A stretch of 64,000 nt of DNA from positions 124,001 through 188,000 of the forward strand of contig NZ_PGGM01000010.1 of assembly GCF_003010965.1 (NCBI RefSeq), in the 5' to 3' direction. The translations under genes were made by a program, and so were the position numbers. Shown here one piece after another: positions 1-64,000 of the stretch (within the stretch, counting starts at the first letter, position 1; every line of letters begins with the position of its first letter). Under the pieces are notes generated by a model that saw only the letters and a list, made by a program, of their open reading frames with translations, searched no databases and was not told the origin of the DNA. The stretch is from Phyllobacterium sophorae (GTDB lineage: Bacteria; Pseudomonadota; Alphaproteobacteria; Rhizobiales; Rhizobiaceae).

Positions 1-99
1 GGCAGCAGGCCGCCAGCCATCCGATCCTTCCTCCGGGTACGCGCGCTACCTGCCTTGCAGAAGCTGCCATGCTCGGCCGCCCGCCAGGAAATAGCGCAG

Positions 100-160
100 A
101 TGGCAGAGCCCGAATGGGGGACGCGTCCCCACCATGACTCGCCTCATTTCGCTCTGCCAT
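100..160 (-). terminator. palindromic structure at the 3' end of the phn operon
   Basis: A perfect 14-bp palindrome GGGGACGCGTCCCC lies at 117-130, just past the phnN stop codon. It is nested inside a second perfect 10-bp inverted repeat, ATGGCAGAGC at 100-109 and GCTCTGCCAT at 151-160. The outer right arm is inside the last codons of phnN. No clear T-run follows in the minus-strand direction, so a classical intrinsic terminator is not proven. It could be a terminator-like or mRNA-stabilising hairpin. Bases 1-99 hold no gene I can support. Confidence 0.35.
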
Positions 161-716
161 CTCGTGCAATAAGCACCGCCAGAAGGCGCTCGCCGGCAAC
201 CTCCGGCGCACCCGAATTATCGATCTGCAGCACATCGTCACCTTCGATGCTTTGCTGCTTGCTCCGCAGCAGACGCTGCCTGATGCTCTCCAGATTTTCA
301 CGTCCCCGTTCGACCAGGCGCTTTGCCAATACCTCCATCGGTGCGGTGACGTTGACGACGAGCAGTTGCGGGTAGCGCTCTTGCGCTTCGGATAGAATGG
401 CCCGGGAGCCGTTGGCGATGACGACATCGCCACGCTTCAGCCACGCGTCGATATCCGAGGGTATCCCATAAGATAGGCCGTGCGCCTGCCAATGCAGCGC
501 AAAGGCACCTTTGATAACCCGCCGCCGGAATTCGTCATCGTCGACAGGTTCATGGTCCTCTCCGACCGCAGTCGGCCGGCTGATAACACGGCGCACGAAA
601 TGAACGCGCCGATCATTTTCAAGCCGGCCGCGCGCGTAGTCGATCAGCGTGTCCTTGCCCGCACCACTGGGGCCAACGACAAGCACAAGGCAGCCTCGGA
701 CTTCCATAGGCATCAT
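144..716 (-). CDS. phnN: ribose 1,5-bisphosphate phosphokinase PhnN
   Basis: Cytoplasmic kinase of 190 aa in the C-P lyase pathway. It phosphorylates ribose 1,5-bisphosphate to PRPP, recycling the ribose carrier after C-P bond cleavage. It resembles guanylate-kinase-type P-loop enzymes. The Walker A sequence GPSGAGKD lies near residues 16-23, and the length is normal for the family. Its start overlaps the end of the upstream DUF1045 gene by 4 bp (ATGA type), so it is the last gene of a tightly coupled operon. An alternative start two codons downstream (second Met) is possible. Assignment is strong because of the motif and the unbroken phn context. Confidence 0.92.
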   Translation of the reverse strand: MMPMEVRGCLVLVVGPSGAGKDTLIDYARGRLENDRRVHFVRRVISRPTAVGEDHEPVDDDEFRRRVIKGAFALHWQAHGLSYGIPSDIDAWLKRGDVVIANGSRAILSEAQERYPQLLVVNVTAPMEVLAKRLVERGRENLESIRQRLLRSKQQSIEGDDVLQIDNSGAPEVAGERLLAVLIARDGRAK

Positions 717-1429
717 ACCGCCGACTTGAGGGGTGTGCGGGTCTTCAGCGCGAACTGCGATCGGACCACGAAATCGGCGTCACGGTGTTCCTGCACGAAA
801 AGCGACAGGGTATCGATACGGTAGTCTTCAGAGAGATGCGGTTCGAACATTTCCTCCAGGCGCGCCCGCGTTGCCGCGCGCCGGTCTTCCGGCACACGAT
901 CGGTCAACGTCATATGAAACCGGAAGCGATTAAGCACATAAGGATAGCCCCATTGCACGAGATGGGCAGTCTCTGTCTCATCAAGCGGACTTTGCAGCCG
1001 CCGTTGCAGTTCCGGCGCGTTCATCGGCGCGCGGAATTGGTCGAACTCTTCAACGATGTGCGTTGCAAAACCGCGCAAAGTTGGAATGGGACTGGCGGGA
1101 ACGAGCGCGAAGAAGCCGCCGAGAAGATCGATACGCAAAGGCCCGATCGGACAAGGGGACCGTGAGGCGGCAAACCTGCCGAGCGCCTGTTCCAGGTCCT
1201 CGACCAAGGCGCCTTCTCTCATCCGGAACGGTGCCTTGAGGGTGGCATGAAAACCATAGCGGCGCGGCTCTGCGGTTAAACGGACCTCCGCTTCCGGACG
1301 AGCGTCCCCGACAGGATCAGCGCTGAAGGCATTGCGGCCAAGCCAGGAACTCGCTGCTACGGTCAGTGGATGTTCCCGAGCCGGTGTGTAGTAGATGGCG
1401 TAGCGAGGACCGCATTGTTCGGACATCAA
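713..1429 (-). CDS. DUF1045 phosphonate-operon protein, 2H-phosphoesterase-like
   Basis: Protein of 238 aa of the DUF1045 family that travels with C-P lyase genes in alphaproteobacteria. Two H-x-T motifs are visible, HATLKAPF near residues 61-68 and HMTLTD in the C-terminal half, as expected for a 2H phosphoesterase fold. No phnP (the metallo-beta-lactamase-type cyclic phosphodiesterase) is seen in this cluster, so a natural inference is that this protein opens the ribosyl 1,2-cyclic phosphate made by C-P lyase. That role is inferred, not shown by the sequence. It overlaps phnL upstream and phnN downstream by 4 bp each. Confidence 0.88.
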
Positions 1430-2160
1430 CTCAACACCTCCGCCAGGGCAACAGCCGGCACAGTCCTTGTGGCCGTTTGGTTGCCTATCTCGAAGAGCCT
1501 GTCGGCAACGGCTTCTCGAACTTCCTCGTCATGGAAGATACCGACGATGGCGATGCCGCGCGATTTCGCCTCGTTGATCAGATCAACGACGGTCGCACGG
1601 TTGGCGGCGTCGAGGGATGCGGTCGGTTCGTCGAGCAGCAAGACCGGGTAATCCACGATGAAGCCGCGGGCGATGTTGACGCGCTGCTGCTCGCCACCGG
1701 AAAAGGTGGCGGGCGCCAGCGACCACAGGCGCTGCGGAATATGGAGCCGCATGAGCAATTCTTGTGCTTTCGCTGTCGCTTCGGCGGCGGGCATGCCGTT
1801 GGCGATGGCCGGTTCAGTGACGACGTTAAGGGCCCCGACGCGTGGAATGACGCGCAGGAACTGGCTGACATAGCCGATGGTGCTGCGGCGGATCTCGACG
1901 ACCTCCCAGGGCTCGGCCGCCAAAAGATCAACGGTCTGGCCAAGGTGTTTGACCAGGATCTGCCCGGCATCCGGCTTGTAGTTGGCATAGAGCGAACGCA
2001 ACAGCGTCGACTTGCCGGCGCCGGACGGCCCGTGCAAGCAGACGCATTCGCCGGCCTTTACCGTCAGTTCGACGTCGTCGAAGACCGGCAGGACGATGCC
2101 GCCCTGTGTGTGGAGCGTGAAGGTCTTGGTCAAGCCCTTGGCGTGCAAACGAATGGTCAT
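1426..2160 (-). CDS. phnL: C-P lyase ATP-binding subunit PhnL
   Basis: ABC-type ATPase-like protein of 244 aa belonging to the C-P lyase machinery rather than to a transporter. Walker A GPSGAGKS is near residues 44-51, the ABC signature appears as FSGGEQQR, and Walker B is [12 protein letters not shown]. It is the second ABC-type protein of the pathway and lies directly after phnK, as in known phn operons. PhnL is needed with PhnG, PhnH, PhnI and PhnM to attach phosphonate to ribose. The 16-bp gap to phnK and the 4-bp overlap with the DUF1045 gene indicate one transcript. Confidence 0.92.
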
Positions 2161-2176
2161 GAGTTGTCCTTAAGTC

Positions 2177-2980
2177 TCAAACCTGCAGGACGGAGGAGAC
2201 GAGCAGTTGGGTATAGGGATGATGAGGATCGTCGAGCACCTGGTCGGTCAGACCCTCCTCGATGACACGGCCACGCTGCATGACCATCAGCCGATCGGCG
2301 AGCAGGCGCACGACGGCGAGATCATGGGTGACGATGATCGCGGCGACGCCGAGCTCGCGCACGAGCCCGCGCAACAGGTCGAGCAGGCGTGCCTGGACCG
2401 AGACGTCGAGCCCGCCGGTCGGTTCGTCCATGAAGACGAGCCGGGGACGGGTGACGAGATTGCGGGCGATCTGCAGGCGCTGCTGCATGCCGCCGGAAAA
2501 GGTGCGGGGCCTATCGTCGGTGCGCGCAAGATCGATCTCGACCTTCTGCAGCCAATCCTGAGCTTCAGTGCGGATGTTGCCGTAGTGGCGGGCGCCGAGC
2601 GCCATCGGGCGTTCACCGATATTGCCGCCGGCCGAGACGTCGAGCCGCAGCCCGTCGCGCGGGTTCTGGTGGACGATGCCCCAGTCGGTGCGGGCAAGCC
2701 GCCGCCGCTCGGGTTCGCAGAGCGTCAGAATGTCGACCGGCCCGCGATCCTTCATGTCATAGCTGATCGAGCCGGTATCGGGCTGCAAGCGTCCGGACAG
2801 GCAGGCAAGCAGGGTGGATTTGCCGGAGCCGCTCTCGCCAACGATACCGAGCACCTCTCCGGGCCGTACCGCGAAGGAGATGTCTCTGCAACCAACCTGA
2901 GTGCCATAGGATTTAGAGAGGCCCGAGACTTCAAGAAGCGGTGGCTTAGGGGCGGGTTTGCGGAGCGCACTCGCTGTCAT
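2177..2980 (-). CDS. phnK: C-P lyase ATP-binding subunit PhnK
   Basis: ABC-type ATPase of 267 aa that docks on the C-P lyase core complex in the characterised E. coli system. Walker A GESGSGKS near residues 51-58, signature FSGGMQQR and Walker B LVFMDEPTGGLD are all present. The sequence resembles dipeptide-transporter ATPases, which is typical of PhnK. Position directly after phnJ (4-bp overlap) and before phnL identifies it. There is no cognate permease next to it, which supports an enzymatic-complex role rather than transport. Confidence 0.92.
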   Translation of the reverse strand: MTASALRKPAPKPPLLEVSGLSKSYGTQVGCRDISFAVRPGEVLGIVGESGSGKSTLLACLSGRLQPDTGSISYDMKDRGPVDILTLCEPERRRLARTDWGIVHQNPRDGLRLDVSAGGNIGERPMALGARHYGNIRTEAQDWLQKVEIDLARTDDRPRTFSGGMQQRLQIARNLVTRPRLVFMDEPTGGLDVSVQARLLDLLRGLVRELGVAAIIVTHDLAVVRLLADRLMVMQRGRVIEEGLTDQVLDDPHHPYTQLLVSSVLQV

Positions 2981-3876
2981 GCGTCTTCTCCTGCCGCCTT
3001 GTCGTCCGGTGCGCTAGCCGCCTCGGCCTGGCGGGTGTTGCAAAAGTCGGTGTCCGAGCACACGAACATGCGGGAACCGCGGTCGTCGGTGATCATCTCG
3101 TCGAGATAGCTGGTCGTCGAACCACAGAGCGCACATGAGCCTTTCCACGTCTGCACCTCGAAGGGATGATCGTCGAAGTCGAGGCTTCTGACGGAGGTGT
3201 AGGGAGGAACGGCGTAGATGCGCTTTTCGCGGCCGGCGCCAAACAGCTGGATTGCGGGATTGTTTTCCATTTTCGGGTTGTCGAACTTCGGGATCGGTGA
3301 TGGAGACATCAGGTGCCTTCCGTTGACTATGGCCGGATAGTCGTAGGTCTTGGCGATGCGGCCAAAGTGGGCGACGTCTTCATAGAGCGTCACCTGCATG
3401 GCGCCATATTCGGCATAGGCATGCATCTTGCGGGTCTCGGTCTCGCGCGGCTCGATCTTTTGCAGGGGTTCGGGCTGAGGCACTTGATAGACGAGTACCT
3501 GACCCTCCTTGAGCGGTGTCTCCGGAATACGGTGGCGTGTCTGGATGATCGTCGCGACTTCGGTGGATTCGGTGACGGCGACGTCGGCGACCGTCTGGAA
3601 GAAACGGCGAATGGAGACGGCATTGGTAGTGTCGTCGGCACCCTGGTCGATCACCTTCAGCCAGTCGTCGGGCCCGATGACGGCCGCCGTCACCTGAATG
3701 CCGCCGGTGCCCCAGCCATAGGCGAGCGGCATTTCGCGACCGCCGAAAGGCACCTGATAGCCCGGAATGGACAGGGCCTTCAGCAGCGAACGGCGGATCA
3801 TCCGCTTCGTCTGCTCGTCGAGATAGGCGAAGTTGTAACCGTTGTCGCTGTGGTTCATCGTCGTGCCGGCGCTCAT
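2977..3876 (-). CDS. phnJ: carbon-phosphorus lyase PhnJ (radical SAM)
   Basis: Catalytic subunit of C-P lyase, 299 aa. It cleaves the C-P bond of ribose-1-phosphonate 5-phosphate by radical SAM chemistry, giving the cyclic ribose phosphate and an alkane. The C-terminal cysteine cluster follows the spacing C-x2-C-x21-C-x5-C, which matches the four conserved cysteines known for PhnJ (three bind the 4Fe-4S cluster, one is catalytic). It overlaps phnI and phnK by 4 bp each. A second in-frame Met at residue 7 is an alternative start. The gene looks intact, so the pathway should be functional. Confidence 0.95.
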   Translation of the reverse strand: MSAGTTMNHSDNGYNFAYLDEQTKRMIRRSLLKALSIPGYQVPFGGREMPLAYGWGTGGIQVTAAVIGPDDWLKVIDQGADDTTNAVSIRRFFQTVADVAVTESTEVATIIQTRHRIPETPLKEGQVLVYQVPQPEPLQKIEPRETETRKMHAYAEYGAMQVTLYEDVAHFGRIAKTYDYPAIVNGRHLMSPSPIPKFDNPKMENNPAIQLFGAGREKRIYAVPPYTSVRSLDFDDHPFEVQTWKGSCALCGSTTSYLDEMITDDRGSRMFVCSDTDFCNTRQAEAASAPDDKAAGEDA

Positions 3877-4982
3877 TCGGCGACCTCCTTCATTTGTGCT
3901 TCAGCCCGGGTGACCGCGTGTTCGGCCCGCAATTGCCGGACGAGCGCCAGCTCGGCCTGGAAATCGACATAGTGCGGCAGCTTGAAATGCGAGACCATGC
4001 CGCTCGCCTCGACATTGTCCGTATGGGAGAGCACGAATTCCTCGTCCTGGGCCGGGTAACGCACGTCCTCGCCGAGTTCGCGGGCGCGCATCGCCCGGTC
4101 GACGAGCGACATGGCCATGGCCTTGCGTTCGTTATGGCCGAAGGCCAGACCATAACCGCGTGTGAACTGCGGCGGCGTGGCAGCCGTCCCGCGGAACTGG
4201 TTGATCATCTGGCATTCGGTGACGGTGACCTCGGCGACGACGATCGGGAACCCGAGCTCCTCAGGAACAATCTCGACCTCAATTTCGCCGACCCGCAGTT
4301 CGCCGACAAAGGGATGCGCGCCGCCATAACCGCGGACAGTCGAATAGGCGAGCCCAAGCATGAAGCCTTCGTCGCCGCGTGCAAGGTTCTGCAAACGCTG
4401 GTCGCGCCCGGCCGGAAAGCGCATCGGTTCGCGGGTAAGATCGAAACACTCGCCCGCACGATCGTCGCTTTCCGCCTCGATTAGGCCCTCGCTATCGAGG
4501 AGGTCGATCACACGCGGCGTGGCGCCGTCGAGCGGTTCGCGCGCAAGCTCCGCATTCGGCCGTTCGAGACCTTCGGCCGCCAACGCGAAGTCGAGAAGCC
4601 GATGCGTATAGTCGTAGGTCGGTCCCAGCACCTGGCCGCCAGGGATGTCCTTGAACGTCGCCGAGATGCGGCGGCGGATCGTCATCTTCGCGGTGTCGAT
4701 CGGCTCCGACAGCGCGATCCGCGGTAATGTAGTGCGATAGGCGCGGAGCAGAAAGATCGCTTCGACCGCATCGCCCTGTGCCTGCTTGAGCGCCAGCGCG
4801 GCAAGCTCGCGATCGTAGACGGACCCTTCCGTCATCACCCGATCGACGGCAAGGGCGAACTGCTCGCTGATCTGGGCGAGCGTGAGTTCGGCAAGATCCG
4901 GATTGCCCCGGCGGGATTCCGAGATCAGTTTATGGGTGTTGAGGATGGCCTGTTCCCCACCCTTGACGGCGACATAGGCCAT
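3873..4982 (-). CDS. phnI: C-P lyase core subunit PhnI
   Basis: Protein of 369 aa, the nucleosidase-type subunit that displaces adenine from ATP with phosphonate, working with PhnG, PhnH and PhnL. Length and sequence (for example VKGGEQAILNTHKL at the N-terminus) fit the family. The start immediately follows the phnH stop and the 3' end overlaps phnJ by 4 bp, in the canonical G-H-I-J-K-L order. No frameshift or missing segment is visible. Confidence 0.94.
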   Translation of the reverse strand: MAYVAVKGGEQAILNTHKLISESRRGNPDLAELTLAQISEQFALAVDRVMTEGSVYDRELAALALKQAQGDAVEAIFLLRAYRTTLPRIALSEPIDTAKMTIRRRISATFKDIPGGQVLGPTYDYTHRLLDFALAAEGLERPNAELAREPLDGATPRVIDLLDSEGLIEAESDDRAGECFDLTREPMRFPAGRDQRLQNLARGDEGFMLGLAYSTVRGYGGAHPFVGELRVGEIEVEIVPEELGFPIVVAEVTVTECQMINQFRGTAATPPQFTRGYGLAFGHNERKAMAMSLVDRAMRARELGEDVRYPAQDEEFVLSHTDNVEASGMVSHFKLPHYVDFQAELALVRQLRAEHAVTRAEAQMKEVAE

Positions 4983-5618
4983 TTACGCCTCCACTTTGAT
5001 GGTGCGCGGCAGGCCCATCAGGGCATTGCCGCAGGTGAAAATCACGTCGACGCCACGCGGATAGAGTTCGCTGTTCAGATCCCAGTCGGACCAGAACCAC
5101 GAGGGCAACCCGTCGATGGCAACCCCGGCGCTCTCCTTGATGCCGGGACCGGTCCAGGTCGTATCGGGTCCGTCTGTGAAAGACTGGACCTGGATCACCA
5201 GGGTGGTCGAGCGGTCGGGATATTCGATTTCGCCGGAGGCGAATTCATGGAGGCGCGGCAGGTTGAGAGGATCGGTGACAATCGCGAACCGGGCCGTTGC
5301 GGTCTCGTCGATCAGCGGCAGGCCGCAATGGAAGCGTAGCCAGCTTGCCGCCTCGCCGGATTGCGCCTGCCGGTCGAGCCAGGCTGGCGTCTCGAAATCG
5401 AGGAGCGTCAGGCAGAGCGCCGCGGTTGCCGGTGAGAAGGGCCGCGGCGCCGCAAAGGTGCGGTCGAGCGGTACGATGCGGCCGGGATAGGCCGTCGCAA
5501 CGAGGCTCGCGCGAAACACTCCTTGCGCGTCGAAGACCGGATCGGCAAAGCCGGGCTTCAGCGAAGTGCCGCCGGAGGAGACGGGACGCATGGATGGTGC
5601 TGAAGATATGACCGTCAT
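4983..5618 (-). CDS. phnH: C-P lyase core subunit PhnH
   Basis: Protein of 211 aa, the structural core subunit that forms the (PhnGHIJ)2 complex in the characterised system. The N-terminal segment (LKPGFADPVFDAQGVFRASL) is typical of PhnH. It overlaps phnG by 4 bp and abuts phnI, so subunits are probably produced in balanced amounts by translational coupling. Length is normal for the family. Confidence 0.93.
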   Translation of the reverse strand: MTVISSAPSMRPVSSGGTSLKPGFADPVFDAQGVFRASLVATAYPGRIVPLDRTFAAPRPFSPATAALCLTLLDFETPAWLDRQAQSGEAASWLRFHCGLPLIDETATARFAIVTDPLNLPRLHEFASGEIEYPDRSTTLVIQVQSFTDGPDTTWTGPGIKESAGVAIDGLPSWFWSDWDLNSELYPRGVDVIFTCGNALMGLPRTIKVEA

Positions 5619-6097
5619 GCCGGGTCCTCCCCGCGAACCATGGTGAAGAACTCGACCTTGGTGGCCGCGGCCTTGCGGCTTTTTGCGAGGCGCCGTGCTT
5701 CGGCTCGTTGCCGCAGGGGCTCGATCACCTTTGCCATGATCTCTTGATAGTGGTCCGGATGCTGCAACAGCGCATCGATGATTGCCGCAAGTTCCGCCTG
5801 GCGCTTGTCGCGCCCCTGGACGTAACCGTGTCCGACAGTGCCGTCTGCAAGCCGGATCGAAGCGCGGGCGACCGTCATCTCGCCGAGATTGAACACGTTG
5901 CCCGTGCCGCCGGCGCGACCACGCACCATGACCAGGCCGACATCAGGCACTCTCAGCCATTCAAACGCCAGTCCGGCTGCAAATGGCACGGCCAATTCCT
6001 CAAGCTCACTGCCGATACTGCGCGACAGAATGCCGAGCCAGTCGGAGCGCTGTGCGATGGCGGCCTGCTCCGCTTCGATCCTCGTTTTTGAGTTCAT
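5615..6097 (-). CDS. phnG: C-P lyase core subunit PhnG
   Basis: Protein of 160 aa, the smallest core subunit of C-P lyase. It contains the conserved PhnG features MVRGRAGGTGNVFNLGEMTV and GYVQGRDKRQAELAAIIDA. It begins 30 bp after the phnM stop and overlaps phnH by 4 bp. In enterobacteria phnM lies after phnL; here it precedes phnG, an arrangement I regard as an alphaproteobacterial variant. Confidence 0.93.
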   Translation of the reverse strand: MNSKTRIEAEQAAIAQRSDWLGILSRSIGSELEELAVPFAAGLAFEWLRVPDVGLVMVRGRAGGTGNVFNLGEMTVARASIRLADGTVGHGYVQGRDKRQAELAAIIDALLQHPDHYQEIMAKVIEPLRQRAEARRLAKSRKAAATKVEFFTMVRGEDPA

Positions 6098-6127
6098 TGG
6101 TTTGTTTCCTTTGGCGCCTCTGCACCG

Positions 6128-7270
6128 TTAAAGATATTGCCGACCGGCGACCCAGATGTTGCGGATCACCGGCACGCCCTCAATGAGACGCACACGGATC
6201 AAGTCGGCGCGCATGCGCGGCGCGATGCGGCCGCGATCGGTAAAACCGATGAGGTCGGCGGGGTTCTTCGTCACCATGGCAATCGCCTCCGGGAGATCGA
6301 AGCCTTCCGCCGAGAGCGCAAACGCGGCATGCAGCAGGCTGCCGGGCACGTAGTCGGAGGTGAGCACGTCGAGGAGCCCTTGGTCGGCAAGCTCCATTGC
6401 GCTGACATTGCCGGAATGCGAGCCGCCGAGAATGATGTTCGGCGAGCCCATGACGATCTTCATGCCGCGTTCGCGCGCGCGCCGCGCCGCCTCGACCGTC
6501 GTCGGAAACTCGCTGATCGTGATGCCATCAGTGAACGATTCGTCGACGTCCGCGGCTGTCGTGTCGTCATGGCTGGCGATGCGGATATCGCGCTCGCGGC
6601 AGAGGTGTCCGATGGTCGAACGGCCCGGCGGGACATATTGCTGCTGGTGCTCGCGGCGCTCAGTGATGTAGTGCGCGAATTCTTCCTCTGTCCACACCCG
6701 GGCATTCTTCTTGCGGCGGAACTCCCGGTAGAGCGTCAGATTGTGCCACTGCCGCTGGCCGGGCGTGTGATCCATCATACTGACCAATCTCAGGCCGGGA
6801 TTATCAATGTGCCGCTCGACGATCGACAGGAGGGCCGGATCGGAGAGCTCGCAACGGAAGTGGAAATAGTGATCGGTTCTCAGAAGACCGGCCGCACGGG
6901 CCCGGCTGAGCCCGTCGATTGCCTCATTCAGCATGGCGGTGCGGGCGCCGCCGCTGTCGTAGTCGCCGAGCGCGAGCGCATCGAGCACCGTCGTGATACC
7001 GCTGCCGAGCAGCTGCCAATCGTGTGCAAGCACGGCAGCAAGGGACGATGGCCACTGGACACTGGGCCGCGGTTGCATGAAGTGTTCGACGTTGTCGGTA
7101 TGCAGGTCGATCAGGCCGGGCAGCAGGAAGTCGCCCTCTAAGTCGATGGCTTCCGCTTTCGGGGACCCGTCCCGTTCAAAAGAGTGAATGAGACCGTCGC
7201 GGATTGTGAGGCCAGCGTCTGCGACATGATGTTCGCACACGATTCGCGCATTGGAGATTTGTAAGCACAT
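6128..7270 (-). CDS. phnM: alpha-D-ribose 1-methylphosphonate 5-triphosphate diphosphatase PhnM
   Basis: Amidohydrolase-superfamily enzyme of 380 aa that removes pyrophosphate from ribose-1-phosphonate 5-triphosphate before C-P cleavage. Metal-site motifs are visible: DLHTDNVEHF near residues 56-65, SHDD in the middle, and the GSPNIILGGSHSGN loop. It is separated from the upstream phosphodiesterase gene by 53 bp. Its position before phnG ties the phosphodiesterase and importer genes to the C-P lyase set on one strand without a break. Confidence 0.93.
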   Translation of the reverse strand: MCLQISNARIVCEHHVADAGLTIRDGLIHSFERDGSPKAEAIDLEGDFLLPGLIDLHTDNVEHFMQPRPSVQWPSSLAAVLAHDWQLLGSGITTVLDALALGDYDSGGARTAMLNEAIDGLSRARAAGLLRTDHYFHFRCELSDPALLSIVERHIDNPGLRLVSMMDHTPGQRQWHNLTLYREFRRKKNARVWTEEEFAHYITERREHQQQYVPPGRSTIGHLCRERDIRIASHDDTTAADVDESFTDGITISEFPTTVEAARRARERGMKIVMGSPNIILGGSHSGNVSAMELADQGLLDVLTSDYVPGSLLHAAFALSAEGFDLPEAIAMVTKNPADLIGFTDRGRIAPRMRADLIRVRLIEGVPVIRNIWVAGRQYL

Positions 7271-7323
7271 TGGATATCTTCTTCGATTTATTTCAGGTGC
7301 AGTTCACGATTGCGGGCGCCGCA

Positions 7324-8598
7324 CTATGGGTGGCTCTCTTCTGTGATCAGGGACGGTCCGGCGTAAGGCTGCAACGGCAAGCCGAGCACGCGCGCGAGAG
7401 TCGGTGTGAACTGATCGGCATCCGCCTCCTCGATGATTTGCGGGGCAATGCCGGCGCCCGAAAGGATGAACATGCGATCGTCCTCAGGGCTGCCCGGTCG
7501 GAAACCGTGGGTCGAGATGAGCTGCGGACGACCCGTCGCCAGGAGCGGCCCGGATGCATCACTTCCGGACGCATCACTGGGCCGCTCTTCGAACGAATGC
7601 CGGGGTGGAGCGACGAACATCGCCACCCTACCGCGCAGGCTTTCCGGCACGTGATGGTCTTGCCAGAGCTCGACACCGTATGGCAAAAGCCGCTCGGCCA
7701 CTCTCTCGAGATCGCCGGGTGTCTTGAGCGAAACGTAGAGGCTCGCGCCTTCCGTCATCCAGTTCATGTCGGGTATGATGGCTTCCGGAAAGATGGCGGT
7801 ATCGACCGGGCCATGACCATGATCGCTGGCGACCGCGATGACGTAATCGTCGCTGCGCCCGGTGCGCTCCAGGACGGCGAGCAGGTTGCCGATCAGCATG
7901 TCGGCGAACTCCACCGACCAGATCCCCGCCGGGCTGTCGTAGCCGAGATAATGCTGGAACGCATCCGGCATCTCGATCTCCGTCAGCAACAGATCCGGCG
8001 CCCGGTCGGAGCCGAGCAAGGCAACGACTGCGCGGTTGAGAAACTGGTCGAGCGCCAGGCCCGAGATCAGATGCGGAGCCCCGCCGTCGGCCGCATCCTT
8101 AAACGCATCCATCTCCGTCAGCCCGGCCCGGGCGAGCCTGTCTTCAGGATCGTGGATCGCGCGTGACGCCGCCAACGCTTCCGGCGTGACCATCTTGCTG
8201 AAGCGACTACCTGTCATGTAGCCGCGGAGCCACCAGGGCGAGACATAGACCGATGCGTCCTTGGGATGGATCAATGCATGACCGATGCAGGCAACATCAA
8301 GGCCGGCGCGGCTGGCATGGGTTGCGATCGTCGGCGCCAGCAGGTCTTCGGCCAGCGGCGTCACGAAGGCGTCGCCACTGAAGATGTGGTTGCCATAAAT
8401 ACCATGGACCTGCGGACCAACACCGGTCAACATCGTGGCCCGTCCGGGAACCGAGGTGGCGGGAACTGTTGATTTCAGGCGGCGAACGCGCAAGCCCCGT
8501 TCCGCCAGCCGGCGCATGTTGGGCAGCCGATGCGCATGCTTTTCAAAAGTATCGGCGCTGACGCCGTCAACCAGAATGGAAATCAGTTTCTTCTGCAT
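7324..8598 (-). CDS. cytoplasmic alkaline-phosphatase-superfamily (NPP type) phosphodiesterase
   Basis: Enzyme of 424 aa of the type I phosphodiesterase/nucleotide pyrophosphatase branch of the alkaline phosphatase superfamily. Seen: ILVDGVSAD at the N-terminus (metal-binding Asp), a nucleophile loop ATSVPGRATMLTG with Ser where many NPPs have Thr, VHGIYGN, ASDHGHGP (metal ligands) and a late STHGF motif. No signal peptide is present, so it acts in the cytoplasm on imported substrate. Phosphonoacetate hydrolase and phosphonate monoester hydrolases belong to the same superfamily. Between a peptide-type importer and C-P lyase, a phosphonate-ester or phosphodiester hydrolase is the best guess. 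The exact substrate cannot be read from sequence. Confidence 0.8.
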   Translation of the reverse strand: MQKKLISILVDGVSADTFEKHAHRLPNMRRLAERGLRVRRLKSTVPATSVPGRATMLTGVGPQVHGIYGNHIFSGDAFVTPLAEDLLAPTIATHASRAGLDVACIGHALIHPKDASVYVSPWWLRGYMTGSRFSKMVTPEALAASRAIHDPEDRLARAGLTEMDAFKDAADGGAPHLISGLALDQFLNRAVVALLGSDRAPDLLLTEIEMPDAFQHYLGYDSPAGIWSVEFADMLIGNLLAVLERTGRSDDYVIAVASDHGHGPVDTAIFPEAIIPDMNWMTEGASLYVSLKTPGDLERVAERLLPYGVELWQDHHVPESLRGRVAMFVAPPRHSFEERPSDASGSDASGPLLATGRPQLISTHGFRPGSPEDDRMFILSGAGIAPQIIEEADADQFTPTLARVLGLPLQPYAGPSLITEESHP

Positions 8599-8610
8599 GG
8601 TAAACGTCCG

Positions 8611-9444
8611 TTACGTTAGGGTGGGATCGAGTTTGTCGCGCAGATAGTCGCCCAAAACGCTGACCGCGACGGCTGTCAGCACGATGACAATGCTCGGGGC
8701 CAGCAACATCCAGGGCGCGCGCGTGATGTATTCGCGGCCAGTGCCGACCATGACGCCGAGGCTGGTCATCGGCGGCTGGACGCCGAGCCCAAGAAACGAC
8801 AAGCCGCTTTCGACGAGAATGATCTCCGGGAACGTCACCGTTGCCGCAACGAGAAGCGTTGCTGCGCTGTTGGGAAGAATGTGACGGAGATAGATGCGCA
8901 AGGGATGAGCGCCGAGCTGACGGGTCGCCCCCGCATACCCTTGAGAGCCGGCTGCAAGTGCAAGCCCGCGCGCGAGCCGCGCATTCCTTTCCCATCCGTA
9001 AAGGCCCATCAACGCCACGAACAGCGGCAGCGAGTTGCCGAAGAACGCCAGCATCGCCAGCGCGACGATGAGGAAGGGCAGCGACGCCTGAACGTCGATG
9101 AGCAGCAGCAGGAAATGCTCGACGATCCCTTTGAAGTAGGCGGCGATGAAGCCGATCGCGGTTCCGACGAGGACGCTGATGACGGTCGCGCCGAAGGCAA
9201 TGAGCAGGCTGGTGCGGATCGAGTAATAGAGGCGCGACGCGACATCGCGGCCAAGATCGTCGGAGCCGAACAGGTGAACGACCGTGCCGCCGAACCCGAA
9301 AGGCGGCGACAGGCGGTGGCGCAGGTCCATGGCGGTGATGTCATGCGGAGCGATCAGCGGCGCGGTCACTGCTGTCAGCAGCATGAGGCAAAGCCAAAGC
9401 GATGCAAGCAGCGTCGAAAGGTCAATCTGTAACTTCTTTTGCAT
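8611..9444 (-). CDS. Opp/Dpp-type ABC importer permease (DppC-like)
   Basis: Inner-membrane permease of 277 aa with an N-terminal transmembrane segment (LLASLWLCLMLLTAVTAPLI), the FGSDDLGRDV region typical of DppC/OppC, and about six membrane segments. It pairs with the DppB-like gene 9 bp upstream. Together with the two ATPases and the binding protein it makes a complete importer of the peptide/opine/nickel family. Gene order and spacing place it in the same transcript as the phosphodiesterase (12 bp downstream). Confidence 0.9.
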   Translation of the reverse strand: MQKKLQIDLSTLLASLWLCLMLLTAVTAPLIAPHDITAMDLRHRLSPPFGFGGTVVHLFGSDDLGRDVASRLYYSIRTSLLIAFGATVISVLVGTAIGFIAAYFKGIVEHFLLLLIDVQASLPFLIVALAMLAFFGNSLPLFVALMGLYGWERNARLARGLALAAGSQGYAGATRQLGAHPLRIYLRHILPNSAATLLVAATVTFPEIILVESGLSFLGLGVQPPMTSLGVMVGTGREYITRAPWMLLAPSIVIVLTAVAVSVLGDYLRDKLDPTLT

Positions 9445-9453
9445 GTGGCGTCC

Positions 9454-10395
9454 TCAGTGTGATCCCTGGCGCGCATTTCTCAGCCGGGGATCGACGACGC
9501 CGTACAAGAGATCCATCGTCAGATTTGCCGACGTCATGGTGAGCGCCACGAGGAGGAGGATGACCTGCACGACCGCGAGATCGCGGTTGCCGACGGAAAT
9601 GACGAGCAGTTGGCCAATTCCCGGCCAGCCAAAGACGTTTTCGACCAGCACCGCGCCGGCGACCTGCCCGCCCAGCATCAGGCCCAACAAGGTGAGGATC
9701 GGAATGATGGCGTTCGGAAAAGCGTGGTGGTAAATGACCTGGCGCCAGGTGACGCCCTTGGCGCTGGCGGCAACAATGTAGAGCTGTGAGAGAACCTCGA
9801 TCATGGCGCTGCGCGTAAAACGCGCAATGACTGCCGCGCCGCCTGTGCCAAGCGTCAGCACCGGCAGGACAAAGCTTTGCCATTTATCGGCCCCGCCCGA
9901 CGGGAACAGGCCGAACGTCACCGAAAAGATCAGGATGAACAGCAAGCCAAGCACGAAGCTTGGAACCGTGAAACAGAGCACGGTCAGCATCATCACCGAC
10001 CGGTCGATCCAGCTGTCTCGATGCATGGCCGCATAGGCGCCGACCGGAATACCGATCAGGACGTTGAGCGCGAGCGCCGGCAGCATCAAGGCCAATGTCA
10101 ACGGCATTCGCTCGAGCACAAGCTCCGCGGCGGGCTTGCCGGCCAGCATCGAGTTGCCGAAATCGCCCTGCAGCGCGCCCCAGAGATAACGAAGATATTG
10201 AACGTAGAGGGGCTGATCCAGTCCCCATTGCTGGCGAAAGGCTGCAAGATCGGGGGCGCGCGCGCCGGGCCCGAGAATCTGCAGGGCCGGATCTCCTGAA
10301 GCGCGCAGCACGAAGAATGTGAGCGTCACGACCACGATGATCGAGAGCGCGGCACGCAGGAGTTTCGGGCCGATGTAAGGGAGCAAGCTTGTCAT
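9454..10395 (-). CDS. Opp/Dpp-type ABC importer permease (DppB-like)
   Basis: Inner-membrane permease of 313 aa with the N-terminal membrane anchor and DPALQILGPGA segment common to DppB/OppB proteins. The cytoplasmic EAA-type loop is near the C-terminus (AASAKGVTWRQVIYHHAFPNA). It overlaps the upstream ATPase gene by 4 bp. This subunit forms the translocation channel with the DppC-like protein. Nothing suggests truncation. Confidence 0.9.
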   Translation of the reverse strand: MTSLLPYIGPKLLRAALSIIVVVTLTFFVLRASGDPALQILGPGARAPDLAAFRQQWGLDQPLYVQYLRYLWGALQGDFGNSMLAGKPAAELVLERMPLTLALMLPALALNVLIGIPVGAYAAMHRDSWIDRSVMMLTVLCFTVPSFVLGLLFILIFSVTFGLFPSGGADKWQSFVLPVLTLGTGGAAVIARFTRSAMIEVLSQLYIVAASAKGVTWRQVIYHHAFPNAIIPILTLLGLMLGGQVAGAVLVENVFGWPGIGQLLVISVGNRDLAVVQVILLLVALTMTSANLTMDLLYGVVDPRLRNARQGSH

Positions 10396-11360
10396 GGATT
10401 TGACACCAAGTGGCAGGCGACCCGCCGTTCTGGTCCGAGGGTGAGGAGTTCAGGCGGCGTCTGCCGGCAGATATCCTTCGCCCGATCACAGCGTGGATGG
10501 AATGGACATCCCGATGGCCGCTCAGTGGGGCTTGGCGGCTCGCCCGGCAAGGGCAGATAATGATCGAAGCCGCCCGGCAGTCTCGGCATTGCCGACACGA
10601 GCGCCTGCGTATAGGGATGCAAGGGTTGATCGATGACGGCGTCGGCGCGCCCGTCCTCGACCACCTGGCCGAGATACATGACGACGATGCGGTCGCTGAC
10701 ATGGCGAACGACCCTCAAGTCATGGCTGATGAACAGGATACCGAGCCCAAGGTCCTGTTGAAGATCGACGAGCAGATTGACGATCTGCGCCTGGACGGAG
10801 ACGTCGAGTGCGGAGACCGGCTCGTCGCAAACAAGAAGTGAGGGGCTTGGCGCAAGCGCACGCGCCAGCACCACGCGTTGGCGCTGCCCGCCGGAAAGCT
10901 GATGCGGATAAAGTGCGCGGTGATGCTCGCCAAGGCCAACGGCCTGCAAGAGATCGAGCACGCGCTGTCGACGGCTTGGCCGGTCGCCGATTTCATGGAT
11001 GACCAAAGGCTCCGCAATCAGATCACCGACCGTCATCCGCCGGTCAAGCGCGGCGAGCGTATCCTGGTAGACAAGCTGCATGCGCTGGCGCCTTAAACGC
11101 CATTCGCGTGTGCCCGACGCTGCAAGCTCTTTGCCTTCGAAGAGGACGTGGCCGCTGTCGGCCTGTTCGAGGCCGAGCGCCAGACGTCCCGTGGTGGATT
11201 TTCCGCAGCCTGACTCGCCGACGACACCGGTCGTCTGGCCCTTTTTGACCTCGAGCGACACCTGGTCGACAGCGGTCAGAGATTTCCGCGATCCAAAAAC
11301 TGTGTTGCCGATCGGATATCGACGACTGACCTTTTCGAGCTGCAGAAGCGTCATTGACAT
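10392..11360 (-). CDS. Opp/Dpp-type ABC importer ATPase (OppF-like)
   Basis: ATP-binding subunit of 322 aa with Walker A GESGCGKS, signature LSGGQRQR, Walker B LLVCDEPVSALD and the C-terminal oligopeptide-transporter ATP-binding extension (GCPFHPRCDRA). Two start codons lie 6 bp apart; the second (11354) forms an ATGA overlap with the OppD-like stop and may be the true start. It works as a heterodimer with the OppD-like ATPase. Confidence 0.9.
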   Translation of the reverse strand: MSMTLLQLEKVSRRYPIGNTVFGSRKSLTAVDQVSLEVKKGQTTGVVGESGCGKSTTGRLALGLEQADSGHVLFEGKELAASGTREWRLRRQRMQLVYQDTLAALDRRMTVGDLIAEPLVIHEIGDRPSRRQRVLDLLQAVGLGEHHRALYPHQLSGGQRQRVVLARALAPSPSLLVCDEPVSALDVSVQAQIVNLLVDLQQDLGLGILFISHDLRVVRHVSDRIVVMYLGQVVEDGRADAVIDQPLHPYTQALVSAMPRLPGGFDHYLPLPGEPPSPTERPSGCPFHPRCDRAKDICRQTPPELLTLGPERRVACHLVSNP

Positions 11361-12382
11361 GCACCATCAGCGACGCGGATACAGCGGACGACGTGCTTCG
11401 CCGATATCGCCCGCATGTCCGGCCTCGTCATGGCGCATGCGCCATCAGCACTTCGGCAGCGTGGCGCATAGGCGCAGCCTGACGGCAAGACGCGATGCGG
11501 CGGGGCGCCCGGGATGGCGGTCAAACGGACACGCGGGCCGTCCGAGGGAGGGATCGCGCCAATGAGATCGCGCGTGTATGGATGTTGCGGCGTGTTCAGA
11601 AGCGTAGGCGTGGGCGCCTCCTCGACGAGGCGGCCGGCATACATGACGCAGACACGGTCACACACGGCGGCCACGGCAGCAAGATCATGGCTGATCATGA
11701 CGAGCCCCATACCGGTGTCGCGCTGGATGTCCTTGAGGAGCAGCAGGATTTGCGCCTGCACGGTCGCGTCGAGCGCCGTCGTCGGCTCGTCGGCGACCAG
11801 GAGCTCGGGTTCACCAGCCAGCGCGATGGCGATCATCACCCGCTGGTTCTGTCCGCCTGAGAGTTCGTGCGGATAGGCATTGAGCCGGCTCTGCGCATCC
11901 GGAATGCCAACCTGGTCCAACAACCGTCGCGCCGCTGCGCGCGCTGCCGCGCCCGTGAGGCCGCGATGCAGGAAAAGTGCCTCGCTAATCTGGGCGCCGA
12001 TGCGATGGACAGGATTGAGCGCACTTGCGGGATCCTGGAAGATCATCGCAATGCGGCCGCCGCGCACCCGATCGAGGACGGAGCTTTTGGCCCCAACCAG
12101 GTTGAAACCATCCAGACGCGCTTCGCCCATGACCTTGGCCGACTTTGGCAGGAGGCCAAGCACCGCACGCCACGTCACGGACTTGCCGCAACCGGACTCT
12201 CCAACGATACCGATCGCCTCGCCCTTATCAACGGCAAGGTCCACACCCTGGAGCACGGCGACACCGTTGAAGGATACGATGAGGCCGTTGACCGTGAGAA
12301 CAGGTCGTTTGCGGCGACCGGCGACGTCCTGGCTGGCGAACAGCGCGGCTCCCGCGCTGTTCGCGTTAGGTGTATTCAGCAT
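11351..12382 (-). CDS. Opp/Dpp-type ABC importer ATPase (OppD-like)
   Basis: ATP-binding subunit of 343 aa. Walker A GESGCGKS, signature LSGGQNQR, Walker B LLVADEPTTALD and the C-terminal CAYAPRC cluster are present. The ATG at 12382, 5 bp past the binding-protein stop, is preferred over the longer frame beginning at 12427, which would overlap the preceding gene. A decayed second copy of this gene, keeping only its first ~22 codons and its 3' part, sits at 14165-14349 and confirms that start. Confidence 0.9.
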   Translation of the reverse strand: MLNTPNANSAGAALFASQDVAGRRKRPVLTVNGLIVSFNGVAVLQGVDLAVDKGEAIGIVGESGCGKSVTWRAVLGLLPKSAKVMGEARLDGFNLVGAKSSVLDRVRGGRIAMIFQDPASALNPVHRIGAQISEALFLHRGLTGAAARAAARRLLDQVGIPDAQSRLNAYPHELSGGQNQRVMIAIALAGEPELLVADEPTTALDATVQAQILLLLKDIQRDTGMGLVMISHDLAAVAAVCDRVCVMYAGRLVEEAPTPTLLNTPQHPYTRDLIGAIPPSDGPRVRLTAIPGAPPHRVLPSGCAYAPRCRSADGACAMTRPDMRAISAKHVVRCIRVADGACQ

Positions 12383-12387
12383 CGGGT

Positions 12388-13950
12388 TCACACCACAGGC
12401 TCGGACGGCAAGTTCGGGCCGAGCCACATCTGCGGCAATGGATTGGGCGTGAAGGCCAGGTCCGTCTTTTGCCCGTAGATGAACGGCATGGAGTGTAGCG
12501 GCGTGATGCAGGGGTCGTCGATTTCGACGATGTCCTGCATGCGCTTGAATGCGGCCTTGCGCTTGGCGAGGTCCAGCGTTGTCTCAAGCTGGTTGCCGAG
12601 CGCGTTGAACTCGGCATTGGTCCAGCCGCCCGAGGCCTGCAGGTCGTTGGTCGGACCGATGATCTGCCAGAGCATGGAGACAGGATCGGCGTAGAAGGCG
12701 CCGCCGGACGTGTCGTTGATGCCGCCGATATTGCCGACCTGATCCCAGTTCTCGCACATGATCAGCTTGACGTTGATGCCCGCGGCTTTCCACATCTCGA
12801 CCAGAGCCTGGTTGTCCGGAAGCTGCATCGGGTAGTAGGTCCCGACGGTCGGATAGGGAATTTCCTCGCCCTTGTAGGACGACTTGGCCAGCAGCTCCTT
12901 GACGAGAGCCGGGTCGTAGGACACGCCCTTGCGCTCGGGATCATTGATGTCGCCGAAGATCGGCAACTGCCAGCTGGTCAGCGCCTTTGCGCGGCCGTTC
13001 CAGAGACCGTCAGCCAGGCCTTCCCGATCGATCGCGAAGGCGAGTGCGCGGCGCAGGTTCACATCCTTCAGGACAGGCGTCTTGAGCGGGGCGAAGGTGA
13101 GAAAGCGGAACCACATGGCCTCGCCCCCGGTGACGGTGAGTCCACTGACGCCCTCAATCTCCGAGATATGGTCCGGCGTAATGTCGGTGACGATATCGTA
13201 GTCTCCGGCTTTGAGGCCGGCGATGCGCGCGGCGATCTCGGGCAGCCGCTTGAAGCGGATGGAGGCGAACGGCGGCTGGCCGCCCCAATATTCGTCATGG
13301 GCGACCAGGGTGATTTCGTCGCCGCTGCGCACATCACCGATCTTGTAGGGTCCGGTGCCAATCGGCTTTGCCGCCCATGCGTCGTAGCTCGCGGCGGCTT
13401 TCCATGCCTTCGCACTGATGATCTGGGTGCCCCATGCCCCGAGCCGGTTTGCGAAGACAGGATCTTCCGTCTTGGTGAACAGGCGGATCGTGCGATCGTC
13501 GACCTTCTGCACGTTGGCCAGTGAAGAGAGGAAGTTGGCAACCACCGCTGCACCCGGCGCCTTGTCGCCGCGCAACCGCTCCACGCCAAGCGAGAACACC
13601 ACGTCATCAGCCGTCATCGTGGATCCGTCGTGGAACTTCACATTGTCTCGCAGGACGATCTCGTGGGTCTTCGCGTCGATTTGCTTCAACGATGTCGCCA
13701 GAGCGAAGTTGAGGCGGAAATTGTCGTTGTAGTCGGTCCGTAGCAGCTGATCAAAAATACTGTACTGCACCCGCCAGGAGACGTTGGCGATGGAAGAACT
13801 GGCCACAGGCTCCAGGATCGTGCGCAGGTCCTGGACTGCGATGTTGAGGCTTGGCCGCTGGCCGCCGGCGGCCAAAAGCGAGCGCGGCAGTGCAAGAGCG
13901 CCAGCCGCCATGGCGGTCATGCTGAGAAATGTGCGACGTGATGTTTCCAT
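12388..13950 (-). CDS. Tat-exported Opp/Dpp-type substrate-binding protein (family 5), copy 1
   Basis: Periplasmic binding protein of 520 aa for the adjacent importer. The start at 13950 is chosen because a twin-arginine signal follows at once (SRRTFLSMTAMAAGALALP) and an AGAGAGGG Shine-Dalgarno lies upstream; the longer frame from 13998 would bury the signal. The body is family 5 (peptide, opine, nickel, sugar-phosphate ligands). It is a near duplicate of the frameshifted gene upstream. Pocket residues cannot be assigned, so the ligand is inferred only from the neighbouring phosphodiesterase and C-P lyase genes. Confidence 0.9.
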   Translation of the reverse strand: METSRRTFLSMTAMAAGALALPRSLLAAGGQRPSLNIAVQDLRTILEPVASSSIANVSWRVQYSIFDQLLRTDYNDNFRLNFALATSLKQIDAKTHEIVLRDNVKFHDGSTMTADDVVFSLGVERLRGDKAPGAAVVANFLSSLANVQKVDDRTIRLFTKTEDPVFANRLGAWGTQIISAKAWKAAASYDAWAAKPIGTGPYKIGDVRSGDEITLVAHDEYWGGQPPFASIRFKRLPEIAARIAGLKAGDYDIVTDITPDHISEIEGVSGLTVTGGEAMWFRFLTFAPLKTPVLKDVNLRRALAFAIDREGLADGLWNGRAKALTSWQLPIFGDINDPERKGVSYDPALVKELLAKSSYKGEEIPYPTVGTYYPMQLPDNQALVEMWKAAGINVKLIMCENWDQVGNIGGINDTSGGAFYADPVSMLWQIIGPTNDLQASGGWTNAEFNALGNQLETTLDLAKRKAAFKRMQDIVEIDDPCITPLHSMPFIYGQKTDLAFTPNPLPQMWLGPNLPSEPVV

Positions 13951-14008
13951 GTCAAAAACCCTCTCTCTCTGGCGGACGAACAGGCAATCCGCTTCCAACC
14001 CGGGATAT

Positions 14009-14026
14009 AGAGCAGTTATATGACAG
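14009..14026 (-). promoter_or_regulatory. Pho-box-like site before the intact binding-protein gene
   Basis: On the minus strand the sequence reads CTGTCATATAACTGCTCT, matching 15 of 18 positions of the PhoB box consensus as I remember it (CTGTCATAWAWCTGTCAY). It lies 59-76 bp before the ATG at 13950. The equivalent site is retained before the second gene copy. This would place the importer and C-P lyase genes under phosphate limitation. The second half-site is weak, so confidence is moderate. Confidence 0.55.
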
Positions 14027-14164
14027 TTTTATGTGGGACTATGACGGATTATGATGGAAACAAGCGTGGGTAGCGGTTAAATGGTGTTAACTAAACAAGA
14101 CTGCCTGGCATTTCTTCCTCCGAAAAGGGTTCCGATGCTGGGTTATGACGGATTTTGCGGCAGG

Positions 14165-14349
14165 GATAGCGCGATGCCGACGGGGCGCCCGGTATGGCGG
14201 TGAACCGGACAGCGGGCCGTCTGACGGAGGGATCGCGCCCATGGGCTCGCGCGTCTATGGATGTTTCGGCGCATTCAGAAGCGGCTGGCGACGTCTGAAC
14301 GGGCGAACAGCGCGGCATCCGCGCTGTTCGTGTTGAATGCGTCCAGCAT
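14165..14349 (-). pseudogene. oppD relic with large internal deletion
   Basis: Minus-strand sequence from the ATG at 14349 reads MLDAFNTNSADAALFA, matching the first codons of the intact oppD-like gene (MLNTPNANSAGAALFA). After about 22 codons it jumps, out of frame, to sequence matching the 3' part of oppD (LLNAPKHP against LLNTPQHP, then the segment ending near GAPSAS). Roughly 800 bp of the middle is missing. The 3' end then fuses to a copy of the last codons of the deoR gene. This is the decayed end of the first unit of a tandem duplication. Confidence 0.8.
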
Positions 14350-14354
14350 CGGGT

Positions 14355-15915
14355 TCAAGCCACAGGCTCGGACGGCAACTGCGGGCCCAGCCACATCTGC
14401 GGCAACGGATTGGGCTTCCAGGAGATGTCCTCCTTTTGCCCATAAATGAACGGCATGGAGTGCAGTGGCGTGACGCAGGGATCTTCGATCTCGACAATGT
14501 CCTGCATGCGCTTGAATGCGGCCTTGCGCTTGGCGGGATCCGTCGTCGTCTCAAGCTGATTGCCGAGCGCATTGAACTCGGCATTGGTCCAGCCGCCCGA
14601 GGCCTGCAGGTCGTTGGTGGGCCCGATGATCTGCCAGAGCATGGAGACGGGATCGGCGTAGAGGCCGCCCCCGGACATATCATTGATGCCGCCGATGTTG
14701 CCAACCTGATCCCAGTTCTCGCACATGATCAGCTTGACGTTGATGCCCGCGGCCTTCCACATTTCGACCAGAGCCTGGTTGTCGGCAAGCTGCATCGGGT
14801 AGTACGTCCCGACGGTCGGATAGGGAATTTCCTCGCCCCTGTAGGACGACTTGGCCAGGAGCTTCTTGACCAGGGCCGGATCATAGGACACGCCCTTGCG
14901 CTCGGGATCGTTGATCTCGCCGAAGATCGGCAGCTGAAAGCCGTTGAGCGCCTTTGCGCGGCCGTTCCAGAGGCCGTCTGCGAGCGCATCCCGATCGATG
15001 GCGGAGGCAAGGGCACGTCGGAGATTGGCATCCTTCAGGACGGGAGTCCTGAGCGGAGCAAAGGTGAGAAAGCGGAACCATGTGGTTTCGCCACCAGTAA
15101 CTGAAAGGCCGTTGACGCCGTCGATCTCCGCAATGTGATCCGGGGTAATATCTGTGACGATATCGTAGTCTCCCGCCTTAAGCCCGGCGATGCGCGCGGC
15201 GATCTCGGGCAGCCGCTTGAAACGAATGGAGGCGAACGGCGGCTGGCCGCCCCAATATTCGTCGTGCGATCAGCGTTATCTCATCGCCTGTTCGCACTTC
15301 GCCGATTTTGTAAGGACCGGTGCCGATCGGCCGCGCTGCCCACGCGTTGTAATTCCTCGCGGCCTTCCATGCCTTGGCGCTGATGATCTGGGCGCCCCAG
15401 GCGCCGAGACGGTCGATCAAGACCGGATCCTCCGTTCTGGTAACCAGACGGACGGTTCGATCATCGATCTTCTGCACATCGGCAAGCGAGGCAAGAAAGT
15501 TTCCAAACACTGCTGCGCCAGGCGCCTTCTCGCCCCGCAACCGCTCCAGGCCAAGCGAGAACACGACGTCGTCAGCCGTCATTGTAGAACCGTCATGGAA
15601 CTTCACATTGTCGCGCAGGCCAATCTCATAGGTCTTCGTATCAATCTGTTTCAGCGACTTCGCGAGCGCGAAGTGCAGGTGATAGTTATCATTATAGTCG
15701 GTCCGCAGAATTTGATCATAAATACTGTACTGCACTCGCCAGGAAACATTGGCGTTGGAGGAACTGTCTACCGGTTCCAGAATGGTGCGCAGGTCCTGGA
15801 CTGCGATGTTGAGGCTTGGCCGCTGGCCGGCTGCGGCCATGATGGACCGCGGCAATGCCATCGTGCTGGCGGCCAGGGCCGTCATGCCAAGAAATGTGCG
15901 ACGTGATGCTTGCAT
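14355..15915 (-). pseudogene. substrate-binding protein, copy 2, broken by a 2-bp deletion
   Basis: The reading frame from 15915 encodes a Tat signal (SRRTFLGMTALAAS) and about 217 residues closely matching copy 1. Near 15263-15267 two bases are missing relative to copy 1 (copy 1 reads GCC CAT GAC GAA, copy 2 GCA C GAC GAA), so the frame runs into a shadow tail ending at 15178. Beyond the lesion the correct frame is open to a normal stop at 14355, with no other damage seen. It would be a full-length family 5 binding protein if repaired. A sequencing error cannot be excluded. Confidence 0.85.
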
Positions 15916-15971
15916 GTCAGAAACCCTCTCTCTGGCGGATGAACAGACAATCCGCTTCCAATCCGAGATAT

Positions 15972-15989
15972 AGAGCAGCTACATGACAG
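15972..15989 (-). promoter_or_regulatory. Pho-box-like site before the second binding-protein copy
   Basis: Minus-strand CTGTCATGTAGCTGCTCT, the counterpart of the site at 14009-14026, 57-74 bp before the ATG at 15915. It matches about 13 of 18 consensus positions. Since it is the first promoter of the importer/phn operon, it may be the main one. Both copies keep the CTGTCAT half-site and CTG of the second. Confidence 0.5.
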
Positions 15990-16044
15990 TTTTACGCGGG
16001 AGTGTGACGGATAGTGATGGATATGGGCCTCAATAGAATGCTGG

Positions 16045-16821
16045 TTATGACGGATTTTGCGGCGGGTATAGGACTTCGGCGCCAGCGCCTTCGATGGCGG
16101 TCAGTATGTCCGGTGCCGGTTTCTGATCGGTGATGATTGTGGCGATGGCAGAATGAGGCAGGGTTCGGTAGCGCGCCGACCGATCGAACTTGCTATGGTC
16201 GGCGAGCACAGTGATCCTCCGTGCCTGTTCTGCAAGCGTCGCTGCGAGTTCCTGCCCACCCTGCTCATGGTCAAAAACGCCGAGCGTCGGGTGCACCGCA
16301 TTGACCCCGATGAAAGCGATATCGATCTGCTGTTCGCGAAGCGTGCGCAGGGCCGCAAATCCGGTCACGACGCGATAATCGCCGTTGAAATCACCGCCCA
16401 GCAGGACGACGTGGTGCCGGCCGCCTTCGGAGGCTGCGATGGCGGTGTCGACCATATTGGTGACGATACGCATTTCCGGCAACAGGGATATCCGACGCGC
16501 CAGCGCCAGCACCGTGCTCCCCCCACCAAAGAAAAGATTCTGCCCCGGCTTCAAAAGGCCGAGCGCGATTTCGGCGATGGCGTTCTTTTCTGCCAGCTGA
16601 GAAACGGCACGCGACGAGATGGCCAGGAGCTTCGGTTGCTGTGTGGCGACTGCACCGCCATGTACGCGCACGACCAACCCATCTTGCTCTAGTTGCTTGA
16701 TATCCCGTCGGGCAGTCTCTTCGGATACATTGAAATGCGACATCAGATCGCGGATCCGAACTTCGCCGTGCGTTTGGACCATCTCGATGAGCTTCTTATG
16801 ACGATTGTGACTGAGTGACAT
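16045..16821 (-). CDS. DeoR/GlpR-family transcriptional regulator
   Basis: Repressor-type protein of 258 aa. An N-terminal DeoR helix-turn-helix is visible (IRDLMSHFNVSEETARRD, about residues 21-38), followed by the conserved RVHGGAV and a sugar-phosphate-sensing DeoRC-type domain (FFGGGSTVLALAR, LGGDFN). The start at 16821 has a good AGAGAGAAGA Shine-Dalgarno; a longer frame from 16857 overlaps the resolvase gene. DeoR regulators usually respond to phosphorylated sugars, which fits an operon that imports and cleaves phospho- or phosphonate esters. Probable local regulator of the operon downstream. Confidence 0.88.
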   Translation of the reverse strand: MSLSHNRHKKLIEMVQTHGEVRIRDLMSHFNVSEETARRDIKQLEQDGLVVRVHGGAVATQQPKLLAISSRAVSQLAEKNAIAEIALGLLKPGQNLFFGGGSTVLALARRISLLPEMRIVTNMVDTAIAASEGGRHHVVLLGGDFNGDYRVVTGFAALRTLREQQIDIAFIGVNAVHPTLGVFDHEQGGQELAATLAEQARRITVLADHSKFDRSARYRTLPHSAIATIITDQKPAPDILTAIEGAGAEVLYPPQNPS

Positions 16822-16853
16822 TCTTCTCTCTTCTCGCTCGCGCGCGGCAGAAC

Positions 16854-17435
16854 TCATACTGGTTTAACGGTGGATGCGACTGACTTTTCTGCCTTGAGCG
16901 CTTCATAGAGCGCAGTTTTCCCTATCTTGACGCGCGCGGCAGCTTCGCGCACGTTGAGACCGGTTGCGAGCAACTGGCGAGCCTCTTCCAGCTTCTCAGG
17001 CGTCACGACAGCCCGCCGCCCGCCGCGCCTGCCTCTTTCCCCAGCGGCTTGCAGGCCAGCGCGGGTTCTTTCCCTGATCAGATCGCGCTCGAATTGAGCC
17101 AGAGCGCCGAAAAAATGGAATACCAAGCGCCCGCCAGATGTCGTCGTATCGATATTTTCAGTGATGGATCGGAAGCCGACGCCTTTAGCCTCCAATTCGG
17201 TGATGATGTCGATCAGATGCTTCATCGAGCGGCCGAGGCGGTCCAGCTTCCAGACGGTGAGTGTGTCGCCCTCCCGGACATATCGAATGGCTTCGCCAAG
17301 ACCAGGCCGATCACCCTTCACGCCCGATGCTCTGTCTTCGAATACCCTATCACACCCTGCTTTGCGCAATGCGTCGAGCTGCAGGGCAGTTTCCTGGTCG
17401 CCGGCGGAGACTCTTGCATAGCCGATGGCGGTCAT
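16854..17435 (-). CDS. serine recombinase, Tn3-type resolvase
   Basis: Site-specific recombinase of 193 aa. The catalytic N-terminus starts IGYARVSAGDQ (catalytic Ser near residue 10), with the arginine-rich VWKLDRLGRS and ERDLIRERTRAGL helices and a C-terminal helix-turn-helix (NVREAAARVKIGKTALYEAL). Length is typical of Tn3-family TnpR or plasmid resolution recombinases. No tnpA transposase is visible, so it is a lone resolvase or a transposon relic. A candidate res site lies directly upstream. Confidence 0.9.
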   Translation of the reverse strand: MTAIGYARVSAGDQETALQLDALRKAGCDRVFEDRASGVKGDRPGLGEAIRYVREGDTLTVWKLDRLGRSMKHLIDIITELEAKGVGFRSITENIDTTTSGGRLVFHFFGALAQFERDLIRERTRAGLQAAGERGRRGGRRAVVTPEKLEEARQLLATGLNVREAAARVKIGKTALYEALKAEKSVASTVKPV

Positions 17436-17446
17436 GAGGCATGACG

Positions 17447-17546
17447 TGTCCGTTTTCCCGTTGAATTCGGACCATGTCCGATTTGCCGACGAATAGCAAG
17501 GTTTTCGGACAAATTCTGTGTTTGCCGCTGTTTCAAAAAAGGGACA
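17447..17546. other. candidate res site of the resolvase (three subsites)
   Basis: Upstream of the resolvase ATG there are inverted pairs of TGTCCG and CGGAC(A): subsite I about 17447-17474 (28 bp), subsite II about 17475-17511 (37 bp), and a weaker third, TGTGTT ... GGGACA, about 17517-17546. Size and order resemble the I-II-III layout of Tn3-family res sites. The assignment is by pattern only. Confidence 0.5.
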
Positions 17547-17639
17547 ATCAGGTCGCTTTCGTATCGTGACGCTGGAATCGCTAGTTTAAGGATGGTTGCA
17601 GGAAACAATAGCGAAACCCGCTCGTTCACATTTCGTTCA

Positions 17640-17885
17640 AGTTACCGTTGTCCGGTGAAAAAACCTTGCAGTGCCCCTCTTTGATCGTCCTGGTGTATTC
17701 GACAAAAATATCCGTCTCACACCATGGCCGAAGTAGTACTTAACCGCATCGGCCATCCGCACTTTCGGGGCCTTTAGCGCCAGCGTTGATGCGGCTGACG
17801 ACGACCCCGGAAACGAGCTGACGCTCCTGCTTTTGGCCGAATTGCACTTCGGCAGGAACAGCACGTGAAATATCTTGTCACTCAC
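17640..17885 (-). pseudogene. possible degenerate arsenate-reductase/LMW phosphatase fragment
   Basis: Read from a GTG at 17885, the minus strand gives VSDKIFHVLFLPKCNSAKS, which recalls the N-terminal P-loop of LMW-phosphatase-type arsenate reductases (usually HVLFLCTGNSARS). The catalytic cysteine is displaced and the rest does not keep the family pattern. The open frame continues to 17637, but I would treat it as a decayed fragment. The remainder of 17547-18106 shows no gene I can support. Confidence 0.25.
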
Positions 17886-18106
17886 AGCTCGTCTCCATGG
17901 TCGGGTGATGGACGGATGAGGTGTCGCGCCTGGAACGCAGGGCAGAATGTGACAATTGCGTAAGCAAAGCCGCGTTGATCTAGCCATTTTATTTATTGCT
18001 TGCGTCAAATTTACATAAAATTATGCCCTTATTTCATGGTCAAAAGTCGCTTCTGATAAAGTGCACTGCCGTCAAAGCACTGGCATGGATAGTCAAGGTG
18101 GCCGAG

Positions 18107-18679
18107 ATGACCAAATTCAGCAAGGCAGCGGTACCGGCGCAGGTCCGTCACATTGCGTGGCTTGCGCACATCAAACCGATCCGCAGGACGATGTCCTTTT
18201 CACAAGGCAAGGCGCTTGTTCACCAGATTTTCGACGATGCCGAGGTTGCCCGCCCCTTCGTAAAATGCTTGCCAACACACCATCGCACGCATGGATTTGC
18301 CACTCAGGAACACGAGATCTTCCTGCAGGATACGACGTGGGACGACACCGTCATTCAATGCGCTTCGGAGCTGTTGCTCGGGCCGGTCGACAATCCGGCG
18401 ATCAGCAACAAGGACAGTGTCGGGCAGGAGGCACTGGAGAACTATCTGTATCTCGCGACATGCTTCACCGGAATGGATCGGCGAGCGCTTGAAGCCTATG
18501 CGGCGGAACTCTCCGCAATTGTTGGCCTCACCATTCAGCCTCGCCTGCGGGTTGGTCCTTCGCATTCCACTTGGGCACAGATCAAGCCAGGCGACAGCCT
18601 ATATGAAACCGCCGTCGGTACCGGCTGCCGGCTCTACAGGCGCTATGGCGAACCGCGACCTCTGCGTGATGCCGAATAG
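18107..18679 (+). CDS. uncharacterised protein
   Basis: Open frame of 190 aa from the ATG at 18107 (a GTGG-rich segment lies just before it); a longer frame begins at 17996. I do not recognise the family. The protein is mixed hydrophilic with no signal peptide or membrane segment. The segment from about residue 75 to 140 (TWDDTVIQCASELLLG to SAIVGL) looks like helical folded protein. It is surrounded by gene relics on both sides, so it may itself be a fragment of cargo carried by a mobile element. Confidence 0.4.
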   Translation: MTKFSKAAVPAQVRHIAWLAHIKPIRRTMSFSQGKALVHQIFDDAEVARPFVKCLPTHHRTHGFATQEHEIFLQDTTWDDTVIQCASELLLGPVDNPAISNKDSVGQEALENYLYLATCFTGMDRRALEAYAAELSAIVGLTIQPRLRVGPSHSTWAQIKPGDSLYETAVGTGCRLYRRYGEPRPLRDAE

Positions 18680-18704
18680 GAAATTGCATTCCAGGCGAGC
18701 CGCC

Positions 18705-18938
18705 TCAGCAGGGCCAGAATGGTGCCGTGCGCTTGAACTTGCGCCACCGGTTGTTCAACCGGTCTGCGCCCGCAAGCTCGCGATGGCCTTGCCAGCCGGT
18801 TACCGCGCCGATGGCGCGATGCACATCGGGACTGGGCACACTTTCCCGGATATCCGACAGCAATGTTCGCGAGGTTTTGATGTCATTGGCTTCGCCCAAG
18901 GCATCCTGTAGCCGCGACAGTTGCCTGAGATATTTCTT
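18705..18938 (-). pseudogene. CHAD-domain protein, C-terminal fragment
   Basis: Minus-strand translation carries KKYLRQLSRLQDALGEAND, then GAVTGWQGHREL and a terminal WRKFKRTAPFW. This is the hallmark C-terminal end of CHAD domains (polyphosphate-associated helical domains). The N-terminal part of the domain and any CYTH domain are missing: upstream the frame runs into sequence belonging, on the other strand, to a monooxygenase fragment. It is a truncated remnant. Confidence 0.65.
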
Positions 18939-18939
18939 G

Positions 18940-19145
18940 GACGAGGCCTCACTGGAACAGATCGCCGACGCGATGCAGGAGTGGTTCGAGAATGGCGCTG
19001 CCGACGCCTTCAACGTCATGCCGGCAATCCTGCCCACCGGGTTGACTGATTTTGGGACCAGGTCGTCCCGATCCTTCGCAAGCGTGGCCTTTCCGGTATG
19101 AATATGAAGGCATGACCCTGCGAGAGAACCTTGGTCTCAGGCGTC
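18940..19145 (+). pseudogene. NtaA/SnaA/DszA-family flavin monooxygenase, C-terminal fragment with frameshifts
   Basis: Plus-strand translation in successive frames gives SLEQIADAMQEWFENGAADAFNVMP, then DQVVPILRKRGL, then YEYEGMTLRENLGLRRP. That is the C-terminal signature of two-component FMNH2-dependent monooxygenases of the NtaA/SnaA/DszA group. At least two frameshifts separate these pieces, and the N-terminal 80% of the gene is absent. The intact paralogue at 52383-53711 ends with the same pattern. From 19146 to 19381 I see no gene. Confidence 0.75.
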
Positions 19146-19381
19146 CGTCGAATGGCTTTGTGCAGCAAGCAACGCGCGAGCCGGAGGCAATGACCTCGCA
19201 GCGATCCTTGTAAGGATCAATACCCGCCTACTGTGGCGGATGCAGCCTGCGCCCACCCATCCTGTGGGAGTTCGGGCTCATGGCGCAACGTGGCGAGGAC
19301 GTCCGCGAAGTTATCATTCTTACGTTTAAGATAGCATCGTTGCGTGATCAAGCGGTCGCTCCAAGTCGCCCTCAACGCTTC

Positions 19382-20704
19382 CTAGATCGCCCAAGAGAGC
19401 CGTTCTGTATACGAGTCGCCAGCTTTTTCGGCATCTGCGACATCATTTAGTCGCGTGCAGCGGTATGCGCTCCAAAATAGATTGCCAAACCACCTTTCAG
19501 CGGCGCCAGCTCGGTCAATTCCTTCAAGCACCTCCGATATTGACGTTGGAAGACGGTGAGCCCCAACCGCGAGCCGCTCTGCTTCGCTCATCGCTGCAGG
19601 GTCTCGATCAACGTTCGTCGGTTCTTCGAGAGAATCACGCAATCCATCAAGACCGGCGCGGATTAGTGCCGCCAAGGCTAGGTAGGGATTTGCAGTTGCA
19701 TCTGCGACACGAAACTCTAGCGTAGCGTTTTGATGCCAGCCATCTTCGTCAGAGCTTCGTGGGCAAAAACGTATGGCTGCTTCGCGATTTCGTTCGCCGA
19801 TGCAAGAGTAGACCCCAACCCAACTTGAGGGTTTATGACGAGCAAACGAATTGACCGACGGCGTAGTAAAGCCAATTAACGAAGCCAAATTATTAAGAAT
19901 CCCGGCGCAAAACGATCCAGCTTCGGTTGTAAGCTTACCTTTGAACGCAGTCGCGGGTTGCTTACTCGACCGCCAGAGACTGAAATGAATGTGAACACCG
20001 CTTCCAGCTTGGTTCGGTTGTGGCTTTGGAATGAAAGTCGCCCGGAAACCTTGGGTCTGAGTAACATCACGGATTACCTCACGAGATAGCACTGCTTGAT
20101 CGGCCGCTGTCAGCGTGTCAGCTGGAGGGCTTGCGATCTCGAACTGGTGCTCTCCGTACTCAGCTGAAAATTGCTCTAATGTAATGCCGCCGGTAGCCAA
20201 TGCATTGCAGACGGCATCCGCCAACGCTGCACCATTTCGGTTGCTGCTTACGGAAAAAGCAGGACCTGGCACATTATCAGAGCCGTATATATAGAACTCA
20301 TGCTCAAAGCCAACCAATAGCCTAAGGCCAAATTCACGCTCAAGGTCTGCGATAGCTCGTTTTAACTGGGCGCGTGGACATACTGCCCATGGTGAGCCAT
20401 CTGTATCATGAATGTCTGATAAATGGAGGAGCATTGCGGACCGATTGCCTACAGACGGCAACGTGACATGCGCATTTAAATCAGCGATGAGACGGGTCTC
20501 GCCGACTGGACCAAACGGGTTGTCGCCGGGAATAGTGTTCAATGGTGAAATCAGCAAATTTATGGGCACCCAAGGCAGACCGGCCTGAACCAAGTTGGGA
20601 AGGCGGCCTACTGGAAACGATCGACCGCGCAGAACGGACGACAGATCCGAGTTCACAAACATTGCCGTGCCCGTGTCAACACCAGCGCTCAGAGTTGTGC
20701 TCAT
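19382..20704 (-). CDS. glutamine-synthetase-family ligase
   Basis: Cytoplasmic ATP-dependent ligase of 440 aa of the glutamine synthetase superfamily (type III or gamma-glutamylamide synthetase-like). Metal and glutamate-site motifs are visible: GFEHEFYIYG, SGVHIHFSLW and the late NATLEFRVADATANPYLALAALIRAG. The start at 20704 has an AAGGGAG Shine-Dalgarno; a longer frame to 20818 lacks one and would overlap the next gene. It lies 25 bp after an isochorismatase-like gene and ends a small operon. A role in gamma-glutamylation or in ammonia/amine assimilation fits the amidase-rich context, but the acceptor is unknown. Confidence 0.82.
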   Translation of the reverse strand: MSTTLSAGVDTGTAMFVNSDLSSVLRGRSFPVGRLPNLVQAGLPWVPINLLISPLNTIPGDNPFGPVGETRLIADLNAHVTLPSVGNRSAMLLHLSDIHDTDGSPWAVCPRAQLKRAIADLEREFGLRLLVGFEHEFYIYGSDNVPGPAFSVSSNRNGAALADAVCNALATGGITLEQFSAEYGEHQFEIASPPADTLTAADQAVLSREVIRDVTQTQGFRATFIPKPQPNQAGSGVHIHFSLWRSSKQPATAFKGKLTTEAGSFCAGILNNLASLIGFTTPSVNSFARHKPSSWVGVYSCIGERNREAAIRFCPRSSDEDGWHQNATLEFRVADATANPYLALAALIRAGLDGLRDSLEEPTNVDRDPAAMSEAERLAVGAHRLPTSISEVLEGIDRAGAAERWFGNLFWSAYRCTRLNDVADAEKAGDSYTERLSWAI

Positions 20705-20729
20705 ATGTGGCTCCCTTCGGGTAGTTTTC

Positions 20730-21413
20730 TCAAACATGCGGTGCTGTGATCTGGGCAAATTCTTCAACCATTGCATCCGTCGATAGCATTCGGCAGTAAT
20801 GCCCATCCATCGCCTCAATTGAGCGGATATGGCGATGCTCCTCCTCGGCCGCGCAGCAATCCTCGATTTGCGTTACTAAGAAGCCCTTGTCCGCAGCATC
20901 ACGTACGGCCGTCTCAACACATTGATCCGTGCTGACGCCGTAGATAACCAGATATTCGATGCCCAGATTCCGCAAGACGTATTCGATGTTTGTGGAATTG
21001 AAGATCCCAGACGCAGTTTTAGGGATGACGATTTCGTCCCCGACTGGACCGACTGCATCTATTACTTTCGCGTCCCAAGACCCTTTCGGAAAGAAGAGGC
21101 CCGAAATTTTGTGGTCAAGGCTGATGTCACGACCATTCTGGGTGTACGCTTCGATCGTCGTGAAGATCACTTCAATTCCGATAGCTCTGGCAGCATCTTG
21201 CAGACGCTTTTGGTTGGGCATAACGATGCTGTCGAGCCTTTCCAGAAAGGCATTTTTCTTGGACTCAGCCGAGCCGACGACTCGTGATCTGGCGAGAAGA
21301 TCATCGCTCCATTCTGCGTTTTGCATATCTATCGACAGCAGAGCAGTCTTCCTGGGCTCAACTGGCCTGTTTCGGTCTAGAGGCGTTGTGTCTTTTAGGC
21401 TAGAGTTGGGCAT
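20730..21413 (-). CDS. isochorismatase-like cysteine hydrolase
   Basis: Hydrolase of 227 aa of the isochorismatase/nicotinamidase superfamily. The catalytic triad can be read as Asp in LLSIDMQNAEW, Lys in the IPKTASG stretch and Cys in STDQCVETAVRDAAD. The start at 21413 follows a TGAGGAAC Shine-Dalgarno. Members act on amides such as N-carbamoyl compounds, biuret or nicotinamide. It sits between an N-formylglutamate-amidohydrolase-like gene (41 bp gap) and a glutamine-synthetase-like gene (25 bp gap), suggesting stepwise degradation of an amide with reuse of nitrogen. Substrate unassigned. Confidence 0.85.
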   Translation of the reverse strand: MPNSSLKDTTPLDRNRPVEPRKTALLSIDMQNAEWSDDLLARSRVVGSAESKKNAFLERLDSIVMPNQKRLQDAARAIGIEVIFTTIEAYTQNGRDISLDHKISGLFFPKGSWDAKVIDAVGPVGDEIVIPKTASGIFNSTNIEYVLRNLGIEYLVIYGVSTDQCVETAVRDAADKGFLVTQIEDCCAAEEEHRHIRSIEAMDGHYCRMLSTDAMVEEFAQITAPHV

Positions 21414-21454
21414 GGATTGTTCCTCATATTTGGTGGCGAACTGGACTGCGGCCA

Positions 21455-22270
21455 TCAAGTCGAAGCGCGCTGGGACATCTGGCTGAGAAATGTTGCTCTG
21501 GCGCAATCCATGGCGTTTGCGACTCGGATCGCCCATTCCTTCTGCCCAGATTCGTCGGCGATAAGGTCTTGGCGGATCTCAAATTGTACGTAGGGGAGAG
21601 AGCGCCCTTCGGCATGAACGGGGATGGTATACTCGCGGGCCATGTCGACAGTATATGGCTCGTTGAACCCAACCACTATATCGCCATCCACTCGCAACGC
21701 AGCGGCCACGTGGTTAGTAAATCGGTCGTCGACACCTATGCACAGCCCCACATGCCAAGGTCGCTCGCTCGGCCGCGAGCGAAGCGATGGTGTAAAGCTA
21801 TGCATCGACACGAATAACGTCTGATGGTCGCTCATCTGCTGTTCGTCCAGGCGGCACGTGATCTCGTTTTGGTACGGCATTATGATTTCTTCGATGCGGC
21901 GTCGCCCATCTACTTCGCTGATATCCTCGTTGCCGGGGATAACTGTACCGTCTGAGACGACGGCGAACAGTTCTGTGTCAGTTAGTACTCTGTTACATTC
22001 GGCGACCAGCCGGGAATATCGTTGGTAAACGAGCGGCGCGCGAATAAGATCGGAAACCCGCTCGGAGACAGCGAGAATTCCTATATCGACAGCTATGTGC
22101 CTGTTGAGTTCTGCCGAACCCAAGCCAAGTCCGTTCAGGGACTTAGGCACGGCATTGCCCGCGTGCTCGCAGGTGATGATAAATTCCGACACAAGTTCGC
22201 CGTTGCGAATACCTACAGGATGCGGATCATCGCGGCCGAGTAACGTCTCTGATATCACCGTCACCTCCAT
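21455..22270 (-). CDS. N-formylglutamate amidohydrolase family protein
   Basis: Protein of 271 aa of the N-formylglutamate deformylase family (zinc-dependent amide hydrolases). Motifs seen are ITCEHAGNAVP near residues 31-41, HIAVDIG, and YSRLVAECNR. In the characterised histidine pathway the enzyme releases glutamate and formate. No hut genes are nearby, so it may act here on another N-acyl or formylated amino acid. It is the first gene of a three-gene set with the hydrolase and the glutamine-synthetase-like ligase. Confidence 0.82.
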   Translation of the reverse strand: MEVTVISETLLGRDDPHPVGIRNGELVSEFIITCEHAGNAVPKSLNGLGLGSAELNRHIAVDIGILAVSERVSDLIRAPLVYQRYSRLVAECNRVLTDTELFAVVSDGTVIPGNEDISEVDGRRRIEEIIMPYQNEITCRLDEQQMSDHQTLFVSMHSFTPSLRSRPSERPWHVGLCIGVDDRFTNHVAAALRVDGDIVVGFNEPYTVDMAREYTIPVHAEGRSLPYVQFEIRQDLIADESGQKEWAIRVANAMDCARATFLSQMSQRAST

Positions 22271-22519
22271 GTTAATATGCCTCGGTGTAGCTTAGCTGAT
22301 CAGCGGGAAACGCCTTCCGCCGGACCTTGCCAGCGACATCGCTACAAGTGATTGTGACAATGCCATCACGCTCGACAACTCCGAGTTTTCTGCCTTCCTG
22401 ACTCAATAGTTTACTCCTCCAGACAATCCATCCATACGTTGCCAATTGGCCCAGACTCTCGCATGGTCCGGTGGCTCGGGTCCGAGGGTGGTTTCGCCGC
22501 GCCCCTCATCTCTACCCGA

Positions 22520-23977
22520 CTACCTTGGCGAATAATCGGGCTCTTTGATCCATGTAGGTGGACGTAGGTGACTCCACGGTGCAGCTCGTTCGAATTCCGC
22601 GGCAAGCTGCAGGACCGTTACGTCATCGCCCCATTTCCCCACGATCTGCAGGCCGACCGGCAGTCCGTTTTGGTCAATTCCGATCGGAATAGAGCAGGCG
22701 GGCTGCCCGCCGACATTAAATGGAACCGAAAAAACCATTCCGTAATCCCGCAGCGTGTCGTGATACTGGTTGAGTTCCGTGTGGTGCATGTGGTTGTGCC
22801 CAATCGCTGGGGGAGCGATGATAGACATAGGCGTCAAAACGATATCGAATGGAAGGCAAGCCAACTCCATCTGTCGCGCTCCTTGCCTAATGCCCTCGAC
22901 GTGCTGAGCATATTCGAACCCCGTCATTCGCGCGCTGTCGCGAGCCGACTCGAACATGAACCGTGTGAAATCGTCACCGCTTGGCTCGCACCCCTTCAGA
23001 ACGGCTGCCCGACACAAGGTGGCGTAATGCCCCATTCCGAAGATGCCCCTGATATGCGAATAGGCCTTAATGTAGTCAAAGCCCCCCAAGGATGCTTCTT
23101 CGACAAGATGGCCCATTTCCGTACATAGTTTTGCGGCCCGCTGAACGCCGCTAATACCTGCTTCATAAGTAGCAACGTGACTAAAGCTCTCGGTCGTAAA
23201 ACCGATCCGCAACTTTCTGAGTGGACTGTTCAAAGACCGCTGGAAGGTTTCGTCGACGGGTGGCGGTAGATCGCGGTCGCCCGGCAACTGACCGTGCATA
23301 ATGTCGAGGTAGGCTGCCTGGTCTCGCACAGTTCGCGAAACCACACCTTCCGTTGCCACGCCAGAACACACTTCTGCAACGTCTGGCCCCCAGGTTATAC
23401 GTCCGCGCGAGGGTTTGTGGCCTACTAGGCCGCAATATGCCGCCGGAATACGGATTGACCCACCACCGTCGCTTGCGTTGGCGAACGGGACCCCCCCTGC
23501 CGCCACAGCGGCGGCTCCTCCCCCCGTCGAGCCACCCGGTGTCTTGGTTTTATCCCAAGGATTGAGTGTATCCCCGTGCAGCAGGGTTTCAGTCGCCAGA
23601 GCCCAGCCGAATTCAGGCGTTGTCGATTTGGCGAACATCAAGAGGCCGGCGACCTTGGCCTTGCGCACCGTCTCGGTATCGCTCGGCGATACAAAGTTGC
23701 GGTATAGATTGCACCCGTTTGTGGTGATCGTCCCAGCCCACGATGTGAAGGTGTCTTTCAAAAGATAAGGAACACCGGCAAGCGGGCCGGTTGGAAGAGC
23801 TTGGGCCGCTGCCTTGCGGCCCAGATCGAAGCATTCGACCGCAAGAAAATTAAGCTCCTTGTCCATGGCAGTAGTATGGACGATCGCCGTCTCCATAAGC
23901 TCGAGGGGAGACACTTCCCGTTTCGCAATCAGTTGTGCCAAGCCCACGCCATCGTAGTCGCCGTATCCCTGGATCAT
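22520..23977 (-). CDS. amidase signature family enzyme (GatA-like), copy 1
   Basis: Amide hydrolase of 485 aa. The Ser-cisSer-Lys triad is visible: Lys in VPYLLKDTF, cis-Ser in PGGSTGGG, nucleophile Ser in DGGGSIRIPA. An AGGA Shine-Dalgarno precedes the start. There are no gatB/gatC partners, so this is a catabolic amidase rather than the tRNA amidotransferase. It is transcribed away from the LuxR-type gene and lies 249 bp upstream of the formylglutamate-amidohydrolase-like gene on the same strand. Bases 22271-22519 contain no gene I can support. A related amidase lies at 25857-27290. Confidence 0.9.
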   Translation of the reverse strand: MIQGYGDYDGVGLAQLIAKREVSPLELMETAIVHTTAMDKELNFLAVECFDLGRKAAAQALPTGPLAGVPYLLKDTFTSWAGTITTNGCNLYRNFVSPSDTETVRKAKVAGLLMFAKSTTPEFGWALATETLLHGDTLNPWDKTKTPGGSTGGGAAAVAAGGVPFANASDGGGSIRIPAAYCGLVGHKPSRGRITWGPDVAEVCSGVATEGVVSRTVRDQAAYLDIMHGQLPGDRDLPPPVDETFQRSLNSPLRKLRIGFTTESFSHVATYEAGISGVQRAAKLCTEMGHLVEEASLGGFDYIKAYSHIRGIFGMGHYATLCRAAVLKGCEPSGDDFTRFMFESARDSARMTGFEYAQHVEGIRQGARQMELACLPFDIVLTPMSIIAPPAIGHNHMHHTELNQYHDTLRDYGMVFSVPFNVGGQPACSIPIGIDQNGLPVGLQIVGKWGDDVTVLQLAAEFERAAPWSHLRPPTWIKEPDYSPR

Positions 23978-24211
23978 TTCGCTGTCCTCGCCACTTCATG
24001 TTGAGTGGAATAATCGGAACTGGAGACAATTCTGTCCACTAGGAACAATGCTAGGATTCTTCCTGAACCGCCGATATCGAGGCACCCGGTGAATCGTTCT
24101 GCTGCCGATTTTGCTGGACTTGTCACCCTTAGGGGATAGATTTTATATCAAACAAAAAGTCGACGCCGACAAGTGTGGACAGCAAGGGAACTAAGAAAAT
24201 GGGAGTTCATC

Positions 24212-25003
24212 ATGGCAAAAGGTGGCGAATCTTTTGAGGCATATCGTGCCAGCTTAGCTGGTCAACCCTTCATGTTTCCGGACGCAGAGACATTCACTCA
24301 TTGTGTCGATCTGGTCCGTGATGGGAGCGATTTGATACCGTGTTTAGGACAATTATGCCGTCGAATTGGCTTCGAATTCTTTTCGCTGCTGATTGGCGAC
24401 GTAGGGGCCTGTGATCAAACATCAGATGAGAAAGTCGTAGAAAGCAACTACCCGGAGCAATGGAGAAGCTACTATCGTGAGAAGCAATACATATTGATCG
24501 ACCCAGTCGCCTTTTATGCGCAGCGTAGCACTGAACCATTTTTCTGGGGCCGCGATGAGGACATCAGGAACCTGAACCCCGATCGAAGACAGTTGATGAA
24601 TGAAAGCCGAGAAATCGGTATCGCTCATGGCATCAGTGTTCCTACCCATGGCCCCGGTGGAGAGTTGACCGTCTTATCGATGATTTCGGGTGAGGGCTTG
24701 AACTCTTCGATCCAACTGGCGAAGCGCAATCGGAACCTTCTTTGGATGATTGCGCCGATGGTCCATGCGTCTGCCGTTAACCAGTACCGGCCGCGGCGGC
24801 CAGAAGCGGAGCTGATGTTGACAGACACGCAACGAAAGTGCTTGCGCTGGACGCTCCACGGAAAGACCTCATGGGAGATCTCTCGTATCCTGTCACTGAG
24901 TAAGGCCACAGTCGACTATCACCTTCAGCGCGCGATGCGGAAACTTGAGGCTGTTTCAAAGGTTCAAGCCGCTAATGAAGCGTTTCGCAAAGGTCTCCTT
25001 TAA
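24212..25003 (+). CDS. LuxR-family regulator with autoinducer-binding domain (LuxR solo)
   Basis: Regulator of 263 aa. The N-terminal domain keeps all six invariant acyl-homoserine-lactone pocket residues at TraR spacing: Trp57, Tyr61, Asp70, Pro71, Trp85 and Gly113 in family numbering, read from QWRSYY, IDPV, FFW and AHG. The C-terminal helix-turn-helix is KTSWEISRILSLSKATVDYHL. The usually invariant Glu178 is Gln. The start at 24212 has a GGGAG Shine-Dalgarno. No luxI synthase is visible in the window, so it is a solo here. It is divergent from one amidase gene and upstream of another plus a Liv importer, its likely targets. No clear lux box was found. Confidence 0.88.
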   Translation: MAKGGESFEAYRASLAGQPFMFPDAETFTHCVDLVRDGSDLIPCLGQLCRRIGFEFFSLLIGDVGACDQTSDEKVVESNYPEQWRSYYREKQYILIDPVAFYAQRSTEPFFWGRDEDIRNLNPDRRQLMNESREIGIAHGISVPTHGPGGELTVLSMISGEGLNSSIQLAKRNRNLLWMIAPMVHASAVNQYRPRRPEAELMLTDTQRKCLRWTLHGKTSWEISRILSLSKATVDYHLQRAMRKLEAVSKVQAANEAFRKGLL

Positions 25004-25005
25004 AC

Positions 25006-25371
25006 CTAACTAGGCTGGCATGAGCTGCTTGATCCCTTAGCGGTTTCAAGGATCTGTTCGCACTGATCAGCTGCCCAGTAGCGACCCTGCTGTATCGATT
25101 TCACAAGGCCGAACGTCGCATTGACTTGCAGCGGGCTCATCCGCCCATCACGTAAACTTCGCAACGCGTTCATCTGCGTCTCCTCCCCGGACATCCCTCG
25201 CTTTGCAAAATCATCGTATGGGATGCGGTCGTGCTTCGCGTAGTCGAACACGGAACAAATTAGCTTCTCTGGATCAATGATGGGATATCGCGTCCCCGTC
25301 GTGTGCAGCCGTTCACCGATAGTCCGTTCGCCGTCCACCAAGATGTCGCGAAAAAACCGGCGCTGTTTCAC
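25006..25371 (-). CDS. uncharacterised ORF in a gene-poor stretch
   Basis: Possible protein of 121 aa from a GTG at 25371, convergent with the LuxR-type gene. I do not recognise it. It has no signal peptide or membrane helix and is rich in charged residues. The same frame continues open for at least another 20 codons upstream, so it may be the tail of a broken gene. The rest of 25372-25856 shows only short overlapping frames and presumably holds the promoter of the amidase gene at 25857. Confidence 0.3.
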   Translation of the reverse strand: MKQRRFFRDILVDGERTIGERLHTTGTRYPIIDPEKLICSVFDYAKHDRIPYDDFAKRGMSGEETQMNALRSLRDGRMSPLQVNATFGLVKSIQQGRYWAADQCEQILETAKGSSSSCQPS

Positions 25372-25856
25372 CCAGCATCGACGATTGCATGTAATTGTTA
25401 GGAGAACTCCAAGCTGGATAGCCAGCTCGGTTCACCATCCACTTTCTCGTCACGATGAATATGTCATCGCGAGGGGCTGGCCCAAGCGTGAAAAGTAGTG
25501 ACTGCTCCTGGCTCAACGAACAATCGTCAGGACCGACACGTGAGCCCACGAGATGAGGCGGGCTGCCGTAGCCCTTGATCCTAAGGGGCAATTCCTGGTT
25601 TGGTCAGGTTTGTCGTTTGACCCATGTGCGACAAACCCTCGACGGGGATACACCTCAAGAACGCACGGAGCGGCACTGACTAGCAGGGTTACTAGTGGAC
25701 ACCATCCGCAGACTGTTGGATGCTTTACAAGCATTGGAGTGACCAGGCAGAAATGCAATTTGTTAGCTTGCGGGCTGCTGTCGGAGAGCCTGGATGTGCC
25801 GAGACAATAATTTTCAACTGGTCAACCCCGATGCTGGCATAAAAGGAAACGTAGAC

Positions 25857-27290
25857 ATGGTCCGAGAACTATTCACCTCTAACGATGCCACGGGCCTGGC
25901 GAAGTTGGTTCGTCAGCGGGAAGTCTCCGCCCTCGATCTCGTAGACGAGGCCATTCGGCGCATCGAGGCGCTGAACCCTCGGCTCAATGCCGTCGTGCAC
26001 AGGCTTTATGATTATGCCCGCGAGGTGGCGACGCGTCCGCTTCCGGATGGCCCGCTCGCGGGAGTGCCTATCCTCCTGAAAGACCTGTCCGTGGAGTGGA
26101 AGGGCTTTCCGGTCACAAATGGCAGCCGCTACTTTAAAAATTATGTAGCCAGCACCGACTGGGAGATCTCAGCACGAATGCGGAATGCCGGGCTCATCCC
26201 AGTCGGCAAGACCAACGTTCCTGAAAACGGCTGGTGCGCCGCGACCGAGCCCGTGCTCTTCGGGTCCACGGTTAACCCTTGGAACGCAGGAGTGGTCGCC
26301 GGCGGCTCAAGTGGCGGGTCTGCAGTCGCGGTAGCCTCTGGGATGGTACCGCTCGCCGATGCAAGCGACGGGGGAGGCTCCATCCGGATACCCGCTGCCA
26401 ATAATGGCATCGTCGGGCTCAAGCCGTCACGAGGCAGGGTAACGTTCGGCCCTGGTGTTGTCGATTACTGGTATGGTGCCGTGGCATTCCTGTGCGTTTC
26501 GCGCAGTGTCCGTGACACGGCTTCCTATCTCGACGTCGTTGCCGGGGCGCATCCGGGCGACCCATACGCCCTGCCCAAGCCGCAGGCGTCCTATCTGTCC
26601 GCAGTGGGACAGAGACCGAAGCGCCTGCGCATCGGCGTAGCCCACAGCGAACCTGACGGCGAACCGCTCAATTTCGACGTAAAGGCTGCGGTTGAGAAAG
26701 CGTCCGACCTGTGCCGGCAACTCGGCCACGAAGTCATCGAGCATGATTTCCGCTATGACGTCGAGGTGTTCAAGAGCACTTTCGGTCGCATCACGGCAGT
26801 CCTGTCATCGTCCTTTTTCCAGGGCTGCGCCGAAAGGTTCGGCCGGGTAACGCCGGATGATGTAGAACCGGCGACGTGGGGCATCATCGAACTTGGCAAA
26901 ACAGTTTCGGGTGTTCAGCACGCCACAGATATCGAAATCATGCGTAAGATGTCGCGCGACCTGGTTGAAAGCCTCAGGCCCTACGATGTATTTCTTGCGC
27001 CCGTGCAGCCGGTGCCGCCGCGACCAGCGGGCTGGTACGACATGTCGGAGCCTGATATCCAGGTCTATAATGAGCGGCTGATGCGTGACATCGTTTTTAC
27101 TGCGCCCTTCAATATCACGGGCCAGCCGGCGATCACCCTGCCGCTTCACCGCAATGCCAACGACATCCCTGTCGGCATCCAGTTCGTGGCTCCAGTGGGC
27201 GACGAGGCAACGCTGCTGAACCTCTCGGCTCAAATCGAAGAGGCGCAGCCCTGGAAGGACATTCGGCCGCCCGCATTCTATGCAGTTTGA
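25857..27290 (+). CDS. amidase signature family enzyme (GatA-like), copy 2
   Basis: Amide hydrolase of 477 aa with Lys in VPILLKDLS, cis-Ser in AGGSSGGS and nucleophile Ser in DGGGSIRIPA. The start at 25857 follows AAAAGGAAAC; the longer frame from 25794 has no good ribosome site. It shares the fold and several surface motifs (NPWN, KPSRGRVTFGP) with the amidase at 22520-23977 but is clearly divergent. It precedes the Liv importer by 133 bp on the same strand, so the two are likely co-regulated: the importer brings in an amide that the amidase hydrolyses. Confidence 0.9.
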   Translation: MVRELFTSNDATGLAKLVRQREVSALDLVDEAIRRIEALNPRLNAVVHRLYDYAREVATRPLPDGPLAGVPILLKDLSVEWKGFPVTNGSRYFKNYVASTDWEISARMRNAGLIPVGKTNVPENGWCAATEPVLFGSTVNPWNAGVVAGGSSGGSAVAVASGMVPLADASDGGGSIRIPAANNGIVGLKPSRGRVTFGPGVVDYWYGAVAFLCVSRSVRDTASYLDVVAGAHPGDPYALPKPQASYLSAVGQRPKRLRIGVAHSEPDGEPLNFDVKAAVEKASDLCRQLGHEVIEHDFRYDVEVFKSTFGRITAVLSSSFFQGCAERFGRVTPDDVEPATWGIIELGKTVSGVQHATDIEIMRKMSRDLVESLRPYDVFLAPVQPVPPRPAGWYDMSEPDIQVYNERLMRDIVFTAPFNITGQPAITLPLHRNANDIPVGIQFVAPVGDEATLLNLSAQIEEAQPWKDIRPPAFYAV

Positions 27291-27423
27291 ACCAACGGGG
27301 AGATGCACTCCCCGGGTAGAAGCAGAGAAGGCCACTTTTGTGTGAAAACAGCGAACTTAATGTCAGCGTGATTACCGCCGCGTCAGACAGCATACCTACC
27401 ACTGTAAAACGGGGAACATTGTC

Positions 27424-28659
27424 ATGAGTCTTTCAAAACTTTGCACAAGTCTGGCTCTTGCTGCTCTTGTCGCTGCTACGCCTGCCAACTCCCAAGATAA
27501 GATCGCAAAGATCGGCGTGCTCGCACCGTTGACCGGCGGCTCGGCGGCCGACGGCAATGAAATGGTCAACGGTGCCAAGCTCGCCGTCGATGAGATCAAC
27601 GCGGCCGGCGGCGTGGCCGGCTACCAGCTCGAAGTCGTCGTCGGCGACACTCAGAACCAGTCGGCCGACGCCGTTACCAGCGCCTTCGAGCGCCTCGCCG
27701 GCGACCGCGACCTCAATGCCATGTTCACCGGCTATGCCAGCGGAAGCAATTTCGAGATCGAGATGATTGCCGAGCAGGACATGCCCTATCTGATTGCGGC
27801 GAATTCGGCGCAGACCCGCGACATCATTGCCGCACATCCGGACAAGTTCCCGACCGTCTGGTCGCTGACGCCATCCTACGATGCCTACAATACGGCGATG
27901 GTGCCTGTGCTGCAGGGGCTGGAGACGAGTGGCAAGCTCAAGCTTACCAACAGGAGGGCCGCCTTGATCTCATCGGACAATCCCTATTCGAAGTCGATTA
28001 TGGAAGGCCTGAAGAAGAGCTTCGAGGACGCCGGCTGGAGCGTGACCTCCGCCGACCTTCTGCCGTTCGGCGAAATCAACGACTGGCGTACATTCCTGGC
28101 CAAAGTCCGTCAGGACAATCCGGCCGTAATCATCAACACCGACTATCAGCCGGGTAATGCGGCCAAGTTCTTGACGCAGTTCCTCGAACAGCCGACGGAT
28201 AGCCTCGTCTTCATCCAGTATGCACCGTCAGTGCCGGAATTCCTTAACCTAACGGGCAAGCAGGCGACGGGAATCGTCTATAATCTCCTCGGCGGCACCT
28301 TGAACACGCCGAAGAATCCTCGGGCTGCTGAGGTCATGAAGAAATATAACGACAACTACGGTAACGAGCCGGGAACCTACGGAGCATTGCTCTATGAGGA
28401 AGTCATGTTCTATGCGAACGCGCTGAAGAAAGTCGGCGATCCGACCAAGCGGCTCGAAATCAGCAAGGTGATCGGCGAGTCCCACATGCAGATTGCCAGC
28501 GGCATGCTCTCCTTTGACCCGAACACGCATCTTGCCGTGCAGGGCGATAACGCCATTCCGATCCAGTTCTTCCAGATATGGGACGGCAAGCGCGTCCTGT
28601 TTTATCCGCACGAATATGCCGAAGGCGAATTCCGCATGCCGCCCTGGATGAAGCAGTAG
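27424..28659 (+). CDS. branched-chain-amino-acid-type substrate-binding protein (LivK-like)
   Basis: Periplasmic binding protein of 411 aa with an N-terminal signal peptide (MSLSKLCTSLALAALVAATPANSQ). The mature part begins with the family 4 hallmark IGVLAPLTGGSAADGNEMVNGAKLAVDEIN in pieces typical of LivK/AmiC proteins. GGGGAA upstream serves as ribosome site. It is the first gene of a complete Liv cassette. With amidases on both sides, an amide, urea-like or acyl-amino-acid ligand is as likely as leucine. Confidence 0.9.
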   Translation: MSLSKLCTSLALAALVAATPANSQDKIAKIGVLAPLTGGSAADGNEMVNGAKLAVDEINAAGGVAGYQLEVVVGDTQNQSADAVTSAFERLAGDRDLNAMFTGYASGSNFEIEMIAEQDMPYLIAANSAQTRDIIAAHPDKFPTVWSLTPSYDAYNTAMVPVLQGLETSGKLKLTNRRAALISSDNPYSKSIMEGLKKSFEDAGWSVTSADLLPFGEINDWRTFLAKVRQDNPAVIINTDYQPGNAAKFLTQFLEQPTDSLVFIQYAPSVPEFLNLTGKQATGIVYNLLGGTLNTPKNPRAAEVMKKYNDNYGNEPGTYGALLYEEVMFYANALKKVGDPTKRLEISKVIGESHMQIASGMLSFDPNTHLAVQGDNAIPIQFFQIWDGKRVLFYPHEYAEGEFRMPPWMKQ

Positions 28660-28730
28660 CATCACACCATTGGGCCACGCGGAATCCCGGTGTGGCCGAC
28701 TTTTTCAACGCGAGCTGAGAACAACATACA

Positions 28731-29486
28731 ATGCTAGAAACGAATGATAACCAGCCGCTGCTCGAGGTCCGCCAGGTCAGTCGACGCTTCGGTGCACTGG
28801 TTGCCGTCGACAGAGTTTCGTTCTCGATCCAAAAGGGCGAAATCTTCGGCATCGCCGGCCCGAACGGCAGCGGCAAGAGCACGCTTTTTAACATCATAAC
28901 CGGCATTCCATTTCCGCCCAGCGCGGGCGAGGTGTTTCTTGCGGGTCAGCCGATCCACAAGTTGCGGCCCCACCAGATCAGCCGTGCAGGGGTCCTTCGC
29001 ACTTTCCAGAAGGACGCAGAGTTCGCCACGCTCAGCGCCCTCGAGAATGTCTATGCAAGCGCCGTCTATTGCGGGCAGATGGGGTCAAATGAGGCACGGG
29101 TAGCAGCCCAGCAGGCGCTCGACGATGTGTCACTGGCGGCTGAACGCCGGACCAAAGCCGCATCTGACCTCTCGGTCTTCGAACGCAAACAGTTGATGAT
29201 CGCTTCTGCGATCGCCGCGCGGCCGAAGGTGCTTCTCCTCGACGAGCCTGCTGCCGGCCTCACAAGGCCTGAGACATCCGATCTTGCCGATCTCATATAC
29301 ACCGTGCACGGTCGTGGCATCACGATTGTCCTCATCGAACATGTCCTGCCGCTTCTCCTGAAGGTGTCCGAACACCTGATGGTCCTTAACCATGGCGCCG
29401 TCATCGCTTCAGGCAAGCCGGAAGAGGTGGTGCGTAACCCAGTGGTTGTCGCAGCCTATCTCGGGAAGCGGGAGGCAGGTCTTTGA
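28731..29486 (+). CDS. Liv-type ABC importer ATPase (LivG-like)
   Basis: ATPase of 251 aa with Walker A GPNGSGKS near residues 43-50, a degenerate signature region (SDLSVFERKQLM in place of LSGGQ) and Walker B VLLLDEPAAGL. The signature departure is notable, since most LivG proteins keep LSYGQQR. The stop overlaps the TTG start of the LivF-like gene. It energises the LivH/LivM permease. Confidence 0.88.
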   Translation: MLETNDNQPLLEVRQVSRRFGALVAVDRVSFSIQKGEIFGIAGPNGSGKSTLFNIITGIPFPPSAGEVFLAGQPIHKLRPHQISRAGVLRTFQKDAEFATLSALENVYASAVYCGQMGSNEARVAAQQALDDVSLAAERRTKAASDLSVFERKQLMIASAIAARPKVLLLDEPAAGLTRPETSDLADLIYTVHGRGITIVLIEHVLPLLLKVSEHLMVLNHGAVIASGKPEEVVRNPVVVAAYLGKREAGL

Positions 29487-30223
29487 GCAACAACCAGAAC
29501 GCCCTCCAAATCGTAGACCTGCGGGCCGGCTATGATGCATCAGATGTGCTGCACGGAATGAATCTGTATGTCGGCGCGAACGAGCGAGTAGGTCTGTTTG
29601 GGCCCAACGGTCACGGCAAGACCACGCTTCTCAACACCATCTCGCATGTGATTAAACCGCGGGCTGGACGCGTGTGCTTCATGGGCGAGGCAATCGACGG
29701 GCTCGCGCCGCAGAAGATCGTGGCGCGCGGACTCGTCCACGTACCGCAGGCAAACCGGCTCTTTCCAGACATGCAGATCATGGAGACGCTGGAACTGTCC
29801 GCCTTCACGCCGCGGGCGCGGGCAGAGATGAAGGCCAACCTTGACTATGTGCTCGAGCTTTTCCCCCGGCTTGCCGAGCGCCGTCGACAGCAGTGCAAGA
29901 CGCTGTCGGGTGGCGAGAGGCAGATGCTGTCGATCGGCGTCGGGCTCATGTGCGCGCCGCGCATGCTCATGCTAGATGAGCCGACGCTGGGACTTTCGCC
30001 CAAGCTCAAGGATGAGTTGGCGGAGGCGATCGCGGAGATATCGTCGCGCGGCATCCCCCTGCTTCTCGTCGAACAGGACATCGCCTTCATCCTCTCACTG
30101 GTCGACCGCATGTACCTTGTCGACCACGGAGAGATCAGCAGAGAAATTAACCGCAGCGCAGAAGTCGATCACCAGGAGATTATGGACATGTATTTTGGAT
30201 CGGGGGCGCATGATCATGGTTGA
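29483..30223 (+). CDS. Liv-type ABC importer ATPase (LivF-like)
   Basis: ATPase of 246 aa beginning at a TTG that overlaps the LivG stop, with GGAGGCAGGT just before it. Walker A GPNGHGKT, signature LSGGERQM and Walker B MLMLDEPTLGL are all present. The 3' end overlaps the LivH-like start by 8 bp. Intact, normal length. Confidence 0.9.
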   Translation: MSNNQNALQIVDLRAGYDASDVLHGMNLYVGANERVGLFGPNGHGKTTLLNTISHVIKPRAGRVCFMGEAIDGLAPQKIVARGLVHVPQANRLFPDMQIMETLELSAFTPRARAEMKANLDYVLELFPRLAERRRQQCKTLSGGERQMLSIGVGLMCAPRMLMLDEPTLGLSPKLKDELAEAIAEISSRGIPLLLVEQDIAFILSLVDRMYLVDHGEISREINRSAEVDHQEIMDMYFGSGAHDHG

Positions 30224-31094
30224 CATGCTTAGCGCCATTCTCGTCAGTGGCATCGTGCTCGGTTCGGGCTATGCATTGATGGCGAGCGGACTGTCCCTTG
30301 TGTGGACGACACTTGGTATATTCAACTTTGCTCACGGGGTGCTGATGACGCTCGGCGCGTATGTCGCCTGGACCATCTCTAGCGGGGGTGGGCTTGGCCT
30401 CGGGCTCGCCGCGGGCGTCGCTGTTACCGTAGCGGCCTTGATCGGCGCCGGCATCTTGATCGAACGGGTGGTCGTTCGGCCGTTCTATGATCATCGTGAT
30501 ATTCTGCTGATCACCGTAATGACGACGCTTGCCGCGATGATCTTCTTGCAGAACGGGATCCAACTCATCTGGGGCGCGAGGCTGAAGCAGCTCGCTCCGA
30601 TTGTGCCTGGCACGGTGCAGCTCTGGCGCACGACAATCTCGGCCCAGGAAACGCTGATGATAGTGCTCGCTCCAATCGTACTTGCCGCACTATGGCTCTT
30701 CCTTAGTCGTTCCCGGATTGGACGCGGCATAAAGGCGGTAGGGCAGAACGCGGACGCGGCTCGGCTCATCGGGATTGACGTCTCTCGTCTTTTCATCATT
30801 ACGTTCGCTCTGTCGGCCCTCCTTGCGGGGCTAACAGGGGTACTGCTTGGCTCGGTCCGTCTGCTGACCCCGGAGTTCGGCTCTGAACCACTGGTCAAGG
30901 CATTGATCATAGTGATCTTCGGCGGCCTCGGTTCGCTAGGAGGAACAATCGCGGCCGCCTACCTCCTGGGCATCATCGAAGCAACGCTCACCTTCTTCAT
31001 CGGCATTTACTGGACACCTTCCATGATCTTCCTCTTGTTGATCGTCGTACTCCTTTTTCGCCCGCAGGGACTCCTCGGAAAGGTGGTACGTTGA
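30216..31094 (+). CDS. Liv-type ABC importer permease (LivH-like)
   Basis: Inner-membrane permease of 292 aa. The start at 30216 is preferred because GGGGGC lies 9 bp upstream; the much longer open frame beginning at 29976 is an artefact running antisense to sense within livF. The N-terminus gives the conserved LWTTLGIFNFAHG-like motif (LVWTTLGIFNFAHGVLMTLGAY) and the C-terminal FGGLGSLGGT loop. It has about eight membrane segments and partners LivM. Confidence 0.9.
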   Translation: MVDMLSAILVSGIVLGSGYALMASGLSLVWTTLGIFNFAHGVLMTLGAYVAWTISSGGGLGLGLAAGVAVTVAALIGAGILIERVVVRPFYDHRDILLITVMTTLAAMIFLQNGIQLIWGARLKQLAPIVPGTVQLWRTTISAQETLMIVLAPIVLAALWLFLSRSRIGRGIKAVGQNADAARLIGIDVSRLFIITFALSALLAGLTGVLLGSVRLLTPEFGSEPLVKALIIVIFGGLGSLGGTIAAAYLLGIIEATLTFFIGIYWTPSMIFLLLIVVLLFRPQGLLGKVVR

Positions 31095-32110
31095 TGGACG
31101 CTCTACACAACGGGAAGACATGGCTAATCGCTCTCCTGGTTATCACTGGACTCCTCGTGCCAATCTTCGTCGAAGACACCTATCTGCGGCATCTGTTTAT
31201 TATAGCATTCGTCTACGGGATGGTCGCGGCAAGCTGGGATCTCACTCTCGGCTATGCGGGTATCTTCAATTTTGCCCATATCGCCTTCTTCGGTGTCGGT
31301 ATATATGCGACAGGGCTAACAGCGAAGGTTCTCGGTGTTGATCCATGGATGGCGATGCTGATAGGTGGGCTTGCCGCATCAGCCGCAGCCGCTATCGTCG
31401 CCCTGCCGATTGTTCGCCTTAAGGGCGTCTATGTGATCCTCGTCACCTTCGCATTTAGCCAACTGGTGCTGCAAGTCGTGATCAGCCAGTCGTCCATAAC
31501 GGGTGGAACGCAGGGACTGGTGCGCGTGCCGACAATATGGTTGCCTGGCTACAATTTCCTACGTGACTACAAGCTTGGCTACTATTATGTCGCCTTTGGC
31601 CTGCTCGTCGCCACGACCGTTTGTCTGCGCTGCCTGGTGCGCTCCGATTTTGGCCTCTCCATCAAGGCCCTGCGCGACAGTGAGGATTATGGTGTCTCGC
31701 GCGGCATCCCGATCGCGCGGCAGCGCCTGAAGGCGCTTGTTGCCAGTGCCTTCTTCACCGGGATGGCCGGCGGCTTCTACGTCCTCTACCTGCGCGTGGC
31801 CTCGCCAGAGATCTTCGACTTCTCGACCGCGTCGCTAGTGTTGAGCATGGTGCTCGTCGGAGGCACATCGAGCATCTACGGTCCGGTATTCGCGGCACTC
31901 GTGCTGACTTTCATGTCGGAAGGGCTCGCCAATATCGATAACTTCGCTGAAGGCCGCTTCATGATAGTTGCCGTGACGATGGTCGTCGTTCTCTTGTTCT
32001 TCCCAAAAGGTCTCGCCTCAATGCTGCCAAATGGATTTGGAGAGAAGACACCTGAAATCCTGCTGCACCGAAAACGGAGAATTGCAGGGAGCACTGATCA
32101 TGCCGAATAA
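31094..32110 (+). CDS. Liv-type ABC importer permease (LivM-like)
   Basis: Inner-membrane permease of 338 aa. Its ATG overlaps the LivH stop by one base (TGATG), with GGAAAGGTGG upstream. Typical motifs are LGYAGIFNFAHIAFFGVG near residues 50-67 and the VLVGGTSSIYGPVFAA loop. It closes the Liv operon. No terminator hairpin with T-run was seen after 32110. Confidence 0.9.
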   Translation: MDALHNGKTWLIALLVITGLLVPIFVEDTYLRHLFIIAFVYGMVAASWDLTLGYAGIFNFAHIAFFGVGIYATGLTAKVLGVDPWMAMLIGGLAASAAAAIVALPIVRLKGVYVILVTFAFSQLVLQVVISQSSITGGTQGLVRVPTIWLPGYNFLRDYKLGYYYVAFGLLVATTVCLRCLVRSDFGLSIKALRDSEDYGVSRGIPIARQRLKALVASAFFTGMAGGFYVLYLRVASPEIFDFSTASLVLSMVLVGGTSSIYGPVFAALVLTFMSEGLANIDNFAEGRFMIVAVTMVVVLLFFPKGLASMLPNGFGEKTPEILLHRKRRIAGSTDHAE

Positions 32111-32294
32111 CAAAAAGGGAGTGAGCTACTTCACACTGCATCGGGCAGCTTGATAGTAACCAAACTTTCCTCCGCGTCGCGGACTCTGCATGCCATTCCG
32201 TGACCGCCAAATCGCCGAGCTGCAGCATCAACGGTGGAGATGCCGTCTTTGCACATCCGACGACGACTGCATGTAGCCTGCTAGAATGACAAGC

Positions 32295-32651
32295 CTATCT
32301 GAGATAGTCAGATACGCCCTTGATGAGTGGAGTGATGATCTTCCTCGAAGTGCCGCAAGGCTTTTTGAAAAAATCGAGATCAAGCTGCTGTTGCCCGACT
32401 TTCTGCTCCAATTCCCTTATCCGGCGCCTGGCCTTTGTCAGCGCCTTTTCCTGAGGCGCCGGCACGTCAACTGCGCTCTGCAACTGCGCGACCCCGTCAA
32501 GTACTGCTATCGATCTGGCCGGCCGGCCGCGCCGACATGACTTCAGATCACCAAGAAGGCTGAGGTGATCGGCAAGGGTGGTTGCGACATGCAAGCCAGC
32601 GCGATTGTTGGCCTTGTAATTGATGATGGTACCCGCGGTTCGAGCGGGCAT
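32295..32651 (-). mobile_element. IS3-type transposase OrfA relic
   Basis: The minus-strand frame contains KARRRIRELEQKVGQQQLDLDFF, the leucine-zipper-like end of IS3-family OrfA proteins. The DNA-binding N-terminus of OrfA is not recognisable and no OrfB (DDE) sequence follows. No inverted repeats were identified. It is a decayed insertion sequence fragment marking the boundary between the Liv operon and the NRPS operon. The remainder of 32111-32689 shows no gene. Confidence 0.6.
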
Positions 32652-32689
32652 GGATCAGCAGCTGCTAACCGAGGTTGTAGGCATCTCAG

Positions 32690-33556
32690 TCAGATTACGT
32701 ATTCGGGTCCCGTAATTGACTGCTCCATACTGATGCCCGGTAGATCGGATTTTGGCCTCCCTACCAACCGCGCCGGCACGCCAGCGACTGAAGTGTGCGC
32801 CGCCACCGGCGAGACGACAACGCTCCCTGCACCTACTTTGGCTCCCACTCCGACTTCGATATTTCCGAGTATTTTCGCTCCGGCGCCGATAAGGGCGCCA
32901 CGGCGAATTTTCGGGTGGCGATCTCCAGTTTCCTTCCCCGTCCCACCCAATGTCACGTCCTGAAGGATTGAAACATCATCTTCCACGACAGCAGTTTCGC
33001 CGATCACAAGACCATTCCCATGATCGAGCATAATTCCCTTGCCCATCCGGGCTGCCGGATGAATGTCGATCGCCAAAACTTCCGATATACGGCTTTGAAA
33101 ATGGCGAGCCAAGTAAACGTCGCTATGGCTCCAGAGCCAATGCGCGACCCTGTGCCCCTGTAAAGCCAGAAACCCTTTAAAGTACAGGAATGGTGTGAGC
33201 ACGTCTGTTGTGGCCGGGTCGCGATCGCGGATCGCCTCCAGATCGACCCTTGCGGACGACACGATATTTGGATCCTCTTGAAAGACCCCGCAGGTCAAAG
33301 GAAACAAAACTTCCGCGTCAACATCATCGTTTGCGAGTTTCACCGCTATCCGATAAGCAAGTGAACGGGAAAAACTCTGATGACCGAGAATATTCGAATT
33401 CATCGTGCGACCAAGACGCTTGTCATTGTCAACGGCGGCGTGCGCTTCCCGGCACAATGTGCTCCAGACTAGCTCGTCTTGAGAAACGTCGAGGCCAGCA
33501 CGAGCCTCGTCTAACGCAGACTTCTGCTGCATCTGATTCAACTGGTGGAACTTCAT
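32690..33556 (-). CDS. cysE: serine O-acetyltransferase
   Basis: Left-handed beta-helix acetyltransferase of 288 aa that makes O-acetylserine from serine and acetyl-CoA. The catalytic core reads DIHPAARMGKGIMLDHG, GLVIGETAVV and VTLGGTGKETGDRHPKI, with hexapeptide repeats to the C-terminus. The start at 33556 follows GCAGGAG; the longer frame from 33589 begins with a weaker GTG. As the last gene of the NRPS operon next to a cysteine synthase gene, it gives this island its own O-acetylserine supply. This is a second-copy type gene: a housekeeping cysE would be expected elsewhere. Confidence 0.92.
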   Translation of the reverse strand: MKFHQLNQMQQKSALDEARAGLDVSQDELVWSTLCREAHAAVDNDKRLGRTMNSNILGHQSFSRSLAYRIAVKLANDDVDAEVLFPLTCGVFQEDPNIVSSARVDLEAIRDRDPATTDVLTPFLYFKGFLALQGHRVAHWLWSHSDVYLARHFQSRISEVLAIDIHPAARMGKGIMLDHGNGLVIGETAVVEDDVSILQDVTLGGTGKETGDRHPKIRRGALIGAGAKILGNIEVGVGAKVGAGSVVVSPVAAHTSVAGVPARLVGRPKSDLPGISMEQSITGPEYVI

Positions 33557-33596
33557 TAAGGTTCGCTCCTGCTTTTCTACGATCGCCACTGATCCT

Positions 33597-34442
33597 TCAG
33601 AAAGTCCGTCGACAAAATCTCATCTTTAGGGTTTGACGGCACTTGGTGCGCTCGGTTGCAAACTCGGCAGGCCAACTGGCGAAGCCCACAGCAGATGCGC
33701 CATTTGCAGCGACAAGGTAGGTTGCCACTTCAGGAATGGTTTGGGTGGATGCCAGCGCCGCTATATAGCCATCGCGAAGGTCCAGGTCGATGCCGTTAAC
33801 AAAGACCTGTCCATCTGGTTGGTGAAAAAGAACCTTGAATCGGCAGCCATAGCCATCAAGAACCGATAGAGAACGAAAATCAAAAGAAAGCCCGGCACCC
33901 AGGACCTTCGCCGTTGCCTCTTTCCGGGTCCATGCCCGAAGGAGAAAAGCGGCGTCCCCCGTACGATCGGAAAAATAGGCCAATTCAGACTTCGTCAACG
34001 TATCGAGCACGGCGGGAGCGAACACAGCGCTGTCCTTGATTGCTTCAATATCCACCCCAATGCTCAATGCGCTCGACAGCGCGATCACCGCCAGCTCGCC
34101 GGAATGAGAAATGCTGATGCTTGGCCCGTCCGGAACCAACGGTTTGCCGTGAACCGTCCGGGCAATTTCGACTAGTTCCGGCTGCGTTTCAAAAAGCACA
34201 CCGAGGAGAACCCGCAGCGCACTCCACGCTACCAGAGAGCGATTGCGGTCCATTACATGCTTGTAGCGCTGGGCCCTGCCCCACTCCTCCGCCGTAATCG
34301 GCAAACCGCTGCACACTGGCGTTTGACGTGGAACATCAAGGGCGAGGATTGCGTAAAATCGGGGCCGCAACCACTTCACCCTCAGTTCCAAGCCTATGGC
34401 CACAACGCTTTCCAGCCAAGGTGCGATAGGATGGTTGAGCAT
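33597..34442 (-). CDS. Sfp-type 4'-phosphopantetheinyl transferase
   Basis: Enzyme of 281 aa that transfers phosphopantetheine from CoA to carrier-protein serines. Diagnostic motifs are GVDIEAI near residues 128-134 and WTRKEATAKVLGAGLSF, with the substrate-recognition HGKPLV and SISHSGELAV. GGAGG precedes the start by 11 bp. It belongs to the same strand and gene set as the NRPS at 38200-42252, whose thiolation-domain serine is its probable target. It lies 40 bp upstream of the cysE start. Confidence 0.92.
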   Translation of the reverse strand: MLNHPIAPWLESVVAIGLELRVKWLRPRFYAILALDVPRQTPVCSGLPITAEEWGRAQRYKHVMDRNRSLVAWSALRVLLGVLFETQPELVEIARTVHGKPLVPDGPSISISHSGELAVIALSSALSIGVDIEAIKDSAVFAPAVLDTLTKSELAYFSDRTGDAAFLLRAWTRKEATAKVLGAGLSFDFRSLSVLDGYGCRFKVLFHQPDGQVFVNGIDLDLRDGYIAALASTQTIPEVATYLVAANGASAVGFASWPAEFATERTKCRQTLKMRFCRRTF

Positions 34443-34568
34443 TGCTCGTTAAACCTCCAGCCAAATATGAATGAGACCGCCGCGACTCCCTTTAAGTCTA
34501 AGGACCGTTTGCTCTACTGGAAACGGCCGCAGCGCGTTTCTGAAGCCAGGCTCGCTGACGGCGCATAA

Positions 34569-35606
34569 TCATCCCACGCGAAGAGTGTCATATCCCTTGG
34601 CGCGATATACGACCGTCGACACGATCCAACTCAAGATGAAAATGCCGACAACCGCGTAACCGACACCGGCCAGGTTGTCGTTAATTCCACCGATATAGGT
34701 CCAAAAGGCGCCATCAAGACCGAGCTTTTCAATGATGAGCCCGGCGGCTGCAAGACCGCCGATGAACACGGCGACGACGACGGAAGCTGCGGTGATCGTC
34801 AAATTGTACCAGAGCTTGCGGACCGGATTGACGAATGCCCAGCCATAGGCCCCGGTCATTAGAACGCTGTCCGTCGTGTCCATCAACGACATGCCTGCCG
34901 TGAACAGCGCAGGAAAAACAAGGATCGTCCAGAAAGACATGCCTTGGGCGGCCTGCATCGCCGAGATTCCCAGCAGTCCGATTTCCGTTGCCGTGTCGAA
35001 GCCAAGGCCAAACAGGAAGCCGATAGGATACATGTGCCAGGAACGGGAGACCACCCGGAAGACTGGTCGAAAGACCCTGGCGATCAAACCACGCCCCGCA
35101 AGAAGAGCATCGAGGTCTTCTTCGACGATCTTCTCGCCTCTGCGGACGCGCTTGAACACGGACCATACCCCCTTCAGCACAACGAGATTGGCAATACCGA
35201 TGATCAGAAGGAATACCGCCGAAACGGTTGTGCCGATAACGCCGCCGATATCGCCGATCTCTTCAAGTTGCAGCGTGGCGGCCGTTGCCGCAATGGCAAT
35301 GGAAGCGAGGACGACGATGCTTGAGTGTCCGAGCGAAAAGAAAAAACCGACGGAATAAGGCGCTTTGCCCTCCTGCATCAGCTTTCTCACCACATTGTCA
35401 ATCGCAGCGATGTGATCAGGATCGAAGGCGTGACGCAGCCCCAACATATAGGCAAGAAACGCAGTGCCCATGAGGGCAGGCCGATCTGCAAACGCGACCC
35501 ATGCCCAAATCCACGCGGCGATATTCGCGGAAATCAGGAACGCAAAGGTGACTGCGGCTTTGGTCCCGATTTGAAAGGGCTTGTCGTCAAACGGATTTGG
35601 TAACAT
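34569..35606 (-). CDS. NiCoT-family nickel/cobalt permease
   Basis: Secondary transporter of 345 aa with the NiCoT signature RHAFDPDHIAAIDN in the second membrane helix region, followed by LGHSS and GFDTATEIGLL. About eight membrane helices are evident. The start at 35606 has AAGGAC upstream; three in-frame Met codons lie further 5'. Position inside the NRPS operon, next to a cupin and downstream of the same operator, suggests that nickel or cobalt is needed by a product or enzyme of this island. Confidence 0.9.
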   Translation of the reverse strand: MLPNPFDDKPFQIGTKAAVTFAFLISANIAAWIWAWVAFADRPALMGTAFLAYMLGLRHAFDPDHIAAIDNVVRKLMQEGKAPYSVGFFFSLGHSSIVVLASIAIAATAATLQLEEIGDIGGVIGTTVSAVFLLIIGIANLVVLKGVWSVFKRVRRGEKIVEEDLDALLAGRGLIARVFRPVFRVVSRSWHMYPIGFLFGLGFDTATEIGLLGISAMQAAQGMSFWTILVFPALFTAGMSLMDTTDSVLMTGAYGWAFVNPVRKLWYNLTITAASVVVAVFIGGLAAAGLIIEKLGLDGAFWTYIGGINDNLAGVGYAVVGIFILSWIVSTVVYRAKGYDTLRVG

Positions 35607-35690
35607 TTGCTGTCCTTGTAACATCATGGTGAGGCGGATCGGCAGGGGAACTGCCACCCGTTGCAGGATGATAGTCCAGTTTCAAGGCTG

Positions 35691-36182
35691 TTAATGGCGG
35701 CCCCACCCCGGGACGTCACCGGTATACTCGACCTCAAACTGATCGAAGTCGGCCATAAGGTCGATGAGCTCCTGCTCGGATGCCCGGCGGCCATTGGCAT
35801 AGAGCGCCGCCAGCCTGCGGAAATATTCCTCGCGATTCTTTCCGGGGCTGAAAAAGATCAGCATCGCCGCTTCCTTGTCGTAGGGATTGTGAAAGCCGTG
35901 AGGCACATCCTCCGGAACCTGTATGTAGGTGCCTGCAGGGGCGGCAATATGTTCGCCATCGACAAAGATCTCTACCGTTCCTTCGAGGACGTAGAAAGCC
36001 TCGAGCTGATGACGGTGAACATGCGGCGATGCGCCGGGCGCACCGGGTTTCATCCGGTGCTCGAACAAGCCGATACGGTCGCCCGTTTCCTTGCCGACCG
36101 CCTTGAACGTCGTGTGCGTGGTGGTTCCGATCTGAACGGATTCGCCTTCGCCGGGAAACAGGGTCTTCGAAAATTGCGTCAT
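35691..36182 (-). CDS. cupin-domain protein
   Basis: Small cupin of 163 aa. The first cupin motif is visible as SPHVHRHQLEAFYVLEG (metal-binding His, His and Glu) and the second as VPHGFHNP. The start follows AAGGAAGGAAG. Such proteins can be metal-dependent dioxygenases, isomerases or ligand sensors. Next to a nickel/cobalt permease, a metal-dependent enzyme is attractive, but no specific activity can be named. Confidence 0.85.
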   Translation of the reverse strand: MTQFSKTLFPGEGESVQIGTTTHTTFKAVGKETGDRIGLFEHRMKPGAPGASPHVHRHQLEAFYVLEGTVEIFVDGEHIAAPAGTYIQVPEDVPHGFHNPYDKEAAMLIFFSPGKNREEYFRRLAALYANGRRASEQELIDLMADFDQFEVEYTGDVPGWGRH

Positions 36183-36239
36183 GACTTCTTCCTTCCTTGA
36201 GATACGATCAGAATATTCATTTCGATGGAGCCGCCAGGA

Positions 36240-37274
36240 CTATGCGCTGAGAAGGGACACGTACCGCTCTCCGGAGTCCGGAAAGATGGTAGCGATGCGT
36301 CCCTCGCCTGAGGTCGACCTTTGCCGAATTGCCCTGCAGACATGGGCGACAGCGCCAGATGAAATCCCGACGAAAATCCCTGCGGACGCAAGCTTCTTTG
36401 CCATTGCCCAGGCATCCTCATCGGCCACCGTGATGATCTCGTCAATCAAGGTACGGTCAGTCGTCTCCGCGACAAAGCCGCCGTTCAGTCCCGGGATGCG
36501 GTGGATCCCGCCGGGATTGCCGCTCAGAACCGCCGAGCGCTCCGGCTCTACGGCGACGATTTTGATATCCGGGTTCTGTTCCTTGAGATATTTCCCGGTG
36601 CCGCTGATCGTTCCGCCAGTGCCAACACCGCAAACAAGGGTATCGATCTTTCCGGCAAGATCGCGCCACAGTTCCGGCCCGGTCGTTTCGTAATGAGCCA
36701 GAACATTGTCGGCATTTTCGTGCTGGCAAGCAAACCATGCCCCCGGGGTCGCGTCGCGCAGTTGTTCGGCTTTCTCGATCGCTGCGGTGTATCCCGCCTC
36801 GCTCGGTGTTAGCTCCAGCTCCGCGCCAAAAAACTTCAGCAACTCTATCCGTTCCTTCGACGCACTATCCGGAAGAACGATGATGCAGCGATAGCCGCGC
36901 GCCCTTGCAAAACCCGCGAACGCAATTCCCGTGTTGCCGGAAGTGGCCTCGATGACCGTGCCACCCGAGACCAGTTGCCCACGGGTTTCGGCCCCTGCAA
37001 GCATGTACCAGGCGATGCGATCCTTGATGCTGGAATAGGGGTTGTATTTTTCCAGCTTGGCATACACCGCTCGTCCGCCGACCACGTCCGCCGGCAGTTC
37101 AAGAACAGGTGTTGCGCCGATACCGGAGCCGAAGAAGCGGGCCTCTCTGGCGGTTTTGGAGGGCGTCACGTCTTGCCGGAGGCCAGGCCGGGGCGTGTGC
37201 GTCGATTCCCTATCGACATGCGGCAGGATCGCACGCGAAGCACTGTTTGATGGAAAAGATTCTGCGCCACTCAT
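36240..37274 (-). CDS. cysteine synthase (O-acetylserine sulfhydrylase type)
   Basis: PLP enzyme of 344 aa. The PLP lysine is in NPYSSIKDR, the phosphate/asparagine loop is EATSGNTGIAF, the glycine-rich phosphate cup is GVGTGGTISGTG, and the C-terminus is FPDSGERYVS. The ATG at 37274 overlaps the EamA-transporter stop by 4 bp. An N-terminal extension of about 45 residues precedes the fold. CysM-like, diaminopropionate-forming or beta-cyanoalanine activities are possible alternatives within the family. With cysE in the same operon, local production of cysteine or a beta-substituted alanine is likely. Confidence 0.88.
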   Translation of the reverse strand: MSGAESFPSNSASRAILPHVDRESTHTPRPGLRQDVTPSKTAREARFFGSGIGATPVLELPADVVGGRAVYAKLEKYNPYSSIKDRIAWYMLAGAETRGQLVSGGTVIEATSGNTGIAFAGFARARGYRCIIVLPDSASKERIELLKFFGAELELTPSEAGYTAAIEKAEQLRDATPGAWFACQHENADNVLAHYETTGPELWRDLAGKIDTLVCGVGTGGTISGTGKYLKEQNPDIKIVAVEPERSAVLSGNPGGIHRIPGLNGGFVAETTDRTLIDEIITVADEDAWAMAKKLASAGIFVGISSGAVAHVCRAIRQRSTSGEGRIATIFPDSGERYVSLLSA

Positions 37275-38188
37275 GAGTTGTTGACCTTTCCAGACGAGGC
37301 TTGCGAGAAGGCGGACGAGGAGATGCGCCCCTCGGCGATCGCCATCCCGATCAGGATGACAGCACCGCCCACGATCACGTTCCACGACAACGGTTCGAGC
37401 AGCAAAACCGCACCGAACAGAACGGCAAACACCGGGACGACGTAGTCGACGGCGGATGCGGTTGACGCCCCGACATCCTGGATCAGTCTGAAATACAGGA
37501 TGTTGGCAAAACCGCTGGCAAGCACGCCAAGATAGAGCAGAGACAGCAGCGGTATTGCAGAGACCGATTCAATTGGAGGCCAGGTGAAGAAGGGCACGGC
37601 CAGAGCCAGAAGGATGGCCGCCGCAACAAGTTGATTGGCACCGAGCGTGATCGGGTCCACCTTCAAAGGCGACAGGAAACGGCCGACATAGGCGTAACCC
37701 ACCGCATAGCTCGTCGCCGCTCCAAAGCACGCCAAGGCGCCGAGCAGCGAACTCCCCTCCACCTTCCACGGACTGACCACGAGCGACACACCAAGGAAAC
37801 CCAGAACGAAGCCGGTCACCTTGCGCCCGGTTGCCGGCTCGTCCCGCAACGCCAGAGTCGAGATGAAGAGCGTCACCAATGGCGTGCCGCCGATCAGCAC
37901 GCCCGCCAAACCGGCACTGGCATGCAGTTCGCCATAGCTGAGCAGCAGATAGGGCACGACGTTTGCGAAAATCGAAGAGACCGCGACGTGGAACCATGCC
38001 TTTGAGGTCAGTTTGAAGGACCTTCCCGTGAATACGATAATCACAGCGAGCGTGGCCGCTCCGAGGATCAGCCGAAAGAGCACGAGCTGGTTGGGGCTGA
38101 ACTCCTCCAGCGCGAACTTGATGAAGGTGAAACTTGCCCCCCATATCGCCGCCTGCCCGAAAAACCGCGCCGCAGTTGCCTTTTCCAT
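37271..38188 (-). CDS. EamA-family (DMT) exporter
   Basis: Integral membrane protein of 305 aa with two EamA repeats and about ten transmembrane helices; GASFTFIKFALEEFSPNQLV near the N-terminus is typical. The start follows GGGAGAGAAAAG. It lies 11 bp after the NRPS stop and overlaps the cysteine synthase start, so it is tightly tied to both. DMT members such as RhtA and YdeD export amino acids and cysteine metabolites. Here it may export the NRPS product or its precursor. Confidence 0.88.
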   Translation of the reverse strand: MEKATAARFFGQAAIWGASFTFIKFALEEFSPNQLVLFRLILGAATLAVIIVFTGRSFKLTSKAWFHVAVSSIFANVVPYLLLSYGELHASAGLAGVLIGGTPLVTLFISTLALRDEPATGRKVTGFVLGFLGVSLVVSPWKVEGSSLLGALACFGAATSYAVGYAYVGRFLSPLKVDPITLGANQLVAAAILLALAVPFFTWPPIESVSAIPLLSLLYLGVLASGFANILYFRLIQDVGASTASAVDYVVPVFAVLFGAVLLLEPLSWNVIVGGAVILIGMAIAEGRISSSAFSQASSGKVNNS

Positions 38189-38199
38189 CTTTTCTCTCC

Positions 38200-38445
38200 C
38201 TATTTTGCGTTTTGGCGTAGGGCGTAGTTTGGCTCTCTGACCAGAAATTTCTGTCGTCCGATGATCTCGGGCTGGTAGACGAGCGCATCCCAGTTGTCCT
38301 TCTCCACCGGTTCGAGCGCCACCGAGACCACATTCGGCGCGCAGCCGAAGGCTTTGATGACGGCGGATGCGAGCTCGTCGGCCAAAATCTTTCGGCGACC
38401 CTCGTCGATGTGGGCGGGGAAATGCTTGACGCTGATATGAGGCAT
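38200..38445 (-). CDS. tautomerase, possible independent translation from an internal start
   Basis: The last 81 codons of the NRPS gene encode a tautomerase-like protein beginning MPHISVKHFPAHIDE. This family uses an N-terminal proline as catalytic base, which requires a free amine after removal of the initiator Met. Just before this ATG (38445) is a good Shine-Dalgarno, GGGAG, 6-8 bases away. So the segment may be made both as a fusion and as a free enzyme, or only the free form may be active. Alternatively the fused domain has lost activity and is structural. Confidence 0.5.
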   Translation of the reverse strand: MPHISVKHFPAHIDEGRRKILADELASAVIKAFGCAPNVVSVALEPVEKDNWDALVYQPEIIGRQKFLVREPNYALRQNAK

Positions 38446-41400
38446 GGAAATCTCCCGATCGGTTGAAAGCACGTCGCTGAGAACCTGGGCGAGCGCCGTC
38501 TGGCCATCGCCACGCAGGATCGAATAATGGTCATGGGGAAGTTCGATGACCTGGCTAAAGCCTTGGCTGACACGGCTGCCCGCCGCCTCCAGGAACGAAT
38601 AGTCGTCCCCTTGCGCCTTGATGAGGGCGATCGGCGCGCGAACCGTGCGCTGATTGAGCTCATCGAAGGTGTATTCGAAGGAGAACGTGGCTTTGACGAC
38701 GGTGACGATGCGCGCCACCAGCTCGCTGGAAAGATCCGAGAATTTGCCCGAGATGAAGTCGATGAAGGCGCGTTCGTCACGGACGCTGGCAAGCAATTGC
38801 GCCTCCAGCGGAGAGTTCAGCGTCCCGGCAAACACCGAAAGAAGAATACGCAGGAACCGCTCGTCCTCGAAGCGATCAGCCTCGGCTGCCGCCGCGGTTG
38901 CCTTTTGCAATGGAGATCCAGGGGCAATGAGAACGATCTTGTCCACCGTTCGACCCAGCTGTTCCAACTGATAAGCAGTTTCGAAGGCCACCCGGGCACC
39001 GAACGAATAACCCATGCATGTTATGGGGCCGATGGGATGGTCGCGCTGAATGAGCTCCACATCCGCCGCCGCCATGTCCTCGATTGTCGTAAACGGGACT
39101 TCATCCGGATTGATGCCGTGCGCCTGAACGCCAAGGAACCGATAGGAACCTTCACCTGCCGCCTGCGCCAATGAGCGAAGGCTCATGGGATAGCCTCCCA
39201 GTCCCGGCCAGCAATAGATCGGGCTTCCCTCTGGTGCCTCATTGAGGCTGACCAGACGGCTGTCGTGGCTTACCGCGCCAGAGCCGATTGCGCTTGCAAG
39301 GGCTTCGACAGTCGGCACAGCGAAGAGAGCCTGTATCGGTAGCCTTGTACCGAATCTGGCGTTCAGCCGATTGATAAGCGCCATGGCCGAAAGGGAATTG
39401 CCGCCCACGTCGAAAAACGAATCCCGGATCGACAGTTCCTCGTGCTGCAGCCCGAGAATGTCCTTCCAAATACCCGCGACCTCAAGCTCGATTCGCGTGG
39501 CCGGCGGGACGATCGGGCGCGCGCTTTCTTCCGCTTCGACCAGATTGCGCAGGGACTGCAGATCGATCTTGCCGCTCGGCATGGTCGGTGTCGTCTCGAT
39601 CACCTTCACGCGCGAAGGAACCATATATTCGGGCAGAAGTTCGCGCAGATCATCCTTCAGAATTTCCGTCGGCCCGCGCATGTGCACGAGGTCTTCTTCC
39701 ATGCCGCGGCTTGATCGCTGGGCGGGAGAAATCCCGCCTCCGAGGGCAAAATAGGAAATGGTGCCGCTACCGGGGAAAAAGTCCTTTCCGATGAGTGCAT
39801 CGAGCCGGCTCGACGTCGCCATCTCGTAGCCCGAAAGCGAACTGTAGCCCGACGACATCAACCCGATCGCGGGATCGCTCGTTTGCAGGCGGTGGAGAAA
39901 GCGGCCGAGTTCGACAAAACCTTCCCATCCGGATTGCTTCGCAACGATCAAGGCTATGCCAAAGGTCGACCGGTCGAAGACCGCCTGATTGATGGCAATG
40001 ACGTCCTTGCGGCGGATGATGGGATCACCGATGGGCGCCAGCTTGTCGTTATCCAGTCGATACGTACCGGGTGTAACGCCATCCGGGGTCTCTTCGTGGA
40101 TCTGAACGAGGGCGAGGGACTTGACGAGCGGCTCTGGCACAACCCGGCGCACCAGTTTGACGCTGAGAGTGTGGACGTAGTCTTCGGCGCTGAAAAGCCC
40201 CGCCGGGACGGAATGCGGCGGCGCAGCCTTGGCCGGGTATAGACCGTGCTCGACTGCGACTTCCTCCAGAAGCCCCAGCATGTGCCCCGCTTCGAGGTAA
40301 AGAACCTCGTCCACATTTGTCGAATAGACTTCCCGGATACGGCTGCGCTTGCCATAAATGTGGAGACGTATACCAGCGTTCGATGGCGTCAATGGCGAAA
40401 CGAGGGTCAATGTGTGGTCTGCCGGGTGGAAGTAATATAGGCCCGGCCAGAGCCCCATTACGCCATTGGCTTCGACGAAGATTTGCGACGCGTTCAATGC
40501 ACCTGGAGAAGCGTAGGCGTATTTGGGTAAAAGGCGTGTATCGCTGGAGAACGGGCCAAACCAGCGCAAGATTCGCCCTATCAAAGTTTTATCAAGCGTC
40601 GCGTCATGAGTGCTGCCTGGCAGCGGAGGACGTTGCGCAGTGCGTATCGCCTCCACGATCTGATCGCCGCGGACCCGCGTCCTGAAATTGCGATAGGTTT
40701 TGCGCGCAAATGCCCGTGTCGCGATATCCTCTGGCGCCGCACGGGATGGCAGGCTTACGATATTTCCGTCAAGCTCGTCCGCCAAACGGAACGCGCCGTT
40801 CGAAAGCTGCGCATTGACCTGGCGGCGGCTTGCCTTGGATTTGTGATGGCTGCCGGAGATGTTCTGGTCCATCAGAGCCGCTTCGGTTTCATCCAGCTCG
40901 ACGAAAGCTGCCAATTGCGGGGTGCCGCGACGGGTTTGCCAGGGAACGACCGTCGCCCTTCGGATCCAGCGATGGTTCTCGATCGCCAGCCGGATCTCGT
41001 CGAGTTCGATGCGATGGCCGCTGATCTTGACTTGATTGTCGACGCGGCCGACGAAACCAACGAGCCCATCGGCGCCCTTGATCGCAAGATCCCCGGTTCG
41101 ATACACGCGGCGCTCGCGTCCCTGCGCATCGACCAACATCGTGAATTTTGCCGCCGTCAACTCGGGGTTGCCGATGTAACCACGGGCCAGCTGCGGCCCG
41201 GCAATGCAAAGTTCGCCAACTTCGCCATCCGCAAGTTCCCTCGCGCCATCGCAAACAATGAGGTCTGTGTGGTAGACCGGGAATCCGATCGGCAGGACGC
41301 GGTCGGTATCATCCAGTTCGTCGGCTCTGACAATGTAGGCGGAGACATTGATGGTGGTCTCTGTCGGCCCGTACAAGTTAATCAGGCTTGCCGCGGGGTG

Positions 41401-42252
41401 AACGCGGATGAGATTGCGCGCGAGACGCGACGTCAGGGCCTCCCCGCCGCTAAATATCTGGGCGAGGCTTAAATCCTGAAATCCGTCCGTTTCCACAAGA
41501 GCCGTCCAAAGCGTCGGCACACACTGCAGCGTTGTGACCGCATGGCGTTTGGCGGTTTCGACGAGTCTGGAAGGATCGCGGTATGTGCCGATGCCGGCCA
41601 TGACGACGGTCGCGCCAAGAGCGGCGCTAAGGATTTCCCATTGGGCCGCATCGAAGCTGAAGGGGGTCTTTTGCAAAATCCTGACGTCTTCGTTGATGCC
41701 CATAGCGTCACGCAACCAATCGAGTTGGTGCGCAATGCTCCCATGCTCGATCGCCACGCCTTTGGGCTTGCCCGTGCTTCCCGATGTATAGATGATGTAG
41801 GCAAGGTTGTTCGAGCCGGCGTTGACGTCCTGTTCGGCATCGTCGCTTTCCCCTTCCAGACATTCCTCAATACGGAGAATGGCACCTTGGGCGGACTGGA
41901 TTGTCCGTGCATCGCTCTCCAGGAGTGCCGTCGTCAAGATGATCCTGGCGCCGGAATCCTCAAGAGCATATCGCAGCCGGCCGCTCGGATACTCTGGGGA
42001 CAAGGGCAGGTAGGCTCCACCCGAGCGAAGGACCGCCCAGATCGCAATTTCGAGTTCGAGAGAGGAATCGACAAAGACGCCGACGACGGCATCGGCTTTG
42101 ACGCCATGTTTGCGCAAATGGGCCGCGACCTGTCCGCTGCGACGCCAAAGCTCGGCAAAAGTCAACGAACCGGAATCCGAGGAGACGGCAACTCGATCCG
42201 GATGTCGCAGAACCTGCTCTTTCAGTTGCTGTATGAGTGTGGATTTTGTCAT
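38200..42252 (-). CDS. single-module NRPS, indigoidine-synthetase type (A-Ox-T-TE) with C-terminal tautomerase
   Basis: Protein of 1350 aa. Adenylation core about 1-455 (YTSGSTGKPKG, NLYGPTET, YRTGDL, GRVDNQVKISGHRIE). An McbC/SagB-like FMN oxidase is inserted about 505-850, between A8 and A10 (PSGKIDL about 892), as in BpsA/IndC. The thiolation domain has Ser near 953 in DVGGNSLS. The thioesterase has GYSFGA (Ser near 1083) and a late His in HDHYS. Residues 1270-1350 form a 4-oxalocrotonate-tautomerase-like domain. Hand alignment to GrsA gives specificity code DAWQFGLINK, which I recall as glutamine type. There is no condensation domain. The product should be indigoidine or a related aminopyridinedione. 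indA and indB partners are absent. Confidence 0.9.
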   Translation of the reverse strand: MTKSTLIQQLKEQVLRHPDRVAVSSDSGSLTFAELWRRSGQVAAHLRKHGVKADAVVGVFVDSSLELEIAIWAVLRSGGAYLPLSPEYPSGRLRYALEDSGARIILTTALLESDARTIQSAQGAILRIEECLEGESDDAEQDVNAGSNNLAYIIYTSGSTGKPKGVAIEHGSIAHQLDWLRDAMGINEDVRILQKTPFSFDAAQWEILSAALGATVVMAGIGTYRDPSRLVETAKRHAVTTLQCVPTLWTALVETDGFQDLSLAQIFSGGEALTSRLARNLIRVHPAASLINLYGPTETTINVSAYIVRADELDDTDRVLPIGFPVYHTDLIVCDGARELADGEVGELCIAGPQLARGYIGNPELTAAKFTMLVDAQGRERRVYRTGDLAIKGADGLVGFVGRVDNQVKISGHRIELDEIRLAIENHRWIRRATVVPWQTRRGTPQLAAFVELDETEAALMDQNISGSHHKSKASRRQVNAQLSNGAFRLADELDGNIVSLPSRAAPEDIATRAFARKTYRNFRTRVRGDQIVEAIRTAQRPPLPGSTHDATLDKTLIGRILRWFGPFSSDTRLLPKYAYASPGALNASQIFVEANGVMGLWPGLYYFHPADHTLTLVSPLTPSNAGIRLHIYGKRSRIREVYSTNVDEVLYLEAGHMLGLLEEVAVEHGLYPAKAAPPHSVPAGLFSAEDYVHTLSVKLVRRVVPEPLVKSLALVQIHEETPDGVTPGTYRLDNDKLAPIGDPIIRRKDVIAINQAVFDRSTFGIALIVAKQSGWEGFVELGRFLHRLQTSDPAIGLMSSGYSSLSGYEMATSSRLDALIGKDFFPGSGTISYFALGGGISPAQRSSRGMEEDLVHMRGPTEILKDDLRELLPEYMVPSRVKVIETTPTMPSGKIDLQSLRNLVEAEESARPIVPPATRIELEVAGIWKDILGLQHEELSIRDSFFDVGGNSLSAMALINRLNARFGTRLPIQALFAVPTVEALASAIGSGAVSHDSRLVSLNEAPEGSPIYCWPGLGGYPMSLRSLAQAAGEGSYRFLGVQAHGINPDEVPFTTIEDMAAADVELIQRDHPIGPITCMGYSFGARVAFETAYQLEQLGRTVDKIVLIAPGSPLQKATAAAAEADRFEDERFLRILLSVFAGTLNSPLEAQLLASVRDERAFIDFISGKFSDLSSELVARIVTVVKATFSFEYTFDELNQRTVRAPIALIKAQGDDYSFLEAAGSRVSQGFSQVIELPHDHYSILRGDGQTALAQVLSDVLSTDREISMPHISVKHFPAHIDEGRRKILADELASAVIKAFGCAPNVVSVALEPVEKDNWDALVYQPEIIGRQKFLVREPNYALRQNAK

Positions 42253-42290
42253 CTCAATACCGCCCGTTTCGAATGGGGATATCCAAGCAG

Positions 42291-42314
42291 ATTGATATCA
42301 ATCTTGATAACAAT
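42291..42314. promoter_or_regulatory. tandem 12-bp operator before the NRPS operon
   Basis: Two adjacent 12-mers, ATTGATATCAAT (a perfect palindrome) and CTTGATAACAAT, lie 39-62 bp before the NRPS ATG at 42252. The same arrangement recurs at four other promoters in 46-56 kb, including that of the GntR gene. It is a probable operator of that regulator. Confidence 0.65.
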
Positions 42315-42480
42315 CGAATGCCCATTCTTGCGGCGAGATGGGAATAAATTGCTCTTTTCGCTCTGGCGAACGCACAGTTTTTGAGCGCACCGCCTAAAGC
42401 GTAATCACCGAACGTCGCCTTCGAAGGCCTCGAAAGACTGGACCTGCGGAGCGACAACTTCACGACAAGGCAGGGAGATT

Positions 42481-43218
42481 CTAGTCTCGCGAGAAGGGCA
42501 ACAGCAGCTTGCGGTAACTTTGCTCTTTTGCTTTGCCGCGCAATTCATCGCGCGTGGTGCGTCCGACGATCTTTCCGGCGGCCATCACCATGATCCGCTC
42601 GCACAACTGCGCGACAACCGCGAGATCATGACTTATGAGGAGGTAGGAAATCTGCCGCTCGGCGCGCAATTCGGCAAGCAGGTTGAGGATTTCTGCTTGC
42701 ACCGACACATCGAGCGATGATGTCGGCTCATCAAGCAGAATGATCCTTGGCTCGACCAGAAGAGCGCGCGCAATGCAAAGACGCTGCCGCTGCCCTCCCG
42801 AAATCTGACCGGGGAACCTGAACCGGATGGAATGCGGCAGACTGACTGCTTCGAGCACGTCGGCGATGCGCTTGTCCTGCCGATCGAAGCGATGGATAAT
42901 CAACGGTTCACGCAGGATTGTGTCCACGGTGTGCGCCGGGTTCAGCGCTGCCGCTGGATCCTGAAAAACGATCTGCAGGAGACGGCGATCGGCATAGGTT
43001 CGCCGGGCATTGAGTTTGCGATCGAAAACTTCGATGTTTCCCAGCCAGGTATCGTAGATGCCCGCAATGCATTTCAGCAATGTGCTCTTGCCGCAGCCGG
43101 ATTCGCCGACGATGCCGAGACTTTCCCCGTGGTCGAGCGTCAACGAGACATTGTCGACGACCAGCGACGCCCGCAAACGGATCGACAGCCCGTCAAGGGA
43201 AAGCGCATGCGGCGTCAT
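42481..43218 (-). CDS. Opp-type ABC importer ATPase (OppF/NikE-like)
   Basis: ATPase of 245 aa with Walker A GESGCGKS, signature ISGGQRQR and Walker B IILLDEPTSSLD. The ATG at 43218 forms an ATGA overlap with the upstream ATPase stop and is preferred to the longer frame from 43257. It lacks the usual C-terminal Opp extension of about 60 residues, so it resembles the shorter NikE-type subunits. It is the last gene of a four-gene cassette that has no binding protein of its own. Confidence 0.9.
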   Translation of the reverse strand: MTPHALSLDGLSIRLRASLVVDNVSLTLDHGESLGIVGESGCGKSTLLKCIAGIYDTWLGNIEVFDRKLNARRTYADRRLLQIVFQDPAAALNPAHTVDTILREPLIIHRFDRQDKRIADVLEAVSLPHSIRFRFPGQISGGQRQRLCIARALLVEPRIILLDEPTSSLDVSVQAEILNLLAELRAERQISYLLISHDLAVVAQLCERIMVMAAGKIVGRTTRDELRGKAKEQSYRKLLLPFSRD

Positions 43219-44060
43219 CGGGCCCACTCCGGATCGCGCGTAAGAACCGGCAAACACTGGCCGGGGCGATCAAGAGATGGCACGCACGCGATCAGGCCAC
43301 GCGTGTAGGGATGTCGCACGCTCCCGTACCCCTGCCCTGCGGCGAACGTTTCCACGGTCCGGCCTGCGTACATGACCATGATCCGGTCGGCGAAGTCGGA
43401 GACAAGTTCCAGGTCGTGGCTGATGAGGATAAGACCCATACCCCGCAACCGGACCTGCTCGTCGATCAGTTCGAGGATGTGCCTTTGAACGACGGCATCG
43501 AGGGCGGATGTGGCCTCATCGGCAATCAGGATGTCTGGCCCGCCGGCGAGCATCATCGCAACCATCACCCGTTGCGCCATCCCGCCCGAGAGTTCGTGGG
43601 GATAGAGATCAAACACCCGCCGCGGATCGCGGATGTGCACTTCGTCGAGAAGCATCTCTACCGCATTGCGCATGTCGTGCCGCCGGGTCCGTCGATGCAT
43701 GCGGAGCATCTCGCCGACCTGCCGCCCAGCGGTCTGCACCGGATTGAGGCCTTGCCTTGGGTCCTGAACCACCATCGCGATGCGATGGCCGCGAACTGCG
43801 CTGAGCTCTCGATCGGAAAGCGACAGCAGATCCGTCTCGCCGAAGCGGGCATGCCGCGCCGAAACGATTGCATTGTGTCCGGCAAGGCCGATCAGCGAGC
43901 GGACCGTCATCGATTTTCCCGATCCCGACTCGCCCACAATCGCCAGACGCTCGCGACCGAGCGTGAGGCTGACGCCCTTCACGGCCTCGACATAGCCGTC
44001 AGAGGTGCGAAAGCCGACCTTGAGATCACAAACGTCGAGCAGGGAATCGTGCAATTTCAT
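43215..44060 (-). CDS. Opp-type ABC importer ATPase (OppD/NikD-like)
   Basis: ATPase of 281 aa with Walker A GESGSGKS, signature LSGGMAQR and Walker B ILIADEATSALD (Ala replacing the usual Pro after Glu). The start at 44060 follows GAGAGGA; the longer open frame to 44447 overlaps the permease gene and is rejected. It pairs with the OppF-like protein downstream. Confidence 0.9.
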   Translation of the reverse strand: MKLHDSLLDVCDLKVGFRTSDGYVEAVKGVSLTLGRERLAIVGESGSGKSMTVRSLIGLAGHNAIVSARHARFGETDLLSLSDRELSAVRGHRIAMVVQDPRQGLNPVQTAGRQVGEMLRMHRRTRRHDMRNAVEMLLDEVHIRDPRRVFDLYPHELSGGMAQRVMVAMMLAGGPDILIADEATSALDAVVQRHILELIDEQVRLRGMGLILISHDLELVSDFADRIMVMYAGRTVETFAAGQGYGSVRHPYTRGLIACVPSLDRPGQCLPVLTRDPEWAR

Positions 44061-44065
44061 TCCTC

Positions 44066-44956
44066 TCAAGACCGCGGATCGACAAGATTGCGCAACGCAT
44101 CGCCGAGAAGATTGAAGCCAAGGGCAAAAACCAGGATGGCAATTCCGGGCATCGTCGAGACCCACCACGCCTCGAATACGACATCCCTGCCCTCGGCGAC
44201 CATTGCTCCCCATTCTGGTTGCGGAGGCGGCACGCTGGCCCCCAGAAACCCCAGTCCTGAGGTTATGAGAATGATGCTCGAAGCATCGAGTGTGGCACGG
44301 ACAATTGCCGAAGGCAGGCAAAGCGGCAGAACGTGTGTGAGCATGATGCGGATGCGCGAGGCGCCGAGGACCTGTGCGGCCTGCACGAATTCGGAGCGCC
44401 GCATTGCCACGGACTCGGCCCGGGCGATGCGGGCATAGGAAGGCCACCCTGTCACTGCGATCGCGACGATCGCCGCCCCGATGCCGGGGCCAAGCGTGAC
44501 CGCTACGGCAATCGCGAGAATAAGGCGCGGAAACGCCATGAACACATCACAAAGTCGCATAATCGGCGTGTCAAGCCGTGCGAACAGCCCCGAAGCGATG
44601 CCGATCAGGACGCCCACCGGCGTCACGATCGCCAGAACCGAGGCAACAATGGCGAGCGTCGGCCCCGCGCCTGATACGACGCGCGAAAAGATATCGCGCC
44701 CGAGCGTGTCGGTCCCGAACCAGTGGACAGCAGACGGCGGTTGCAAACGGTCGTTGAGGATCTGGAAACCGGGATCCTGGAGCGGCAGCACGGGTGCCAA
44801 CACCGCCACGCCCACCATCAACAAAACAACGAGCAGACCGATGACCGCGATCGGATCGCGCAGCACCGCCCTGATATCGCGTGCGATCCTTCCCAGTTGC
44901 GCCTGGAGCGGGGTATTGGGACTATTGTCGAAAAGCCATTCCTTGACTGCGCCCAT
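44066..44956 (-). CDS. Opp-type ABC importer permease (OppC/NikC-like)
   Basis: Inner-membrane permease of 296 aa with the N-terminal anchor, the HWFGTDTLGRDIFSRVV segment diagnostic of DppC/NikC proteins, and the EAA-type loop near AAQVLGASRIRIMLTHVLP. It lies 3 bp after the OppB-like stop and 5 bp before the ATPase start. Complete and of normal length. Confidence 0.9.
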   Translation of the reverse strand: MGAVKEWLFDNSPNTPLQAQLGRIARDIRAVLRDPIAVIGLLVVLLMVGVAVLAPVLPLQDPGFQILNDRLQPPSAVHWFGTDTLGRDIFSRVVSGAGPTLAIVASVLAIVTPVGVLIGIASGLFARLDTPIMRLCDVFMAFPRLILAIAVAVTLGPGIGAAIVAIAVTGWPSYARIARAESVAMRRSEFVQAAQVLGASRIRIMLTHVLPLCLPSAIVRATLDASSIILITSGLGFLGASVPPPQPEWGAMVAEGRDVVFEAWWVSTMPGIAILVFALGFNLLGDALRNLVDPRS

Positions 44957-44959
44957 TCG

Positions 44960-46081
44960 TCAGGCCCGCGTACGCGGATCGACGCGCGTTTGCGCGATTT
45001 CCGCCACCATGTTCAGCACCATGAACATGGTGCCGATGATCAACGTTGCCGCCAGCACAGCACGCATATCGGACGCCATCAGGGACTGGGTGATGTAGAG
45101 TCCGAGCCCGGGCCAGGCGAACACTGTCTCCGTCAACACCGCTCCTTCGAGGAGATAGGCATAGCTCCAGGCGATAACGGCAAAGAGAGGGCCCGCCGCG
45201 TTGGGCAAGGCATGGCGCCACAATACCTTCGTTTCAGACAGTCCCTTCAGCCGTGCAACGTTGATATAGTCCTGGCGATACTGCCACAGCAGGAACCCGC
45301 GAGTGGTGCGAGCTATATCGCTCAAGGCAACCAATCCCAACAGCGAGGCAGGAAGGGCTATATGCGACACCGCATTGCCGAACGCCGCCGGGTTGCCACT
45401 GATTGCTGTATCTACCAGAACAAGGCCGGTCACTCTGGGGACCGTATACTGATAGACGATGTCAAGCCTTCCTGGACCCCCTACCCAGCCGAGATGCGCA
45501 TAAAACAGCAGCAGCCCCACCAATCCCATCCAGAAAATCGGTAGGGAATTTCCGAGGATCATGACCAGCCGCACGAGATTGTCCGGCCACCGCCCGGAGA
45601 ATCGCACCGCAAGCAATCCAATTGGCACACCCAGCCCTACGCCGAGCGTGATTGCCACGCTCGCCAACTCGATCGTGGCGGGTAGAAAGCGGCCTATGTC
45701 CTCTACGACGGGATTTCCGGTTGTCGTGGCAACACCGAAATCTCCGCGCGCCATGTCCAGGCCGAACAGGACAAACTGCTCGGCTATCGGTTTGTCCAGA
45801 TGCATCTCACGACGCACTTTTTCGTATAGTTCCTGCGGCGCATGATCCCCGATCACCGTCAGAACAGGGTCGGTCGGCAGCAATCGGCCAATGGCGAAGA
45901 CGACAAAAAGGAGGCCGAGCAGAACCACGCCCGGAACCACTGCGGCCGATGCCAGCCTCCCGGCAAATGCGGCGCAATATCGTAACGGTCCGGTTAAAGC
46001 GCGCAAAGCGAATGGCGAACTGCCGTAGTCTCGAAAGACAGCACGGCGCGGCGCAGAAACTGCCGGGATCTCTTCCGCCAT
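44960..46081 (-). CDS. Opp-type ABC importer permease (OppB/NikB-like)
   Basis: Inner-membrane permease of 373 aa, first gene of the cassette. The start at 46081 follows AGGGAGCAACTTG; a frame to 46132 has no ribosome site. The N-terminus is longer than usual by about 45 residues before the first membrane helix (VVPGVVLLGLLFVVFAIGRLLPTDPVL). The channel loop ARLKGLSETKVLWRHALPNA is typical. No substrate-binding protein is next to it. The family 5 binding protein at 53781-55445, behind the same operator, is the obvious candidate partner. Confidence 0.9.
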   Translation of the reverse strand: MAEEIPAVSAPRRAVFRDYGSSPFALRALTGPLRYCAAFAGRLASAAVVPGVVLLGLLFVVFAIGRLLPTDPVLTVIGDHAPQELYEKVRREMHLDKPIAEQFVLFGLDMARGDFGVATTTGNPVVEDIGRFLPATIELASVAITLGVGLGVPIGLLAVRFSGRWPDNLVRLVMILGNSLPIFWMGLVGLLLFYAHLGWVGGPGRLDIVYQYTVPRVTGLVLVDTAISGNPAAFGNAVSHIALPASLLGLVALSDIARTTRGFLLWQYRQDYINVARLKGLSETKVLWRHALPNAAGPLFAVIAWSYAYLLEGAVLTETVFAWPGLGLYITQSLMASDMRAVLAATLIIGTMFMVLNMVAEIAQTRVDPRTRA

Positions 46082-46164
46082 CAAGTTGCTCCCTGCGATC
46101 TCTGACCAGACGGCAACCAGCGAGGTTGCCAAAGCTTAAGCAACAATTCCACACCAGGAGCTAC

Positions 46165-46188
46165 ATTGCTAACAATATTGATTTCACT
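46165..46188. promoter_or_regulatory. tandem 12-bp operator before the Opp-type permease cassette
   Basis: ATTGCTAACAAT at 46165-46176 is followed directly by the weaker copy ATTGATTTCACT at 46177-46188. It lies about 84-107 bp before the permease ATG at 46081. The first box differs by one or two bases from those before the NRPS and the other transporter genes. Confidence 0.6.
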
Positions 46189-46333
46189 ATTTGCAGATTT
46201 TTGAGATATATTTCCCGCGACAGCCCAGGAATCGAAACTTTTGCAGCATGCGGCGAGGTCCACAGACTTGCACACCGATCATCGTCATCCAACGCCTTCG
46301 CAGCAGGCAAGCGCTCCAGGAAAGCAGAAAACT

Positions 46334-47014
46334 TCAGGCGTTCACGCGAGCCAGGTTCTGCTCCAAGGCCTTTGCAACATTGTTGAGGTGCTCGAGCATT
46401 GCCTTTCCGGCACGCACACCATTTGCGGCGCAGATCGCATCGACAATTTCCTCCAGCTCCTGGATGGATTGTTTGATACGGCCCGGGAACAAAACCGTTT
46501 GAAACCGGAAGCGTGCGATCTGAGCATTCAGCGTTGCGACGATGCGGCTTGCGGTCGAAAGAGCGGCGATGCGCCGAATCTCGGTGTGAAGTTTGTTTAT
46601 CTCATGCAAGTATTCAACATAGGCTTCCTCGGCACGGGCCTGCTTGATTGCCGTCAAAATCTTCTTGAGGCGCTCGCCATCATCTGCGGTCGCCTTGGCG
46701 GCAGCGTTGCGTGCAATGAGCGTCTCAAGTGACGCAACCGTCTGAAGGATTTCAACCGCCTCCTGCTGGCTGATCACACGTACGCGCGCACCCTTGTTGC
46801 GCTCGACTTCGACAAGGCCTTCCTGATCCAGCTTCCCTAGCGCCAGCTTCACATTGACCCGATTGACGCCCAACCACTCTGCCAATTCTATCTCAGGAAG
46901 CCGCTGACCCGGGAGAAAATGCCCTGTCTCGATCGCCTTGCGCAGCTTTGCCACCGGATCGTTCTGTCGTTTGGAAACCCTCACCACCTTTAATCTCTTT
47001 CCTTTCAATCGCAT
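46334..47014 (-). CDS. GntR-family transcriptional regulator (FCD type)
   Basis: Regulator of 226 aa. A winged-helix GntR domain occupies about residues 20-75 (PEIELAEWLGVNRVNVKLALGKLDQEGLVEVERNKGARV), followed by an all-helical FCD ligand-binding domain. The start at 47014 is the first Met consistent with the fold; a GTG at 46987 with GGAAAGAG upstream is a good alternative, and the frame to 47179 is too long. It lies between two transporter operons. An operator-like tandem box precedes it, so autoregulation and control of the five-promoter set are likely. Confidence 0.85.
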   Translation of the reverse strand: MRLKGKRLKVVRVSKRQNDPVAKLRKAIETGHFLPGQRLPEIELAEWLGVNRVNVKLALGKLDQEGLVEVERNKGARVRVISQQEAVEILQTVASLETLIARNAAAKATADDGERLKKILTAIKQARAEEAYVEYLHEINKLHTEIRRIAALSTASRIVATLNAQIARFRFQTVLFPGRIKQSIQELEEIVDAICAANGVRAGKAMLEHLNNVAKALEQNLARVNA

Positions 47015-47095
47015 GAATAACGGTCGACACCCCGCCGACCTGTCACTGTTTGTGACAAAACGGTGAATGCGCCACCGTTCTCCCCGAACCGAATA

Positions 47096-47120
47096 TTTGG
47101 CATACAATATTGCCATCAAT
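47096..47120. promoter_or_regulatory. tandem operator-like boxes before the GntR gene
   Basis: TTTGGCATACAAT (13 bp) at 47096-47108 is followed by ATTGCCATCAAT at 47109-47120, about 82-106 bp before the GntR ATG. The pattern TTG-N4/5-CAA twice in tandem matches the other four sites but is the most divergent in its centre and has one extra base in the first box. Confidence 0.5.
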
Positions 47121-47376
47121 CGCGCGAGCAAGAGGATAATTTTGCGCAAGGCGCTATTTGCGAAAAAATAATGCAGCACGTTGCACGGGAGTGCGGAACC
47201 TCCACCCCAACTGCCCGGTCATAAAGGGCGTGCACGCCGGGAGAAGGCCCGGCGCTATGACTTCAAATTCGGTGATCGCCCCTCTTAAGGAAGAGGACAA
47301 CCTTCGACTGACAGGAGAGCAATATGGGGCACCCACCGGCGTTCCGATCCTGTGTGAAAAGGCAGCAATCTGCTCG

Positions 47377-48165
47377 TCAGGCTTCCAGGATGGCCCTGAG
47401 GAAAGCTTTCGTACGATTGTTCGCAGGGGATTCGAATATCTGCGCCGGACTGCCCTGTTCGATGATGCGGCCGCCTTCGAGGAAGCATACTCGATCCGAA
47501 ATTTCCCTGGCCAGCCCCATATGGTGTGTGACCATTAACGTCGTGAACTGATGCTCTCGGGCCAACGCACGTATAACCGACAGGACCTCGCCGACCGTTT
47601 CAGGGTCCAGCGCCGATGTGACCTCGTCAAACAGCAAGATCTTGGGACGCATTGCGAGCGCGCGGGCAATCGCCACACGCTGCTGCTGACCGCCAGACAA
47701 CTGGATGGGAAAGCTGTTCTGCTTGTCGGCAAGCCCAACAAGATTCAATAGTTCGATCGCGCGGTCGTAAGCTTCATCCTTGGAGAGCCGCAGCACACGA
47801 ATGGGCGCTTCCGCGATGTTTCGCAGTGCGCTCATGTGCGGAAACAGATTGAAACTCTGGAAAACCATGCCGACTTTACGACGAATCGCGCGAGTTTGCG
47901 CCGCCGCAGCCTGCTCGCTGAGTTTATCGGGGCCATGATCGACCCAGAGGGCCTCGCCATCGACGGTGACTGCGCCAGCCTGCACGTTCTCCAGCGTCAT
48001 GAGGATGCGCAGAATCGTTGATTTTCCTGAGCCGCTCGGACCGATAAGCGTCAGATTTTCATTTGGCGCAACCTCGAGATTCAGCCGTTCGAGAACCGTG
48101 ACGTCCCCGAATTTCTTCGTGACCTCGCGGAAGGTGATGATCGGAGAATGAGGTTGATCAACCAT
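47377..48165 (-). CDS. polar amino-acid ABC importer ATPase (EhuA/GlnQ-like)
   Basis: ATPase of 262 aa with Walker A GPSGSGKS, signature LSGGQQQR, Walker B ILLFDEVTSALDPE and the TTLMVTHHM switch, typical of family 3 amino-acid importers. The start at 48165 has GGAGGA upstream and overlaps the permease stop by 8 bp; the longer frame to 48393 is an artefact. Its 3' end is the end of this operon, with about 360 bp to the GntR start; that gap shows no gene. Confidence 0.9.
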   Translation of the reverse strand: MVDQPHSPIITFREVTKKFGDVTVLERLNLEVAPNENLTLIGPSGSGKSTILRILMTLENVQAGAVTVDGEALWVDHGPDKLSEQAAAAQTRAIRRKVGMVFQSFNLFPHMSALRNIAEAPIRVLRLSKDEAYDRAIELLNLVGLADKQNSFPIQLSGGQQQRVAIARALAMRPKILLFDEVTSALDPETVGEVLSVIRALAREHQFTTLMVTHHMGLAREISDRVCFLEGGRIIEQGSPAQIFESPANNRTKAFLRAILEA

Positions 48166-48871
48166 GTATGGTCCTCCGGCCAAGCCACGCCTGCGAGGCA
48201 GCATTTTCGAGAACTCGGATAACGAATGAGGTAGCCAGACTGATAGCCAGGAAGATGAGGCCGCAGAGGGTGATTGGCTCGATATACTGGAAATGGTCCG
48301 CCCCATGCTGCATGGCGACGAACATGATGTCCGTAACGGCGATTGATGCAAGCAATGGCGTTTCCTTGAAGATTGACACCAACAGGTTGCCAAGCGCCGG
48401 GATCAAGAAAGGAATGAGTTGCGGCACAATGATGTAGCGATAGGTATCGACGCGTGAAAAACCAAGAGCGGCGACAGCATCACGCTGCCCGTGCGGCAAG
48501 GCTTCAAGACCCGAACGATACGCTTCCGACACATAGCAACCATAGTGGATCGACAAGGCGAGGATACCGGTCGCAATCGCCGGCAACATCACGCCGACCT
48601 GGGGCAGAACGAAAAAATAGAAATATATCTGCAAGAGCAGCGGCGTGGAGCGGATGAAATCGGACAGAAGAATTGCCGGCTGCGCGATCAGCCTGATACT
48701 CGAGCGGCGGGCCGACAACACGGGTATCCCAATCACCAGTGCGCCCGCAAATGCGAAAAGTGCAACGTAAATCGTCACTCCCGCAGCGGCAATCAGCTTC
48801 GGCAGTATGACGACCGCAACGTTCAGCCGGAACCAGTCCGGTCCGATAATGTCAGGGCCGAATATACTCAT
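48158..48871 (-). CDS. polar amino-acid ABC importer permease (EhuD-like)
   Basis: Inner-membrane permease of 237 aa with five or so helices, the TPLLLQIYFYFFVLPQ segment and the EAA loop AVAALGFSRVDTYRYIIVPQ characteristic of the HisM/GlnP family. Met 48871 gives the usual family N-terminus. An upstream in-frame ATG at 48913 is possible; neither has a strong Shine-Dalgarno. About 300 bp without a supported gene (48872-49172) separates it from the second permease, unusual inside such an operon. Confidence 0.87.
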   Translation of the reverse strand: MSIFGPDIIGPDWFRLNVAVVILPKLIAAAGVTIYVALFAFAGALVIGIPVLSARRSSIRLIAQPAILLSDFIRSTPLLLQIYFYFFVLPQVGVMLPAIATGILALSIHYGCYVSEAYRSGLEALPHGQRDAVAALGFSRVDTYRYIIVPQLIPFLIPALGNLLVSIFKETPLLASIAVTDIMFVAMQHGADHFQYIEPITLCGLIFLAISLATSFVIRVLENAASQAWLGRRTIHG

Positions 48872-49172
48872 TTGAAGAAAGCCCGGTGCGTGGAAATGAA
48901 TTCCTGCCACCATGGAATGTGACGGACTTGTCCGCCGCCGCGCATCCGACCAGGATCGTCAGGTGCGACAATCGGTTTTCGTAACCGGGCGCATATTTCT
49001 CGTCGCATTTTCCGGGCTGCAACGACGATCACAGCCCGCATTTCGGAAGATGGTCTCCGCGGTTGCGACCCGGCCTCAATACCGTATTCAAGACGCACGT
49101 TTGCCGATCCGGCTCGGCGGTGGCTTCTCCCGGCGATACCTTCGTAACCTGCCCACTCCGTTCCAGCAGTCC

Positions 49173-49844
49173 TCATCTTACGGGACTCGCAACGGTACGC
49201 CGTTTCCACCTGCCGAAACGGATCTCCATCAATCCCATGACACGAATGATCAACTGGGCGCCCGCGAAATAGATGCACAAAACAACCACCAGCACAGGGA
49301 CGGGCTGGTAGGTGCTGACAATAATCGAGTGGGCCTGCTCGGTGAGCTCCGCGAGGCCGATCAGGGAGACAATGGAAGTACCCTTGAGAAGCATGACGAA
49401 CTCGTTGCCCATCAATGGCAGCAAGGCCACCAGCGCCTGAGGGAGCACGACATACCGGATGCGCTGAAAGGTATTCATTCCCAGCGCCACAGCCGCTTCA
49501 TGTTGGCTTCCAGGAATGGAAAGGACCGCCGACCTTATATACTCTGAAGAATAGGCAGCGTGCGTTAACGCGCACCCTATGACGGAGGCCTCCCAAACTG
49601 TCAGTCGCATGCCTATAAATGGAAAAGCAAAATAGAGCCAAAACAACGTGACATAGAGGGAAATACCCCGAAAAAACTCGACATAGACTGAAGCCAGATA
49701 ACGGGCCGAACGAAATCGGGATAAGCGCGCGAGGCCGATGACGATCGCCAAACTCGAGCCCAATATCAACACGGTCGCAAACAGCAACACTGTTTGCACA
49801 AGTCCCCCAAGCAACAGCGGGACCCACTCAAGCAGATCTTGCAT
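49173..49844 (-). CDS. polar amino-acid ABC importer permease (EhuC-like)
   Basis: Inner-membrane permease of 223 aa with the family signature FFRGISLYVTLFWLYF near residues 57-72 and the EAA loop AVALGMNTFQRIRYVVLPQAL. It follows the binding-protein gene by 80 bp. It should pair with the EhuD-like permease. Confidence 0.9.
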   Translation of the reverse strand: MQDLLEWVPLLLGGLVQTVLLFATVLILGSSLAIVIGLARLSRFRSARYLASVYVEFFRGISLYVTLFWLYFAFPFIGMRLTVWEASVIGCALTHAAYSSEYIRSAVLSIPGSQHEAAVALGMNTFQRIRYVVLPQALVALLPLMGNEFVMLLKGTSIVSLIGLAELTEQAHSIIVSTYQPVPVLVVVLCIYFAGAQLIIRVMGLMEIRFGRWKRRTVASPVR

Positions 49845-49924
49845 GTGCCGGTCCCTCCGTAATTTGCAGATCGACAGAAATCATGATCGCTTGGCCCATA
49901 TCGACAAGGGGAGCTACAGGCCCA

Positions 49925-50788
49925 TCACTGCTTGCAAATGTCGGCGATCTTCACCTCTGGTGAGGGAATATCCGTGGCAGAAACCGCATATTTTGCAAGA
50001 ATGGCTTCGTATTCCGGTGTCCCTTTGAGGCTGCGTAGGGCATCGTTGAATTTGGTAACGAGCTCCTGGTCGTCCTTGCGGAAACCAAAACCAAGATAAT
50101 TTATGGATGGCTTTCCATCGAACACCGGAAGCGTGAACGGCAAAGCACGCTCAATTGTCTTGCCGCCATCGGCTGCAACAGCCTCGTTGGCTGCAAAGAT
50201 GGTCGACGTCGTCAAGTCGACACGCCCAGACTTCAATGCGAAAGAGACTTCTGGAAAATCCTGAAAAACGACAAGCTGGCTCTCTGGAATACCCAGCCGC
50301 TCGAAATCCTTGCGGGAAGCCGAGCCCTGCTGCGTACCGATCTTGATATCCGGGTTTTTGAGAACATCGTCGTAACTATGGATGTTCTTGGGATTTCCCT
50401 TCCGGACGGTAATAGCATCGGCAATCTGGATGTGCGGTTCGGCAAAAGCAATTTCCGCGCATCGTGAGGGACGGATGAAAAGACCTGCCGCGATTACATC
50501 GAAATACCCTGCCTTGAGGCCGGGTATCAACGCACTGAATTGAACAGCCACCCCTTCGACCTTTGGCACACCGAGCTTGGCGAAAGCAGCACGCGCCAGC
50601 TCGTAATCCACTCCGGCGAGACTGCCATCGGGTTGCTTGAAGCTATATGGTTTCTCATTGGCAAAGCCAATCTGCACGATGCCGTCACGCTTTATGCGCT
50701 CCAACGTCGTTTCAGCCGCCGCAGAAGAAACAGCAAGGCCCGACAAAAAAGCAGCAGTGACCGATGCCCACAGAATTCGTTTAAACAT
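49925..50788 (-). CDS. family 3 amino-acid substrate-binding protein (EhuB-like)
   Basis: Periplasmic binding protein of 287 aa with a signal peptide ending about AAAETT. The pattern IGFANEKPYSFKQPDG, GVDYELARAAF and PGLKAGYFDVIAAGLFIRPSRCAEIAFAEPH closely resembles the ectoine/hydroxyectoine binding protein EhuB. No ectoine-degradation genes are seen here, so another compact amino-acid or cyclic amidine ligand is possible. It is the first gene of the importer operon and lies behind a tandem operator. Confidence 0.85.
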   Translation of the reverse strand: MFKRILWASVTAAFLSGLAVSSAAAETTLERIKRDGIVQIGFANEKPYSFKQPDGSLAGVDYELARAAFAKLGVPKVEGVAVQFSALIPGLKAGYFDVIAAGLFIRPSRCAEIAFAEPHIQIADAITVRKGNPKNIHSYDDVLKNPDIKIGTQQGSASRKDFERLGIPESQLVVFQDFPEVSFALKSGRVDLTTSTIFAANEAVAADGGKTIERALPFTLPVFDGKPSINYLGFGFRKDDQELVTKFNDALRSLKGTPEYEAILAKYAVSATDIPSPEVKIADICKQ

Positions 50789-50848
50789 GCCTTATCCAAC
50801 CCCAAATTAATGTTAATTTTGCAGCCTCAATATAGGGAGGAAAGCATT

Positions 50849-50872
50849 ATTGTTAACAATGTTGTTTTCAAT
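50849..50872. promoter_or_regulatory. tandem 12-bp operator before the Ehu-like importer operon
   Basis: ATTGTTAACAAT (perfect palindrome) at 50849-50860 is followed directly by GTTGTTTTCAAT at 50861-50872, 61-84 bp before the binding-protein ATG at 50788. It has the same tandem layout as the sites at 42291, 46165, 47096 and 55573. It also lies behind the monooxygenase gene, whose stop is at 50993. Confidence 0.65.
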
Positions 50873-50992
50873 TATTCGCCTCCACGGCGAATGTTTTGCC
50901 AGTGATGATCCTACGGCTAGAAGACATTCCTGTTTCATTGGATCCGTCTGCCAGCAGGATTCTGGCTCCGCTGGGCAACGATCGAACTTCCG

Positions 50993-52339
50993 TCAGCGAG
51001 CGAGACGCGACGCGTTCTCGGCGTGAGAACGTCCTTGCCCGAACAGTGTTTCGCGAAAGGTGGACCGGCGCTCTGCAATACGGCCCCGGTTACGCAACTC
51101 GGGCATGACCTGATCGACGAATTCGAAAATCGTAGTGGGTGTGACGATGGAGTTTAGATTGAACCCGTCCAGACCGGTTTCATCTACGATCGATTCCAGC
51201 CGATCCGCGATATCGACTGGTGTGCCGACAAGTATACCGGCGCCAAAACGTCCCACATCATCGATCACTTCCTGCACCCGGAAAGACCGGTCGGACTGTG
51301 TCGTGTATTGGGCCGCGCGCGACTGGTTCGCTTCCGTCGCGGTGTAGGTCAGGACAGAATCCGGATCGAGGGCGGCCAGGTCGTAGCCGGACGATCCGCA
51401 GTATTGCGCGAGCGCCGATTCAGCGGAACGATAACGTGCATATTCCTCGAACTGCTCGCGAGCTTCGGCGCGCGTTGGGGCAACGATTGCCGTCTGTTGA
51501 TGGAACATCAGAATGTCGCCGGGATCGCGGCCGAAGTCGACCGCACGCTTGCGTATGCTTGCAATGTTCTCCTTGACTGCGGCCAATGTCCGCCCCTGCA
51601 CAAACACGCACTCCGCGTGCCGGGCGGCAAAATCGCGTCCGGCTTTCGAACTTCCGGCCTGAAAGATCACAGGCGTACGCTGCGGTGATGGCTCACACAC
51701 ATGCGGACCGGCAACTTTAAAGACGTCGCCCTGATGGCTGATGTCGTGAACCCGCGCGGGGTCGATATGGATGTTGTTTGCCACGTCGAACTTGACCGCG
51801 CCATCCTCCCAGCTCGCCTCCCACAGTTTGTAGCAAACCGACAGAAACTCATCGGCGATGGCGTATCTGCGGTCGTGCGCGATCGGCTCACTCAGCCCGA
51901 AATAGCGGGCGGTACTGGCAATATAAGACGTAACGACGTTGAGGCCGATGCGGCCGTTTGTCAGGTGGTCGAGGGTGGAGAGGCGCCGGGCCACATGGAA
52001 GGGATGTTCGTATGTTGTCGAAATCGTGGTCGCAAAACCGAGGCTTGTCGTGGCCTGAGCCATGCTTGGAATGAGCAGTGATGGATCATTGGAGGGAAAT
52101 TGCATGGCATAGCGGATTGCGGTCTCCGGCGAGCCTTTGTAAACGTCAGACGCACCAAAAAAATCGCCGAGAAAAAGTGCGGTGAACCCTCCCTCTTCGA
52201 TCTTGCGCGCGATTGTCACCCAGAAATTGATGTCATTATACTCATGGTGCCGGCTGTCTGGGTGTCTCCACAGACCGTGAGAATCGCCTGTGCGATTGTT
52301 CATCTCAAACAGATTGAAGAAAATTGGTTTCTTGAGCAT
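50993..52339 (-). CDS. NtaA/SnaA/DszA-family FMN-dependent monooxygenase, copy 1
   Basis: Luciferase-like two-component monooxygenase of 448 aa that uses FMNH2 from a separate reductase. Typical segments are FTALFLGDFFGASDVYKG near residues 52-69, ATTISTTYEHPFHVARRLSTLDHLTNGRIGLNVVTS, and PVIFQAGSSKAGRDFAA. Relatives oxidise nitrilotriacetate, EDTA, dibenzothiophene sulfone, pristinamycin IIA or S-substituted cysteines. It lies 43 bp downstream of a second, related monooxygenase. No flavin reductase gene is visible in the window. Substrate unknown. Confidence 0.9.
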   Translation of the reverse strand: MLKKPIFFNLFEMNNRTGDSHGLWRHPDSRHHEYNDINFWVTIARKIEEGGFTALFLGDFFGASDVYKGSPETAIRYAMQFPSNDPSLLIPSMAQATTSLGFATTISTTYEHPFHVARRLSTLDHLTNGRIGLNVVTSYIASTARYFGLSEPIAHDRRYAIADEFLSVCYKLWEASWEDGAVKFDVANNIHIDPARVHDISHQGDVFKVAGPHVCEPSPQRTPVIFQAGSSKAGRDFAARHAECVFVQGRTLAAVKENIASIRKRAVDFGRDPGDILMFHQQTAIVAPTRAEAREQFEEYARYRSAESALAQYCGSSGYDLAALDPDSVLTYTATEANQSRAAQYTTQSDRSFRVQEVIDDVGRFGAGILVGTPVDIADRLESIVDETGLDGFNLNSIVTPTTIFEFVDQVMPELRNRGRIAERRSTFRETLFGQGRSHAENASRLAR

Positions 52340-52382
52340 CTGGTCTTCAGCTATCTCTACATTCGAGTTCCGGGTCTCTTGT

Positions 52383-53711
52383 TCAATCGCGGCGGTAACG
52401 GCTGTGGGGACGCGGTATTTGGAGATTGTCGCGCAGCGTCACCCCCTCATACGCGTCGTGATAAAGACCCCTGCGCTGGAGTTCCGGAACGACCAGATCG
52501 ACAAAATCGTCAAGATCGCCCGGCAGATAAGAAAACCGCACATTGAAGCCATCGGCAGCTCCGCTGTTGAACCAATGTTCGAAATGGTCCGCGATATCTG
52601 TTGGCGTCCCGACGACCGTGTTGTAACCGGAAGCAAGCCAGCGGTAGAGATCGCGGATGCTCTTTCCGGTCTCTCTTGCATGAGCCACCAGCAGTTCCTG
52701 CCGTGTCTTGTCACCCTCCGTCGGCGGCACTTCTGGCAAAGGACCGTCGATCGAGTATTTCGACAGGTCCGCTCCCGCCGCGCCAGAAAGCATTGCGACA
52801 CCGGCTACAGGATGAATAAGATCCTGCAACTGTGCGTACTTGTCCTCCGCTTCGCTCCGCGTCGCGGCAACGACCGGCGTAACCCCCGGTAGGATCGCGA
52901 TATGGTCGGGGTCGCGACCGGCGGCCGACGTTCGTGCCCGGACATCGTCATAAAATGCAATCGCGCCCGCCAGGTCCGATTGTGCGGTAAAGATAACGTC
53001 GGCGAAACTGGCTGCTGCGGTTCGTCCCGCATCGGAGGACCCGGCTTGCACGATCACCGGATGTCCCTGGGGCGGGCGGGCGACGCCGAGCGGACCCCGG
53101 ATATTGAACTGCGGGCTTTGATGGTTGAGGACATGCATTTTTTCGGGAATAAAAAACTTGCCGCTTGCCTTGTCGAACAGAAAGGCGTCGTCATCCCAGC
53201 TATCCCACAGGCCCTTGACGATATCGACGAATTCCCTCGCCCGGACATAACGAAGCGAATGCAATGGATGTTCGCGTTTGCCGTAATTGAAAGCCTCTGC
53301 AGAATTGGAAGAAGTCACTACATTCCATCCCGCTCGGCCCTTGCTTAGGTAATCGAGCGACGCCAACTGACGCGCAACGGTGTATGGTTCATAGTAGGTG
53401 GTGGTTACCGTGCCGACCAGGCCGATGCGGTTCGTCGCAACGGCCAAGGCCGAAAGCAGGGTTATCGGCTCGAAATCGACGACCCTTGCACTGTAGCTGA
53501 GCGTCTCATCATTGAGATTGACCGGAAAAGGAAGCGTATCGGCGATGAAGATCGCGTGAAACAGTCCTCGTTCAGCCGTCCTGGCAAAGGCAATCTGCGC
53601 GTCGATATCAAGACTGGCTTCGGCGTTCGCCCGTGGATATCGCCAGCCCGCCGTGTGCTGGCCCGGGGTCTGCAGAAATGCACCGAGTATGAGCTTGTTT
53701 CGCCGTGCCAT
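52383..53711 (-). CDS. NtaA/SnaA/DszA-family FMN-dependent monooxygenase, copy 2
   Basis: Luciferase-like monooxygenase of 442 aa starting MARRNKLILGAFLQTPGQHTAGW; the longer frame from a GTG at 53762 is rejected. The family pattern is clear: TTTYYEPYTVARQLASLDYLSKGRAGWNVVTS, PVIVQAGSSDAGRTAAA, and the C-terminal GAADGFNVRFSYLPGDLDDFVDLVVPELQRRGL. It is more typical of the NtaA/SnaA core than copy 1. It follows the binding-protein gene by 69 bp, so a transported compound is the probable substrate. The gene relic at 18.94 kb is a fragment of a close family member. Confidence 0.9.
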   Translation of the reverse strand: MARRNKLILGAFLQTPGQHTAGWRYPRANAEASLDIDAQIAFARTAERGLFHAIFIADTLPFPVNLNDETLSYSARVVDFEPITLLSALAVATNRIGLVGTVTTTYYEPYTVARQLASLDYLSKGRAGWNVVTSSNSAEAFNYGKREHPLHSLRYVRAREFVDIVKGLWDSWDDDAFLFDKASGKFFIPEKMHVLNHQSPQFNIRGPLGVARPPQGHPVIVQAGSSDAGRTAAASFADVIFTAQSDLAGAIAFYDDVRARTSAAGRDPDHIAILPGVTPVVAATRSEAEDKYAQLQDLIHPVAGVAMLSGAAGADLSKYSIDGPLPEVPPTEGDKTRQELLVAHARETGKSIRDLYRWLASGYNTVVGTPTDIADHFEHWFNSGAADGFNVRFSYLPGDLDDFVDLVVPELQRRGLYHDAYEGVTLRDNLQIPRPHSRYRRD

Positions 53712-53780
53712 GCTGTTCTCGCGGATTGCGGAAATGTCGAAGGAAAGCGATGCCGGGACCACCCCGGCATGCCTGTGCGA

Positions 53781-55445
53781 TCAGTTCTTGCTGGTGCGCC
53801 AGTAGGCTGGCGTATCCCAGCTCGGCCCGGGGACGAAACCTTTCACATTTGCCCGCACCGGCACTTGTCCAAGCTGCTGATAGATGATGATGAACGGCGA
53901 ATTGTCGCGCACCTCTTTCTGAAGATCGAGGTAAGTGGCGGAACGCTTTGCGGAATTGGCCTCGGTCAGGCCCGATAGCGTTTTTTTGGTCAGCTCCGGG
54001 ACAAGCCAGTGATCGCGCCAGGCTGCGTTCTTGTTTTTGGAGTTTTCGCTGTCGTCATCGTTGATCGTAAAGAATGACGCGCTGGCGTGGACGTCAAGGT
54101 AATCAGGCGACCATCCAAAGAACACGGCATCGTGCTGACGTCCACGAAACCTCGTCTGCAGCTGCGCGCGGTCGAGCGTGTTCAGCTCAACGGTGACACC
54201 TGCTTCACCGAAGGTGGACTGCAATGACTGGCTGACTTCTCTGTCCGGCGAACGACTGGATACGTCGAGCCTGAGCTTGAAGCCGTCCTTATAGCCTGCT
54301 GCCTTGAGCAGCGCCTTTGCTTTCGCGATGTCAAGCGTGTAGGGCGTTTCGTCCAGGGAGCCGCCCGAGCCGCTGCCCCAAAAACTCTGATGAACAGTTG
54401 CCTGCCCCTTCAGGATGTTCTTTGTTATACCGTCATAGTCGATCGCCCACCGCAAGGCTTGCTGTACTTTGGCATCGCCGAGCGGCTTTACCGCCTGATT
54501 GAGCGCGATATAGTTCACGTCAGTCTTGGGTGTCGAAATGATCGTTATATCCGCGTTCGTCGACAGCGCCTGTATTTGGTCGGCAGTCAGATTGCGTGCG
54601 ATATCCACATCGCCCTTCTCGAGCAAAAGACGCTGGGTCGCCGCTTCCGGAATATGGCGCAGAACGACATTCTTCAGCGGCACGCTTTCGCGCTTGTAGT
54701 GCGGGTTAGCCGCAAGGACAACGGCCTCATTCGGGGTCCACCCAGCAAGCTGATACGGCCCGGAACCTGCTGTATTTTTCTTTAGCCAGCCGTAACCCAG
54801 ATCACCATCGCTCTGATGCTTCAGGACTTCCTGCTTGTCTACGACTGACGAAACCGTAGATGAAAGAACCTTCAGAAACAGGTCCGGGGCGTAAGGCTTG
54901 TCGAGCTTGAGGACGAGCGTTTTCTCATTAAGCTGGCTAACGTGGTCATCGATGTTGTCCTTCGACCATCCGAACTGCGTCAGGTAAAAAACCGGAGTCT
55001 TGTCGAGACGCAAGACACGTTGCAGCGAAAAGGCGGCATCTTCAGCGGTCAGGCTGCGTCCGGAGGAAAAATATAAACCGTCGCGTATCTTGAACGTGAA
55101 TGTAAGACCGTCATCGGAAATCGTCCATGACTCAACTGCTCCGCCTATTGGCTTTGTAAAGTCCGATGGATCGAACGTTATCAAACGCTCATAAACGTTG
55201 TTGACCACCTCCCCCCCGGTTGCTTCATAGACTTCCGCAGGATCCAGCGTGATCAGATCACTGATATATTTTGCCACGACGAGAGTACCGGAAGGGGTCT
55301 GGGCAACTGCCTGGGGCGCGCTCAAAGCGAAAGGCGCACCAACTATGAACAGAAATCCAAATGCTGTGGATCTCAGGAAGTAACCCCCGCGGGCCGTTCG
55401 TGACGATATGGCGCGAAATGGACGTGCTCGAAAAAATGGATGCAT
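53781..55445 (-). CDS. Opp-type substrate-binding protein (family 5)
   Basis: Periplasmic binding protein of 554 aa. The start at 55445 follows AGGAGA. A long signal peptide (hydrophobic stretch STAFGFLFIVGAPFALSAPQAVAQ) precedes the mature start near TPSGTLVVAKY. The fold pattern is that of DppA/OppA/NikA. No permease or ATPase genes adjoin it. The Opp-type cassette at 42481-46081 lacks a binding protein and sits behind the same type of operator, so the two probably form one importer. It leads the two-monooxygenase operon. Confidence 0.9.
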   Translation of the reverse strand: MHPFFRARPFRAISSRTARGGYFLRSTAFGFLFIVGAPFALSAPQAVAQTPSGTLVVAKYISDLITLDPAEVYEATGGEVVNNVYERLITFDPSDFTKPIGGAVESWTISDDGLTFTFKIRDGLYFSSGRSLTAEDAAFSLQRVLRLDKTPVFYLTQFGWSKDNIDDHVSQLNEKTLVLKLDKPYAPDLFLKVLSSTVSSVVDKQEVLKHQSDGDLGYGWLKKNTAGSGPYQLAGWTPNEAVVLAANPHYKRESVPLKNVVLRHIPEAATQRLLLEKGDVDIARNLTADQIQALSTNADITIISTPKTDVNYIALNQAVKPLGDAKVQQALRWAIDYDGITKNILKGQATVHQSFWGSGSGGSLDETPYTLDIAKAKALLKAAGYKDGFKLRLDVSSRSPDREVSQSLQSTFGEAGVTVELNTLDRAQLQTRFRGRQHDAVFFGWSPDYLDVHASASFFTINDDDSENSKNKNAAWRDHWLVPELTKKTLSGLTEANSAKRSATYLDLQKEVRDNSPFIIIYQQLGQVPVRANVKGFVPGPSWDTPAYWRTSKN

Positions 55446-55572
55446 TTTGGTCTCCTGAGTTGCACTCGACGTAGCCTCGGGAGTCAAAACAAGCATCATT
55501 TGTCCCGCCTATCCCCCGTTCCGCGCTTCAGTGTGAAGCATGGCAGGCGAAGCGTAGATTTTTGAGAGCAAG

Positions 55573-55596
55573 ATTGATAACATTTTTGATCTCATT
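55573..55596. promoter_or_regulatory. tandem 12-bp operator before the binding protein/monooxygenase operon
   Basis: ATTGATAACATT at 55573-55584 is followed directly by TTTGATCTCATT at 55585-55596, about 128-151 bp before the ATG at 55445. Both boxes keep TTG at positions 2-4 and CA at positions 9-10. The rest of 55446-55868 shows no supported gene. Confidence 0.55.
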
Positions 55597-55868
55597 TTCG
55601 AGCTGACTGAGAAAGTTCATGCCAATTTCGGCAGCATTGCTACATCATTTTACAAGATCCCCTCTTTCCCACGCGCCGAAGCCGCGGCATGCGATTGACG
55701 GGATTGGTAACGATCATGCCGGTGTGCTCGCTTAAGCTGGAACGTAGCTAATCTTGCGTTCCGACGAGCGATGATTGGGCCGGCTGATCAAGCCGACCTC
55801 GAGAGCACACGCGGCCGAGCGGATGCGTTCTGAACCAATGCGGACCCCGCCTGCGTTGCTGCTGTGCA

Positions 55869-56744
55869 TCACAGATGCAGCATACCGCGAAACACCACGA
55901 CACCTGAGCCAGAAAGTTCGGGGTCAGGGTCAAGTCGCACCTGCAGAAAGCTTTTCCGCCCCATGCGGGTGCCCTGTTCGATCAGCAGCTTGCTTCCGTT
56001 TGTCAGCAAACCGATCGAGCCCAAATATGCGCACAACGGCCCCGCCGCCGTTCCGGTTGCCGAGTCTTCCCAAAGTCCCATCGCGGGGTTGAAGAAGCGA
56101 GCGTAAGCGGTCGTCGGATCGGCGGCGTCAAATGCATAGAGATAGCACCCCTGCGCGCCTGCAGGACCGAGCACCTGGATCAGCTTTCCTGCCGAGGGTT
56201 CGGCGCGATCGACGGATTGCCGATCGCGCGCCCGGACCATGAGATGGGCCGCGCCGGTATCAGCGGCGCGTGGCGCTGGATCCGAGCAAAGGTCAGCAGT
56301 GTTCAACCCAAGGGCCTCCCCCAGAGTATCCAATGAGCTCAGCGGAGGTGACAACTTCAGGGGTGCTTGCTTCATCCGGCCATGGATGCGGCCATCGCGC
56401 GCTTCGATCGCAATGGGCAATATTTCGTCGCCGATCTCCTGCCGGAATGTTTTCGGTGTCGTCAGCTCACCGAGCTGACCGTCATATCCAAGCCATAACC
56501 AGGCTCCCAGAGCGTTGTGGCGGGTTCCGAAAACCTCTGCTCCGCTGGCGGTGAAGGACCGAAGCTTCCAGTCAGCACGATCACTTTTCAAGACAAAGGT
56601 TGTTTCCGACTGGTTGAATTCGCGCGCGATGCGGCGAAGAACGTCATCCTCGATGTGGTCGGCTCCTTCGACCACGGCGAGAGGATTGCCGTTCAGCGGC
56701 GCGTCGGCAAAAACGTCGACCAGACCTGCGATGAGATTGACCAT
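55869..56744 (-). CDS. PhzF-family isomerase
   Basis: Enzyme of 291 aa of the PhzF/diaminopimelate-epimerase-like fold. Motifs seen are PLNGNPLAVVEG near residues 16-27, NQSETTFV (catalytic Glu), FGTRHNALGAWLW and EDSATGTAAGPL. PhzF proteins isomerise small amino or hydroxy acids; the natural substrate of most homologues is unknown. It is divergent from a LysR-type gene across 109 bp, a layout typical of regulator and target. The regulator gene is broken here, so control may be lost. Confidence 0.87.
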   Translation of the reverse strand: MVNLIAGLVDVFADAPLNGNPLAVVEGADHIEDDVLRRIAREFNQSETTFVLKSDRADWKLRSFTASGAEVFGTRHNALGAWLWLGYDGQLGELTTPKTFRQEIGDEILPIAIEARDGRIHGRMKQAPLKLSPPLSSLDTLGEALGLNTADLCSDPAPRAADTGAAHLMVRARDRQSVDRAEPSAGKLIQVLGPAGAQGCYLYAFDAADPTTAYARFFNPAMGLWEDSATGTAAGPLCAYLGSIGLLTNGSKLLIEQGTRMGRKSFLQVRLDPDPELSGSGVVVFRGMLHL

Positions 56745-56853
56745 AATTTGTCCTTGTGAGATGAGTGGAAATCACTTGTGTCGCAGAGGATATGCTGGTG
56801 GCAGCGAGACTGCAAAATCGCATTTCTCATGTCTAAGGTGAAACGGATTCATC

Positions 56854-57749
56854 ATGACAGGATCAGATATGCCGCCCCTGACGGCTCTTCGCGCTTTCGA
56901 AGCGACCGCTCGCCTCAGCAGCTTCAAAGCGGCGGCGGCGGAGCTGTTCGTCACGCCCACAGCCATCAGCCATCAGATCCGGCAGCTTGAAGAATATCTG
57001 GGATTGCGCGTGCTCGATCGAACACCGCGCAGTGTAAAGCTTACGTCCAAGGGCAAGGAACTCTATGAGGCGACAGTGTCCGGTTTCGGCGAGATCCGTC
57101 GATCGGTCACCCGTCTTCGCGAATTCGAAAACCCCAAGGCCTTGACGCTGTCTGCGACCACGGCATTCCTGAGCCATTGGCTGGTCCCGCGTCTGGCCGA
57201 AATCCGCCGTGTTCTACCGGAACTGGATCTGCGCTTGCATGCCTCCGAAACGATGGTGAAATTACAACCGGGCGAAATCGATGTGGCAATCCGCTATGGC
57301 AAGGGGCCGTTCGCAGGTGTCGAGGCAACTCCGCTGAAGATCGATGTTTTCGCCCCGGTGTGCAGTCCCGGATTGAATATGATGAACCCTGAAGACATTC
57401 ATCGTGTGGCGCTCATTCATGTCGATGGCCGCACCTCACCGCTGCCGCTACCGGACTGGCCACGCTGGTGCGCAGAAGCTGGTATCAGCGGCGTGAACAC
57501 CACGGCCGGTCTGGGTTTTCCAACGGCTTGCACGCCATGCAGGCGGCCATCGCCGGACAGGGCGTGGCGATTGTCAGTCTGGTACTGGCGGCAGACGCCC
57601 TCGCCTCGGGCCTGCTGGTCCAGCCTTTCCGTCACATCCTGCCCGGCGACATCTACCATTTCGTCAGCGCGCCTGCCGTCAGCAGCTGCTCCGACGTCGA
57701 AGCGCTACGCCAATGGATCCGGATCGAACTGGACGCCCCGCGTTCTTAG
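56854..57749 (+). pseudogene. LysR-family regulator (GcvA-like), frameshifted
   Basis: The first ~220 codons encode a normal LysR helix-turn-helix (LTALRAFEATARLSSFKAAAAELFVTPTAISHQIRQLEEYLG) and the start of the effector domain. Near 57515-57519 the frame breaks: the continuation FSNGLHAMQAAIAGQGVAIV to a normal stop at 57749 is in another frame. Restoring one T in the TTTT run repairs it. So this is either a recent one-base loss or a sequencing error. As read, the protein ends in a 95-residue out-of-frame tail to 57801. Confidence 0.85.
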
Positions 57750-57942
57750 ACCTCAACATGCACGTCAGTCTTGCAAACGTCGCCACCGGACTACTTTGTG
57801 AATGGCAGTAAACTCGACCGCAAAGAAGTTTTAGGCAACGGTCGAACATTGAAAGCATATTTCTGGTCACAATCCTGTTGGTCACGAATGATAGGCATCA
57901 AGCTTAATGGTGGTGATCGCAACAGGGACAGACCGGTGCATA

Positions 57943-58079
57943 TGAACGATCTCTCCAAATACGACGATCTGGATGAAGACGACGAGGCAGCGTGGTCTTG
58001 TCACTCGTGTCCCATCAAATATCTGAGCGTATTGGCCATCGGAGTTGCGTTCGCGGTTTTGGTGGCCAAGATAATTTAA
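57943..58079 (+). CDS. possible small membrane protein
   Basis: A frame of 45 codons starting MNDLSKYDDLDEDDEAAW has an acidic N-terminus, a CHSC pair and a C-terminal hydrophobic segment (YLSVLAIGVAFAVLVAKII) that would span the membrane once. No clear Shine-Dalgarno precedes it. The charge and hydrophobic pattern look more protein-like than random, but there is no family recognition. The rest of 57750-58601 holds only short overlapping frames and the presumed promoter of the sulfate-binding-protein gene. Confidence 0.35.
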
Positions 58080-58601
58080 GAGCGGCGCTCCAAGCCACTT
58101 AAAGGTTACGAGCACCGATGCTTGACCCGGTCTGAAGACGGCTTACAGCCACAAGGTTTTGGGCGCTGATATGCTCGCGACGAGATTCTGTCCCACAGCT
58201 TTGCTATCGAAAAGCGGTTGCGTGCTATGCTGCTCTCACCGGCTCTCCAGACGAGAGCGGGGCACGCCGCCACGGAGCCTTGCTCGCGATGCGCATTACT
58301 GCATCATGGCTTGGTCAAAGAACCTGCCGCATACAAGTACGCGAGAACATTGTCTCGAGACACGCAGGCTCTCCTCAGCATAGACGTCAGCGATCATCGC
58401 GTCACCTCCCGGATGATTGGCCACCGGCCGCTTGGAATAGTTGTCACAAACGCAAACGAGGCGATGACAGTAACGGGAGAGTTTGCAATCAATGGTCAAC
58501 AGGTAGAATATTCTAGTTTTTCCCTATAAAAGGAATTCTTTCTAACGCCCTTATTGTGAGGGGCTCTGCTACGCTTCAGTTCTATTCAAATGGAGCCATG
58601 C

Positions 58602-59630
58602 ATGAAACATTCCCGACTTTCTCTATCACTGGCGGCGGCGTTGCTTACAGCGACGATTGCGTTGCAGCCAATGTCTGCTGCCATTGCGGACACCACCCTT
58701 TTGAATGTGTCGTACGACCCGACACGCGAATTCTACAAAGATTTCAACACGGCGTTCGCAGCTAAATGGAAGGCCGACACGGGTGAAACAGTGACAATCC
58801 AGGCGTCGCACGGCGGTTCGGGTAAACAAGCCCGCGCTGTTATTGACGGGCTTGACGCCGATGTGGTGACGCTGGCGCTTGAAAGCGATATTTCAGCCAT
58901 CGCCAAGACCAACAAGATCAATCCTGACTGGCGCACCAAGTATCCGCACAATTCGGCTCCCTACACGTCGACAATTGTCTTTCTTGTGCGCAAGGGCAAT
59001 CCGAAGGACATCAAGGATTGGGGCGACCTCGTCAAGGATGGTGTAGAAGTCATCACGCCGAATCCCAAGACCTCCGGCGGTGCACGCTGGAACTATCTGG
59101 CGGCGTGGGCCTGGGCCTACGGCCAATATGGCGGTGATGAAGCCAAGATCAAGGACTATATCGGCGCGCTGTTCCAGCACGTTCCGGTCCTTGACACCGG
59201 TGCCCGCGGTTCAACGACCACCTTCGCTCAGCGTGAACTTGGCGACGTGCTGCTGGCCTGGGAAAACGAAGCCTATCTTTCGCTGGCCGAGTTCGGCGCC
59301 GGCAAGTTTGATATCGTGGTTCCGCCACAGTCGATTCTGGCCGAGCCACCGGTTGCCATCGTTGACGCAAATGTCGACGCGAAAGGCACGCGCAAAACGG
59401 CAGAAGCCTATCTTCAGTATCTTTATTCGGAAGAGGGTCAGACACTGGCGGCCAAGCACTTCTATCGTCCGGCAGAACCGGAATTGGTCCCGGCCGACCT
59501 CGTGAAGAAATTACCGGAGTTGAAACTGGTGACGATCGATGATCCAATCTTCGGTGGATGGGCGAAAGCACAGCCCTACCACTTCGGAGATGGCGGAACG
59601 TTTGACCAGATTTATAAGCCGAAACAGTAA
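58602..59630 (+). CDS. periplasmic sulfate-binding protein (Sbp/CysP type)
   Basis: Binding protein of 342 aa with a signal peptide ([30 protein letters not shown]). Family features include [17 protein letters not shown] at the mature start, [34 protein letters not shown] and the late [18 protein letters not shown] precedes the ATG at 58602; the longer frame from 58590 would start inside that site. It normally feeds CysT/CysW/CysA, none of which are nearby, so it is an orphan here and could serve a chromosomal sulfate importer. A hairpin follows the stop. Confidence 0.92.
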
Positions 59631-59641
59631 CAGCATGATAT

Positions 59642-59664
59642 CCAACCTCGCGAAAGCGGGTTGG
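59642..59664 (+). terminator. hairpin after the sulfate-binding-protein gene
   Basis: CCAACC-T-CGC, loop GAAA, GCG-GGTTGG forms a stem of nine pairs with one bulged T, starting 12 bp after the stop codon. It lacks a strong T-run (CGGTTTAAG follows), so its efficiency as a terminator is uncertain. Confidence 0.4.
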
Positions 59665-59971
59665 CGGTTTAAGAGGCCGAGTGTCATTCCAGGATTTGGA
59701 TTGACGCTCGGCTTCACTCTTGAAACCAACAAGGTAGGGACGGTTCTGAACATACCAACCTGACCAACGTGCCGCGAAATCCAGGCATAATGGGAAATCC
59801 TCCGACTACGCTTGGGCGACGAATGTGGGGTCGATCCGCGGATGAGAGATGGAATGTTCGGCTTTGAGCCCCATCTTCTCTTCACATTGTGGCCTGTGGT
59901 GCTGCCGTTCAGGCTGATGGTAAACGCAGTCAGCATTGAAACCGCCACAAACATCAAGGAAGGAACCGCAG

Positions 59972-60297
59972 TATGAAACATTAGACGAGACTCGACATAT
60001 CGGTGGAGAGACCTCGTTTGTATCCTTGACGAAACAAGCAAGGTTTGTCGCGAGGTGAAAGTTACCAGTCACCCAGTTGTCTGATGGAAGTCTTGAAGGA
60101 CCGGGCCTGGAAGATCGAACGGATCGGTCTTGAAGCCGGACCATGGTCGCAATGGCCGTTCGAGGCCTTGCCAAAGCCGGCCTGGCGGTAATCTGCATCG
60201 AGACGCGTTACACAATGCATTCCTGAAAGCCCAGCCGAACAAGACCGATCGCAATGATGCCCGCGGCATTGCGCAGATGATGCGGGTCAACCTGTTT
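59972..60297 (+). mobile_element. IS110-family transposase relic
   Basis: From ATGAAACAT at 59972 the plus strand, read across frames, gives pieces of an IS110 transposase: a REVKVTS segment, KIERIGLEAGPWSQWPFEALAKAGLAVICIETR, and [19 protein letters not shown]. There is an immediate stop at codon 4 and several frameshifts, and the catalytic C-terminal half is missing. The right edge coincides with the point where the porin gene loses homology. Bases 59665-59971 show no gene and may be the untranslated left end of the element. Confidence 0.75.
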
Positions 60298-60481
60298 TGC
60301 CGCTGATCTTCAGGCAGGTTTCGGTCCCCGGAATGTAGAAGAAGCCAGCGCCGTAAGCGTCGCAAACGCGAACGTATTCGACGGGTTCTGGTTCAGCGAC
60401 AACGACTGCGTCTGCAGCACGTGCGCCGGTTACTGCAACGAGGGCTGCAGCGGAGCCGAGTAGAAGGCCCTTAATATTCAT
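60287..60481 (-). pseudogene. rhizobial porin (RopA/Omp2-like), N-terminal fragment
   Basis: From an ATG at 60481 with GGAGAGAAATT upstream, the frame encodes a signal peptide ([19 protein letters not shown]) and the mature porin start [32 protein letters not shown]. After about 60 codons it meets IS110 sequence and stops. The rest of the usual 340-390-residue barrel is absent. The upstream 60500-60735 region is unusually AT-rich and probably carried the porin promoter. The signature points to Rhizobiaceae or nearby families. Confidence 0.85.
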
Positions 60482-60738
60482 AATTTCTCTCCATGAAAGT
60501 CGTAGTGACACGCATCGATTAACCCGACTGCTACAGTAGAGTCAAAGAACATCTTATGATGTTTTGGAGCAATCTGCGTCACAATTTCGGTATGTTGCAA
60601 TTATGCCACATGATGATAAATACAGATATGACTCCAGTAAATATACTATTAGACGAAAGTTTTATAATGCATGAAAAAATAAGTATATCTCACTCAGAGG
60701 TAGCAAGTCGTTGGTAATTGTTCATTGACGCATGCATT

Positions 60739-61110
60739 TTATGTTTCTTGGCTTTGGGTCGGGAAGATCGTATCCCGCGCGCGCAAAAAAACCTTCTCCA
60801 TTTGCCAATGTTCGTTGGTGTAACGGGAATCGATGGCCCACTCGTCCCAGCCGTGATGGCGACGCAATTCACCGAGCAAACCAGACGCGAGAATCGCCTG
60901 CTTTTCGACAGGAACAGGCCGGTCGCAGTCTGGCCCGACATAGATCGCATCGTCAGCGCAATAGAGTTCACACATGAAGCACGTCTGGCAGTCGTTCTGT
61001 CGCGCTATAAACGGAGAGTTGCCGGTGCCGATTTCAAGAACGTTGGTCGGGCATATTTCGACACAAGAATTGCAGCCGGAACAACGCTCATCGATGACGA
61101 GCTCGATCAT
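60739..61110 (-). CDS. two-cluster 4Fe-4S ferredoxin-like protein
   Basis: Iron-sulfur protein of 123 aa with two cysteine sets, CSGCNSCVEICP near residues 10-21 and CQTCFMCELYC near residues 41-51, followed by a 65-residue tail without cysteine clusters. Its ATG overlaps the flavoprotein stop by 4 bp. The pair resembles flavoprotein/ferredoxin subunits of AprAB-type or fumarate-reductase-type enzymes. It is the last gene of a probable operon that begins with an Ssu-like importer. Its function is unknown; the context suggests oxidation or reduction of a sulfur compound. Confidence 0.8.
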   Translation of the reverse strand: MIELVIDERCSGCNSCVEICPTNVLEIGTGNSPFIARQNDCQTCFMCELYCADDAIYVGPDCDRPVPVEKQAILASGLLGELRRHHGWDEWAIDSRYTNEHWQMEKVFLRARDTIFPTQSQET

Positions 61111-62694
61111 GATGCGAGCTCCAGTCTTGGCTCGTGATCCCTGCCAGTCCAGACTTTCCCCAGTCCCCCGACAATGATGCGTCGATTGAAGTGCGGATCT
61201 ATCTCGGGCCTGTCCTCACGCTGATGCATGCCGCGACTTTCATCCCGTGCAAGTGCCGATGCCACACACCAACGCGCTGTTGCCAACATTGCTGCCGTTT
61301 CGCGTGTTCGCAAGCATGTGCCGGAGCTTCCGGCGGCATGTGAACGAAACTCTGTCCAGACCCCTTCAAGTATTGTCCGTGACTGCTCAAGTCGTTCGCC
61401 GCTGCGAAAAATATTTTTGTCATACGGCAAAACCTCGTTCTGTATGGCGGAGAGCGTTGCAGCCAAATCGACATTGTTGGCCGCTGCACTGGGGCGAAGT
61501 CCTGCCTGCCCGATAGGCTGGCCGCCGCTAATGGCCTTGTGTTCCTTGGCGTAGCGGGCGGCTCCTTGTCCTGCCCACTGCCCGGATGAAACCGCCCAGG
61601 CCGAGTTGATGTTTCCGCCGCCGGAAATCGCGCCCGCAACCAGTTCACGCGTGGCGGCATCACCGGAAGCGAAAAGTCCCGGTACCGAGGTGCGGCAATC
61701 ACCGCCCACAATCCTCAATCCGCCAATTCCGCGGATTGTCCCTTCCCCGTGAAGCGTGACCTCGAAGCGATCGTTGTAGGGATCAATACCCCAGCGCCTG
61801 AATGGCAGCATGAAATTTGGCGATATCACCGGCACTTTCGCTCGAATGTCTTCAGGCGTCCGATGCAGGTCACAGAAAACCCGCCCCTTGAGCATGGCGC
61901 GCGCCAGAGGCCGCATTGTATCCGGGCCGGAGGGCATCGGGATGACGGCACCATCCTCGTCGTAGTAGGTTGCAAAGGCATAAGACATCGACCGCGTCAT
62001 CGTCGAATGCACTGGAGCGACAGTGTAGTAACTCGTAAACTCCATACCGGAGAGTTCTGCCCCCGCCTCTGCCGCCATGATGTAGCCGTCACCGGTGTTG
62101 GTGTGCGAGCCGAGCGGGCGGGAAAGAAACGATGTCCCCCCGGTCGCAAGCACCACAGCGCCTGCATGGACTTGCCAATCACCACCCTTCTGGCGACGGA
62201 TACCACGAGCGCCCGACACCAAACCATCGGAATTCTGCAGCAGTTCCAATGCCGGGCTGTGGTCGAGGACCGTGACGCCAAGACTGTCGACCAGTTTGCG
62301 GAGCGCGCGCATGTATTCAGGACCCCGGAGTGCCCGGTACTGCGTAATGCCCTTTCGTCCTTCGAGAAATTGTAGAACCCCGCAAGTGTAGGCAGACTTT
62401 CCCAAGTCAATGCCAGTACCCGGCTCATCCATTCCGGGTCGTTCAGTCCGAACCCCGTCTTGAGACGGCTGCGGATTGTGTTCTCGCGCAATTCGGCAGG
62501 ATCTGCGGTACCCACCAGTGACCGGGTCCAGCCGTCGCGGTGACACCACTGGTGCCACAATAGCCCTTGTCCACGAGTATGACTGAGGCTCCGGTCCGAC
62601 GAGCTGCGGCCGCTGCCCAAGTTCCGGCCAATCCACCGCCGATGATAAGAACATCGGCGGTCAATTCCAGTGTATCATGCCTATGACCGCTCAC
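61107..62694 (-). pseudogene. FAD-dependent oxidoreductase (fumarate reductase/AprA-like flavoprotein), two frameshifts
   Basis: The N-terminus from 62694 has the FAD-binding ADVLIIGGGLAGTWAAAAARRTGASVILVDKG motif and continues GPGHWWVP. Near 62505 the coding continues in a second frame (DPAELRENTIRSRLKTGFG to LAGFYNFSKDE), and near 62350 in a third (ITQYRALRGPEYMRALRKL through LFASGDAATRELVAGAISGGGNINSAWAV to 61107). Adding one C at CC (62505) and one G at GGG (62350) restores a single frame of about 529 codons. It is either a recent pseudogene or two homopolymer sequencing errors. Partner of the ferredoxin downstream. Confidence 0.82.
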
Positions 62695-62727
62695 CGTGCA
62701 AATGGCCGCAGCGTTGGTTCGAAGGCC

Positions 62728-63519
62728 TTAATCATTATGGTGCTTTCCGTGACGCACGCCCAACCAGTCCAGAAGATCGCCGCGTATGCGTGCAAAGGCC
62801 GGATCCGCAACGTCGCGCGGACGACGCATGGCTATGCGTTCCTCGTGAGCAATGACACCATCTTTCATCACCAGAACGCGATCCGCGAGGAGAACGGCCT
62901 CTTCCACGTCATGGGTGACCAGAAGAATTGCACAGCCATGCCGCTGCCATAGTTCCCCAACCAGTTCCTGTGCCTTGATACGCGTAAGCGCGTCGAGAGC
63001 AGCGAACGGCTCGTCAAGCAAAAGCAGATCGGGCTCGCGCACCAAGGCGCGGGCAAGCGACGTGCGCTGCGCCTCCCCTCCCGACAGGACCTTCGGCCAC
63101 TCATCAGCGCGGTGGCCAATGCCGACTTCTTGCAGAGCGGCAAGCGCCCGCTTGCCGTCGGGCCGCCCCGGCAGACCGAGAACGACGTTTCGCCAGACCT
63201 TCTTCCATGGCATCAGGCGAGGAGCCTGGAAGGCAACCGCACGCCGGACAGGAACTTCGACCTCACCGATCATTTCGCGATCAAGGTCGGCGAGAATCCG
63301 TAGCAGCGTGCTCTTGCCGCAACCACTCGCGCCGAGGAGCGCGACGAACTCACCTGGCGCGATGTCGAGATCCAGATCCTTTAATACCTCGCGCTCGCCA
63401 AAACGGCGCGTGAGCCCGCGCACTCTGACTGCCAAATCGTTCGCTTTTGCCCGACCCAAAACGTCCGCTGGCGTTTCGGTTTCGACAATTTTCAAGTTCC
63501 GTTGAACGCTGGCCGCCAT
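62728..63519 (-). CDS. Ssu/Tau-type ABC importer ATPase
   Basis: ATPase of 263 aa of the sulfonate/nitrate/taurine group. Walker A GASGCGKS, the group-typical AFQAPRLMPWKKVWRNV, signature LSGGEAQR and Walker B LLLLDEPFAALD are present. Its start overlaps the permease stop by 28 bp. An N-terminal extension of about 28 residues precedes the ABC fold, so a start further in (Met/Val) is possible. It should energise import of an aliphatic sulfonate or related compound. Confidence 0.88.
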   Translation of the reverse strand: MAASVQRNLKIVETETPADVLGRAKANDLAVRVRGLTRRFGEREVLKDLDLDIAPGEFVALLGASGCGKSTLLRILADLDREMIGEVEVPVRRAVAFQAPRLMPWKKVWRNVVLGLPGRPDGKRALAALQEVGIGHRADEWPKVLSGGEAQRTSLARALVREPDLLLLDEPFAALDALTRIKAQELVGELWQRHGCAILLVTHDVEEAVLLADRVLVMKDGVIAHEERIAMRRPRDVADPAFARIRGDLLDWLGVRHGKHHND

Positions 63520-64000
63520 GCAAGGAACACCTTCTCTAGAGTTCGGACCGTGAAATCGACGGCAAGGCCAAGCAGCGCATAGACCGCAAGGCAGACGACG
63601 ATGACATCTGTTTGGAAAAACTCGCGCGCGTTGGCCATCAGATAACCGATGCCCGCTGTTGCATTAATCTGCTCCCCGAAGACAAGCGCAAGCCAGGCGA
63701 TGCCGAGTGCATAACGCAGACCCACAAGTGCATTCGGGAGCGCTCCGGGCAGGATCACGTGGCGGATCATCGCCAGACGCGAAAGTCCAAGAGTCCGCCC
63801 CGCTTCGATCAGCGTTGAATCGACATTGCGGATACCCGCATAAACATTCAGGTAGAGGGGAAAAGCGGTACCGAGCGCAATCAGCGCGACCTTCGGCGTT
63901 TCCCCGATACCGAACCAGATAATAAGCAGTGGGATCAGGGCGACGTTGGGCACAGTCCGCAACATTTGCATTGGCGCGTCGATCAAGTCCTCCCCGAGCC
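63492..64000 (-). CDS. Ssu/Tau-type ABC importer permease, 5' end outside the window
   Basis: Partial permease; the last ~168 codons are inside the window and the frame stays open to base 64000. Typical SsuC features are RTVPNVALIPLLIIWFGIGETPKVALIALG and the EAA loop EAGRTLGLSRLAMIRHVILPGALPNAL. Several membrane helices follow. It is presumably preceded by a periplasmic binding-protein gene beyond the window edge. Confidence 0.88.
   Translation of the reverse strand, partial: LGEDLIDAPMQMLRTVPNVALIPLLIIWFGIGETPKVALIALGTAFPLYLNVYAGIRNVDSTLIEAGRTLGLSRLAMIRHVILPGALPNALVGLRYALGIAWLALVFGEQINATAGIGYLMANAREFFQTDVIVVCLAVYALLGLAVDFTVRTLEKVFLAWRPAFNGT

Follow-up and report, generated by a model that had tools for sequence, protein, structure and literature searches.

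The window analysed here is a stretch of 64,000 nucleotides of the plant-associated bacterium Phyllobacterium sophorae (contig NZ_PGGM01000010.1, positions 124,001 to 188,000). It contains a rare cassette of 19 genes (32690-55499) in which a GntR-family regulator is found together with an NRPS unit, two importers and two flavin monooxygenases; the genes and operators are listed in Table 1. The start of a LysR-type gene lies close to the cassette, at 56854.

Table 1. Genes of the cassette and operators upstream of its five units (window coordinates)
Feature	Position	Strand	Basis or remark
Operator array E, three TTG-N4-CAA boxes, 12-bp pitch	55562..55595	-	Upstream of the SBP5-LLM-LLM unit; the pair noted earlier at 55573 is two of these three boxes
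Family-5 (Opp/Nik type) solute-binding protein	53781..55499	-	Sequence profiles
NtaA/DmoA-family flavin monooxygenase 1	52383..53762	-	TIGR03860, 540 bits (cut-off 280)
NtaA/DmoA-family flavin monooxygenase 2	50993..52339	-	TIGR03860, 482 bits (cut-off 280)
Operator D, two boxes	50850..50871	-	Upstream of the Ehu-like importer unit
EhuB-like binding protein	49925..50788	-	TIGR02995, 237 bits (cut-off 191)
EhuC-like permease	49173..49844	-	Synteny among the basis
EhuD-like permease	48158..48913	-	ORF and synteny
EhuA-like ATPase	47377..48165	-	TIGR03005, 368 bits (cut-off 345); ORF to 48393, start set by K84 length
Operator array R, two good boxes and a weaker third	47098..47131	-	Upstream of gntR
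GntR-family regulator, FCD (FadR) subfamily, proposed binder	46334..47014	-	Pfam domains, structure model, relatives
Operator C, two boxes	46166..46187	-	Upstream of the Opp-type permease/ATPase unit
OppB-type permease	44960..46132	-	
OppC-type permease	44066..44956	-	
OppD-type ATPase	43215..44054	-	Start set by K84 length
OppF-type ATPase	42481..43257	-	
Operator N, two perfect boxes	42292..42313	-	Upstream of the NRPS unit
NRPS, A-(Ox)-T-TE-tautomerase layout	38200..42252	-	Indigoidine/minimycin-synthetase type
EamA-family exporter	37271..38188	-	
CysK-like enzyme	36240..37274	-	Additional genome copy
Cupin protein	35691..36182	-	
NicO/NiCoT nickel-cobalt transporter	34569..35657	-	
4'-phosphopantetheinyl transferase	33597..34442	-	
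CysE-like serine acetyltransferase	32690..33589	-	Second copy, C-terminal Ile kept

The NRPS possesses A, T and TE domains, and its A-domain signature is that of relatives of the indigoidine/minimycin type (CB3171, A. vitis and B. elkanii); among the matches listed, the alignments with relatives cover at least 92% of the length. The putative oxidase region has no Pfam match, and the SagB model gives 24.2 bits, below the cut-off of 78.4. The putative C-terminal tautomerase region (PF01361, 20.8 bits, just below the cut-off of 22) aligns to tautomerases that have genes of their own in CB3171 and A. vitis. The earlier note on this DNA described the enzyme as “indigoidine-type”; the layout appears to be that of an indigoidine/minimycin synthetase, but the term is too narrow for a protein with a probable tautomerase region. 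Neither the annotation nor the scans reveal a MinB-type C-glycosynthase among the cassette genes.

Results

The operator unit is the palindrome TTG-N4-CAA, which recurs at a 12-bp pitch in two or three copies at each of the five promoters of the window. The earlier note had reported five adjacent pairs of 12-bp boxes upstream of separate minus-strand units, and all five can be found (42291, 46165, 47096, 50849 and 55573) in intergenic positions; the repeats are real, but an operator comprises two to three palindromes and is not always a pair. The site at 47096 fits the common register without the extra base of the earlier reading, as TGGCATACAA, and the third box of array R scores 4/6 in the window and 5/6 in K84. 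A third box of operator N (5/6) is present in K84 and R. tumorigenes. Across 40 boxes compared, TTG and CAA are strongly kept and the inner T and A are not fixed. The right box of operator D (TTGTTA) could serve as a -35 element, with CTATAT 18 bp downstream, and a -10-like hexamer lies 17-18 bp downstream of TTGTTA in 4/4 genomes. Array N occupies 40-61 bp before the start codon of its unit; the distance from array to start varies among the promoters.

With zero mismatches, the consensus of the earlier note occurs in four places of the 6.35-Mb genome, all of them that note's own sites (the fifth has no exact match); the consensus was derived from those sites, so the count demonstrates absence elsewhere and is not an independent test. 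Six box pairs in the window reach a score of at least 11/12 at the 12-bp pitch: each of the five promoters has one, and the sixth (46695, 11/12) is internal to the coding sequence of gntR and was taken as coding and not as an operator. There are none at pitches of 9, 10, 11, 13 and 14, and two at a pitch of 15. The pattern exceeds chance: when every promoter is compared with 2000 dinucleotide-shuffled versions of itself, the p-value of the best pair ranges from 0 up to 0.0045 (window), 0.008 (K84) and 0.001 (R. tumorigenes), and the promoters of the latter two genomes played no part in defining the box pattern. The weakest pair among the shuffle-tested promoters is that of K84 promoter C (10/12). 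We relied on the shuffles and on conservation; a reversed-pattern control is weak, since the frequencies of TTG/CAA and GTT/AAC may differ. A consensus promoter scan of the region gave 5 promoter-like matches vs. a shuffle mean of 6.6, i.e., no excess, and a consensus terminator scan gave no clear excess over shuffles.

At up to two mismatches, 4/5 places in the genome G000 and 4/4 in G008 lie inside the cassette. The fifth place in G000 (C3:179810) was rejected as an additional regulon member, since it falls within a small ORF and G008 shows nothing equivalent under the same mismatch limit. A second candidate place outside the cassette is C1:202236. The gntR promoter has the weakest array, which a genome-wide search misses even when three mismatches are allowed.

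The 19 genes are found in identical order in Phyllobacterium KW56, K84, K1/93 and R. tumorigenes 932; among the plasmids that carry the cassette are pAtK84c, from a biocontrol strain, and Ti plasmids from Rubus isolates. Equivalent arrays precede the same five units in KW56, in pAtK84c of Rhizobium rhizogenes K84 and in pTi932 of R. tumorigenes (where matching of gene starts fell short, the intergenic spaces in relatives were delimited by annotated genes). Over the five promoters in four genomes, with the flanks diverged, 93/110 columns of the core are invariant vs. 306/804 elsewhere; at promoter E, the conservation of 16/125 windows exceeds that of the chosen 22-bp core.

The cassette GntR has an N-terminal wHTH (PF00392, 50.8 bits, cut-off 27) and a C-terminal FCD domain (PF07729, 65.6 bits, cut-off 24.3), and the fold match agrees: the structure model is closest to FCD regulators, with DNA-bound Atu1419 among the first matches. 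Its residues 1-16, the region compared to the cooperativity extension of NanR, have pLDDT below 50 with the start codon uncertain; the true start may be a TTG about 21 bp further in. The best NCBIfam match, PhnR of Burkholderia (TIGR03338), remains below threshold (101.5 vs. the cut-off of 271.5). In close relatives the recognition helix is kept and two of the four metal ligands (Asn/His/His/His) of the FCD pocket are lost, the Asn being replaced by Ile/Val and the equivalent of His192 by Leu/Phe in 8/8 proteins of the close clade. The remaining 14 aligned proteins keep the three His in 14/14 cases and the Asn in 13/14. Because of this loss in the close relatives, the comparison suggests that the effector has changed.

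A pair at the 12-bp pitch (p up to 0.04) is found upstream of 9/12 tested relatives of the regulator (36-96% identity), including some outside the cassette and one from Thermus, vs. 0/7 other GntR genes (32-36% identity), which were hand-picked from 30 listed records of 926; the two identity ranges meet at 36%. Identity to the window protein is 57% for G493, 39% for G556, 39, 42 and 42% for the three paralogs of G681, which have no box pair upstream, and 36% for G668, where the pair is marginal (p 0.04). At nine loci the fetched stretch is free of relatives of the NRPS, the monooxygenases, CysK and CysE, and six of these loci carry the pair: Shinella HZN7, G493, G556, G668 (the marginal one), Thermus oshimai and Nonomuraea. 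Transporter relatives (29-44% identity) surround gntR in Shinella, G493 and Thermus, hence these neighbourhoods are not wholly unrelated to the cassette. The earlier note's proposal of a GntR-centred regulon is supported by the conservation at five units in four genomes, by the near confinement of the strong sites to the cassette and by comparable arrays before more distant relatives of this GntR in other genomic settings.

Discussion

We believe that the cassette is one local regulon in which dimers of GntR sit on the TTG-N4-CAA arrays and repress five promoters until an effector releases them; at the level of sequence analysis this reading appears highly probable to us. As a new local regulon within a known regulator family it is well supported in silico. 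The dimers would sit side by side on two or three palindromes, the pitch of 12 bp being about one helical turn; GntR would repress the five promoters together, its own included, and a small effector would free it from the DNA. Binding at the arrays, repression, cooperativity and the effector are what we infer here, and repression would accord with the boxes of promoters D and C, which overlap possible -35 elements.

The binder is likely the FCD-type GntR of the cassette. That another regulator encoded elsewhere occupies the arrays, with the cassette GntR binding something else, seems quite unlikely to us: a LysR-type gene lies close by and the poorest array is the one at the GntR promoter itself, but the arrays recur before GntR relatives in the six loci whose fetched stretches are devoid of NRPS, monooxygenase, CysK and CysE relatives, and they are missing near 7/7 other GntR genes. 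The boxes could also be taken for AT-rich elements of the -35/-10 region kept for RNA polymerase, considering that TTGTTA is -35-like and that promoter D has its -10-like hexamer in all four genomes; however, promoters do not show palindromes repeated up to three times at a strict 12-bp pitch, the pitches of 9, 10, 11, 13 and 14 yield no pair in the window, and we regard this explanation as extremely improbable.

The sign of the regulation is another matter. Some FadR-subfamily members both activate and repress, and the unequal distances between arrays and starts would agree with GntR activating the units, or repressing some and activating others; the overlap with possible -35 elements at D and C and the repressor-like position of array N speak against it, and we consider activation unlikely. 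Finally, the regulon could serve the uptake of ectoine/hydroxyectoine with the NRPS part as a passenger. EhuA and EhuB do pass the ectoine equivalog cut-offs of NCBIfam, and the Ehu-type and Opp-type transporter relatives near gntR of G493 and Shinella would agree with the importers being the regulon's older component. However, the array is common to all five units, the annotations of relatives show no gene for ectoine degradation in the cassette, and the regulator is not the MocR-type EhuR (NF052286, 20.5 bits, cut-off 480), so this role appears very unlikely.

Similar features are known in other systems. The local FadR/FCD regulons (Suvorova et al. 2015, PMC4494728) likewise combine a wHTH and FCD regulator, AT-rich palindromes and a regulator gene within its own regulon. 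As given in the available part of that paper, the sites of the FadR subfamily are palindromes of the form TKGT/ACMA in which 3 or 2 nt separate GT from AC, a rule that TTG-N4-CAA fits loosely (the GT/AC dinucleotides are kept only in part in our boxes), and in 13 groups of the subfamily additional, weaker half-boxes occur 7-12 nt away from the centre of the site. The cassette differs in that as many as three whole palindromes follow one another at a fixed 12-bp pitch at all five promoters, and its regulon composition is not mentioned in that part of the paper. E. coli NanR is also an FCD GntR; according to the excerpt of PMC8012715, three dimers sit side by side on a repeat operator, (GGTATA)3, i.e., on direct repeats and not on palindromes at a 12-bp pitch; this is a precedent for dimers placed next to each other. 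Atu1419 of Agrobacterium fabrum (VanR group) shares the FCD fold and a short palindromic site at or near promoter elements, but differs in its widely separated palindromes and its Zn-binding pocket, where the cassette GntR is without two of the four ligands (PMC7797058, in part).

The minimycin pathway (PMC8724604, in part) likewise has an NRPS, MinA, whose A, T and TE parts recur in the cassette enzyme and whose Ox and tautomerase parts have putative counterparts there; the substrate of MinA is glutamine. The cassette has CysE and CysK instead of a MinB-type C-glycosynthase. The EDTA operon of Chelativorans BNC1, as described in the accessible part of PMC7312458, similarly unites a periplasmic binding protein, an ABC importer and an FMNH2-dependent monooxygenase (EmoA); unlike the cassette, that description includes no NRPS and no CysE/CysK. 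The titles and opening lines of abstracts listed from the open-licence literature yielded no description of the present regulon, and in the main text of PMC10410297, a paper on these Ti plasmids, none of the terms ectoine, GntR, NRPS, nonribosomal and cysteine synthase occurs.

Because the NRPS resembles minimycin/indigoidine synthetases and lies together with second copies of CysE and CysK, its product may be a mimosine-like amino acid. The NRPS would make a glutamine-derived intermediate of the aminopyridine type, the extra CysE/CysK pair would add an alanine side chain to it, and EamA would export the product. The Opp-type and Ehu-like importers with the two NtaA-family monooxygenases would recover and process the product or its complex, and the effector of GntR would be the product or an intermediate.

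A more far-reaching scenario, which we offer tentatively and with considerable doubt, is that a mobile cassette took up an old pairing of GntR and operator whose arrays also precede relatives as distant as that of Thermus. The pocket would have lost its metal site and would sense a mimosine-like pyridinyl-alanine made by the indigoidine/minimycin-type NRPS with its dedicated CysE/CysK, and a new chelator-type amino acid, encoded on agrobacterial plasmids, would be made, exported, taken up again and oxidised under the control of one regulator that switches on all these steps.

The arrays supply a candidate operator code, open to experiment, for a previously undescribed group of FCD-GntR regulators, and the metal ligands lost by the regulator offer a concrete prediction of how FCD proteins may change their effector. 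The gene set, in turn, predicts an unusual class of product, an NRPS-made heterocycle joined to O-acetylserine. The arrays would link the making of a small molecule to two import systems, which argues that the NRPS unit, the two importers and the two monooxygenases form one functional unit.

Results

The window (G000:C1:124001-188000) is part of a 6.35-Mb genome. The earlier note placed a tandem pair of boxes before each of five minus-strand units, and all five pairs are there.

Units of the cassette, their promoters, and the regulator and NRPS genes (window positions)
Feature	Position	Strand
All five units	32690-55499	minus
SBP5-monooxygenase-monooxygenase (promoter E)		minus
Ehu-like importer: binding protein, two permeases, ATPase (promoter D)		minus
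gntR (promoter R)	46334-47014	minus
Opp-type importer core: two permeases, two ATPases, without its own binding protein (promoter C)		minus
NRPS-EamA-CysK-cupin-NicO-PPTase-CysE (promoter N)		minus
NRPS gene	38200-42252	minus

The repeated unit is TTG-N4-CAA, palindromic in itself, with a 12-bp pitch. Scored as matches to TTG/CAA (12 per pair), six pairs of at least 11/12 occur at this pitch within the 64-kb window, five at the five promoters and one in the gntR coding sequence; there are none at pitches of 9, 10, 11, 13 and 14 and two at 15. In a set of 40 boxes selected by score (the best-scoring pair from five promoters in four genomes), T2, G3, C8 and A10 never vary, and A and T predominate among the four inner bases. 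Window promoter E has three boxes; promoter R has a weaker third one, and at promoter N a third box (5/6) appears in Rhizobium rhizogenes K84 and R. tumorigenes.

Chance was considered by shuffling each promoter 2000 times and comparing the best pair; p was 0-0.0045 in the window, 0-0.008 in K84 and 0-0.001 in R. tumorigenes. In four-way alignments of the window, Phyllobacterium sp. KW56, K84 and R. tumorigenes 932, 93 of 110 columns are invariant in the 22-bp cores vs 306 of 804 elsewhere. No 22-column window is conserved better than the core in promoters R and N, one is in each of C and D, and 16 of 125 are in E. The gene order of all 19 cassette genes is identical in KW56 (79-99% identity to the window) and in K84, Rhizobium sp. 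K1/93 and R. tumorigenes 932 (46-92%, mostly about 80%); at such identities, enough time had passed for the agrobacterial flanks to diverge.

The tighter consensus TTGNTANCAATNTTGNTANCAA, at up to 2 mismatches, occurs at 5 places in the window's own genome, 4 of them inside the cassette and the fifth within a small ORF, and at 4 places in G008 (same genus), all inside the cassette. The array before gntR is so degenerate that this genome scan misses it even at 3 mismatches. The looser consensus TTGNNNNCAANNTTGNNNNCAA is unspecific, with 51 one-strand matches in the window's own genome and 57 in G008 at 1 mismatch.

The cassette GntR is rare, with 2 of 149 relatives and 1 of 394 family genomes carrying it (E 1e-30 or better; own genome counted). 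Relatives at 96% identity are found in G008 and KW56, and at 80-90% in 6 of 926 matching plasmid records; cassette copies are borne by plasmids pAtK84c (K84), pTiK1_93 (K1/93) and pTi932 (R. tumorigenes).

To relate the boxes to the regulator, 1.3 kb upstream of gntR was scanned at 12 loci with relatives of this GntR and at 7 with other GntR genes, chosen by hand among 30 matches listed of 926 records; near-copies (K1/93, K15/93, B21/90 and a second R. tumorigenes record) were excluded. A locus was positive if a 12-bp-pitch pair beat 300 shuffles at p ≤0.04. By this measure, 9 of 12 relatives were positive (36-96% identity to the window GntR) vs 0 of 7 controls (32-36%, so that the ranges meet; p 0.23-0.96). 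The pair scores 11/12 in KW56, K84, R. tumorigenes, Shinella HZN7, Thermus oshimai and the comparison genomes G493 and G556, and 10/12 in Nonomuraea (p 0.003) and G668 (p 0.04, marginal). Three gntR paralogs of one genome, G681 (39-42% identity; loci L038, L039), have no such pair within 1.3 kb upstream.

At the Shinella, G493 and Thermus loci the gene preceding gntR stands between it and the pair, which is some 1.0-1.1 kb upstream of gntR. On T. oshimai pTHEOS01 (L027) it occupies 6931-6952, ending 21 bp before the catechol 2,3-dioxygenase gene of a dioxygenase-gntR operon; the operator layout thus extends beyond Proteobacteria. Relatives of the NRPS, monooxygenases, CysK and CysE were absent from all nine of the non-cassette stretches (tblastn, E 1e-10), and transporter relatives (29-44% identity) are present in some. 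Since pairs occur at GntR relatives in stretches without biosynthetic relatives, the array is tied to the regulator and not to the biosynthetic genes. Ehu-type and Opp-type relatives (31-44%) near gntR in G493 (L036) and Shinella HZN7 (L019) hint at importers as older targets.

The cassette regulator has GntR and FCD domains; its NCBIfam scores all fall below the cut-offs, the best being that for PhnR (101.5 vs 271.5). Its model (pLDDT 88) is nearest to FCD regulators, with DNA-bound Atu1419 among the first matches. The metal ligands of Atu1419 are Asn137, His141, His192 and His214, according to a passage of PMC7797058. They were compared in a 22-row alignment of 8 close-clade proteins (the window's and seven others; genomic context known for the window and taken from the organism name for R. 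tumorigenes and R. rhizogenes) and 14 more distant relatives. The distant relatives keep the three His in 14/14 and Asn in 13/14; throughout the close clade Asn is replaced by Ile or Val and His192 by Leu or Phe, with His141 also missing in one. Both ligands are thus lost in 8/8 vs 0/14. As the recognition helix is nearly unchanged between the groups, the close clade has retained the DNA-reading part with an altered pocket.

Discussion

We presume that the cassette GntR would repress cooperatively on these arrays. FCD proteins usually bind DNA as dimers. Three NanR dimers can align on a repeated operator, as part of PMC8012715 describes. Downstream of the right-hand box TTGTTA of promoter D, at 17-18 bp, stands CTATAT, TTATAT, CATATG or TTTATG (four genomes), and at C TGGAAT or TGAAAT follows 18 bp after the right-hand box; given these hexamers, a protein bound at D or C would mask a possible -35. 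Scanning for generic promoters gave no excess over shuffles.

In the NRPS, A, T and TE domains are accompanied by a borderline tautomerase, fused as its C-terminal region. Its A-domain residues, at what we take to be the code positions, read DAWQFGLIN, a string shared by the Rhizobium CB3171, A. vitis and B. elkanii relatives and altered at one residue each in those of S. clavuligerus and S. lavendulae; the enzyme is probably of the indigoidine/minimycin type. Minimycin-like clusters (pseudouridine-phosphate glycosidase, uracil phosphoribosyltransferase, EamA, tautomerase, alkene reductase, NRPS) lie on plasmids of very different bacteria: A. vitis pAvCG78a (L025, 5381-14187) and S. lavendulae pSA3239 (L026, 1-9804), the glycosidase genes being as in the minimycin pathway.

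The cassette CysK and CysE are additional copies (43% and 49%, respectively, to the nearest other genomic copy); in CysE the C-terminal isoleucine, the residue that docks CysK, is retained. MinA (A-Ox-T-TE-tautomerase), in the portion of PMC8724604 concerned, turns glutamine into a heterocycle that couples to indigoidine or is tautomerised and joined to ribose by MinB; the cassette, whose genes include no C-glycosynthase or pseudouridine-phosphate glycosidase, has instead the additional CysK and CysE. By analogy with Leucaena, where a serine acetyltransferase and OAS lyase pair converts 3-hydroxy-4-pyridone to mimosine (an excerpt of PMC9243426, whose reference list cites work reporting one such lyase not to be a mimosine synthase), the cassette may make a heterocyclic alanine. 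As a set, the binding protein, importer and flavin monooxygenase would resemble EDTA uptake and oxidation in Chelativorans, as outlined in part of PMC7312458.

The shared tandem boxes are confirmed by their positions, the shuffles and four-genome conservation, and the regulon proposed around the cassette GntR is supported and extended by conservation, confinement and the locus comparison. At the sequence level, the data support a reading of the cassette as a new local regulon whose operator layout is unusual and common to a wider GntR group. The kind of regulator is itself already known; the surprising part is the predicted product and the putative changed effector.
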